NCBI RefSeq assembly: GCF_041261205.1
Contig: NZ_JBGCCH010000005.1
Span: forward strand, 62,001 to 126,000
DNA length: 64,000 bases
Direction of reading: 5' to 3'
From: Catenulispora sp. MAP5-51
GTDB taxonomy: Bacteria; Actinomycetota; Actinomycetes; Streptomycetales; Catenulisporaceae
Positions 1-64,000 of this stretch are shown one piece after another; within the stretch, counting starts at the first letter, position 1; every line of letters starts with the position of its first letter. A program made the translations under genes and the position numbers. The notes below the pieces were generated by a model, which did not search any database, was not told the origin of the DNA, and worked only from the letters and a program-made list of their open reading frames with translations.

Positions 1-678
1 TGCTTCGAGGCGCAGGTGATGGACTGGTCCGACGACGTGGCCTACTCCGTCCACGACCTCGAAGACGCCCTGCACGCCGGCTACCTGGTCCCCAAGGCGC
101 TGCTGTCGCTCACCGAGCAGGCCGAGCTGTTCGAGCTCGCCGAGATCCGCTACGCGCCGGGTGCCGGCGCGCCGGAGCTGTGCGAGGCCCTGAACCGGCT
201 GATGGCCCTGGACTACTGGCCCGGAGACTACGACGGCTCGTTCGCCGCGCAGGCCGCGCTGAAGAACGCCACCAGCAGCCTGATCGGCCGGTTCTGCCAG
301 TCCGCGGCCGCCGCCACCCGCGAGGCCGCCGCCGGCGATGCCGACAGGGCCGCGGTCACCGGACCGCTCACCCGCTACGCCGCCGACCTCGTCGTGCCGC
401 GCGAGATCCGGCTGGAGTGCGCGCTGCTCAAGGCGATCACCGCGCGCTACGTGATGCAGCGCGACGACGCGCGCGAGCGCCGCCGGTTGCAGCGGGAGCT
501 GGTCACGAGCCTGGTCGAGGGCCTGTCGGCGCTGCCCGATCACCTGGAGCCGGCCTTCCGCGCCTGGTACGCCGCCGCCATCGACGACTGCACCCGGCTG
601 CGGGTGGTCGTGGATCAAGTAGCGTCACTCACCGATGACGCCGCGTACGCCCTGAGCAGGAGACTCGGTACCGTCTGA
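1..678 (+). CDS. dgt: dGTPase-like HD-superfamily triphosphohydrolase, 3' part
   Basis: The reading frame is open from the first base, so the gene begins upstream and only its last 225 codons are here. The visible start, MDWSDDVAYSVHD, matches the conserved helix downstream of the HD motif in bacterial dGTP triphosphohydrolases, where the Asp of the D-D-V-A-Y-S segment helps to bind the metal. The family hydrolyses dGTP to deoxyguanosine and triphosphate. The upstream HD histidines lie outside the window. The stop falls 21 bases before dnaG, and dgt-dnaG is a common actinobacterial neighbourhood. The identification rests on this motif and on context; other HD phosphohydrolases of the family cannot be excluded. 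Confidence 0.8.
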   Translation, partial: CFEAQVMDWSDDVAYSVHDLEDALHAGYLVPKALLSLTEQAELFELAEIRYAPGAGAPELCEALNRLMALDYWPGDYDGSFAAQAALKNATSSLIGRFCQSAAAATREAAAGDADRAAVTGPLTRYAADLVVPREIRLECALLKAITARYVMQRDDARERRRLQRELVTSLVEGLSALPDHLEPAFRAWYAAAIDDCTRLRVVVDQVASLTDDAAYALSRRLGTV

Positions 679-687
679 TGGCACGGC

Positions 688-693
688 TAAACT
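688..693 (+). promoter_or_regulatory. candidate -10 box for a leaderless dnaG transcript
   Basis: TAAACT fits the actinobacterial TAnnnT -10 consensus and ends six bases before the GTG chosen for dnaG. No purine-rich ribosome site precedes that GTG, as expected for a leaderless mRNA. No convincing -35 box is visible. This is inference from spacing only. Confidence 0.35.
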
Positions 694-699
694 CTGGAT

Positions 700-2808
700 G
701 TGGCCGGCCAGATCAAAGACGACGACATCGAGCGAGTACGCAGGGCGGCCTCGATCGTCGATGTCGTCGGCGCCGTGGTCCAACTGCGCAACGGCGGCGG
801 GGGGAACCTGAAGGGCCTGTGCCCGTTCCACGACGAGAAGTCGCCGTCCTTCCAGGTCAGCCCGTCCAAGAACTTCTACCACTGCTTCGGCTGCGGCGTC
901 GGCGGCGACGTCCTGAAGTTCGTCATGGAGTACGACCACCTCTCCTTCCCCGAGGCGGTCGAGCGGCTGGCCGGCCAGTACAACATCGAGCTGCGCTACA
1001 CCGAGGGCGGCTACACGAACCAGGGTGTGCGCAGCGAGCGCACCCGCCTGATCGAGGCGCACAAGGTCGCCGCGGAGTACTTCGTCGACCAGTTGGCCAC
1101 GCCGGCCGCCGCCAAGGCCCGGGAGATCCTGAGCGCGCGCGGGTTCGACACCTCCGCGATCGAGCATTTCCGCGTCGGCTTCGCCCCGGAGTCCTGGGAG
1201 TCGCTGGTCCGGCACCTGCGCGGCCGCGGCTTCACCGACAAGGAGATCCTGACCGGCGGTCTGGCCTCCGAGGGCCGCCGCGGCGCGATGGACCGCTTCC
1301 GCAACCGCTTGATGTGGCCGATCGCCGACCTGTCCGGCGACGTGATCGGGTTCGGCGGCCGCCGGCTCACCGACGACCCGGACACCCCGAAGTACCTCAA
1401 CAGCCCCGAGACGCCGATCTACAAGAAGTCCTCGGTGCTCTACGGCCTGGAGCTCGCGCGCAAGGAGATCATCAAGCAGGAGCGCGCGGTCGTGGTCGAG
1501 GGCTACACCGACGTGATGGCCTGCCATCTGGCCGGCGTGACGACCGCGGTGGCCACCTGCGGCACCGCCTTCGGCGAGGAGCACATCAAAATCCTGCGAC
1601 GGCTGCTGGCCGACCGGAACCAGTTCCTCGGGGTCGAGGTGGTCTTCACCTTCGACGGTGACTCGGCCGGCCAGAAGGCGGCCATGCGCGCGTATCTGGA
1701 CGAGGACAAGTTCGTCACGCAGACCTTCGTGGCCGTCGAGCCCAGCGGGATGGACCCGTGCGATCTGCGGCTGGCCAAGGGCGACGTGGCCGTGCGCGAA
1801 CTGGTCGCCACCCGGACCCGGCTGTTCGAGTTCGTGATCCGTGCCGAGCTGGCCAAGCAGAACCTCGACGAGTCCGAGGGCCGGGTGCACGCTTTGCGGA
1901 CCACCGCCCCGATCGTGGCCAAGATCCGGGATTCGGCGCTGCGCAACGACTACACCCGCCGGCTGGCCGGCTGGCTCGGGCTGGAGGAGCGGGACGTGCA
2001 GTCGGCGGTGCGCCGGCTGCTCGCCGCCGCCGGGGTCCGGCCGGAGGTCCCGGTCTCCGGCGGCCAGGGGCCCTCAGGGGGCCGTGGCGGCGACTGGGGC
2101 GACCGCCGGGGGAATCAGGGCTCGAACAACCGGCGCGGCGGCTACGGGGGCGGCCAGGGCGGCTTCGGGGGCGGTCGCGGCGGGGGCCGTGACGACCGGG
2201 GCGAGCGCGGCGGCTGGGGCGGGCGCGAGGACCGCGACCGCGGCGGCTACGGCGGCGGTCGTGGCGGTGGCCGCGGCGGTGGCGGCGGCTACGGCCGGTC
2301 GGAGCCGGACGGACTGTTCGGCGCCGAGGCCGCGACCGTCCCCGGAGGGCGCGATCCGGTGGCCGGCGCCGAGCGCGAGGCGTTGAAGATCGCGTTGCAG
2401 TTCCCGCAACTGGCCGGTGCCACGTTCGACGGTCTGGCGCCGGAGGAGTTCACTGTTCCCGCCTATGCCGCGGTGTGCGCGGGGGTGCGCGGGGCCGGCG
2501 GCTGCGGAGGCGGCAATGACAACAACTGGACCGGCCGGGTCCAGGATCAGGCTCCTGACGACGCCATCCGCGGGCTGGTCACCGAGCTCACCGTGGAACC
2601 GGTACATTCCCGCGGCGCGGCCGACGAGCGTTACGTCGCCGAAATCATGACAAGGGTGCGAATCCACACGGTCGACCGCCGTATCAAGGACGTGAGATCC
2701 AAGCTGCAAAGGCTGAATCCGGTTACGGGTCAAGAGGAATACAACAAACTCTTCGGTGAACTCGTGGCGCTGGAGCAGTACAAGCGTGGCCTGGCGGAAG
2801 TCTCATAA
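700..2808 (+). CDS. dnaG: DNA primase DnaG with Gly/Arg-rich linker
   Basis: Synthesises RNA primers at the replication fork in partnership with the replicative helicase. The N-terminal CHC2 zinc finger is intact (C41, H44, C62, C65, in CPFHDEKSPSF and CFGCG). It is followed by the catalytic core with the Toprim motifs EGYTDVMA (E267) and DGDSAGQKAA. Residues about 454-532 form an extreme Gly/Arg/Asp-rich RGG-type segment, and a helical C-terminal helicase-interaction region ends the protein. At 702 residues it is longer than the usual roughly 600-650, and the linker accounts for the excess. The GTG start is supported by the conserved N-terminus and by a -10-like box just upstream. The gene sits between dgt and an RpoD-family sigma gene. 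Confidence 0.97.
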   Translation: MAGQIKDDDIERVRRAASIVDVVGAVVQLRNGGGGNLKGLCPFHDEKSPSFQVSPSKNFYHCFGCGVGGDVLKFVMEYDHLSFPEAVERLAGQYNIELRYTEGGYTNQGVRSERTRLIEAHKVAAEYFVDQLATPAAAKAREILSARGFDTSAIEHFRVGFAPESWESLVRHLRGRGFTDKEILTGGLASEGRRGAMDRFRNRLMWPIADLSGDVIGFGGRRLTDDPDTPKYLNSPETPIYKKSSVLYGLELARKEIIKQERAVVVEGYTDVMACHLAGVTTAVATCGTAFGEEHIKILRRLLADRNQFLGVEVVFTFDGDSAGQKAAMRAYLDEDKFVTQTFVAVEPSGMDPCDLRLAKGDVAVRELVATRTRLFEFVIRAELAKQNLDESEGRVHALRTTAPIVAKIRDSALRNDYTRRLAGWLGLEERDVQSAVRRLLAAAGVRPEVPVSGGQGPSGGRGGDWGDRRGNQGSNNRRGGYGGGQGGFGGGRGGGRDDRGERGGWGGREDRDRGGYGGGRGGGRGGGGGYGRSEPDGLFGAEAATVPGGRDPVAGAEREALKIALQFPQLAGATFDGLAPEEFTVPAYAAVCAGVRGAGGCGGGNDNNWTGRVQDQAPDDAIRGLVTELTVEPVHSRGAADERYVAEIMTRVRIHTVDRRIKDVRSKLQRLNPVTGQEEYNKLFGELVALEQYKRGLAEVS

Positions 2809-2828
2809 CGGTCACGGTTCCGTGACCG
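2809..2828 (+). terminator. hairpin after dnaG
   Basis: A perfect 9-bp stem (CGGTCACGG / CCGTGACCG) begins directly after the dnaG stop codon. There is no T-run, as is common for high-GC actinomycete terminators. It separates dnaG from the downstream sigma factor gene. Confidence 0.6.
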
Positions 2829-2933
2829 TCGGGTGATATCGATCTTGGTGAGTTTCCGTTATCTGGGATAGCTCAGGGGCGCGCGGGGTAAGCGTGTGGC
2901 GAAGACGTCGCGAACCCCCACTTGGAGCTTGTC

Positions 2934-4106
2934 GTGAACAGTGCTGTCGCACAGGGACCGGTCGCTCTCCTCGACGCCGTCGCGCCGACCCCCCACCCCA
3001 CTGCTTCGTCCGCGGCCGAGCCCCGGACCGCTGTCGGTCTGGGCGATTCGGAGGAGCTCGGTCCCCTGCGGATCCCCGGGCCCGCCGCGCCGGAGATCGC
3101 AGAGCTCGAAGCGGTTTTGGAGGAGGAGGCCGAGACCGAGCCGGAGAAGGAAGCCGAGGCTGACTCGAAGGTCAACGCCTGGGCCGATTCCGCCGGACCG
3201 GCCGGTGACCTGTTCCGGCAGTACCTGCGGGAGATCGGCCGGGTGCCGCTGCTGAACGCGGTCCTGGAGGTCGAACTCGCCCAGGCCGTCGAGGCCGGCT
3301 TGTTCGCCGAGGAGAAGCTCACCTATGAGACCCACCTCAAGCCGCAGCTGCGGCGTGAGCTCGCCATCCTGGTCCTGGAGGGCCAGGCCGCCAAGCGCCG
3401 GCTGATCGAGGCGAACCTGCGCCTGGTGGTCTCGATCGCCAAGCGCTACCTCGGTCGCGGCATGTCGATCCTGGACCTGGTCCAGGAGGGCAACCTCGGT
3501 CTGATCCGCGCGGTGGAGAAGTTCGACTACACCCGCGGGTACAAGTTCTCCACCTACGCGACCTGGTGGATCCGGCAGGCGATGAGCCGGGCGCTGGCCG
3601 ACCAGGCCCGCACCATCCGGGTGCCGGTGCACGTGGTCGAGCTGATGAACCGCGTGGTGCGGCTGCAGCGCCGGCTGTTGCAGGAGAACGGCGTCGAGCC
3701 CTCCCCGGACGACATCGCCGAGGTTCTGGGTGTCGCGGTCGAGCGGGTCGTGGAGGTGCTGCGCCTGGCCCAGGAGCCGGTGTCGCTGCACGCCCCGGTC
3801 GGCGAGGAGGACGACGTGGCGCTCGGCGACCTCATCGAGGACGCCGACGCGGTCTCCCCGGCCGATTCGGTCGCCGTGGTGATGCTGCGCGAGCACCTGG
3901 ACGCGCTGTTGTCCACCCTCGGAGAGCGGGAGAAGCGCGTGGTGCAGCTGCGCTACGGGCTCACCGACGGCCAGCCGCACACCCTGGAGGAGATCGGCCG
4001 CACCTTCGGCGTCACGCGCGAGCGGATCCGGCAGATCGAGGCCAAGACCCTGGCCAAGCTGCGCGGTCACACCTATGCCGATCAGCTGCTTGACTACCTG
4101 CGATGA
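2934..4106 (+). CDS. RpoD-family RNA polymerase sigma factor (HrdA-like)
   Basis: A group 1/2 sigma-70 factor that directs RNA polymerase to promoters. After about 70 acidic, Ala/Pro-rich residues come region 1.2 ([12 protein letters not shown]), then region 2 with [12 protein letters not shown], the core-binding DLVQEGN segment and [10 protein letters not shown]. Region 3 follows, then region 4 with the helix-turn-helix [24 protein letters not shown] lies six bases before GTG 2934, which makes it a better start than TTG 2922. At 390 residues it lacks the long N-terminal region of HrdB. In Streptomyces the sigma gene next to dnaG is, from memory, hrdA, of similar size, so an alternative group 2 sigma is more likely than the main housekeeping one. 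Confidence 0.93.
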
Positions 4107-4207
4107 CGGTGGGTAGTCACCAGGATACTGAATCGCACGGCGGGTGCCGGAACAGGTTGGGCGGGACCTGTTTCCGGCGCGCGGCGCATAGGGCATGATC
4201 TGGCGTC

Positions 4208-5788
4208 ATGCCGATCGTCGCGGGTATCGATTCCTCGCCCAGCACCACACGAGTCGTCGTCTGCGATGCCCTCAGCGGGAAAGTGATCCGGAAGGCGGCG
4301 GTGGCCCACGCCGCGGCCGGGGACGACGACCCGCACGAGTGGTGGAACGCACTCGTCAAAGCCTGTGACGGCGACATCCTGGACGGGGTCCAGGCGGTCG
4401 CCGTCTCCGGCCAGCGCCAGGCGCTGGTGACGCTGGACAACGCCGGGGGCGTGGTGCGCCCGGCGCTGATGTCCACCGACTTCCGCGCCGCGAACTCCGC
4501 CGACGATCTGGTCGGCGAGGGCGGCGGACCGGGCGCCTGGGCCTCGGCGGTCGGCGCGGTGCCGACCGCGGCCTTCCCGATAGCCAAGCTGCGCTGGCTG
4601 GCCCAGCGCGAGCCCGAGAGCGCCGCGCGGGTGGCCGCCGTGCTCCAGCCGCACGACTGGCTGACCTGGCTGCTGCTCGGCGGCGCCGCGGCGCCGGTCA
4701 CCGACCGCGGCGAGGCCTCCGGCACCGGCTACTGGTCGCCGTTCTCCAACGACTACCGCACGGCCCTGCTGGTGCACGCCTTCGGCCGCGAGGTCGCGGT
4801 GCCGCGCGTGCTGTCCCCGGTCGAGCCGGCCGGCAGCACCAACGCCGGCGTTCTGGTCGCGCCCGGAACGGGTTCGGCGATGGCGCAGGTGCTCGGCCTG
4901 TCCGCCGAGCCCGGCGACGTGGTGATCAGCATCGGCGCCACCGGCACGCTGTTCGCCGGCGGACTGGATCGCCCGGTGGCCGATCCCAGCGGCACCGTCT
5001 CCGGGTTCGCCGATGCCACCGGCGGCTTCCTGGCCATGGCCCGCACCGGCGAGGCGATGCCGACGCTGGAGGCCGCGGCGAAGATGATCGGCGTGGACCT
5101 GCAGAGCCTGTCCAGGCTCGCGCTGGAGTCCACGCCCGGGGCGCAGGGCGTGGTCCTGGTCCCGCCGATGGCCGGCCAGCCCGGTTCGCTGACCGGGCTG
5201 CGGCTGGCCCGGATGACCGCGCCGAACCTGGCGCGGGCGGCGGTGGAGGGCATGCTGTGCGGGATCGCCGAAGGGCTGGACGCGCTGGCGGCGCAGATGA
5301 CCGCGGTCGGCACGCCGCTGCGGCGCGTGATCCTCACCGGCAAGGGCGCGCGGCTGGACGCGGTGCGGCTGATAGCCCCGGCGATCTTCGGCGTCCCGGT
5401 CGCGGTCGCGGTGTCCGCCTCCTTCGAGGACGGCCCCGGCGGCGGCCTGACCTCCACCGGCGTGTTCGCCGCCCTGGACGCCACCGGCGTACCGCGCCCG
5501 GGCTCGGGCCGGCCCACCGGCGCGGTGATGCTCGGCGGCAGCGAGATCATGGCGATCGGCGCGGCCCGGCAGGCGGCGTGGGTCCTGGCCGCCTCCACGG
5601 CCCCCGGCGGCGAGGCGCCCAAGGCCCCGCCGACGTGGAACGAGGCCGTCATGTTCAAGGACTCGCCCAACGCCAAGGCCGGCATCGGCGCCGGGGTGCG
5701 CGCACAGTACGCCGGTGCCCGCGACGCGATGCTGGCCTCCATGGAGACCACCGCCACCCCAGCCGTGGGAAGTACCGTCCCGGCGTGA
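4208..5788 (+). CDS. FGGY-family carbohydrate kinase (xylulokinase-like)
   Basis: ATP-dependent kinase of the FGGY family, which phosphorylates pentuloses or related polyols. The N-terminus has the ATP-phosphate loop GIDSSPSTTRVVVCD. The sugar-binding region contains AVSGQRQALVTLD and the segment around GDVVISIGATGTL. The C-terminal ATPase lobe carries TGKGARLDAVR. The length of 526 residues fits the family (about 480-520). The order resembles xylulokinases, but substrate cannot be read from sequence, and gluconate, ribulose or glycerol are alternatives. The gene stands alone between two terminator-like regions. The last 40 residues are low-complexity. Confidence 0.85.
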   Translation: MPIVAGIDSSPSTTRVVVCDALSGKVIRKAAVAHAAAGDDDPHEWWNALVKACDGDILDGVQAVAVSGQRQALVTLDNAGGVVRPALMSTDFRAANSADDLVGEGGGPGAWASAVGAVPTAAFPIAKLRWLAQREPESAARVAAVLQPHDWLTWLLLGGAAAPVTDRGEASGTGYWSPFSNDYRTALLVHAFGREVAVPRVLSPVEPAGSTNAGVLVAPGTGSAMAQVLGLSAEPGDVVISIGATGTLFAGGLDRPVADPSGTVSGFADATGGFLAMARTGEAMPTLEAAAKMIGVDLQSLSRLALESTPGAQGVVLVPPMAGQPGSLTGLRLARMTAPNLARAAVEGMLCGIAEGLDALAAQMTAVGTPLRRVILTGKGARLDAVRLIAPAIFGVPVAVAVSASFEDGPGGGLTSTGVFAALDATGVPRPGSGRPTGAVMLGGSEIMAIGAARQAAWVLAASTAPGGEAPKAPPTWNEAVMFKDSPNAKAGIGAGVRAQYAGARDAMLASMETTATPAVGSTVPA

Positions 5789-5873
5789 GTGATGCGGGCG
5801 GGACGAAGCGAAGCCCGGTTCCGCACCCCAGGTCCAGACACGGCCCCGAACCCCGGCCCAGCAGCCCCGCGAT

Positions 5874-5907
5874 TTTATAGAAGAGGCCTTTTTATAGAAG
5901 AGGCCTT
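5874..5907. repeat. tandem 17-bp duplication
   Basis: The unit TTTATAGAAGAGGCCTT occurs twice, head to tail and without mismatch. It is AT-rich in an otherwise very GC-rich gap between convergent genes. Each copy carries the palindrome AGGCCT, so the two copies can pair as a short stem. Confidence 0.9.
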
Positions 5908-5934
5908 ACACCATACTCCGCGCCGTATGCCGAG

Positions 5935-5964
5935 GGTCGGCCCCCGCGAGGGCGGGGGCCGACC
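5935..5964. terminator. strong bidirectional hairpin terminator
   Basis: A perfect 13-bp GC-rich stem (GGTCGGCCCCCGC with GCGGGGGCCGACC) closes a four-base loop between the convergent sugar kinase and secreted-protein genes. Its position and strength suggest it ends transcription from both sides. Confidence 0.8.
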
Positions 5965-6001
5965 GTCCGGACTGCCTGTCCCGGCGTCCGATCCGCTTGC
6001 C

Positions 6002-6967
6002 TCAGCCCGACATCGCGCAGCCGTTGGCCGCGTTGCTCCACGTCGGCTGCATGGCGAAGCTGCCGGTGGACAGGCTGATCGAGCCCAGGTCGTACCAGGC
6101 GCACAGGTCGCCGTTCTCCTCGCCGTCACCGGCCACCCAGCCCGAGGAGGGCTGCGGGTCGGTCATCGACTCGGCGTACTCGTGGCCCTCCACGATGCTG
6201 AAGCCGTCGAGCTGGTTGGCGACGCTGTTCGCGCCGCAGCTGCTGCCGGCGTCCAGGACGTACGGCATGTTGGTGTACGACACCGTGCCGTCGTAGTCGT
6301 GCCACGCGCAGAAGCCGGAGTTCGGGAACCCGTCGGGGTTGGTCCCGGACGGGCTCAGCACCACGATCTGGGTGTCGCCGGTCGGGGTGATCCCGAAGTG
6401 CGACACGCCGTTCTCCGCCTCGGCGGCTATGTCCGACTGCGCCGCGGACTGCGGGGCCGGGCTGCCGTCGTCCACCCAGGTGCCGGCGAGCACGGCGCCG
6501 CCGAACGTCGGGCCCGAGCCGGAGCTGTCGGTGTACTGGCTGGTGACCGTGGACCAGGAGTCCGAGCTCGTTCCCAGGCCGCTGAACAGGTTCTGCATGT
6601 AGCCCTCGACGCCGTTGGAGTCGCTGTCCCACTGGGAACCCCAGAAGACGAGGTACACCTGGACGTTGTGCTGGACCGGGCCGCCGCCGTAGTTCAACGG
6701 GCCGCCGGTGCCGCCGGACTCCGGCGCGAAGGTGTGGACCCGCGATGCCGTCGCCGCTGTCGACGCCGACCGCATCGGGACGATGCCGAACCGCCCGTGC
6801 GGCTGCGGCTTGTGGTGCTTGGCCTGCGCTGCGGCCTGCGGTGCGGCCTGCGTCGTCGCCGACGCCGCCCCACCGCTCATCGCGGCCAGGCCCGCGGCCA
6901 GCGCGAGCGCGCCGATCGCGGCCAGGCCCCGGTGCAGCCGGCGCGGGGCGAGATGCCGTTCGCTCAT
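6002..6967 (-). CDS. secreted PHI-1/EXORDIUM-like protein
   Basis: Predicted exported protein of 321 residues. The start at 6967 is preceded by an A/G-rich GGAGTACGGGA stretch and followed by a classic signal peptide: RR at 9-10, a hydrophobic ALALAAGLAAM core and an ASA cleavage site. A longer in-frame start at 7024 would bury the signal. The mature part has a motif around H262, GHEYAESMTDP, followed by SSGW and then NGDLCAWY. This resembles the H-E-x-A-E ... TNP ... W ... DLC pattern recalled from the phosphate-induced protein 1 (EXORDIUM) family of plants and some bacteria. Several paired Cys residues suggest disulfides. Biochemical function is unknown, and the HE motif could bind metal. 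Confidence 0.7.
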   Translation of the reverse strand: MSERHLAPRRLHRGLAAIGALALAAGLAAMSGGAASATTQAAPQAAAQAKHHKPQPHGRFGIVPMRSASTAATASRVHTFAPESGGTGGPLNYGGGPVQHNVQVYLVFWGSQWDSDSNGVEGYMQNLFSGLGTSSDSWSTVTSQYTDSSGSGPTFGGAVLAGTWVDDGSPAPQSAAQSDIAAEAENGVSHFGITPTGDTQIVVLSPSGTNPDGFPNSGFCAWHDYDGTVSYTNMPYVLDAGSSCGANSVANQLDGFSIVEGHEYAESMTDPQPSSGWVAGDGEENGDLCAWYDLGSISLSTGSFAMQPTWSNAANGCAMSG

Positions 6968-7319
6968 TCCCGTACTCCGTTCCGCCGCCCCCGAAAGCCG
7001 CGGACAGGGGTGCGCCCGCGACACGGTGGCGGCTTACAAGGGGATCCGGGCGGAGCGGGATGGTCCGCCCGGTGGAGCTGTGGGCCAGGGTCTTGATGTC
7101 AGGTTCCTGAACATCCGGTCCCTGACCCACTGCGACGGAGGCTAGCGCCGGGTGCTGGAGCGGTCGAGGAATGGGCGGGTCAAAGACCTTTTACTAGTTT
7201 TTGACACATAGGGTGGCGCAAAGGGGGCGTGTGAGCGGTCCGTGAGAGAACCCCGTGACAGGACAAGGGGGAGCCGGGGTCGTTCGGCACGGGGAAGTCC
7301 GGTCGGGGATGCTTGATCC
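6968..7319. other. divergent intergenic region with AT-rich island
   Basis: 352 bases without a gene between two divergent coding regions. It holds a short AT-rich island near 7185-7210, including TTGACA at 7201-7206, which would be a fair -35 box, but no clear TAnnnT lies 16-18 bases downstream. Directly before the hydrolase start, GATGCT at 7308-7313 lies six bases from the ATG and could be a leaderless -10. Nothing else is recognisable. Confidence 0.4.
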
Positions 7320-8570
7320 ATGCCCACCTCCCTCAAGGTCACCTTCACCGGCGTCGGCGACGCCGCCCTCGCCGCGCGCCTGGAACTCCCCGAGGGCGCC
7401 GAGCCGCGGGCGTACGCGATCTTCGCGCACTGCTTCACCTGCGGCAAGGACGCCGTCGCCGCCTCGCGCATCGCCCGCGCGCTGACCGATCACGGCATCG
7501 CGGTGCTGCGCTTCGACTTCACGGGGCTGGGCCAGTCCGGCGGCGACTTCGGGAACACCGGCTTCAGCTCCAATGTGGACGACCTGGTCGCGGCGGCCGA
7601 CTACCTGCGGGCCGAGCACGCCGGGCCGAGCCTGCTCGTCGGCCACTCCCTCGGCGGCGCGGCCGTCCTGGCGGCCCGGCACCGGATCCCCGAGGTGCGC
7701 GCCGTGGCCGTGATCGGCGCTCCTGCGGATCCCTCGCACATCGCGCACCTGCTGGGGGACGTCCGCGACACCATCGAGCGCGAAGGGGAGGCGACCGTCA
7801 CGCTCGGCGGGCGCGAGTTCTGCGTGCGCCGCAGCCTCCTGGCCGACATCGCCAACCAACCGCAGGCCGAGCGCATCCGCGGGCTGAAGGCCGCGCTGCT
7901 GGTCATGCACGCCCCGCAGGATGAGACGGTCGGCATCGACAACGCCCGGCAGATCTTCGACACGGCCCGGCACCCCAAGTCGTTCGTGGCCCTGGACGGC
8001 GCCGACCATCTGCTCAGCCGCCGTCCCGATGCGGAGTACGCGGCCTCGGTGCTCGCCGCGTGGGCCGGCCGCTACCTCCCCGAACCGGAGGCGGCGCCGG
8101 TGCCGGCCCCGACGGTGCCCCTGGCCGCCGACGTGCCCGTGGGCGACACGGTGACCGTCGCCGAGACGGGAACCGGAACCGGGGGGCTCCAGCAGCTGAT
8201 CACCGTCGGGCGCCACCGCATGCTCGCCGACGAGCCGGTGCCGATCGGAGACGACACCGGCCCGAACCCGTACTCCCTCCTGCTCGCGGCCCTCGGCGCC
8301 TGCACCTCGATGACGCTGCGGATGTACGCGACCCGCAAGAACCTGCCGCTGGAGAAGGTGACGGTCTCCGTGCGCCACGACCGGATCCACGCCGAGGACT
8401 GCGCGGAGTGCGAGACCACCGCCGGATTCGTGGACCGCATCGATCGGACCATCCAGCTCGACGGCCCGCTGACCGATGCGCAGCGGACCAGGCTCATGGA
8501 GATCGCCGACAAGTGCCCGGTGCACCGGACGCTGACCTCTGAGACGGTCATCCGGACGGAGCTCGCCTGA
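7320..8570 (+). CDS. bifunctional alpha/beta hydrolase-OsmC fusion protein
   Basis: Residues 1-260 form an alpha/beta hydrolase with nucleophile elbow GHSLGG (Ser110), the strand segment AVLRFDFTGLGQS, and a late Asp and His (APQDETVG, DGADHLLS). After a Pro/Ala-rich linker, residues about 285-416 form an OsmC/Ohr domain with the two expected redox cysteines, in LGACTSMT and DKCPVHRTL. OsmC proteins reduce organic hydroperoxides. This fusion is known in many bacteria; the hydrolase partner may release fatty acids or act on peroxidised lipids, but that is inference. The gene lies 155 bases outside the SDR/TetR pair and converges on the SDR gene. Confidence 0.9.
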   Translation: MPTSLKVTFTGVGDAALAARLELPEGAEPRAYAIFAHCFTCGKDAVAASRIARALTDHGIAVLRFDFTGLGQSGGDFGNTGFSSNVDDLVAAADYLRAEHAGPSLLVGHSLGGAAVLAARHRIPEVRAVAVIGAPADPSHIAHLLGDVRDTIEREGEATVTLGGREFCVRRSLLADIANQPQAERIRGLKAALLVMHAPQDETVGIDNARQIFDTARHPKSFVALDGADHLLSRRPDAEYAASVLAAWAGRYLPEPEAAPVPAPTVPLAADVPVGDTVTVAETGTGTGGLQQLITVGRHRMLADEPVPIGDDTGPNPYSLLLAALGACTSMTLRMYATRKNLPLEKVTVSVRHDRIHAEDCAECETTAGFVDRIDRTIQLDGPLTDAQRTRLMEIADKCPVHRTLTSETVIRTELA

Positions 8571-8646
8571 GGTGCGATGCCGCTGTCCCGTTACGGCGAC
8601 ACGGCCGTCCGCGGTTGCCGGCTGGTAGCGGGAGCAGGCATCGGCA

Positions 8647-9492
8647 TCACTGTTCGGCGAAGTCCGTGCTGAGCGTCAGCTCCCGCCACTTCTCCACCTC
8701 GGCGCCGAACGCCGCCAGCGCACCGGTCACGGCGCGGTGGGCGTCCGAGCCGAGCAGCAACCGCGTCGGCGGCTCGTCGAGCTCGATCAAGCGCAGCAGC
8801 GCGTCGGCGGCCTTGTCCGGATCGCCGGGCTGGCGGCCGGTGAACCCGGCGCGCGCCGCGCTGATCGGCTCGACGAGGCCGTCGTAGTCCTCGATGCTCC
8901 GCGTCGCGCGCCGCATGGAACGGCCCGACCAGTCGGTGCGGAAGGCGCCGGGTTCGACGGCGGTGACCCGGATCCCGAACCCCGCCACCTCGGCGGCCAG
9001 GGCGCGCGTGATCCCCTCCAGCGCGAACTTGCTGCCGTTGTAGACCCCGAGCGTGGGGCCCGCGATGAGGCCGCCGACCGAGGTGACGGTGATGACGTGT
9101 CCCGCGCGCCGGGCGCGCATGCCGGGCAGGACGGCCTGGATGACCGCGACCGCGCCGAAGACGTTGACGTCGAACTGCCGGCGCCACTCCTGGATCGTCG
9201 ACTCCTCGACAGTGCCCTCGTGGCCGTAGCCGGCGGCGGCTATCAGCACGTCGATCGGGCCCACGGTCTGCTCGACGCCGGCGACGACCCCGCGGGCGTC
9301 GTCGAACCGGGCGGCGTCCAGGATCCGCGCGTGGGCACGGCCGGGCGCCAGCGCCTCGAACCCCTCGGCCGCCTCGGAAGTGCGGACCGTCCCGACGACC
9401 GTGTGCCCGCAGGCCAGCGCGCGGCGCGCGGCCGCCCGGCCCAGGCCCCTGCTCGCGCCGGTGATCAGTATCAGCAGAGTGCGGTCCCGCAT
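8647..9492 (-). CDS. SDR-family oxidoreductase
   Basis: Short-chain dehydrogenase/reductase using NAD(P)(H). The Rossmann motif TGASRGLG lies near the N-terminus, followed by AAAGYG (the NNAG equivalent), the catalytic Ser in VTSVGG, and YNGSK with Tyr151 and Lys155. The length of 281 residues is typical of classical SDRs. GGGGAG lies nine bases before the ATG. It is divergent from a TetR regulator 70 bases away, so it is the likely regulated target. The substrate is unknown. Confidence 0.92.
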   Translation of the reverse strand: MRDRTLLILITGASRGLGRAAARRALACGHTVVGTVRTSEAAEGFEALAPGRAHARILDAARFDDARGVVAGVEQTVGPIDVLIAAAGYGHEGTVEESTIQEWRRQFDVNVFGAVAVIQAVLPGMRARRAGHVITVTSVGGLIAGPTLGVYNGSKFALEGITRALAAEVAGFGIRVTAVEPGAFRTDWSGRSMRRATRSIEDYDGLVEPISAARAGFTGRQPGDPDKAADALLRLIELDEPPTRLLLGSDAHRAVTGALAAFGAEVEKWRELTLSTDFAEQ

Positions 9493-9534
9493 GGCGTGTC
9501 ACTCCCCAACTTACTTACACGTGAGTCAGCTAAA

Positions 9535-9556
9535 TACCTGACGCCAATGTAAGGTA
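9535..9556. promoter_or_regulatory. TetR-gene -10 box inside a candidate operator
   Basis: TAAGGT (9550-9555) fits TAnnnT and ends seven bases before the TetR ATG, suggesting a [20 protein letters not shown]. It is overlapped by an interrupted inverted repeat, TACCT (9535-9539) and AGGTA (9552-9556), placed where a TetR repressor could block both divergent promoters. The arms are short, so this could be chance. Confidence 0.35.
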
Positions 9557-9562
9557 GTCGCC

Positions 9563-10120
9563 ATGGCAGGGCAACCCGACGGCCGGCGCACCGACACCCG
9601 CGTCCGCATCCACGAGGTGGCGCTCGCGGTCTTCACCGAGCACGGATACGAGCGCGCCACGATGCGGGAGATCGCCGACCGGCTCGGCGTGACCCGGCCC
9701 GCGCTCTACTACCACTACCGCAGCAAGGAGGACATCCTGGCGAGCGTGCACGACGAGCTCGCCGCCTCCGTCGACGACCTGCTGGCGTGGGCCGGCGGGC
9801 AACCGGCGACCCGCGCCACCCGGCGCGAACTGTTGCTCCGGCTGCACGCCCTCATGTCAGGGCCCTGGCGCGCATTCAGCCGCTTCGCGCAGGCCAACGA
9901 AGCCGCCATGCGCGACCTGTCCGCGACGGCGAGCTTCGCGCACCGCATGGATCAGGTCGGCGCACTGCTCGGCCCGGCCGACTCGGTCGAGGGCCGGCTC
10001 AAGGGGCGTCTGGCGCTCACCGCGCTGTTCATGGCGACCGCCCGGGGCTCTCAGCTCCGCGGAACGGACGCCGAGCGCATGGCTGCCGCGCTGGATGTCG
10101 CCACGTCGCTCGTGAAATAG
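9563..10120 (+). CDS. TetR/AcrR-family transcriptional regulator
   Basis: The N-terminal DNA-binding domain is clear: a helix (VRIHEVALAVFTEHGYERATM), then the helix-turn-helix EIADRLGVTRPALYYHYRSKEDIL, the signature of TetR repressors. The C-terminal ligand domain (about residues 70-185) is unassigned. It is divergent from an SDR gene and probably represses it and itself. The transcript appears leaderless. Length of 185 residues is typical. Confidence 0.93.
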   Translation: MAGQPDGRRTDTRVRIHEVALAVFTEHGYERATMREIADRLGVTRPALYYHYRSKEDILASVHDELAASVDDLLAWAGGQPATRATRRELLLRLHALMSGPWRAFSRFAQANEAAMRDLSATASFAHRMDQVGALLGPADSVEGRLKGRLALTALFMATARGSQLRGTDAERMAAALDVATSLVK

Positions 10121-10135
10121 GCCAAAAGGCGACGC

Positions 10136-10170
10136 CCCGCCGCGAGCCCGGGGGGAAGGCTCGCGACGGG
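10136..10170. terminator. bidirectional hairpin between convergent genes
   Basis: Stem CCCG-c-CGCGAGCC (10136-10148) pairs with GGCTCGCG-a-CGGG (10158-10170) with one internal mismatch and a nine-base loop. A second short dyad (GGAGCAG / CTGCTCC) follows near 10187-10203. They lie between the ends of the TetR gene and the esterase gene. Confidence 0.6.
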
Positions 10171-10213
10171 ACGCCGCCGGTTTGGGGGAGCAGGACCTGC
10201 TCCGGGGTCGGGG

Positions 10214-11203
10214 CTAGTTCGTCCCGAGCGCCGTCCGCAGCACCGCGACCGCCTGGTTGATCGCGCCCTCGGCGGCGTGCGTCTCGCGCAGCGCGTTGAG
10301 CATGACGAAGTCGTGGATGACGCCCTGGTAGCGCACCGCCGTCACCGGGACCCCGGCCTGCCGCAGCTTGTTCGCGTACGCCTCGCCCTCGTCGCGCAGC
10401 ACGTCGGCCTCGCCGGTGACGACCAGCGCCGGCGGCAGGTCCGCCAGCTGCTCCACGCTCGCGCGCAGCGGCGAGGCGGTGATCTCGGCGCGCTGGGCCG
10501 GGTCGGTCGTGTACTGGTCCCAGAACCACTGCATCGCGTCGCGACGCAGGAAGTAGCCCTCGGCGAACTGGTGGTAGGAAGCGGTGTCGAAGCTCGCGTC
10601 GGTCACCGGGTAGAAGAGCACCTGCTGGACCAGCCGGATCCCGCCGCGCTCCTTGGCCATCAGGGTCAGCGCCGCCGCCATGTTGCCCCCGACGCTGTCG
10701 CCGGCCACCGCTATGCGCGAGGCGTCCAGGCCCCGGGCGGCGCCGTCGCTGACGACCCAGCGTGCCACGGCGAAGTTCTGCTCGATCGCCACCGGGTAGC
10801 GCGCCTCCGGGGACAGGTCGTACTCGGGGAAGACGACCGCCGCCCGGGCCCCGACGGCCAGCTCGCGCACCAGCCGGTCGTGGGTGTGGGCGTTGCCGAA
10901 CACCCAGCCCGCGCCGTGGATGTAGATGATCACGGGGAGCACGCCGGTGCTGCCGGCCGGCTTGACGATCCGGGCCCGCACCTGGCCGGTCGGCCCGCCG
11001 GGGACGGTGATCCACTCCTCGTCGACGGCCGGCTTGGCGATCTCGCCGGACTGCACCTCGTCGACGGCCTTGCGGCCCTCGACCGGCCCCAGGTCGAACA
11101 GGTACGGCGGGTTGGCGGTCGCGGCGGCGAAGTCGGCGGCGGCCTGTTCGAGGACGGGGACGGGAGCGGGGGCGGGGGCGGCGGCGGGCACGTACTCGGA
11201 CAT
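10214..11203 (-). CDS. alpha/beta hydrolase, hormone-sensitive-lipase family esterase
   Basis: Carboxylesterase-type enzyme of 329 residues. It shows the oxyanion-hole motif of the HSL family (IYIHGAGW, usually HGGG), the nucleophile elbow GDSVGG with Ser170, the acid region VVTGEADVLRDEG, and the terminal His in GVIHDFVML. GAGGAG sits seven bases before the ATG. It is divergent from a MarR-type regulator and may be its target. HGAGW in place of HGGGW is a mild variation. Substrate unknown. Confidence 0.9.
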   Translation of the reverse strand: MSEYVPAAAPAPAPVPVLEQAAADFAAATANPPYLFDLGPVEGRKAVDEVQSGEIAKPAVDEEWITVPGGPTGQVRARIVKPAGSTGVLPVIIYIHGAGWVFGNAHTHDRLVRELAVGARAAVVFPEYDLSPEARYPVAIEQNFAVARWVVSDGAARGLDASRIAVAGDSVGGNMAAALTLMAKERGGIRLVQQVLFYPVTDASFDTASYHQFAEGYFLRRDAMQWFWDQYTTDPAQRAEITASPLRASVEQLADLPPALVVTGEADVLRDEGEAYANKLRQAGVPVTAVRYQGVIHDFVMLNALRETHAAEGAINQAVAVLRTALGTN

Positions 11204-11312
11204 GGCTGACTCCTCGTGGTTCGGTGAGCCGGGGGAAGCTCACGGCCCGAACACTAGCGCGCGATTACATCGTGCACAAGTTAAATGCTCACGAGGGGAT
11301 CGTCTCCACGGC

Positions 11313-11318
11313 TATGCT
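11313..11318 (+). promoter_or_regulatory. candidate -10 box of the MarR-family gene
   Basis: TATGCT fits TAnnnT and ends seven bases before ATG 11326, the same geometry as the TetR gene. It supports ATG 11326 over the longer in-frame starts upstream. Confidence 0.35.
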
Positions 11319-11325
11319 GGTGGTC

Positions 11326-11805
11326 ATGGACACCGCACGATCCGTGAACGACACCCCGGCCTCGGACGACGGCTTCACGATGCTGCTGGACGACCAGCTC
11401 TGCTTTGCCCTGTACGCGGCCTCGCGCGCCGTGACCCAGCGCTACCGCCCGCTGCTCGACGACCTGGGGCTGACCTATCCGCAGTACCTGGTGATGCTGG
11501 TGCTCTGGGAGCACGGCACCGTCCCCATCAAGGACATCGGCACCGCGCTGCACCTGGACTACGGGACCCTCACCCCGCTGATCAAGCGCCTGGAGACCAA
11601 CGGCCTGGTCCGCCGCGAACGCGCCGCCGACGACGAGCGCACGGTCCGCGTCAACCTCACCGCCGAGGGCGAGGAGTTGCGCACCCGCGCCGCCGACGTG
11701 CCGGCCGCCATCGGCGCGGCGATGGCCCTGACCCCGCGCCAGTTCGACGACGCCAAGCGCCTGCTCCGCCTGCTGGCGGACAATGTTTCGGAAGCGTCGG
11801 CCTGA
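11326..11805 (+). CDS. MarR-family regulator, OhrR type
   Basis: Winged-helix repressor of 159 residues. The N-terminal segment LLDDQLCFALYAASRAVT followed by YRPLLDDLGLTYPQYLVML is the hallmark of OhrR peroxide sensors. Cys26 sits where the reactive cysteine of OhrR is oxidised by organic hydroperoxides. The wing is seen in ERAADDERTVRVNLT. OhrR usually controls ohr, but here the divergent neighbour is an esterase; an OsmC domain lies about 3 kb away. The start was chosen from the TAnnnT-N7-ATG arrangement and from family length. Confidence 0.9.
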   Translation: MDTARSVNDTPASDDGFTMLLDDQLCFALYAASRAVTQRYRPLLDDLGLTYPQYLVMLVLWEHGTVPIKDIGTALHLDYGTLTPLIKRLETNGLVRRERAADDERTVRVNLTAEGEELRTRAADVPAAIGAAMALTPRQFDDAKRLLRLLADNVSEASA

Positions 11806-11870
11806 GCCGCGTCGCCTGAGCTACGTCGCCTGAGCCGCGTCGCCTGGGCTACGTCGCCTGAGCTACGTCA
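11801..11870. repeat. 14-bp minisatellite, five units
   Basis: Five head-to-tail copies of CCTGAGCYRCGTCG-type units, alternating between CCGC and CTAC in the middle, with one A/G and one terminal G/A change. The array includes the stop codon of the MarR gene at its left end and the stop codon of the convergent thioesterase-like gene at its right end. Confidence 0.95.
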
Positions 11871-12696
11871 GAGGCCGAACGGTGAGGATCTGTTCGGCGT
11901 AGCCGACCGGCCCGGCCGCGTCGTGGAGCACGGTCGAGGTGACGCCCTGACCGGTCGGGCCGAACGTCACCGTCGTGTCCAGCCCCGTCCACCGCCCCGC
12001 GACCGGCTGCCGGTGCAGATGGACGGTCAGATCGACGTTCGGGAACATCCACTCGGTGGGGGATTCGCGAACGGCGATGCCGTTGGCCGTGTCGACGAGC
12101 GCGATGAAGGACGCCAGCCGGCTGGAGCTCTGCCCGGCGACGAGATCGAGCTCGGTCCCGACCCACGCCGTCGTGCGTCCCGGCTGCGGCGGCGCGACCG
12201 GGCGGACGTCGACGGAGGCGATGTAGCCGCCGGGCCAGACGTCCGTCATAAGCCACGAGGCCAGCGCTTCCGGGGGCGTGAGCTTGTCGCCGTTCCCGTT
12301 GCCGTCGCTCTTACCGTCGCCGGCCCCGCCCCCGCCCCCGGCCACCGCCGCGGTGTCGCCGGCGTTCAGCAGCCAGGCCCGCGCCCGCACCACCGGCCGA
12401 TCACCGATGAGCACGACCGCCTCGACCAGCTCGATCGTCCGCCCCGGCCGCAGCGTCTGGACCCGGATCTCGCACTCGTCGAGCGCGAGCCGGCCCAGGA
12501 TGTCGAAGCTGACGCGGGACAGCAGCAGCTCGCCGCCCGACCGCGGCCGCTCGGCCGCGAACCGGTCGATGGCGTGCACCACCAGCCCGCCGAGGGGGCT
12601 GAAGTGCTGCTCTTCGGGGTCCCACGCGCCACCCGCTTGCGTCGTGGGCTTGTAGCGGTTCTCGCCGGCCGGTTCGTAGTAGCTGCCGATGTTCAT
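11863..12696 (-). CDS. acyl-CoA thioesterase-like double-hotdog protein
   Basis: Protein of 277 residues with two hotdog-like halves. The first carries HFSPLGGLVVHAIDRFAAERP and LSRVSFDILGRLALDECEI, the second the WVGTELDLV...SFIALVDTANGI and TEWMFPNVDLTVHLHRQP segments. This pattern matches the thioesterase-like superfamily related to TesB/4HBT_3, common in actinomycetes. A Gly/Asp/Asn-rich insert (about residues 118-137) joins the halves. Catalytic residues cannot be assigned with certainty, and the substrate is unknown. Its 3' end lies in a minisatellite. Confidence 0.75.
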   Translation of the reverse strand: MNIGSYYEPAGENRYKPTTQAGGAWDPEEQHFSPLGGLVVHAIDRFAAERPRSGGELLLSRVSFDILGRLALDECEIRVQTLRPGRTIELVEAVVLIGDRPVVRARAWLLNAGDTAAVAGGGGGAGDGKSDGNGNGDKLTPPEALASWLMTDVWPGGYIASVDVRPVAPPQPGRTTAWVGTELDLVAGQSSSRLASFIALVDTANGIAVRESPTEWMFPNVDLTVHLHRQPVAGRWTGLDTTVTFGPTGQGVTSTVLHDAAGPVGYAEQILTVRPLT

Positions 12697-12819
12697 GGTG
12701 GTGCGAGTCTATTTCAGGGATTGATCGGCTCCGGTTCCCGGGCCCGGGGGTGAATCACAACCGCCACCCCATCGCATCTAGAACCTAGAAGCAGCGGGTC
12801 GGCGAGGAGGGCGGAGATC

Positions 12820-13347
12820 GTGGGGCGGACGGGGCGTGGTGGTCGCGAACGGCAGGATGCGGAGTTCACGGAGTACGCGGCGGCGCGCGCGGCGCGGCTG
12901 CGGGAGACCGCCTATCTGCTGTGCGGGGACTGGCATCGCGCCCAGGACCTGGCACAGATGGCGCTCGCAAAGGTCTACGTCGCCTGGCCGAAGATCGAGC
13001 GGTCCGAGGCGGTCGACGCGTATGCGCGGCGGGTGCTCACCAACGAGTTCCTCGGCTATCGGCGTCGGCGTAGTTCCACCGAGCGTGTCACGGACGAACT
13101 GCCGGAGACGGCAGTCCAGCCGGTGCAGCACGAATTGCGCCTGACGCTGCTGGAGGCGTTGGAGCGGCTCTCGCCGAGCCGGCGGGCGGTGGTCGTCCTG
13201 CGGTACTGGGAGGACCACAGCATCGAGACGGTCGCGGAGATGCTCGGCATGAGCACGTCCGCGGTGAAGTCGGCGAGCCTGCGTGCGCTCGCCGAGCTGC
13301 GGTCGATGCTCGGCGCGGACTTCCTGGCCGATCTCGCGATCACCTGA
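12820..13347 (+). CDS. ECF-type RNA polymerase sigma factor (SigE-like family)
   Basis: Sigma-70 factor of 175 residues with only regions 2 and 4. Region 2 includes LRETAYLLCGDWHRAQDLAQMALAKVY, and region 4 has LSPSRRAVVVLRYWEDHSIETVAEMLGMSTSAVKSASLRAL with its helix-turn-helix. This matches the actinobacterial SigE-family ECF group. A GGAGG sequence precedes the GTG start. The next gene, 42 bases on, encodes a protein with one membrane segment that may act as its anti-sigma partner. Confidence 0.93.
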   Translation: MGRTGRGGRERQDAEFTEYAAARAARLRETAYLLCGDWHRAQDLAQMALAKVYVAWPKIERSEAVDAYARRVLTNEFLGYRRRRSSTERVTDELPETAVQPVQHELRLTLLEALERLSPSRRAVVVLRYWEDHSIETVAEMLGMSTSAVKSASLRALAELRSMLGADFLADLAIT

Positions 13348-13389
13348 TCCTGTCGGCCGACCCCTTACGGACAAAGGAGATCAGTCAGC

Positions 13390-14292
13390 ATGCAAGCAGA
13401 AGAGGAGTTCCGCTCCCGGCTCCGGGAGGACTTGCGAGGACGGCCGGCGCCGGCGGTGGGCACCCTGGCGGCCGACGCGTTCAGCACCGGTCGCCGGATG
13501 CGGCGGCGGCAGCGGACGCTGCGCGCCGTCAGCGGGACCGCGGCGGTGGTGGCGGTCGCGGTCGGATCGGCGGCGATGGCGGGGGCGTTCGGCTCGAACT
13601 CGCCGTCCGCGGGCAGTGCCGCACCGGGTGTCGGAACGAAGACGTCCAGGTCTGCGCCGCCGCCGTCCTCGCCGAGGTCGCCGGGCCGGTCGGGCCCGAC
13701 CGCCCCGCCCTCGTCGGCCCCGGGTCGGCCGGTGACCATCCCGCCGGGGTGGACCGTGCCGCCGCCGGCGACGGTCACCGACCCCGAGTGGGTCACCTCC
13801 CGGGCGGTCATCGCGGAGACGAAGAAGCTGCTCCCGGCGGGTACGGACAGCTCGGCCTACTCCGGGGACTACGCGTACGGCGGCGGGGACCCGCGCCAGC
13901 AGTGGGCGGTCGACGCGTCGATGACCATCACGACCGCGAAGGGCTCCGCGCAACTGGACGTCACGCTCCACGACGGCAACGGGGGCAACTCCGGCTCGGG
14001 CTGCCGCGGGGTGTCGTCGTGCGGATCCGAGCTCCTGCCCGACGGCAGCCGCGTCATCGTCCAGCACGACTGGGACGCCATGGGCACCGGCAAGCTGGGC
14101 GCCTACATCATGGTCATCCGCAAGGACGGCATGTCCGTGCAGGTGACGATCCGCGACCAGTCGCAGCTCACCGACGACCAGCTGTTCGCCGTGGCGTCCA
14201 GCGGCGCCTGGGGCGGCTTGAAGATGGACAAGAGCTTCGTGGACCAGGCCGAGGCCACGATCAAGGGCACGTTCATGAACCCGCCGGCGTAG
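13390..14292 (+). CDS. membrane-anchored protein, putative ECF partner
   Basis: Protein of 300 residues without a family I can name. It has a charged cytoplasmic N-terminus of about 44 residues, a single membrane segment (VSGTAAVVAVAVGSAAMAGAF), then a Ser/Pro/Gly-rich stalk of about 50 residues and an extracellular domain with two cysteines (SGCRGVSSCG). AAGGAGA precedes the ATG. Such one-pass proteins directly after SigE-type ECF genes are common and may hold or sense for the sigma factor, but no zinc anti-sigma motif is visible. Confidence 0.7.
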   Translation: MQAEEEFRSRLREDLRGRPAPAVGTLAADAFSTGRRMRRRQRTLRAVSGTAAVVAVAVGSAAMAGAFGSNSPSAGSAAPGVGTKTSRSAPPPSSPRSPGRSGPTAPPSSAPGRPVTIPPGWTVPPPATVTDPEWVTSRAVIAETKKLLPAGTDSSAYSGDYAYGGGDPRQQWAVDASMTITTAKGSAQLDVTLHDGNGGNSGSGCRGVSSCGSELLPDGSRVIVQHDWDAMGTGKLGAYIMVIRKDGMSVQVTIRDQSQLTDDQLFAVASSGAWGGLKMDKSFVDQAEATIKGTFMNPPA

Positions 14293-14327
14293 TCCGGCAG
14301 ATCCGGCCCGGCGCGGCCGGACGAGAA

Positions 14328-14370
14328 GACGGCGGTTCCCTGGTGAGTCAAGCACCGGGGAACCGCCGTC
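14328..14370 (+). terminator. long hairpin terminator
   Basis: Stem of 13 perfect pairs (GACGGCGGTTCCC / GGGAACCGCCGTC), one T-G wobble and four further pairs (GGTG/CACC), closing a seven-base loop. It follows the membrane protein gene by 36 bases. Confidence 0.85.
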
Positions 14371-14424
14371 GTCGTCGAAGTGTAGATGCGGCGACATCCG
14401 GGCCACTACATCAGAGCTCGAACA

Positions 14425-14471
14425 CTGACCGCTTCCGACGTCCACAACCTGTCACCGTGCGCCTCTCGGCG
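14425..14471 (+). promoter_or_regulatory. upstream element copy 1 (before DoxX gene)
   Basis: Contains CTGACCGCTTC, then ACAACCTGTCACCGT (14444-14458), then CG-C--TCGGCG. The same order of blocks recurs before the PKS-cluster operon at 15229-15274. The central 15 bases are identical. TGTCAC recalls the -35 of ECF41-type promoters, but no matching -10 is clear. Confidence 0.45.
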
Positions 14472-14584
14472 GTAGCCGTTTCTTTGTCGAGACTTGGGGC
14501 CTGTCAGGCGCCGTCCACGCGCCTGTGAGCTGCATGTCCGCCGGCCGACCGATCGGCGGAACTACCAGGAAGCGGTGAGACGGA

Positions 14585-15046
14585 ATGCGCAACCTGAAGT
14601 CCGTGCCGGAATACGGCACCTCGCTCTTTCGGATCGTCGTGGGCTTCCTCATGGCCTGCCACGGTGCCAGCAGCCTGTTCTCGTGGCCGATGAAGGCCAT
14701 GGGCGGCCACACGGTGTCGCCGACGACGTGGCCCGGCGGGGTCGCCGCGACGCTGCAGTTCGTATTCGGGGTGCTAGTGATGGTCGGCGTGGGGACGCGG
14801 GTCGCCGGGATCATCCTGTCCGGGACGATGGCCTACGCGTACTTCTCCGTCCACCAGGAGAAGGCGCTGCTCCCGATCGCCAACGGCGGGGAGCCCGCCG
14901 CGCTGTTCTGCTGGGCGTTCCTGATGATCGCGATCGTCGGGGCCGGCCCGCTGTCCGCGGACGCCGTCGTGGCCAAGCTGCGCGGCGCGTCCCCGGCGCC
15001 GGCCGTGTCCGAGCCGGAGGGCACGCCCGCCGCTGTCGCGGCGTGA
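14585..15046 (+). CDS. DoxX-family membrane protein
   Basis: Protein of 153 residues with four hydrophobic segments, starting SLFRIVVGFLMACHG and including WPGGVAATLQFVFGVLVMVGVGTRVAGIIL and FCWAFLMIAIVGAGPLSADA. These match the DoxX family (small four-helix proteins linked to quinone or thiol redox and to membrane oxidoreductase complexes). The hydrophilic tail is Ala/Pro/Glu-rich. Its role here is unknown. It is the last gene before the biosynthetic cluster and shares an upstream element with it. Confidence 0.88.
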   Translation: MRNLKSVPEYGTSLFRIVVGFLMACHGASSLFSWPMKAMGGHTVSPTTWPGGVAATLQFVFGVLVMVGVGTRVAGIILSGTMAYAYFSVHQEKALLPIANGGEPAALFCWAFLMIAIVGAGPLSADAVVAKLRGASPAPAVSEPEGTPAAVAA

Positions 15047-15366
15047 GCTGACCAGCCCTCCCGATCCGGCGCGGATCCGACCCCCCGCGGGTCCGCGCCG
15101 GAATCCCCGCCGCGCGGCGGCACCGCGTCCAGGACGTCCGGGACGTCCGCGCAGTGAATCAGGCCATTGATCAGCTTGTGACGAAACGCGTGAAGCCGCA
15201 TGCCACCGCGGCTCCCCACAACCGGGCGCTGACCGGTTCGGGCAGGGACAACCTGTCACCGTTCGACCATCGGCGCCCCCGGCTTTTCCCCACACACTGG
15301 ATCGCGGCCGGGCGATCCGTCCGCGGCCGCGCCTGCCGAGCGCCCCGCCCGAGATGAGGTGGCACG
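15047..15366. other. intergenic region before the biosynthetic operon
   Basis: 320 bases without a gene. It begins with GC-rich dyads (for example GGCGCGGATCCGA / CCGCGGGTCCGCGCC near 15068-15101) that may end DoxX transcription. It contains the second copy of the shared upstream element and leads into a GAGGTGG ribosome site at about 15355. It is the likely promoter region of the 15367-22220 operon. Confidence 0.5.
15229..15274 (+). promoter_or_regulatory. upstream element copy 2 (before PKS-cluster operon)
   Basis: CTGACCGGTTC, then ACAACCTGTCACCGT (15247-15261), then CG-C--TCGGCG, matching copy 1 at 14425-14471 with the first spacer one base shorter. It lies 92 bases before the ACP start codon. 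Confidence 0.45.
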
Positions 15367-15642
15367 TTGACATCCCTTGATGAGATCGAGATCCCGCTCC
15401 CGTTCCAGGAGCTGCTGCGGCCCCACCTGCCCTACGCCGGGGCCGGCCCGCTGACCGCCGGCGAGGACCTGGCCGCGCTCGGCCTGGACTCGATGGCCGT
15501 GGTGCAGGTGCTGGCCGAAGTCGAGGCCGAGTTCGGGGTGGAGCTCCCCGACGAGATCCTGGACGAGGCCACGTTCGCCACCGTCGGCTCCCTGTGGGCG
15601 GCCGTCAGCGCGCTGGTCGGTAGCGGTGCTGACGCGGCTTGA
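15367..15642 (+). CDS. acyl carrier protein
   Basis: Free-standing carrier of 91 residues. The phosphopantetheine site is LGLDSMAVVQVL with Ser42, in the usual place before helix II, and FGVELPDEILDEATFATVGSLW is the helix II-III region. It starts at TTG after GAGGTGG. The 3' end overlaps the AMP-ligase gene by 17 bases, so the ligase probably loads this carrier. A carrier, an AMP ligase and a PLP decarboxylase also occur together in exosortase-A-type loci, from memory. Confidence 0.92.
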   Translation: MTSLDEIEIPLPFQELLRPHLPYAGAGPLTAGEDLAALGLDSMAVVQVLAEVEAEFGVELPDEILDEATFATVGSLWAAVSALVGSGADAA

Positions 15643-17236
15643 CGACCTGGTGCGCCGCGGGGCCCCCGAGCGCCCCGCCGTCACCTTCAAGGACGGCACC
15701 CTGACCTACGGCCGGCTGGCCGAGCAGGTCGGCGCGGCCGCCGCGGGCCTGCGGGCGCTCGGCCTGGAGCGCGGCGACCGGGTCCTGGTCTACCTGGAGA
15801 AGCGGCTGGAGACGGTGGTGGCGCTGTTCGCCGCCTCCGCCGCCGGGCTGGTCGTGGTGCCGGTCAACCCGCTGCTCAAGGCCGGGCAGGTCGCCTTCAT
15901 CGCCGCGGACTGTACCGCGCGGGCGGTCCTGACCAGCCCCGAGCGGCTGCAGACCGTCCGCGGGGACCTGCCCGAGTCCGTCGCGCACGTCGTCGTGGTC
16001 GGCACCCGGGCCGGGACCGACGACCACGCCGGCGCGGCCCCGGTGACCGCCTGGACCGAGCTGTGCCAGATGGCCGAGCCCGAGACGCAGAACCCTGTCA
16101 CGGTCGTCGACTCCGACATCGCCGCGATCCTCTACACCTCCGGCAGCACCGGAACGCCCAAGGGCGTCGTGCTCTCGCACCGCAACCTGCTCGCCGGCGC
16201 CGAGAGCGTGGCCGGCTACCTCGGCCACACCGCCGACGACGTGGTCCTGTCGGTCCTGCCGCTGAGCTTCGACGCGGGCCTGAGCCAGGTGACCACCGCG
16301 CTGCACGCCGGCGCGCACGTGGTCCTGGTCAACTTCCTGCTGGCCCGCGAAGTGCCCAAGCTGTGCGCCAGGCACCGCGTCACGGCACTGACCTGCGTGC
16401 CCCCGCTGTGGATGCAGCTCGCCGAGGCCGACTGGCCCGCCGAGTCCGCGGCCCATCTGCGTTACTTCGCCAACACCGGCGGCCATCTGCCGCGGCCCAC
16501 GCTCGACCGGCTGCGCGAGATCTTCCCCAAGGCCGACCCGTTCCTGATGTACGGGCTCACCGAGGCCTTCCGCTCCACCTACCTCGACCCGGCCGAGGTC
16601 GACCGGCGCCCCGACTCCATCGGCAAGGCGATCCCGAACGCCGAGGTGCTGGTGGTCCGGCCGGACGGCACGCCGTGCGAGGCCGGCGAGGAGGGCGAGA
16701 TCGTCCACCGCGGCGCGCTGGTGGCCCTGGGCTACTGGAACGACCCCGAGCGGACCGCCGAACGCTACCGGCCGCTGCCGCGCGCCGGCGGCGCGGCGCG
16801 TGCCGAGACCGCGGTCTGGTCCGGGGACCGCGCGGTGCGCGACGAGGAGGGGTTCCTCTACTTCCGCGGCCGTGCCGACGAGATGATCAAGACCTCCGGC
16901 TACCGGGTCAGCCCGACCGAGGTGGAGGAGGCGGCGCACGCCACTGGGCTGGTCGTCGAGGCGGCCGCCTTCGGGGTGCCGGACGAGGCGCTGGGCCAGC
17001 ACATCGTGCTCGTCGTGGCTCCCGTCCCGGACGCCGGCACCGGCCCCGGCCCCGCCCGCGCCGACGCTGCCTCGCTGCTGGCCGCGCTGCGCGGCCGGAT
17101 CCCGACCTACATGCTGCCGCGGCGGATCGAGTTCCTGGACCGGCTTCCGCGCTCCGCCAACGGCAAGTTCGACCGCCCCCTGATCCGGGAGCGGACATCG
17201 CAAGTGGAATCCGATGACGAGATGGGACTGACATGA
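15626..17236 (+). CDS. AMP-forming acyl-CoA/acyl-ACP ligase
   Basis: Adenylate-forming enzyme that activates a carboxylic acid and passes it to a thiol, here probably the overlapping carrier. The P-loop-like A3 motif LYTSGSTGTPKGVVLSH is intact, as are MYGLTEAFRSTY (A5), VWSGDRAVRDEEGFLYFRGRADEMIK (A7/A8) and the A10 lysine region NGKFDR. Length of 536 residues is normal. It resembles ligases annotated as exosortase-A-associated (from memory) more than NRPS A domains. No 10-residue specificity code can be read reliably here, so the substrate acid is unknown. The start GTG lies inside the ACP gene, and the 3' ATGA overlap couples it to the next gene. Confidence 0.9.
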   Translation: MLTRLDDLVRRGAPERPAVTFKDGTLTYGRLAEQVGAAAAGLRALGLERGDRVLVYLEKRLETVVALFAASAAGLVVVPVNPLLKAGQVAFIAADCTARAVLTSPERLQTVRGDLPESVAHVVVVGTRAGTDDHAGAAPVTAWTELCQMAEPETQNPVTVVDSDIAAILYTSGSTGTPKGVVLSHRNLLAGAESVAGYLGHTADDVVLSVLPLSFDAGLSQVTTALHAGAHVVLVNFLLAREVPKLCARHRVTALTCVPPLWMQLAEADWPAESAAHLRYFANTGGHLPRPTLDRLREIFPKADPFLMYGLTEAFRSTYLDPAEVDRRPDSIGKAIPNAEVLVVRPDGTPCEAGEEGEIVHRGALVALGYWNDPERTAERYRPLPRAGGAARAETAVWSGDRAVRDEEGFLYFRGRADEMIKTSGYRVSPTEVEEAAHATGLVVEAAAFGVPDEALGQHIVLVVAPVPDAGTGPGPARADAASLLAALRGRIPTYMLPRRIEFLDRLPRSANGKFDRPLIRERTSQVESDDEMGLT

Positions 17237-18111
17237 CTCTGGTGGGTGTCGTCGGCGCCGGCGTGATGGGCGTCGGGGTCGCGCAGAACCTGGCGCAGAC
17301 CGGGCACGACGTGATCCTCGTGGACAAGGACGAGGAGACGTTGCGCGAGGCTCTGACCCTGATCGAGCGCAACTGCCGCATGAGCCGGCTGATGGGCGGC
17401 CCGGAGGTGGACGCGGCCGAGGTGCTGGCCCGCATCACCACCGGGGTCGGCGCCAAGCAGGTGGCCGGCGCGGAGATCGTGATCGAGAACGTGACCGAGA
17501 ACTGGGACGTCAAGCGCGCGGTCCATGAGGAGATGGACGCTGCCTGCGGCCCGGAGACGGTGTTCGTGGTCAACACCTCCGCGATCCCGATCACCAAGAT
17601 GGCCTCGGTGACCGACCGCCCCGACCGCGTGGTCGGCGTGCACTTCATGAACCCGGTCCCGGCCAAGCCGGCGGTCGAGCTCATCCCGGGCTTCCACACC
17701 AGCCCCGAGACCGTGCGGCGCACCCGCGACCTGCTGACCGCCATGGGCAAGAAGGCCGTGCGGGTGAAGGACTCCTGCGGGTTCGTCTCCAACCGGGTGC
17801 TGATGCTCACCGTGAACGAGGCCGCCTACCTGGTGCACGAGGGCGTGGCCAGCGCCGCCGACGTGGACGAGGTGTTCCGCAGCTGCTTCGGCCACCCGAT
17901 GGGCCCGCTGGAGACCGCGGACCTGATCGGCGTGGACACCATCCTGTACAGCGTCGAGGTGCTGTACGAGCACTACGCGGACAGCAAGTACCGGCCCTGC
18001 CCGCTGCTGAAGCAGATGACCGACGCCGGGCTGCACGGCCGCAAGTCCGGCCGCGGCTTCCACGACTACGACCCCTCCGGCCGGCTGGTCGCCGCCGGTT
18101 CCGCGCGCTGA
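17233..18111 (+). CDS. 3-hydroxyacyl-ACP dehydrogenase, FkbK-type
   Basis: NAD(P)-dependent dehydrogenase of 292 residues. The N-terminal Rossmann motif is VVGAGVMGVGVAQNLAQTGHDVILVD. The catalytic region contains VGVHFMNPVP and the C-terminal domain ends in LHGRKSGRGFHDY. In the methoxymalonyl/hydroxymalonyl pathway, FkbK-type enzymes oxidise glyceryl-ACP to the aldehyde. The three following genes match the other pathway steps, which supports this role over a fatty-acid beta-oxidation one. It is coupled to the ligase gene by an ATGA overlap. Confidence 0.9.
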   Translation: MTLVGVVGAGVMGVGVAQNLAQTGHDVILVDKDEETLREALTLIERNCRMSRLMGGPEVDAAEVLARITTGVGAKQVAGAEIVIENVTENWDVKRAVHEEMDAACGPETVFVVNTSAIPITKMASVTDRPDRVVGVHFMNPVPAKPAVELIPGFHTSPETVRRTRDLLTAMGKKAVRVKDSCGFVSNRVLMLTVNEAAYLVHEGVASAADVDEVFRSCFGHPMGPLETADLIGVDTILYSVEVLYEHYADSKYRPCPLLKQMTDAGLHGRKSGRGFHDYDPSGRLVAAGSAR

Positions 18112-18162
18112 GAAACGACGCCAACGACGCCTACGAGGCCAACAACGCAAGGAGATAAGCGA

Positions 18163-18414
18163 ATGTCCGACTCGATCCAGGCCAAGAAGCAGATAGCCGA
18201 GTTCATCCACGGCCGTTTCCCGCAGGCTGAGATCAGCGATTCCGACGACATCTTCGCGCTCGGATTCGTCAATTCCCTGTTCGCCATGGAACTGGTGATG
18301 TTCATCGAGAAGACCTTCTCCATCACCGTCCCCAACGACGAGCTGAAGATCGACAGCTTCCGCACCGTCGAGCTGATGGCGGACCTGGTCGGCCGGCAGA
18401 AGGTCCTGGCATGA
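18163..18414 (+). CDS. acyl carrier protein, FkbJ-type
   Basis: Small carrier of 83 residues. The attachment motif is LGFVNSLFAMELV with Ser38, the form seen in carriers for hydroxymalonyl/methoxymalonyl units (Asn rather than Asp before Ser). AAGGAGA precedes the ATG. It carries glycerate-derived intermediates through the FkbH, FkbK and FkbI steps and then delivers the extender unit to a PKS acyltransferase. It shares an ATGA with the next gene. Confidence 0.93.
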   Translation: MSDSIQAKKQIAEFIHGRFPQAEISDSDDIFALGFVNSLFAMELVMFIEKTFSITVPNDELKIDSFRTVELMADLVGRQKVLA

Positions 18415-19559
18415 CCGTCGCCGATCTCGAGCGCTCCGCGCTCGGGACGCCCGACCGGAACTCGGCGCGGGCGTTCGTGGACAGGTGGATCGTGCCGTGT
18501 GCCAACGACTGGGACCGGGACGGCCGCATCCCCGAGGAGCTGCTGGAGCGCCTGGCCTCCGAAGGGCTGTGGGCGCCGTTCCTGCCCGCCGAGTTCGGCG
18601 GCGCGGGCCTGGACATGGTCACGCTCGGCGCGATCCACGAGGAGGTCGGCCGCGGCTGCTCCTCGGTGCGCAGCCTGCTGACCGTGCACACCATGGCCTC
18701 CTGGGCCGTGCACCGCTGGGGCAGCCCCGAGCAGCGTGAGCGCTGGCTGCCGCGGATGAGCCGCGGCGCCGTGCTCGGCGCGTTCTGCCTGTCCGAGCCC
18801 GGCGCCGGCAGCGACACCTCCGGCATCACCACCACCGCGGTCCCGCACGGCGGCGGCTGGCGGATCTCCGGGGTGAAGCGCTGGATCACCAACGGGCAGC
18901 GGGCCGACCTGCTGCTGGTGTTCGCCCGCGTCGGCACCGGCATCGCGGCGTTCCTGGTGCCGCACGACACCCCCGGCGTCAGCGTGCTGCCGATCGACGG
19001 CATGCTCGGCACCCGGGCCTCGATGATCGCCGAGATCTCCTTCCAGGACGTCGAACTCGGCCCGGACGCCCTGCTCGGGCCCAGCGGCTTCACCGCCGGC
19101 ATGGTGCTCACCGGCACCCTGGACCTGGGCCGCTACAGCGTGGCGACCGGCTCGGTGGGCATCATCCAGGCCTGTGTCGACGCCTGCGCCGGCTACGCCG
19201 CCCAGCGCAAGGTCAACGGCGCGCCGCTCAGCGAGCTGCCGCAGATCCGCGCCAAGCTCTCCGACATGGTCACCGACGCCCGCGCGGCGCGGCTGCTGTG
19301 CGAGGAGGCCGGGCGCCTGAAGGACGCCGGCGAACCCTCGACCATCATGGCCACCTGGATCGCGAAGTACTTCGCCTCCACCGCCGCGGCCCGCCACGCC
19401 ACCCAGGCGGTGCAGGTCCACGGCGCCAACGGCTGCAGCCCCGACTACCCGGTCGAGCGCTTCTACCGCGACGCCAAGGTCATGGAGATCATCGAGGGCT
19501 CCACCGAGGTCCAGCAGCTCACCATCGCCGGCGAGGCATTCCGAGGAGGCCTGTCGTGA
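18411..19559 (+). CDS. acyl-ACP dehydrogenase, FkbI-type
   Basis: FAD enzyme of the acyl-CoA dehydrogenase family, 382 residues. It has FCLSEPGAGSDTSGITTTA (FAD/substrate loop), GVKRWITNGQRADLLLVFAR, and the C-terminal AVQVHGANGCSPDYPVERFYRDAKVMEIIEGSTEVQQ. In the pathway, FkbI-type enzymes oxidise the aldehyde-level intermediate on the carrier to hydroxymalonyl-ACP rather than making a double bond. The flanking carrier and FkbH-type genes support that role. Confidence 0.92.
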   Translation: MTVADLERSALGTPDRNSARAFVDRWIVPCANDWDRDGRIPEELLERLASEGLWAPFLPAEFGGAGLDMVTLGAIHEEVGRGCSSVRSLLTVHTMASWAVHRWGSPEQRERWLPRMSRGAVLGAFCLSEPGAGSDTSGITTTAVPHGGGWRISGVKRWITNGQRADLLLVFARVGTGIAAFLVPHDTPGVSVLPIDGMLGTRASMIAEISFQDVELGPDALLGPSGFTAGMVLTGTLDLGRYSVATGSVGIIQACVDACAGYAAQRKVNGAPLSELPQIRAKLSDMVTDARAARLLCEEAGRLKDAGEPSTIMATWIAKYFASTAAARHATQAVQVHGANGCSPDYPVERFYRDAKVMEIIEGSTEVQQLTIAGEAFRGGLS

Positions 19560-20725
19560 GCACCACCGCCGACGGCGTTGCGACGGCCGGCGCTTCGAGC
19601 GCGGACAGCATCGAGGCGCAGACCGCGCAGGCGATGACCAAGCCGAAGCAGGGCCGGATCAAGTGCGTGGTCTGGGACCTGGACAACACCCTGTGGGACG
19701 GCATCCTGCTGGAGGACGAGAACGTCGTCCTGCGCTCGGACGTCGTCGCGCAGATCCACCGGCTCGACGGCCTCGGCGTCCTGCACTCGGTCGCCAGCCG
19801 CAACGACCCGGAGACCGCGCTGGCCAAGCTGAAGGCGTTCGGGCTGCAGGACATGTTCCTGCACCCGCAGATCGGCTGGGGCGCCAAGTCCGAGTCGGTC
19901 GCGTACATCGCCAAGGCCCTGAACCTGGGCCTGGACGCCTTCGCCTTCGTCGACGACCAGGAGTTCGAGCTCGCCGAGGTCGCGCACGCGCACCCCGACG
20001 TGCTCTGCGTGGACGTCGCCGACCTGGGTGAGCAGCTGGCCCGGCCGGAGTTCCACCCGCGCTTCGTCACCGACGAGTCGGCCCAGCGCCGCCTGATGTA
20101 CCTGGCGCAGGCCACCCGCGACGACATCGAGCGCGACTTCAGCGGCACGAACGACCAGTTCCTGGCGAGCCTGGACATGACCTTCGTCATCGCCCCGGCC
20201 CGCACCGAGGACCTGCAGCGCGCCGAGGAACTGACGATCCGCACCAACCAGCTGAACTCCACCGGCCGCACCTACTCCTACGACGAGCTCGACGAGCTGC
20301 GCGAGTCCAAGAACCACCTGCTGCTCGTGGCCTCGCTGGAGGACAAGTTCGGCACCTACGGCAAGGTCGGCCTGACCCTGGTGGAGAAGGGCGACGACGG
20401 CGTCTGGAAACTCCTGATGCTGCTCATGTCCTGCCGGGTGATGTCCCGCGGCGTCGGCTCGGTGCTGCTGAACCACGTCATGGGGCTGGCGAACCAGGCC
20501 GGCGCGGAGCTGCACGCCGACTTCGTCGAGACCGGCCGGAACCGGATGATGCAGATCACCTACGCCTTCGCCGGCTTCACGGAGATCGCCCGGGTGGGCA
20601 AGCTCGCCACCCTGAAGGCCGACATGGCGCGGCTTCAGCCGCCGGCTCCGTACGTGAAGCTGGTGACCGTGGACGAGGACGGGACCGAGCACGTGACCGG
20701 CCCCGGCGCGGCGGGCCAGGCATGA
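19556..20725 (+). CDS. FkbH-type glyceryl transferase/phosphatase
   Basis: HAD-superfamily protein of 389 residues that takes the glyceryl group of 1,3-bisphosphoglycerate, removes phosphate and loads it on the carrier. The HAD motif VVWDLDNTLWDG has Asp41 and Asp43. Later motifs include VASRNDPETAL and FVDDQEFELAEV. The C-terminal half carries the ELTIRTNQLNSTGRTYS segment and MSCRVMSRGVG, typical of the FkbH-like family. GTG 19556 follows GAGGAGG and overlaps the previous stop. The first 26 residues are variable, so ATG 19634 is an alternative start. Confidence 0.93.
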   Translation: MSTTADGVATAGASSADSIEAQTAQAMTKPKQGRIKCVVWDLDNTLWDGILLEDENVVLRSDVVAQIHRLDGLGVLHSVASRNDPETALAKLKAFGLQDMFLHPQIGWGAKSESVAYIAKALNLGLDAFAFVDDQEFELAEVAHAHPDVLCVDVADLGEQLARPEFHPRFVTDESAQRRLMYLAQATRDDIERDFSGTNDQFLASLDMTFVIAPARTEDLQRAEELTIRTNQLNSTGRTYSYDELDELRESKNHLLLVASLEDKFGTYGKVGLTLVEKGDDGVWKLLMLLMSCRVMSRGVGSVLLNHVMGLANQAGAELHADFVETGRNRMMQITYAFAGFTEIARVGKLATLKADMARLQPPAPYVKLVTVDEDGTEHVTGPGAAGQA

Positions 20726-21486
20726 GTACAGACCCGGGCATGAGCACCGAACGCTGGCTGCCGTTCCCGCGCCCGCCGGGCGAGGTCCGGTTGTACTGCG
20801 TCCCGCACGCCGGCGGCGGCGCGTCGTCCTTCCGGCCCTGGATCGGTGCCATGCCCGGCGTCGCGGTCTGCCCGCTGCAACCCCCGGCGCGCGAGGCCCG
20901 GTTCCGGGACGAGCCGATCCGCGCCATGGAACAGATGGCGTCCGAGATCGCGGACGTGGTGCAGGACAGTGCCGACGGACCGTATGCGGTCTACGGCCAC
21001 AGTCTCGGCGCCCTGACCGCCTTCGAGACCGTCCGCGAGCTCCGACGCCGGGATTCACGGACACCGATGCCGGTGCACCTGTTCGTCTCCGGCTGCCCGG
21101 CGCCGCAGATCCGGGACAGCCTGCTGCCGAACGTCCACGACGCCTCCGACGAGGAGGTCGTGGCGCTGCTGCGGCGCCTCGGCGGAACGCCGGAAAGCCT
21201 GCTGGGCGACCCGGGCCTGCTCGGGCTGATCCTGCCGGCGGTCCGGGCGGACCTGGAGGTGAAGGAGACCTACCGCTACACCCCCGAAGCGCCGCTGGAC
21301 CTGCCGCTGACCGTGCTGGACGCCGACGACGACCCGCGCGCCGGCACCGCCGGCACGGCGGCCTGGCGCGAGCAGGCGGCCGCGGAGTTCGCCCTGCACA
21401 CCGTGGGCCAGGGCCACTTCGCAGTGTTCGAACAAGCCCAGATCACCCACAAGTACCTGCTGGAGGCCCTGACCCCGTGGCTGTGA
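20722..21486 (+). CDS. type II thioesterase
   Basis: Stand-alone editing thioesterase (alpha/beta hydrolase) that frees PKS carriers from stalled or wrong acyl groups. It has the family start RLYCVPHAGGGASSF, the nucleophile elbow GHSLG (Ser94), VLDADDDP near the acid, and the catalytic His in GQGHFAVF. Length of 254 residues is typical. It overlaps the FkbH-type gene by ATGA and the next gene by 10 bases. An ATG at 20740 is an alternative start. Confidence 0.94.
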   Translation: MSTDPGMSTERWLPFPRPPGEVRLYCVPHAGGGASSFRPWIGAMPGVAVCPLQPPAREARFRDEPIRAMEQMASEIADVVQDSADGPYAVYGHSLGALTAFETVRELRRRDSRTPMPVHLFVSGCPAPQIRDSLLPNVHDASDEEVVALLRRLGGTPESLLGDPGLLGLILPAVRADLEVKETYRYTPEAPLDLPLTVLDADDDPRAGTAGTAAWREQAAAEFALHTVGQGHFAVFEQAQITHKYLLEALTPWL

Positions 21487-22220
21487 CCGCGGTCCGGGTC
21501 TGGCGCGCCGCGCTGGACCAGGACGGGGATCCGCACCGGTGGCTCAGCCACGAGGAACGAGCGCGCGCCGCCCGATACGCGAGCCCTGACGAAGGGCGCC
21601 GGTTCGCGGTGGCGCGCGCTGTTCTGCGTTCGGTGCTGGGGGAGGCCTGCGGCCTGGCCCCGGACGAGGTCGTCATCGGGACCGAGGACGGAGGGCGGCC
21701 GATCATCGAACTCTGCGACGGTCGCCTGCCATCAGACTTCCCGCCGCCGGACTTCCCGCCGCCGGACTTGATGCCGCCGGACTTCAACGTGTCCCATTCC
21801 GGGCGCTGGGCGTTGATCGCCGTGGCGCCGCCGGGGAAGCGCGTCGGCGTGGACCTTGAGTGGGACGGCCGGGAGGTGGACTGCCTGGCCATGGCGCGGA
21901 CGCTGTTCCAGCCGGCCGAGGCCGAGGCCCTGGCGCGGTTGGAGGGCGTGTGGCGGCGGCGGGAGTTCTTCCGGCTGTGGACGGCCAAAGAGGCCTACGT
22001 CAAAGCCGACGGCGCCGGTGTCGCCGGGCTGCGCGCCGTCCTGGTGGACGGCGCGACAGCGCGGTCGTCGGCGCCGTCGGCGGGCTTCCCTGCTGAGCTG
22101 CCCGTCCGCTGGTTCTCCGCCGCACCCGGTTATCCGGCCGCGCTCGTGGTGTCGGGCGGGGCCGAGGGCCCAGCGGCGCCGGCAGAGTTCGAGCTCTGTG
22201 ACCGGTTCCTCGACAGCTGA
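21477..22220 (+). CDS. Sfp-type 4'-phosphopantetheinyl transferase
   Basis: Moves phosphopantetheine from CoA to the conserved Ser of carrier domains, activating this cluster's ACPs. Signature motifs are FNVSHSG, VGVDLEWDGREVD (Mg-binding D-x-E) and FFRLWTAKEAYVKADG. An unusual Pro/Asp/Phe repeat (PPDF-type, four near copies) is inserted before FNVSHSG. The GTG start lies inside the thioesterase gene. The last 91 bases overlap, tail to tail, the condensation-domain gene on the other strand. Confidence 0.93.
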   Translation: MAVTAVRVWRAALDQDGDPHRWLSHEERARAARYASPDEGRRFAVARAVLRSVLGEACGLAPDEVVIGTEDGGRPIIELCDGRLPSDFPPPDFPPPDLMPPDFNVSHSGRWALIAVAPPGKRVGVDLEWDGREVDCLAMARTLFQPAEAEALARLEGVWRRREFFRLWTAKEAYVKADGAGVAGLRAVLVDGATARSSAPSAGFPAELPVRWFSAAPGYPAALVVSGGAEGPAAPAEFELCDRFLDS

Positions 22221-23854
22221 TTCGCCAGCACCCGCAACGGCGTCCCGCCGGCCAGATCGTGCAGCGTCAGGCCGCCGTAGCCGCGCTCGCGGAGCAGGTC
22301 CAGCACGCGCGGCAGCCGCAGTACCCGGCCGCCGTTCGGCACATAGGCCGAGTCCAGGTCGAGCATGTCGGCGCAGATGTCCATCGCCCGGCCGATGGCG
22401 CCGCGCAGCTCCAGGAGGGTCTCCGCGCCCGCCGGCTCCGTTCCCGCCAGCTCTGCTCCCGCCGTTCCCGCGACGCCTCCCGCCGCGCGGTCCCGCGAGG
22501 GCTCCGCGGGCTCGTCGAAGCCGGCCAGGGCCCTGATATCGCTGATGCGCAGATCCGCGTCCGGCTCGGCCAGGGCAAGCAGCACCGCCTCATAGCCGCG
22601 CAGGAAGCGCTCGACGGTCTCGGCGTCCATCACGGCGCCGGCGGCCTGCAGGTTCACCGAGACCGCGTCGCGCAGTTCGGTGATCCGCAGATACACGTCC
22701 GAGCCGAACGCGGCCCACGCGGTCGGCGCCGCGTTCCGCACGAAGGTCGTGCGCCGGACGCCCGCGGTGTGCGCGGCGTGGCCCAGGAAGTTGAGTTCCG
22801 AGCCGATCCGCAGGTCCCGGCCGCGGATGGCGCCGGCGCAGGCCAGGATCTCCAGCATCTCGTCGTAGCCCAGCGCGGTGTGGTCGCGGACCGCCTCGGT
22901 CTGCTCGGCGACCCGGCCCAGCAGTTCGGAGAACGACGGGTCGTCCCGGCCGTCCACGATCATCAGCAGCGGCGAGAAGCGGCACGTCAGCACATCGCTG
23001 TAGGCGTCCTCGCCGCGGTTGCCGTGGAAGTTCCAGTGCGGGACCAGGCCGTCGCCGGTGTAGGCCGCGGCCAACGCCGTGAACACCGCGACGTGGACCA
23101 GCGAGGGCCACAGCCCGGCCCGGTCCGCCAGCTGCCGACTGGCGGCCAGAGCCGCGGGGGAGGTCAGGGTGGCGGCGTTCGGGTCGGCCGGGCCGCCGCG
23201 GCGCCGGGCGAACAGATCGGAGCTCAGGCGCGCCGCCTGCTCGCGCCAGAACTCCGAGGCCTGCTCGTGCCGGTCCCGGAACTCGGTCTGGCTCTCGTGG
23301 CCGACCAGGTGCAGCGGCTGGTAGCGCACCGGTTCCAGACTGGCCGGCCGGCGGGTGGCCAGCGCGGTGCCGAGAACCTCCAGCTCCCGCTCGAAGCGGT
23401 CCACGCTCCAGGCGTCGAAAGCCATGTGGTTCATGACGACCACCAGCTGGCGCGGCGTGCCGCCGTCGGTGATCACACAGGCCCGCAGCGGCCAGTCGGC
23501 GGCCAGGTCGAACGGCGCCGTGGACAGCTCCTGGACCACGGCGGCCGGCGGCGGGGTGCCGTCCTGCTCGGCCGTGGCCTGGACCAGCTTCACCGGCCCG
23601 GCCGGGTGCACCCGCTGCCACGGATCGCTGTCCGCGTCGTGGTGGTAGGTGGTCCGCAGCGCCTCGTGCCGGCGCACCAGGTGGCCCAGCGCCGTCCGGA
23701 TCTGCGGCACCGACAACCCCGGCGGCAGCGGGAAGCGGGTGACGATGTGCGCGTCGTGGCGCGCCTCGGCGGGCAGCTGGTGGTGCCGCAGCCAGATGTA
23801 GCGCTGGCCCAGTCCCAAAGCGCCGGTCTTCGTGTCCTGAGCCGTCCCCGTCAC
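22130..23854 (-). CDS. stand-alone condensation-domain protein with degenerate carrier tail
   Basis: Protein of 574 residues with one condensation (C) superfamily fold: YIWLRHHQ start motif, LVRRHEALRTTY, then NHMAFDAWS. The last corresponds to the HHxxxDG catalytic motif, with His143 and Asp147 kept, but Asn for the first His and Ala for Gly. Later come HGNRGEDAYSDVLTCRFSP and the ELNFLGH region. After about residue 460 comes a linker, and then a carrier-like segment ending YVPNGGRVLRLPRVLDLLRERGY...LHDLAGGTPLRVLA. This aligns with a PCP but has Val where the pantetheine Ser should be. No A domain is present. It could form an ester or amide bond on a carrier-bound chain. GTG 23854 is chosen because homology begins there. 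Confidence 0.85.
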   Translation of the reverse strand: MTGTAQDTKTGALGLGQRYIWLRHHQLPAEARHDAHIVTRFPLPPGLSVPQIRTALGHLVRRHEALRTTYHHDADSDPWQRVHPAGPVKLVQATAEQDGTPPPAAVVQELSTAPFDLAADWPLRACVITDGGTPRQLVVVMNHMAFDAWSVDRFERELEVLGTALATRRPASLEPVRYQPLHLVGHESQTEFRDRHEQASEFWREQAARLSSDLFARRRGGPADPNAATLTSPAALAASRQLADRAGLWPSLVHVAVFTALAAAYTGDGLVPHWNFHGNRGEDAYSDVLTCRFSPLLMIVDGRDDPSFSELLGRVAEQTEAVRDHTALGYDEMLEILACAGAIRGRDLRIGSELNFLGHAAHTAGVRRTTFVRNAAPTAWAAFGSDVYLRITELRDAVSVNLQAAGAVMDAETVERFLRGYEAVLLALAEPDADLRISDIRALAGFDEPAEPSRDRAAGGVAGTAGAELAGTEPAGAETLLELRGAIGRAMDICADMLDLDSAYVPNGGRVLRLPRVLDLLRERGYGGLTLHDLAGGTPLRVLANQLSRNRSQSSNSAGAAGPSAPPDTTSAAG

Positions 23855-23965
23855 CGGCCGGCCCCGTATCGCTCGTGCATGGTAAGACGATCCCCGCCCG
23901 CCCGGCCTGGGACAACGGCCCGGCGGTGTCAGCTTCCTGACGCCGTTACCGGCCATCCGCGCGCA

Positions 23966-23994
23966 TTGACCGCGAGCTTCGCGGTTCGGACAGT
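23966..23994 (+). promoter_or_regulatory. promoter with central dyad for the decarboxylase gene
   Basis: TTGACC (23966-23971), a 17-base spacer, then GACAGT (23989-23994), seven bases before ATG 24002. A perfect seven-pair dyad, ACCGCGA-gct-TCGCGGT (23969-23985), fills the spacer, a classic position for a repressor or activator site. This also argues for a leaderless start at 24002. Confidence 0.55.
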
Positions 23995-24001
23995 GGGCGG
24001 T

Positions 24002-25228
24002 ATGACCTTGACCGAAGACCTCGCCGCCCGGTTCGGCCGGCACGAGGGCGAGCTGGCCGTCGGCGGCGTCCCGGTGCGGCGGCTGGCCGCCCGCGTCGGG
24101 GCGACGCCGTTCTTCGCCTACGACCGTGCCCTGCTCACCGAGCGGGTCGCCGCGGTCCGGCGCGCGCTGCCGGACGGCATCCACCTGAGCTACGCCGTGA
24201 AGGCCAACCCGATGCCGGCGCTGCTGCACCACATGAGCACCCTGGTCGACGGCTTCGACGTGGCCTCGGGCCTGGAACTGCGCGCCGCCCTCGACACCCC
24301 GGTGGGCCCGGCCAAGGTGAGCTTCGCCGGCCCCGGCAAGACCGCGGACGAGCTGAGCCAGGCCGTGGCCGCCGGGGTGACCGTCGAACTGGAGTCAGAG
24401 CTCGAACTCGCCCGGGTCCGCGCCGCGGCCGCCGAGACCGGCGTCACGGCCCGGGTCGCGGTCCGGGTGAACCCCGACTTCGCCGTGCGCGGCTCCGGCA
24501 TGCGCCTGGGCGGCGGCCCGCAGCAGTTCGGCGTGGACGCCGAGCGCGTCCCGGACCTGCTGGGCCTCATGGGCGACGGGGACCTGGAGTTCCAGGGCTT
24601 CCACATCTTCGCCGGCTCGCAGAACCTGCGCGCCGAGGAGATCTGCGGGGCGCAGCGCCGCACCATCGACCTGGTCCTCGCCCTCGCCGAGCACGCGCCC
24701 TCGCCGGTCCGCTACGTCAACGTCGGCGGCGGCTTCGGCATCCCCTACACCGCACGGGACTCCGCACTGGACCTGGCGCCGATCGGGGAGAACCTGGCGA
24801 AGCTGACCGACGTGGTGGCCGCCGGCCTGCCCGGCGCCCGGATCGCGGTCGAGTTGGGCCGCTACCTGGTCGGCGAGGCCGGCGTGTACGTCACGCGGGT
24901 ACTGGACCGCAAGGCGTCGCGCGGCAAGGTGTTCCTGGTCGTGGACGGCGGCATGCACCACCAACTGGCGGCCTCGGGCAACTTCGGGCAGACGATCCGC
25001 CGCAACTACCCGCTGGCGGTGGCGAACCGCATCGACGACCCGGCCGCGGCCAAGGTCTCGGTGGTCGGGTGCCTGTGCACCCCGCTGGACCTGCTCGGCG
25101 ACGACATCGAGCTGCCGGACGCGGACGTCGGCGACCTGATCGTGCTTTTCCAAGCCGGGGCCTACGGTCTGACGGCCAGTCCGACCGCCTTCCTCAGCCA
25201 CCCGGCACCGGTCGAGGTGCTTGTCTGA
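24002..25228 (+). CDS. PLP-dependent decarboxylase (diaminopimelate/ornithine decarboxylase fold)
   Basis: Fold-type III PLP enzyme of 408 residues. Lys67 in YAVKANP binds PLP. HIFAGSQ, the phosphate-binding GGGFGIPY, ELGRYLVGEAG and the active-site GCLCTPLD (Cys359) are all present, and it ends with the usual G-A-Y...ASPTAFLSHP segment. It resembles the decarboxylase subfamily annotated as exosortase-A-associated (from memory), which pairs with an AMP ligase and a carrier as here. Lysine biosynthesis is unlikely given the context. It probably decarboxylates a D- or L-amino acid or an aminoacyl precursor used by the ligase or the condensation proteins; the substrate is not known. Confidence 0.88.
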   Translation: MTLTEDLAARFGRHEGELAVGGVPVRRLAARVGATPFFAYDRALLTERVAAVRRALPDGIHLSYAVKANPMPALLHHMSTLVDGFDVASGLELRAALDTPVGPAKVSFAGPGKTADELSQAVAAGVTVELESELELARVRAAAAETGVTARVAVRVNPDFAVRGSGMRLGGGPQQFGVDAERVPDLLGLMGDGDLEFQGFHIFAGSQNLRAEEICGAQRRTIDLVLALAEHAPSPVRYVNVGGGFGIPYTARDSALDLAPIGENLAKLTDVVAAGLPGARIAVELGRYLVGEAGVYVTRVLDRKASRGKVFLVVDGGMHHQLAASGNFGQTIRRNYPLAVANRIDDPAAAKVSVVGCLCTPLDLLGDDIELPDADVGDLIVLFQAGAYGLTASPTAFLSHPAPVEVLV

Positions 25229-25688
25229 ACGGTGGCCGGATGCGGTTTGTCCGGAGGTTGACAGTCAAGGGCGTTTTCCAACCCCACCTGTATGGGATGC
25301 GGGATCCACGTGTCACACAGGACTCGGCCCTCGATAGCCGACCACCGTGTGACACGTGGATCCCGCCACACCATAGAGGGCTCTTTGTGCGGGGGACCCG
25401 GAACACGGTGACCACAAGCAGCACCGCCACCGAACAACGCAACGCGCCCACGCACGAAGACAAAGCCGAACAGTCGCGGGCCGCCGCCATCAAGCAGGCC
25501 CGCAGGGGGCGCCCCCCGCTGTGGAGCGCCCGCCGGAGGCACCTGCCTTTGATCTTAGGCACCCACCAAATGCGGCAGGCAGCCGCCAGACCAAACGCGT
25601 GCGCAGTGACTCGGACCGATGCGCGCCCTTACCCAGCCACAACCGCCGCCCGCCAGCCCCAGCCCCCAGCCCCCAGCCCCCAGCGCCT
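25229..25688. other. intergenic region between convergent genes
   Basis: 460 bases without a credible gene; short ORFs here lack ribosome sites and similarity. It contains the large inverted repeat at 25299-25366 and, at its right end, CAGCCCC-type tandem repeats (25653-25683) next to the stop of the second condensation-domain gene. Confidence 0.6.
25299..25366. repeat. perfect 20-bp inverted repeat
   Basis: Arm GCGGGATCCACGTGTCACAC (25299-25318) has its exact complement at 25347-25366, with a 28-base spacer that itself contains a small CGGC/GCCG dyad. It lies between convergent genes, so a bidirectional terminator is the simplest reading. The length and perfection of the arms also allow a cruciform or protein-binding role. 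Confidence 0.9.
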
Positions 25689-27131
25689 CTAATCACCAGG
25701 GAACAGCGCCGGATCGGGCTCAGCGGGCGTCCACAGCTCCTTGAGCCCGCTCTCCGGCGCCGCCACCGCACGCTGAACGCCGAACGCGACCGTGCGCAGC
25801 ATCCCGGCCAGCGCCTCGGCGTCCACGACGTCCGGATCGGTGCGCAGCTGGACGCTGGTCCGGCCGTCCTGAGCCGTGACCCGCACGTCGAACGGCTGCC
25901 CGTACTTCCGCGGCTTCTCCGTCCAGACGAGTTCGGCCGGGGCGTGCTCAGCCGGATCGGCGACCCGGTCGTCGAACGGCAGGTAGTTGAACCATGCCGG
26001 GAACAGGCGGTTGTACCAGCCGTCGGCAGATCCCTCGGTCTGCGCGGCGATCCGGTCCACGTCGTAGCAGGAGTACCGGTAGGCCTTCGCGCCGGCCCAG
26101 TGCGTTCGCTTCACGTGCTCGGCCAGCGTTCCGGCGCGGTCCACCGGCAGGGCGATCGGGATGAGCTGGTTCAGCGTGCCGACCACGTGGCGGTGGTCCG
26201 GTGCGAAGCGGTTGTTCGACATCAGGCTGATGACCGTGCCCTCGGTGCCGAGGTGTTCCGCGAGGGCCGTGGTGACCATCGCGAGCAGCACGGCCGGCAC
26301 CGTGACCGCATGCTGGCGCGCGGCCTCGGCGGCCAAGGCCGTCAGCCGGTGGGAGTGCAGGACGGCCTGCACACGCGGCTTGGTCTGGCCGGTGCCCAGC
26401 GTCGGCAGGGCCTGGCGGAAGCCGGCCGGCGCCTCGGCGAGCACGCCGCGCCAGTACTTCTCCGCGGACGCCTGCCTTGTCTGCCACTTCTCAGCATGCT
26501 GAGCCGCCGATAGATCCCGCTGCGAGGCCCCGGCGTCGAGATCGGCCCCGGGGTCCTCGGCCAAGATCCGGAAGCGGCGCTCCAGCTCGATCATCGACCA
26601 GACGTCCAGGATCAGGTGCGAGAACGCCAGCGAGACGAACATCGGTGCGCCGTCGGTGGTCACCAGCGAGCCGCGCCAGCAGGGGCCGCCGGTCATCGGG
26701 ATCGCTTGCGCCGCCAGGGCCTCGGTGGTGCGGATCGGGTCGGCGAAGTCGGTGATCTGCCGGTCGGCGGTCTCGATCGCGCGCGGCAGCCCGGTGGCGG
26801 GATCCAAGCCGCAGAGGCCACCGCCATCGCCGCCGCCACCGCCGCCGTCGTGGACGTCACCGCCACCATCGCCGCCGCCGACGTCCTCCACCGGATGCAC
26901 GTGCTGCGCCGGGACGCCGTCGCCGTCGATCGAGTAGCTGGTGCGCAACGGCTCGTGCAGCTCGATCAGCCGGCGCAGCGCCGCCGCCAGCCGCTCGGGG
27001 GTCAGGCCTCGCAGGTCCCAGGTCGCCGACAGGTTCGCCTCGGCCCGCCACGGCGGCGGGTAGGACTCCACCTCGCGCCAGCTGTAGAGCTGGCCGTGGC
27101 TGAGCGGCGTGGGCGCGACGGTGTTCGGCAT
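25689..27131 (-). CDS. second stand-alone condensation-domain protein
   Basis: Protein of 480 residues of the condensation superfamily, with LSHGQLYSWREVE, LIELHEPLRTSYS, and the catalytic-site equivalent SHLILDVWS (His172, Asp176; Ser for the first His and Val for Gly). The second lobe has VLLAMVTTALAEHLG and SLMSNNR, then FNYLPF. It ends after the domain, with no carrier tail. A Gly/Asp-rich run (about residues 85-106) interrupts the first lobe. It is divergent from PKS gene A by 223 bases. ATG 27140 is an alternative start. Its substrates are unknown; together with the first C protein it may join or release a carrier-bound chain. Confidence 0.82.
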   Translation of the reverse strand: MPNTVAPTPLSHGQLYSWREVESYPPPWRAEANLSATWDLRGLTPERLAAALRRLIELHEPLRTSYSIDGDGVPAQHVHPVEDVGGGDGGGDVHDGGGGGGDGGGLCGLDPATGLPRAIETADRQITDFADPIRTTEALAAQAIPMTGGPCWRGSLVTTDGAPMFVSLAFSHLILDVWSMIELERRFRILAEDPGADLDAGASQRDLSAAQHAEKWQTRQASAEKYWRGVLAEAPAGFRQALPTLGTGQTKPRVQAVLHSHRLTALAAEAARQHAVTVPAVLLAMVTTALAEHLGTEGTVISLMSNNRFAPDHRHVVGTLNQLIPIALPVDRAGTLAEHVKRTHWAGAKAYRYSCYDVDRIAAQTEGSADGWYNRLFPAWFNYLPFDDRVADPAEHAPAELVWTEKPRKYGQPFDVRVTAQDGRTSVQLRTDPDVVDAEALAGMLRTVAFGVQRAVAAPESGLKELWTPAEPDPALFPGD

Positions 27132-27354
27132 AGGGCCCATTGCCCCAAGGCCGGACGACGATCGCAAGGTGATGACGATGGCACAATGCGGCGGCCGTTA
27201 GTTGCCATCGCCGCGGGGCCGGTATTCGTTGACTGCGAACCCCTCGCCAATTGATCCTCGTTCTCGGAACTCCCGGACCGGCGATTGTGCCGCGGCCATT
27301 CCTCGGCCTTTTCGGGAGGGCGAATCGCGATTCCTCCCCCAAGGTGGCGTGGGC

Positions 27355-35937
<8,583 letters not shown>

Positions 35938-35953
35938 CGGAAGGGGCACGCGC

Positions 35954-41371
<5,418 letters not shown>

Positions 41372-41403
41372 GCATCCGCTGCCCCTTCGAAAGGTCCGGT
41401 CAC

Positions 41404-44400
41404 ATGGCCACAGAGGAAGAGCTCCGCAACTACCTGAAGCGGGTCACGCGCGACCTCACCGACACCCGTCGGCGGCTCGCGGAGACCGAGCAGCAGCTGT
41501 CCGACACCGAGCGCGCGCGGCACGAGCCGATCGCGATCATCGGTATGGGCTGCCGCTACCCCGGCGGGGTCGCCGGTCCCGAGGACCTGTGGGACGTGGT
41601 GTCCACCGGCCGGCACGCGATCGGCGAGTTCCCGGCCGACCGGGGCTGGGACGTCGAAGGGCTCTACGATCCCGACCGCGACGCCTTCGGCAAGTCCTAC
41701 ACCCGCAACGGCGGCTTCCTGTACGACGCCGCCGACTTCGACGCCGGCCTGTTCGGCATGAGCCCCGGCGCCGCGCTGACCAGCGACCCGCAGCAGCGGC
41801 TGATGCTCGAGACGGTGTGGGAGGCCTGCGAGCGGGCCGGCATCGACCCGATGGCGCTGCGGGGTTCGCGCACCGGTGTGTTCGCCGGGGTCATGTTCGA
41901 CTTCTACTGCACCCGCTTCCTCGGCGCGGTGCCGCAGGAGGTCGAAGCGTCACTGTTCACCTCCGCGCTGCCCAGCGTGCTGGCCGGCCGCATCTCCTAC
42001 ACCCTCGGCCTGCACGGCCCCGCCATCAGCCTGGACACCGCCTGCTCCTCCTCGCTGGTCGCCGTCCACCTGGCCGCGCAGGCGCTGCGCAACCGCGAGT
42101 GCTCGATGGCGCTGGCCGGCGGCGCCACCGTGATGGCCACGCCGGACTCCTTCGTCGAGTTCAGCCGCCAGGGCGCGCTGGCCCCCGACGGCCGCTGCAA
42201 GCCGTTCGCCGAGGGCGCCACGGGCGCTGCGTGGGCCGAGGGTGTCGGTGTCCTGATCCTGGAGCGGCTGTCCGACGCCGAGCGCAACGGCCACACCGTC
42301 CTGGCCGTCATCCGCGGCTCGGCGGTCAACCAGGACGGCCGCAGCAACGGCCTGACCGCTCCGAGCGGCCCGGCCCAGGAACGGCTGATCTGGGAGGCGC
42401 TGGCCGACGCCCGCCTGGACGCCCGCGACGTCGACGTCGTCGAGGCGCACGGCACCGGCACCCCGCTCGGCGACCCGATCGAGGCCCGGGCCCTGCTGGC
42501 CACCTACGGCCAGAACCGCGGCGAGGGCGAGCCGCTGCTGCTCGGCTCGGCCAAGGCCAACTTCGGCCACACCCAGGCCGCCGCGGGCGTCGCCGGCATC
42601 ATCAAGATGGTCATGGCGATGCGGCACAACGAGCTGCCGCCCTCGCTGTTCGCCGAGAACCCCTCCTCGCAGATCGACTGGGACAGCGGCGCGGTGCGGC
42701 TGCTGGACGCGGCCCGGCCCTGGCCGGCCGTGGACCGGCCGGTGCGCGCGGCGGTGTCCGGCTTCGGGATCAGCGGCACCAACGCACACGTCATCATCGA
42801 GCAGGCCCCGCAGCCGGGTGACGCCGAACCGGCCGAGGCGGACGCCGGAATCGAGACAGCGGCCGCCGCTGCGACTGCCATCACTGAAAACCAGAGCCCG
42901 CATGTCTGGGTCCTGTCAGCCCGCACCGAGAAGTCCCTGCGCGCCCAAGCCGGCCGCCTCGAGGTCTTCTCCCGCGCCGCCGACGCCGCCGACCTGGCCG
43001 CCGCCGGCCCGGCCCTGGCCCGCCGCACCACCCTGGAACACCGCGCCGTCGTGGTCGCCGCCGATCGCGAGGAACTGACCTCCGCCCTCACCGCCCTCGC
43101 CGACGGTACCCCGCACCCGGCGCTCGCCGTCGGCACGGCGGCCGCCGACGTCCGCCCGGTCTTCACCTTCCCCGGCCAGGGCTCGCAGTGGGCCGGCATG
43201 GCCGTGGAGCTGATGGCCGCGAACCCGGTCTTCGAGGACTGGATGACGCGCTGCGACACCGCGCTGGCCCCGCACACCGGCTGGTCGGTGGTGGACGTGC
43301 TGCGCGGCGCCGAGGGCGCCCCCACGCTGGACGGCACCGAAGTCATCCAGCCCGCGCTGTTCGCCGTGATGGTCTCGCTGGCCGGGCTGTGGCGCTCGAT
43401 CGGCGTCGAGCCGGCCGCCGTCATCGGCCACTCGCAGGGCGAGATCGCGGCCGCCGCCGTCTCCGGCGCGCTGTCGCTGGAGGACGCGGCGCGGGTCGTC
43501 GCGCTGCGCAGCCGTTCGCTGCTGCGGCTCAGCGGGACCGGCGGGATGCTCGCCGTCGCGCTGCCCCCGGAGGAGATCGTCAAGCGTCTGGAGCCGTTCG
43601 ACGGCCGCCTGTGGCTGGCCGTGTACGCGGGCCCGGCCAGCGGCGTGGTCGCCGGCGACCCGGACGCGCTGGACGAGTTCGTCGAGTCCTGCGGCGAGAA
43701 CATCCGCACCCGCCGCGTCGGCGTGGACTACGCCTCGCACACCCCGCACGTCGAGGCCCTGCACGACGAACTCCTGACGGTGCTCGCCGGAACCGCGCCG
43801 GTGTCCACGGACATCGCGATGTGCTCCTCGCTGCACGCCGAGTTCATCGACACCGCGCGCCTGGACGCCGCGTACTGGTACGAGAACCTGAGCAACCCGG
43901 TCCGCTTCCGCGACGCCGTCGCGGCCTTCAAGGACTTCGGGACGCCGCTGTTCGTCGAGGCCAGCCCGCATCCGGTCCTCGTCGGCGACATCGCCGACAT
44001 CCTGGAGGACGCCGGCGCGGCCGGCGCGGCGACCGGTTCGCTGCGCCGCGACGAAGGCGGCTGGCAGCGCTTCCTGCTCGCCGCCGCCGGGGCCTACGTG
44101 CTCGGCGCGCCGGTGGCGTGGACCGATCTGCTGGGGCCGGTGCGGCGTCGGGTCGAGCTTCCGACGTACGCCTTCGACCGTCAGCGGTACTGGATCGAGA
44201 GCACGGAGCGGGCCGCGTCCGGCGCCGGCATGAGCGTCTCCGCGCACCCGCTGTTCTCCTCGGTGGTCTCCCTGGCCGACGGCGGTCTGCTGCTGACCGG
44301 TCGGCTTTCGCGCACCGCGGCGCCGTGGCTGAACGACCACGTGGTCGAGGGCGCGGCGCTGTTCCCGGGCGCCGGATTCGTCGAGCTCGCCCTGGAAGCG

Positions 44401-46884
44401 GCCGCTGCGGCGGGCTGCGGCCACCTGGAGGAGCTGGCCCTGGAGAACCCGCTGATCCTGCCCGAATCCGGGGGCGTGGATCTGCAGGTGGTGGTCGGCG
44501 CTCCGGACGCCGACGGCCATCGCAGTGTCGGTATATACGCGCAGTCCGGCTCGGAGTGGGAGCGGTGCGCGGCCGGCTCGGTCGGGACCGGCATCGCCGC
44601 AGCCGGCGGCTGGACGTGGGCCGCGCAGTGGCCGCCGTCCGCGTCCGGTTCGGGCATGGACGTCGCGCAGCGCTACACCGACCTCGTCTCCGCGGGTTAC
44701 GAATACGGGCCCGCGTTCGCCGGTGTGACGGCGGCCTGGCGCCAGGGCGACGAGATCTTCGCCGAGATCGCCGCGCCCGAGGAGCTGGACGTCGCCGGCT
44801 TCGGCATCCACCCGGCGGTACTGGACTCCGCCTTGCAGCCGGTGCCGCTGACCGGGGGATTCAGTGAGCTGATACTCCCGTTCATCTTCCGCGACGTGCG
44901 CCTGTACGCCGCCGGGGCGTCCGCGCTGCGGGTCCGCCTGACGGTGACCGGCGACGACATCGAGATCGCCGCGGCGGACCCCGAGGGCCGGCCGGTGTTC
45001 GCGGTGAAGTCGCTGCGGGTGCGCAAGATCGCGGCCGAGGCGCTGCGGTCCCGGTCGGAGAACCGGGTGGCGCTGTCCGGGGTGGACTGGACGCCGCTGG
45101 CGGTCACCGCCGACGACAGCCTCGGCTGGCGCGTGGTGGACGATCTGGCCGAGCTGGACGGCGCGACCGAGGCGCCGGACTTCGTGGCCGTGCGGGTCGC
45201 CGGTGGCGGCCGAACGCTTCCCGATGCCGCTCGGGCCCGCACCCTGCACGCTCTCGACATCCTGCGCGACTGGCTGAACCGCAGCGAGGCCGAACTCTTC
45301 GCCGGCACCCGCCTGGTACTCGTCACCTCCGAAGCTGTCGGACCGCAGGCCACTGACATCGCTGGCAGTGCGGTGTGGGGTCTTGTCCGCGCCGCGCAGT
45401 CCGAGCATCCCGGCCGCTTCGTGCTGGCCGACGTCCCCCAGGGCTTCTCCGGCTGGGGCCTCCTGGCCGCCGCGATCGCCGCCGACGAGCCGCAAATCGC
45501 CGTCCGCAACGGCGAGCTGCTGGTGCCGAGAGTGGCGTCCCGGACCTCCGAGCCCGCCGCCGAGCAGCCCTTCGGCACTGGCAGTGTCCTGATCACCGGC
45601 GGCACCGGCGGCCTCGGCGCCCTGGTCGCCGAGCACCTGGTGTCCCGGCACGGGGTCCGTCGCCTGATCCTCACCTCGCGGCGCGGCCTGGCGGCCCCCG
45701 GCGCGGCGGAACTGGTCGACCGCTTGGCGGCGGCCGGGGCCGAGGCCGATGTCGTGGCCTGCGATGCCGCCGACCGCGAGGCGCTGGCCGCCGTCCTGGC
45801 CGCGATCCCGGCCGAGGCGCCGTTGACCGGCGTCGTGCACGCCGCCGGCGTCCTGGACGACGCGCGGCTGGAGGCTCTGAAGGCCGAAGGCGTGGACCGC
45901 GTCTTCCGCCCGAAGGTGGACGCGGCATGGAACCTGCACGAGCTCACCGCCGAGCTGCCGGTTCAGGCCTTCGTCCTGTTCTCCTCGCTGGCCGGGGTGC
46001 TGGGCAACGCGGGCCAGGCGAACTACGCCGCGGCCAACGTGGTCCTGGACGCCCTGGCCGCGCAGCGCCGCGCCGTCGCGCTCCCGGCGGTCTCGGTCGC
46101 CTGGGGCCTGTGGGGCACCGCGACCGGCATGACCGGCGAGCTGACCGAGGCCGAGCTGGCCCGGCTGGCCCGCTCCGGGGTCGCGCCGCTGACCGGGGAT
46201 CAGGGTCTTGAGTTGTTCGACGCGGCCTTGAGCGCGGCCGATCCGCTGGCCGTGGCCGCCGTGTGGAATGCCGCCGGGCTGCGCGCGAGCCAGACCGACG
46301 GCGTCCTGCCCGCGGTGTTGCGGGCCCTGGTGCCCGCGAGTCGCCGGGCCGCCGCGGCCGGGCCCTCGGCGGCGGCCGGCGGCCTGACCGCACGGCTGGC
46401 CGGGATGGCCGCGGAGGAGGGGCGGCAGTTCCTGGCCGACCTGGCCCGCTCACATGTCGCGGCGGTGCTGGCCGTGCCGGGACCGCAGGCCGTGGACCCG
46501 GACCGGCCGTTCAGCGAGCTCGGCTTCGACTCGATGACCGCCGTCGAGCTGCGCAACCGGCTCGGCGGCGCCACCGGGCTCCGGCTGCCGGCCACGCTCG
46601 CGTTCGACCACCCGACGGTCAACGCCCTGGCCGACTTCCTGCACGGCAAGCTCGCCCCGGCCGCGCCGTCACCCGACGACACCCTGCGCGCGGCCCTGGA
46701 CGAGATGCAGCGCGCGCTGGTCGGCAGCGACGACGCGATGCGCGCCAAGGTGACCGCCATCCTGCACAGCGCGTTGAACCGGCTCGGCTCCGGCGGCGAG
46801 GGGACCGAGGCCGCCCCGGACAAGATCGCGATGGACGCGGCGTCCGACGACGAGCTGTTCGCCTTCATCGACAGCCAGCTGTGA
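41404..46884 (+). CDS. modular PKS gene C: module 3 (KS-AT-DH-KR-ACP)
   Basis: Type I PKS of 1826 residues with an N-terminal docking coil ([24 protein letters not shown]), KS (Cys214), AT with GHSQG (Ser677) and YASHT (776-780), predicting methylmalonyl-CoA, and DH with [10 protein letters not shown] (His979) and DSALQ. The KR has GGTGGLG (1399), LDD (1484; B-type) and Tyr1541, and the ACP Ser is 1710. The C-terminal docking segment is [12 protein letters not shown]. No ER is present. With modules 1 and 2 it predicts a conjugated triene with methyl branches. GAAAGG lies before the start. Confidence 0.95.
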
Positions 46885-46969
46885 ACGCCGCCGACCGGAT
46901 CCCCTTGCCCGCTCTGACTTCCCTGCCCGCACTGGCTTCCTTGCAAAAATCTCGAAAGGCCCCAGCACC

Positions 46970-49900
46970 GTGACCGAGGACAGACTGCGCGCCTATCTCA
47001 AGCGCGTCACCGTCGACCTCGCCGAGGCGCGCCGCCGCCTGGCCGAGGCGGACGGCGATCGGCACGAGCCGATCGCCGTGGTCGGGATGGCCTGCCGGTA
47101 CCCCGGCGGCGTGCGCACGCCCGACGATTTCTGGTCCCTGCTCAGCGAGGGCCGGGACACCGTTTCGGACGTGCCGAAGGCGCGCTGGGACATCGAGGAG
47201 TACTACGACCCCGACCGAGGCACCGTCGGCGGCGTCTACACCAAGCAGGGCGCCTTCCTGGACGACATCGCGGGTTTCGACGCCGGGTTCTTCGGGCTGT
47301 CTCCGCAGGAGGCGTTCCGGATGGACCCGCAGCAGCGCCTGCTGATGGAACTGATGTGGGAGGGGCTGGAGGACGCCGGGACCACCCCGGCGGCCCTGGC
47401 CGGGAGCCGGACCGGCGTGATGGTCGGGCTGATGGACACCGTGCAGTACGGCCGGCTGGAGATGGAGCGGACCGGCCCCGCGGTCGCCGCCGATCCGCTG
47501 TTCGGACAAGGGGTCTCGACCTCGGTCGCGGCCGGGCGGCTGGCCTACCAGTACGACCTGCGCGGCCCGACGCTGACCATCGACACGGCGTGCTCCTCCT
47601 CCCTGGTCGGCGTGCATCTGGCCAGCGAGGCGCTGCGCCGCGGCGAGTGCGACATGGCGGTCGCCGCCGGTGCGTATCTGGTGATCCGGCCCGACACCTT
47701 CGTGCAGGGCTGCGCGACCTCGATGCTCGCGGTCGACGGACGCTGCAAGACGTTCGACGCCTCCGCCGACGGCTATGTGCTCGGCGAGGGCGGCGGCCTG
47801 GTCGTGCTGGAGCGGCTGTCCTCGGCACTGGCCAACGGCCGCCGGATCCGCGCCGTCCTGCGCGGCTCGGCGGTGAACCAGGACGGGCGTAGCAATGGTC
47901 TGACAGCCCCGAACCGCGGCGCGCAGGTGGACGTGATCCGGCGCGCGCAGGCGGTGGCCGGCGTCGACCCGAGCGAGGTCGCCTACGTGGAGGCGCACGG
48001 CTCCGGCACGAAGCTCGGCGACGCGATCGAGCTGTCGGCGCTGCACGACGTGTTCGCCACCACGCGCGCGACCGAGCGCCCGCTGCTGGTCGGCGCGGTG
48101 AAGACGAACATCGGCCACACGCAGTCGGCGGCGGGCGTCGCCGGCCTGATCAAGACGGTGCTGGTACTGGAGAACGGCACCGCGCCCGCGAACCGCAACA
48201 TGGACGATCCCTCGGACGCCATCCCGGGGGACGGAACGGTGCGGCCGCTGGCCGCGGCCGTGGCCCTGCCCGAGGGGCGGGTGGTGGCCGGGGTGAGTTC
48301 GTTCGGCTGGTCCGGGACGAACGCCCACGTGGTGGTGGAGACGGCGCCGGCGGCGGGGGAGGCGGACGGTCAGGGGGCTGATCAACCTGCGGCCTCGCTG
48401 CCGGCGCGCACAACTGTGCAGGGCATCGGTGCCGGCGGCGGGCCGGCGCTTGTGCCGGGCGCTGCCCAGGGCTTCTTCACGCTGCCGGTTTCGGCGGCGA
48501 GCGCGGGTGCCCTGCGGGAGCGTGCCGGCGGTCTGGCGGCGTTCCTTGCTGAGCGGCCGGATCTGGAGCTGGCCGATGTGGCGCACACTCTGCAGCACGG
48601 CCGCGCCGGGCTCGACTACCGGAGCGGCGTCGTTGCGCTCGATCGTGAGGACGCCATCCGGCAGCTGTCGGCGCTCACCTCCGGCGTCGAGGCGAAGCGT
48701 CGGCCCAAGGTCGCCTTCCTGCTCCCCGGCACCGGCGACCAGTACGCGGGTCTCGGCCGCGAGCTCTATGAATCAGAGCCCGTTTATGCCGCCGCCGTCG
48801 ACGAGTGCCTGGCCTTCGCCAAAGAGCGCTGCGGGGTCGATCTTCGCCCGCTGATGTTCTCCGAGGCTTCCTCGGCCGCCGCGTCCAACGACCTGGCTGC
48901 TTTGCTCGGCCGCGCCACCGACGCCGAAGCCGAGGACCCCGACCCGCTCGCGCACGCCGAGCTCTCGCACCCCTTCCTGTTCACCGTCGAGTACGCGCTC
49001 GCGAAGCTGCTCCAGGAGTGGGGCGTGCGGCCGGACGTGCTGGTCGGGTACAGCCTCGGCGAGTACGTCGCGGCGTGCCTGGCCGGTGTTCTGACTCTCG
49101 AAGACGCGCTGCACGTGGTGGTCGAGCGGGCCCGCCTGATCGCGACCGCGCGGGCCGGGCGGATGCTGGCGGTGGCCGCCGACGAGGCGCGCGTGCGGGC
49201 GGCGTTGGCCGCCAGCGGGGCGCGGGTGGACGTGGCCGCGCTGACCGGGCCGACGATGACGGTCGTCAGCGGGACCGAGGACCAGGTCGAGGTGCTCGCC
49301 GAGGCGCTGCGCGGGGCGGGGGTGGCGTGCCGTCCGCTGCGCAGCGAGCACGCGTTCCACTCCTCGCTGCTGGCCCCGGTGCGCGACAAGCTGGCCGCGC
49401 TGCTGGAGTCGGTGCCGCGCGCGGTCCCGACGACCACGATCGTGTCGAACACCACCGGGACCGCGCTGACCACCGAGCAGGCGGCGTCGGGGGACTACTG
49501 GGGCGACCACCTGGTGAGCCCGATCCGGTTCGCCGACAGCGTGAAGTACTGCGTTGAGCAGGGCGTTGACGTCTTCGTCGAACTGGGCGCCGGGAACACC
49601 CTCGGCGGCCTGGTGCGCCAGAACCTCGCCGGGGCCGGCGGCGCAACCGTGGTCGGGACGCTTCCCGCCGCGTGGACCGGCGCCGCCGGCGCGCCGGACG
49701 TGCGGCTCGACATGGCCGGGACGCGCGCCCGGCTGTGGGAGCAGGGCCTGCCGGTGGCGTGGCCCGAAGGCGGACGGACGGTCAGCCTGCCGCCGTATCC
49801 GTTCCAGCGCACGGCTTTCTGGCCGGAACAGAACCCTGATGCACCTGCGGATCGGCCGAGGCGGTCGCGGCCCGCGGAGCTGGCTTACGTGCCGGCCTGG

Positions 49901-51702
49901 CGGCGTGACGTGACCGGCGCGGCGCCGAGCGGACTTCCGCTGGACGGCCCGCTGGTGGTCTTCGCCGGCGACGAAGGGCTTGCGGACCTCGCCGAGGCGG
50001 CGGGCGTGCGGGTGGTCGAGGTGGTCCCCGGCGCCGAGCTGAAGCGCGAAGGACGCCGCCTGACGATCGACATCGCGAAGCTCGAGCACTATCGCGAGGC
50101 TTTCACCGGATTGCCGGACGACGGACCGGTGCACGTGGTCCACGCCTGGAGCACCCTGGCGGCGGCCACCGACGACGCAGGGCTGCGGCGCTCGATCGAG
50201 CTCGGCTTCGACAGCCTGCTGCTGACGGTCCAGGCACTGCCCGGCACGCGGCCGGTCCGCCTGCTGACGGTCAGCCGGGGCGCGCTGGATGTGCACGGCG
50301 GCGATGCGGTCGCGCCGCATCAGGCGGCGGTGCATGGGCTCGGAAGGGTGGTCCACCACGAAATCAAGGGCCTGACCTGGCGTGGTGTGGACTTGGACGC
50401 AGACACCCCGGGCACAGCGGATCTGGCCGCGGAACTCCTGATCCAGGATGCGGAACCCGAGCTCGCCGCTCGCCGCCGCAGCCGCCGATGGGTTCAGGAT
50501 TGGGCCGAGCTGCCGGTCTCCAACGAGTCGGTTGAGTCCACGGTTGCTTGGCGCCCCGAAGGCACCTACCTCATCACCGGCGGCACTCGAGGCCTCGGCC
50601 TCACCCTCGCGAACCACCTCGTGGCAGCCGGCGTCCGCAAACTCGCCCTCGTCGGCCGCAGCCGCCCCGACCCCACCGCTCCGGGCATCGCAGCCCTCGA
50701 AGCCGCCGGCGCCGAGGTCCTGCTCCTGGCCGCCGACGCCGGTGTCCCTGATGCGCTGCGCGCCGCTCTCACCGAGACCCGCCAACACTTCGGCGCCCTC
50801 ACCGGTGTCATCCACGCCGCAGGCCTTCCGGCCGGCGGCATGGCCCAGCGCCGCGCGGTCGCCGAGGCCGAGACGGTCCTCGCGCCCAAGGTCCTCGCGA
50901 TGGGTCCGCTGGCCGAGCTCGTCGGTTCGGCGACGCCTGAGGCCGAGCGGCCCGAACTCCTCATCCTCTACTCCTCGGCGGTCACCGTCTTCGGCGGGAT
51001 CGGCGAGGGCGACTACTGCGCCGCCAACTCCGTCCTCGACGCCTACGCCGCCGCCCTGGCCGCCGAAGCGCCCTCCACCAAGGTGGTCTCCGTCGCCTGG
51101 GGCCCGTGGCTCCACGACGCCTGGCAGTCCGCCGCGCCGGCCAGCGGCCTCGCCGAGCGCGCCGCCGCCTACCGCCGCCAATACGGCTTCAGCGACGAGG
51201 CCGGCTGCGCGCTCCTGGACCGCATCCTGCGCAGCGACGCCGGCTCCGGCAGCGTCGTCGCCGTCCGGCAGCGGCTGGAGGATTCGCGGCGGGAGTGGGC
51301 CGCGATGGTCGACCTGGACTCCCTCGTGGACGCCAGTTCCGTCGCGCCCGCGACCGAGCGCTTCCCGCGTCCGCAGTTGCGGACCGAGTATGTCGCGCCG
51401 CGTACCGCGCGCGAGGGCGCCGTGGCCGAGATCTGGCAGGCGTACCTGGGCATCGAGCGCGTGGGGGCGCACGACCCGTTCTTCGACCTCGGGGGGAACT
51501 CGCTGGTCGGGATGGCCATGGTGCTGGCCGTCGAGAAGGAGCTGGGCCTGGCGATCGCGCCGGCCCTGCTGTTCGAGCACCCCACCGTCGCGGCCTTCTC
51601 CGCCGCGCTGGACCCCGCCGGCGGCAAGGCCGCCGCGCGGGACCTGATCGCCACATCCTCGGCCCGGGGGCATCGCCGCCGCCGGGCCCGTACGGGAACC
51701 GA

Positions 51703-51706
<4 letters not shown>
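46970..51706 (+). CDS. modular PKS gene D: module 4 (KS-AT-KR-ACP)
   Basis: Type I PKS of 1578 residues. It keeps the N-terminal docking coil ([20 protein letters not shown]) and a canonical KS (TACSSS, Cys208). From the AT on it changes lineage: FLLPGTGDQYAGLG, GYSLGEY (Ser695) instead of GHSxG, an insert near LLGRATDAEAEDPD, and HAFHS (794-798). The KR has GGTRGLG (1204), no LDD (HAAGLPAGG; possibly A-type) and Tyr1349. The ACP has LGGNS (Ser1511), also of the myxobacterial/cyanobacterial form. No DH is present, so a beta-hydroxyl is kept. The tail is a short basic segment with no docking helices, and ATGA couples it to gene E. GTG start. Confidence 0.93.

Positions 51707-64000
<12,294 letters not shown>

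Follow-up and report, generated by a model that had tools for sequence, protein, structure and literature searches.

The carrier, ligase and decarboxylase that accompany the polyketide synthase (PKS) in the window, the 64,000-nucleotide stretch of Catenulispora DNA that was analysed, probably work together as an NRPS-like module that is split and acts in trans, with a decarboxylation step built in, rather than as a second starter pathway. Genes of this cassette are best known as unexplained neighbours of exosortase systems; in this antibiotic-type cluster family they have been taken over, probably for aminoacyl loading and decarboxylation.

The proposed module would act in three steps: (i) the ligase LIG would adenylate an acidic alpha-amino acid and load its side-chain carboxyl onto the phosphopantetheine of the carrier ACP1, (ii) the decarboxylase DEC would strip the alpha-carboxylate from the carrier-bound amino acid to leave an omega-amino acyl thioester, (iii) the condensation protein CdomA would join the amine-bearing unit to the polyketide. 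In its most likely mode, CdomA would take the chain off the thioesterase-less PKS by forming an amide with the amine. Confidence is about evenly poised that the substrate is glutamate and the product GABA-ACP; aspartate, giving beta-alanyl-ACP, is a tentative second choice. Outside PKS clusters, the cassette presumably yields the same acyl-ACP for another acceptor. On this proposal, the product of this orphan PKS cluster family, known from four actinobacterial families, should contain an amine-derived unit, and CdomA would be an unusual condensing enzyme with a conserved carrier domain, devoid of the serine, attached to it.

The cassette and its polyketide setting

The features of the window are collected in Table 1. 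The first-pass annotation had placed a separate carrier and an overlapping AMP-forming ligase at the start of the operon, and both are there. ACP1 begins with a TTG codon behind a GAGATGAGG-like ribosome site, and its reading frame shares 17 nt with that of LIG, an overlap of the same length as in another genome from this genus (L023). ACP1 is an extra carrier, because the hydroxymalonyl-ACP set in the operon has its own, ACP2; the two carriers show no significant similarity.

Table 1. Features of the cluster, in window coordinates
Feature	Position	Strand	Evidence
ACP1, stand-alone cassette carrier, 91 aa, LGLDSM serine site	15367-15642	+	PF00550, 40 bits (cut-off 20.8)
LIG, predicted AMP-forming aminoacyl-ACP ligase, 536 aa	15626-17236	+	PF00501 and PF13193; TIGR03098
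3-Hydroxyacyl-CoA dehydrogenase (FkbK-like), hydroxymalonyl-ACP set	17233-18111	+	
ACP2, carrier of hydroxymalonyl-ACP set	18163-18414	+	
Acyl-CoA dehydrogenase (FkbI-like)	18411-19559	+	
FkbH-like protein	19556-20725	+	TIGR01686, 267 bits (cut-off 147), scored on a longer ORF from 19298
Type II thioesterase	20722-21486	+	PF00975, 150 bits
4'-Phosphopantetheinyl transferase	21477-22220	+	PF01648, 52 bits
CdomA, stand-alone condensation domain ending in a carrier domain without the serine (~22184-22429)	22130-23854	-	PF00668, 88 bits; GTG start
DEC, predicted PLP (alanine-racemase fold) aminoacyl-ACP decarboxylase	24002-25228	+	TIGR03099; BtrK match
CdomB, second condensation-domain protein, start uncertain	25689-27167	-	PF00668, 92 bits
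PKS: KSQ-AT-ACP loading module and module 1 (KS-AT-DH-KR-ACP)	27202-35937	+	KSQ motif in translation
Three single-module PKS proteins	35954-41371, 41404-46884, 46970-51706	+	
Three-module PKS protein, likely ATG at 51703, extends to window position 65583	51703-64000	+	

The hydroxymalonyl-ACP set lies beside the cassette and is not part of it. The fkbG-K-type pathway genes for FkbH, acyl-CoA dehydrogenase, 3-hydroxyacyl-CoA dehydrogenase and ACP are all present (17233-20725); no methyltransferase that could serve as the O-methyltransferase FkbG (for methoxymalonyl) was seen among the ORFs scanned, and a type II thioesterase follows FkbH. A second acyl-CoA dehydrogenase is encoded at 68900-70060. 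Near the cluster there are also a GNAT and an AsnB-type amidotransferase, either of which could also handle an amine or an acid; as the exosortase amidotransferase TIGR03108 the AsnB gene was rejected (352 bits, cut-off 817). Among the Catenulispora products listed in the literature, none was linked to this cluster.

This layout invites a reading in which ACP1 works with the ligase and the dehydrogenases as an extender pathway for aminomalonyl-ACP, for which zwittermicin is a precedent, or for a second oxidised malonyl-ACP, the decarboxylase being unrelated. The direct position of ACP1-LIG upstream of, and overlapping, the set speaks for it, as do the second acyl-CoA dehydrogenase and the alanine of LIG at the 236 position, which resembles alpha-amino-acid enzymes. 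It is nevertheless very improbable. In the Saccharothrix, Labedaea, Nonomuraea, Herbidospora and Streptantibioticus-type clusters the ligase travels with or beside the decarboxylase, ∼14-45 kb from a hydroxymalonyl set that is mostly seen with its own ACP2, and on this gene order LIG was rejected as part of that set. LIG and DEC share a strand and are separated by at most 300 nt in 8 of 12 PKS-type loci and in 62 of the 67 other named loci, which have no PKS.

The PKS does have its own KSQ loading module, as had been noted: the first KS carries LDAGQSSSL, versus DTACSSAL in the second. The three-module protein, read to its C-terminus, terminates in a carrier, and no thioesterase domain was seen in the PKS parts scanned.

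Ligase pocket and decarboxylase

Both cassette enzymes belong to families modelled on exosortase-A loci, which bears out by profile search a resemblance to which the first-pass annotation had pointed. LIG scores 709 bits against TIGR03098 (ligase_PEP_1; curated cut-off 592) and no other gene of the genome exceeds that cut-off, the second-best of 114 matches scoring 311 bits; DEC scores 587 bits against TIGR03099 (dCO2ase_PEP1; curated cut-off 478).

Compared along the entire protein, LIG matches gramicidin synthetase LgrA (256 bits) better than VinN (199 bits). For the pocket region, the best solved match is VinN (3wv4; 126.7 bits, the next other protein reaching 109), for which 3wv4, 3wv5 and 3wvn are the structures in the accessible part of PMC11253843. 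According to the same source, VinN binds the amine through D230 and carries R331 on its beta13-beta14 loop, which is shorter by one residue than that of alpha-amino-acid enzymes; facing this loop are F231 and S299, both of them bulkier, and mutagenesis shows F231 to be important for binding 3-MeAsp and Asp. The LIG residues of note are D216, T284 and R316. Asp216 and Arg316 align without a gap to D230 and R331, and the short loop length is kept, PDB residues 246, 315 and 347 being taken as VinN D230, S299 and R331 on a presumed 16-residue offset. LIG thus has the VinN-type pair on a short loop. It has one of the two bulky residues, with Thr284 at position 299 (bulkier) and Ala217 at 231 (not bulkier); side chains are smaller than in VinN at 5 of 10 pocket positions, including F231 to Ala, and larger at one of 10. 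As GrsA also has alanine at the F231 position, the pocket alone is compatible with an ordinary alpha-binding mode.

The amine-binding pocket Asp (D235-type; D216 in LIG) and the R316-type Arg are invariant in 88/88 aligned ligases, and the pocket Asp, Met and Arg are identical in every aligned row, exosortase-bearing Proteobacteria among them. The survey took in 100 loci, from which 13 without a complete stop-free ligase were dropped (L032, L051, L060, L064, L065, L076, L079, L083, L086, L091, L102, L118 and L128). The pocket Asp, together with a BtrK-type PLP decarboxylase, supports an amino acid as the predicted substrate; the plain short acid that had been offered as an alternative is disfavoured.

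The best PDB match of DEC is BtrK, the L-glutamyl-[BtrI ACP] decarboxylase (242 bits), with the first diaminopimelate decarboxylase at 158. BtrK converts Glu-S-BtrI to GABA-S-BtrI (PMC7857480, accessible part). The motif LCTPxD occurs in 103/103 rows of the decarboxylase alignment; DEC reads CTPLD and BtrK CTPED, versus CESGD or CEAGD in three lysA copies elsewhere in the genome. DEC is therefore BtrK-like rather than LysA, on its score to BtrK, its CTPxD and the separate lysA genes. A housekeeping role in lysine synthesis was rejected: DEC scores 240 bits against a lysA cut-off of 297.9, which the three other genes pass. The decarboxylase said to lie nearby is 6.8 kb downstream of LIG, though in many relatives the two adjoin; a plus-strand ORF from 22259 overextends, running antisense to the C-domain gene. 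DEC had been treated as a side gene, and the evidence makes it instead the probable next step on the carrier.

VinN loads 3-methylaspartate onto the stand-alone VinL, and VinO decarboxylates the VinL-bound residue (PMC11284099, accessible part). The window cassette could likewise make an amino-acyl starter unit, as VinN/VinL/VinO do for vicenistatin-type macrolactams, and both the VinN-like pocket and the VinO-type step expected of DEC from its homology to BtrK are consistent with this. Such a role is disfavoured because the PKS opens with a KSQ-AT-ACP loading module. Moreover, the cluster ORFs scanned include no counterpart of the second adenylation enzyme, dipeptidyl transferase or amidohydrolase described in the same source, so that a starter role is quite improbable.

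The likely condensing partner

The split-module reading requires an enzyme that joins the amine-bearing unit to the chain, and CdomA is the likely condensing partner of the cassette, because it is present in 8/8 PKS-type genomes searched versus 0/19 genomes with a non-PKS cassette. Its NHxxxD motif and GGR(V/A)LR tail are found in all ten proteins compared: the catalytic His and Asp are kept, and Asn replaces the first His of HHxxxDG. The predicted model of the tail has a pLDDT of 92 and matches carrier folds. Near the cassette, CdomA is absent in Labedaea, A. rifamycinica, G009 and G004, and a whole-genome search locates it in all four. In G009, G767 and Labedaea a distance of 17-58 kb separates it from the ligase, and in G004 it sits on another contig; the A. 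rifamycinica match contains one in-frame TGA. Attachment had been tentatively ascribed to two condensation proteins, of which CdomA is the likely partner; CdomB occurs in only 4 of 10 compared regions.

The roles might also be reversed, the aminoacyl-ACP serving as donor, from which CdomA (or CdomB) would attach GABA or beta-alanine to a polyketide hydroxyl as an ester-linked side chain. Stand-alone C domains are able to form esters, as in enacyloxin, and two C proteins are at hand, but a donor with a free primary amine is unusual at the C-domain donor site, and no protecting enzyme was seen among the ORFs scanned. A hydroxyl-rich chain, as predicted for the Herbidospora member of the family (PMC4599437, accessible part), would suit this arrangement, which is possible though doubtful.

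Distribution and comparison with known systems

Where the cassette accompanies a PKS, it does so repeatedly in a single cluster family, whose members come from four actinobacterial families. The first-pass annotation had raised the prospect of a housekeeping set in genomes without PKS genes. The cassette does lie outside PKS clusters in 67 of 80 named loci, with polysaccharide genes as neighbours in the loci annotated, but it is not housekeeping because it is sparse (8/391 genomes in the order, 15/394 in the class). By profile search, a carrier is found within 5 kb of DEC in 7/12 PKS-type and 48/67 other named loci; the carriers of the non-PKS loci mostly have the motif LPELDS, and a strict LGxDS-like pattern picks up no carrier in the 67 loci, a negative that is due to the pattern. 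LIG and DEC are a few kb apart in G009 and G004 and ∼39 kb apart in G023; in A. rifamycinica and G767 each has a contig of its own. A second AMP-ligase-like gene is found in two Streptantibioticus-type clusters and beside G009.

In the ligase tree and the decarboxylase tree alike, the PKS-type copies group as a single clade (SH-aLRT 97 and 99); both trees are of a quick kind without bootstrap, and their roots depend on very long branches (BtrK, VinN). Outside this clade, the nearest relatives sit in non-PKS loci, polysaccharide loci where annotated, as would be expected of a cassette left over from a polysaccharide locus and now non-functional or moonlighting. That the cassette is such a leftover is extremely unlikely: the PKS family has kept it across four actinobacterial families, its active-site motifs are intact, and the cluster ORFs scanned, which extend from ACP1 as far as the AT-less KS protein, show no glycosyltransferase.

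The absence of exosortase genes, observed earlier, extends to the whole genome (G000), which has no match to PF09721, and an exosortase link is thereby ruled out here. Above the cut-off, PF09721 was found in 8/36 genomes, all Proteobacteria, four of which (L107, L127, L137, L138) have a carrier near the cassette. The models TIGR03098 and TIGR03099 are labelled 'hypothetical equivalog, exosortase A system-associated', and the main text of the exosortase paper (PMC1569441) never mentions a decarboxylase or ligase. In the open-licence PMC literature, searches found no biochemical datum for any TIGR03098 or TIGR03099 protein, no prior report joining an exosortase-A-associated ligase with a polyketide, none of an exosortase with a pyridoxal-dependent decarboxylase and ligase, none that combined most of the hydroxymalonyl/condensation/decarboxylase topics, and, going by titles and the openings of abstracts, no relevant one on the stand-alone-condensation/beta-alanyl combination.

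A wider and rather unlikely reading would make all TIGR03098/TIGR03099 enzymes, those of exosortase A included, one portable omega-amino acyl-ACP (GABA or beta-alanine) machine, which places an amine arm on a glycan or lipid in polysaccharide and exosortase loci and was captured once by the PKS family. If so, the primary-amine arm might conceivably serve exosortase as the nucleophile in joining PEP-CTERM proteins, and the PKS family would have equipped the captured machine with a new partner for condensation, whose carrier domain is dead. The pockets are near-identical in PKS and non-PKS loci, also in exosortase-bearing genomes, so that a single in vitro assay with the soluble proteins of this cluster might establish the chemistry of all these enzymes.

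The window enzymes resemble the exosortase-A TIGR03098/TIGR03099 pair in passing both cut-offs and in the common pocket Asp, Met and Arg, but they form their own PKS clade, in a cluster without exosortase or glycosyltransferase among the ORFs scanned. With butirosin BtrI/BtrJ/BtrK they share the CTPxD motif and, as proposed for DEC from its sequence, PLP decarboxylation of a carrier-bound amino acid. BtrJ, in contrast, is an ATP-grasp carrier ligase, which LIG is not, being AMP-forming (PF00501/PF13193), and the PKS context is particular to the window. For vicenistatin, a type I PKS cluster likewise encodes an AMP-forming enzyme, a stand-alone ACP and a PLP decarboxylase (VinN/VinL/VinO); unlike that system, the window has a KSQ loading module in place of aminoacyl loading, has C-domain proteins, and shows no VinM/VinK/VinJ counterpart among the ORFs scanned. 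A further close system is from Herbidospora, where a member of the family is already published as the orphan 'pks-1' (PMC4599437), the accessible part of which describes the PKS genes alone and does not mention the cassette. It is of the same cluster family as the window: the first two PKS genes called in H. sakaeratensis, of 2782 and 1793 aa, agree in length with the published table.

Gene content of the cluster

The best explanation for the trio of carrier (ACP1), AMP-forming ligase (LIG) and PLP decarboxylase (DEC) is that it forms an aminoacyl-ACP decarboxylation cassette from the exosortase-associated families, used here in a KSQ-primed, thioesterase-less PKS cluster with a dedicated condensation-domain partner. 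The first-pass annotation was correct in treating these genes as foreign to the assembly line. The operon that begins with ACP1 and LIG continues with a hydroxymalonyl-ACP set (dehydrogenase, the carrier ACP2, acyl-CoA dehydrogenase and FkbH), a type II thioesterase and a phosphopantetheinyl transferase. No thioesterase domain was found in the PKS proteins with Pfam, the final 1.6 kb of the three-module protein being read by translation only.

Features of the cluster (window coordinates unless prefixed L009, the region around and beyond the window's right end)
Feature	Position	Strand	Remark
ACP1	15367-15642		opens the operon with LIG
LIG, AMP-forming ligase	15626-17236		opens the operon with ACP1
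CdomA serine-less carrier fold	22184-22429	-	C-terminal tail
DEC, PLP decarboxylase	24002-25228		flanked by two minus-strand condensation-domain genes
PKS	27202-65583		first part is the KSQ loading module
AsnB-type amidotransferase	L009:2633-4462		over TIGR01536 cut-off
AT-less KS-KR-ACP protein	70089-73967 (L009:7089-10967)	-	beyond the window; relatives in most compared clusters

The mechanically called DEC frame (22259-25228, plus strand) is 581 codons too long and runs into the antisense of CdomA, a stand-alone condensation-domain protein; the start is likely the ATG at 24002. The phosphopantetheinyl transferase and CdomA genes overlap tail to tail on opposite strands by 91 nt (22130-22220), and the corresponding overlap in L022, L023 and L026 is 73-88 nt. 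Beyond the PKS lie genes for AsnB, a SnoaL-like protein, a GNAT protein, a second acyl-CoA dehydrogenase, the AT-less KS-KR-ACP protein and an ABC transporter. Among ten compared clusters, the gene caller places the AsnB-type gene in those of the window and Labedaea only. The AT-less protein has an altered ECHATGT motif, and hydroxymalonyl-ACP2 perhaps supplies its extender unit.

The PKS cluster family and its condensation partner

All ten compared regions contain the PKS and the first acyl-CoA dehydrogenase; the gene caller finds the decarboxylase, the ligase and the hydroxymalonyl-type dehydrogenase in nine each and FkbH in six. The tenth decarboxylase, from Herbidospora, was added by tblastn. 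The region without ligase and dehydrogenase is that of Amycolatopsis rifamycinica, which is split over contigs, its ligase lying on another contig beside CdomA. Ligase and decarboxylase stand together in the Saccharothrix, Labedaea, Nonomuraea, Herbidospora and two Streptantibioticus-type clusters, with the hydroxymalonyl set elsewhere in each cluster, and apart in the window, G009, G004 and G023. This pairing away from the hydroxymalonyl set marks the cassette as a separate unit. The earlier proposal that these genes belong together was correct. The Herbidospora member is the published orphan cluster pks-1; its report finds it in each of the five type strains, assigns it nine modules and compares its chain with polyenes (PMC4599437). 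Locus L032 (G009:C8:68000-87999), no more than about 20 kb from the G009 cassette, encodes a CdomA homologue, an A-domain protein and a distant second decarboxylase (37%).

CdomA was found in 8/8 genomes searched that carry a PKS-type cassette: the window's own, that of L093, and six in which no CdomA had been seen next to the cassette. It was found in none of 19 genomes with a non-PKS cassette, in a search that lacked a separate positive control. Copies from genomes other than the window's are 42-48% identical, bar one short piece at 53%, and the A. rifamycinica copy has one in-frame TGA. In all ten aligned CdomA proteins the HHxxxD motif retains its second His and its Asp, and the C-terminus is a carrier-like domain with its serine replaced (GGRVLR or GGRALR). 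An AlphaFold2 model of this tail has a mean pLDDT of 92, and nearly all of its top 50 Foldseek hits in the PDB are carrier proteins (probability at least 0.95; no E-value below 0.03). The serine-less fold possibly serves docking. The other condensation-domain protein, CdomB, occurs in four of the ten regions. From co-occurrence, we infer that CdomA condenses the acyl group of the cassette with the polyketide, through either an amide at the amine or an ester from the thioester.

Distribution and origin of the cassette

An HMM search, proposed in the first-pass annotation, scores LIG and DEC above the curated thresholds of TIGR03098 and TIGR03099 respectively, two hypothetical-equivalog models whose descriptions tie them to the exosortase A system. 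PF09721, the exosortase model, finds nothing in the window's genome, in agreement with the initial view that exosortase genes are absent. It exceeds its cut-off in 8/36 cassette genomes tested, which are all eight of the non-Rhizobiales Proteobacteria among them. None of the other 28 (26 Actinobacteria, two Rhizobiales) reaches the cut-off, and four of these give sub-threshold matches. TIGR03099 is over cut-off in 6/10 same-genus genomes, 8/391 genomes of the order (those six included) and 15/394 of the class (the window's own included).

Of the best 80 loci listed for named genomes, tblastn with the window's proteins classed 13 as PKS-type (L063-L068, L070, L071, L079, L083, L086, L089, L093) and 67 as non-PKS; L063 duplicates L022 and is omitted below. 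Among these best loci, ligase and decarboxylase share a strand and lie no more than 300 nt apart in 8/12 PKS-type and 62/67 other loci, and a carrier lies within 5 kb in 7/12 and 48/67. The other four PKS-type loci have no ligase in the fetched flank, and the genomes of L064 and L083 have one on another contig. Four non-PKS loci with some genes annotated (L049, L052, L056, L058), to which the label 'polysaccharide locus' is confined, contain glycosyltransferases, a Wzx-type flippase, an O-antigen polymerase and a sugar transferase, with sulfate-activation genes in L052. The L052 cassette, like that of L053, adjoins PAPS-reductase-like, EF-Tu-like GTPase and inositol-phosphatase-like genes and a sugar transferase, which suggests a sulfated polysaccharide. 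The L053 decarboxylase is identical to that of Jiangella anatolica (L090).

The 21 PKS rows form one side of a branch in a quick maximum-likelihood decarboxylase tree (103 rows; SH-aLRT 97), as do the 15 PKS rows of the ligase tree (88 rows; SH-aLRT 99). Rooted on BtrK, the tree joins the PKS clade (84) to a sister group made up of the other actinobacterial and Rhizobiales rows, the remaining proteobacterial rows falling outside both. This root is a very long branch, and the program issued a warning about long branches that meet. The simplest reading of these trees is a single recruitment of the cassette into PKS biosynthesis, after which the cluster spread. L079, titled Candidatus Melainabacteria, has an actinobacterial-type PKS decarboxylase nested with Streptantibioticus and Catenulispora-type rows, and is probably a mis-binned contig.

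Substrate and comparison with known systems

The best solved match of DEC is BtrK (242 bits; first diaminopimelate decarboxylase, 158). The motif LCTPxD is present in 103/103 rows of the DEC set, BtrK included; three lysA-type copies of the window's genome have CESGD or CEAGD at this site. BtrK converts BtrI-S-glutamate to BtrI-S-GABA (PMC7857480), and in vicenistatin biosynthesis loading of the amino acid comes first and its decarboxylation follows on the carrier (PMC11284099).

The central region of LIG best matches VinN (126.7 bits; next other proteins, 109 and 107), and over the full length the gramicidin synthetase LgrA scores above it (256 vs 199). Its ten pocket positions, which we take to be correctly placed by motif in GrsA numbering, are D A S C A N T M R S. 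The D (235), M (322) and R (330) are identical in 88/88 aligned ligases of PKS and non-PKS types, in a survey where 13/100 loci lacked a complete ligase and some strains counted under two locus ids. A review of adenylation domains characterises VinN by D230, which serves the amine, by a loop that carries K330 and R331 and has one residue fewer than its counterpart in alpha-amino-acid enzymes, and by the bulkier F231 and S299 facing that loop (PMC11253843). LIG shares the Asp, the Arg and the ungapped short loop, with Thr for S299, but Phe replaces K330 and Ala replaces F231, so that its pocket is VinN-like with more room opposite the loop.

Because the alpha-carboxylate must be free for a PLP decarboxylase to act, an acidic amino acid loaded through its side chain would fit both enzymes. 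The roomier pocket and the BtrK likeness of DEC weakly favour Glu over Asp as the putative substrate. The cassette would work like BtrI-BtrJ-BtrK and like VinL-VinN-VinO, yet it is a member of neither.
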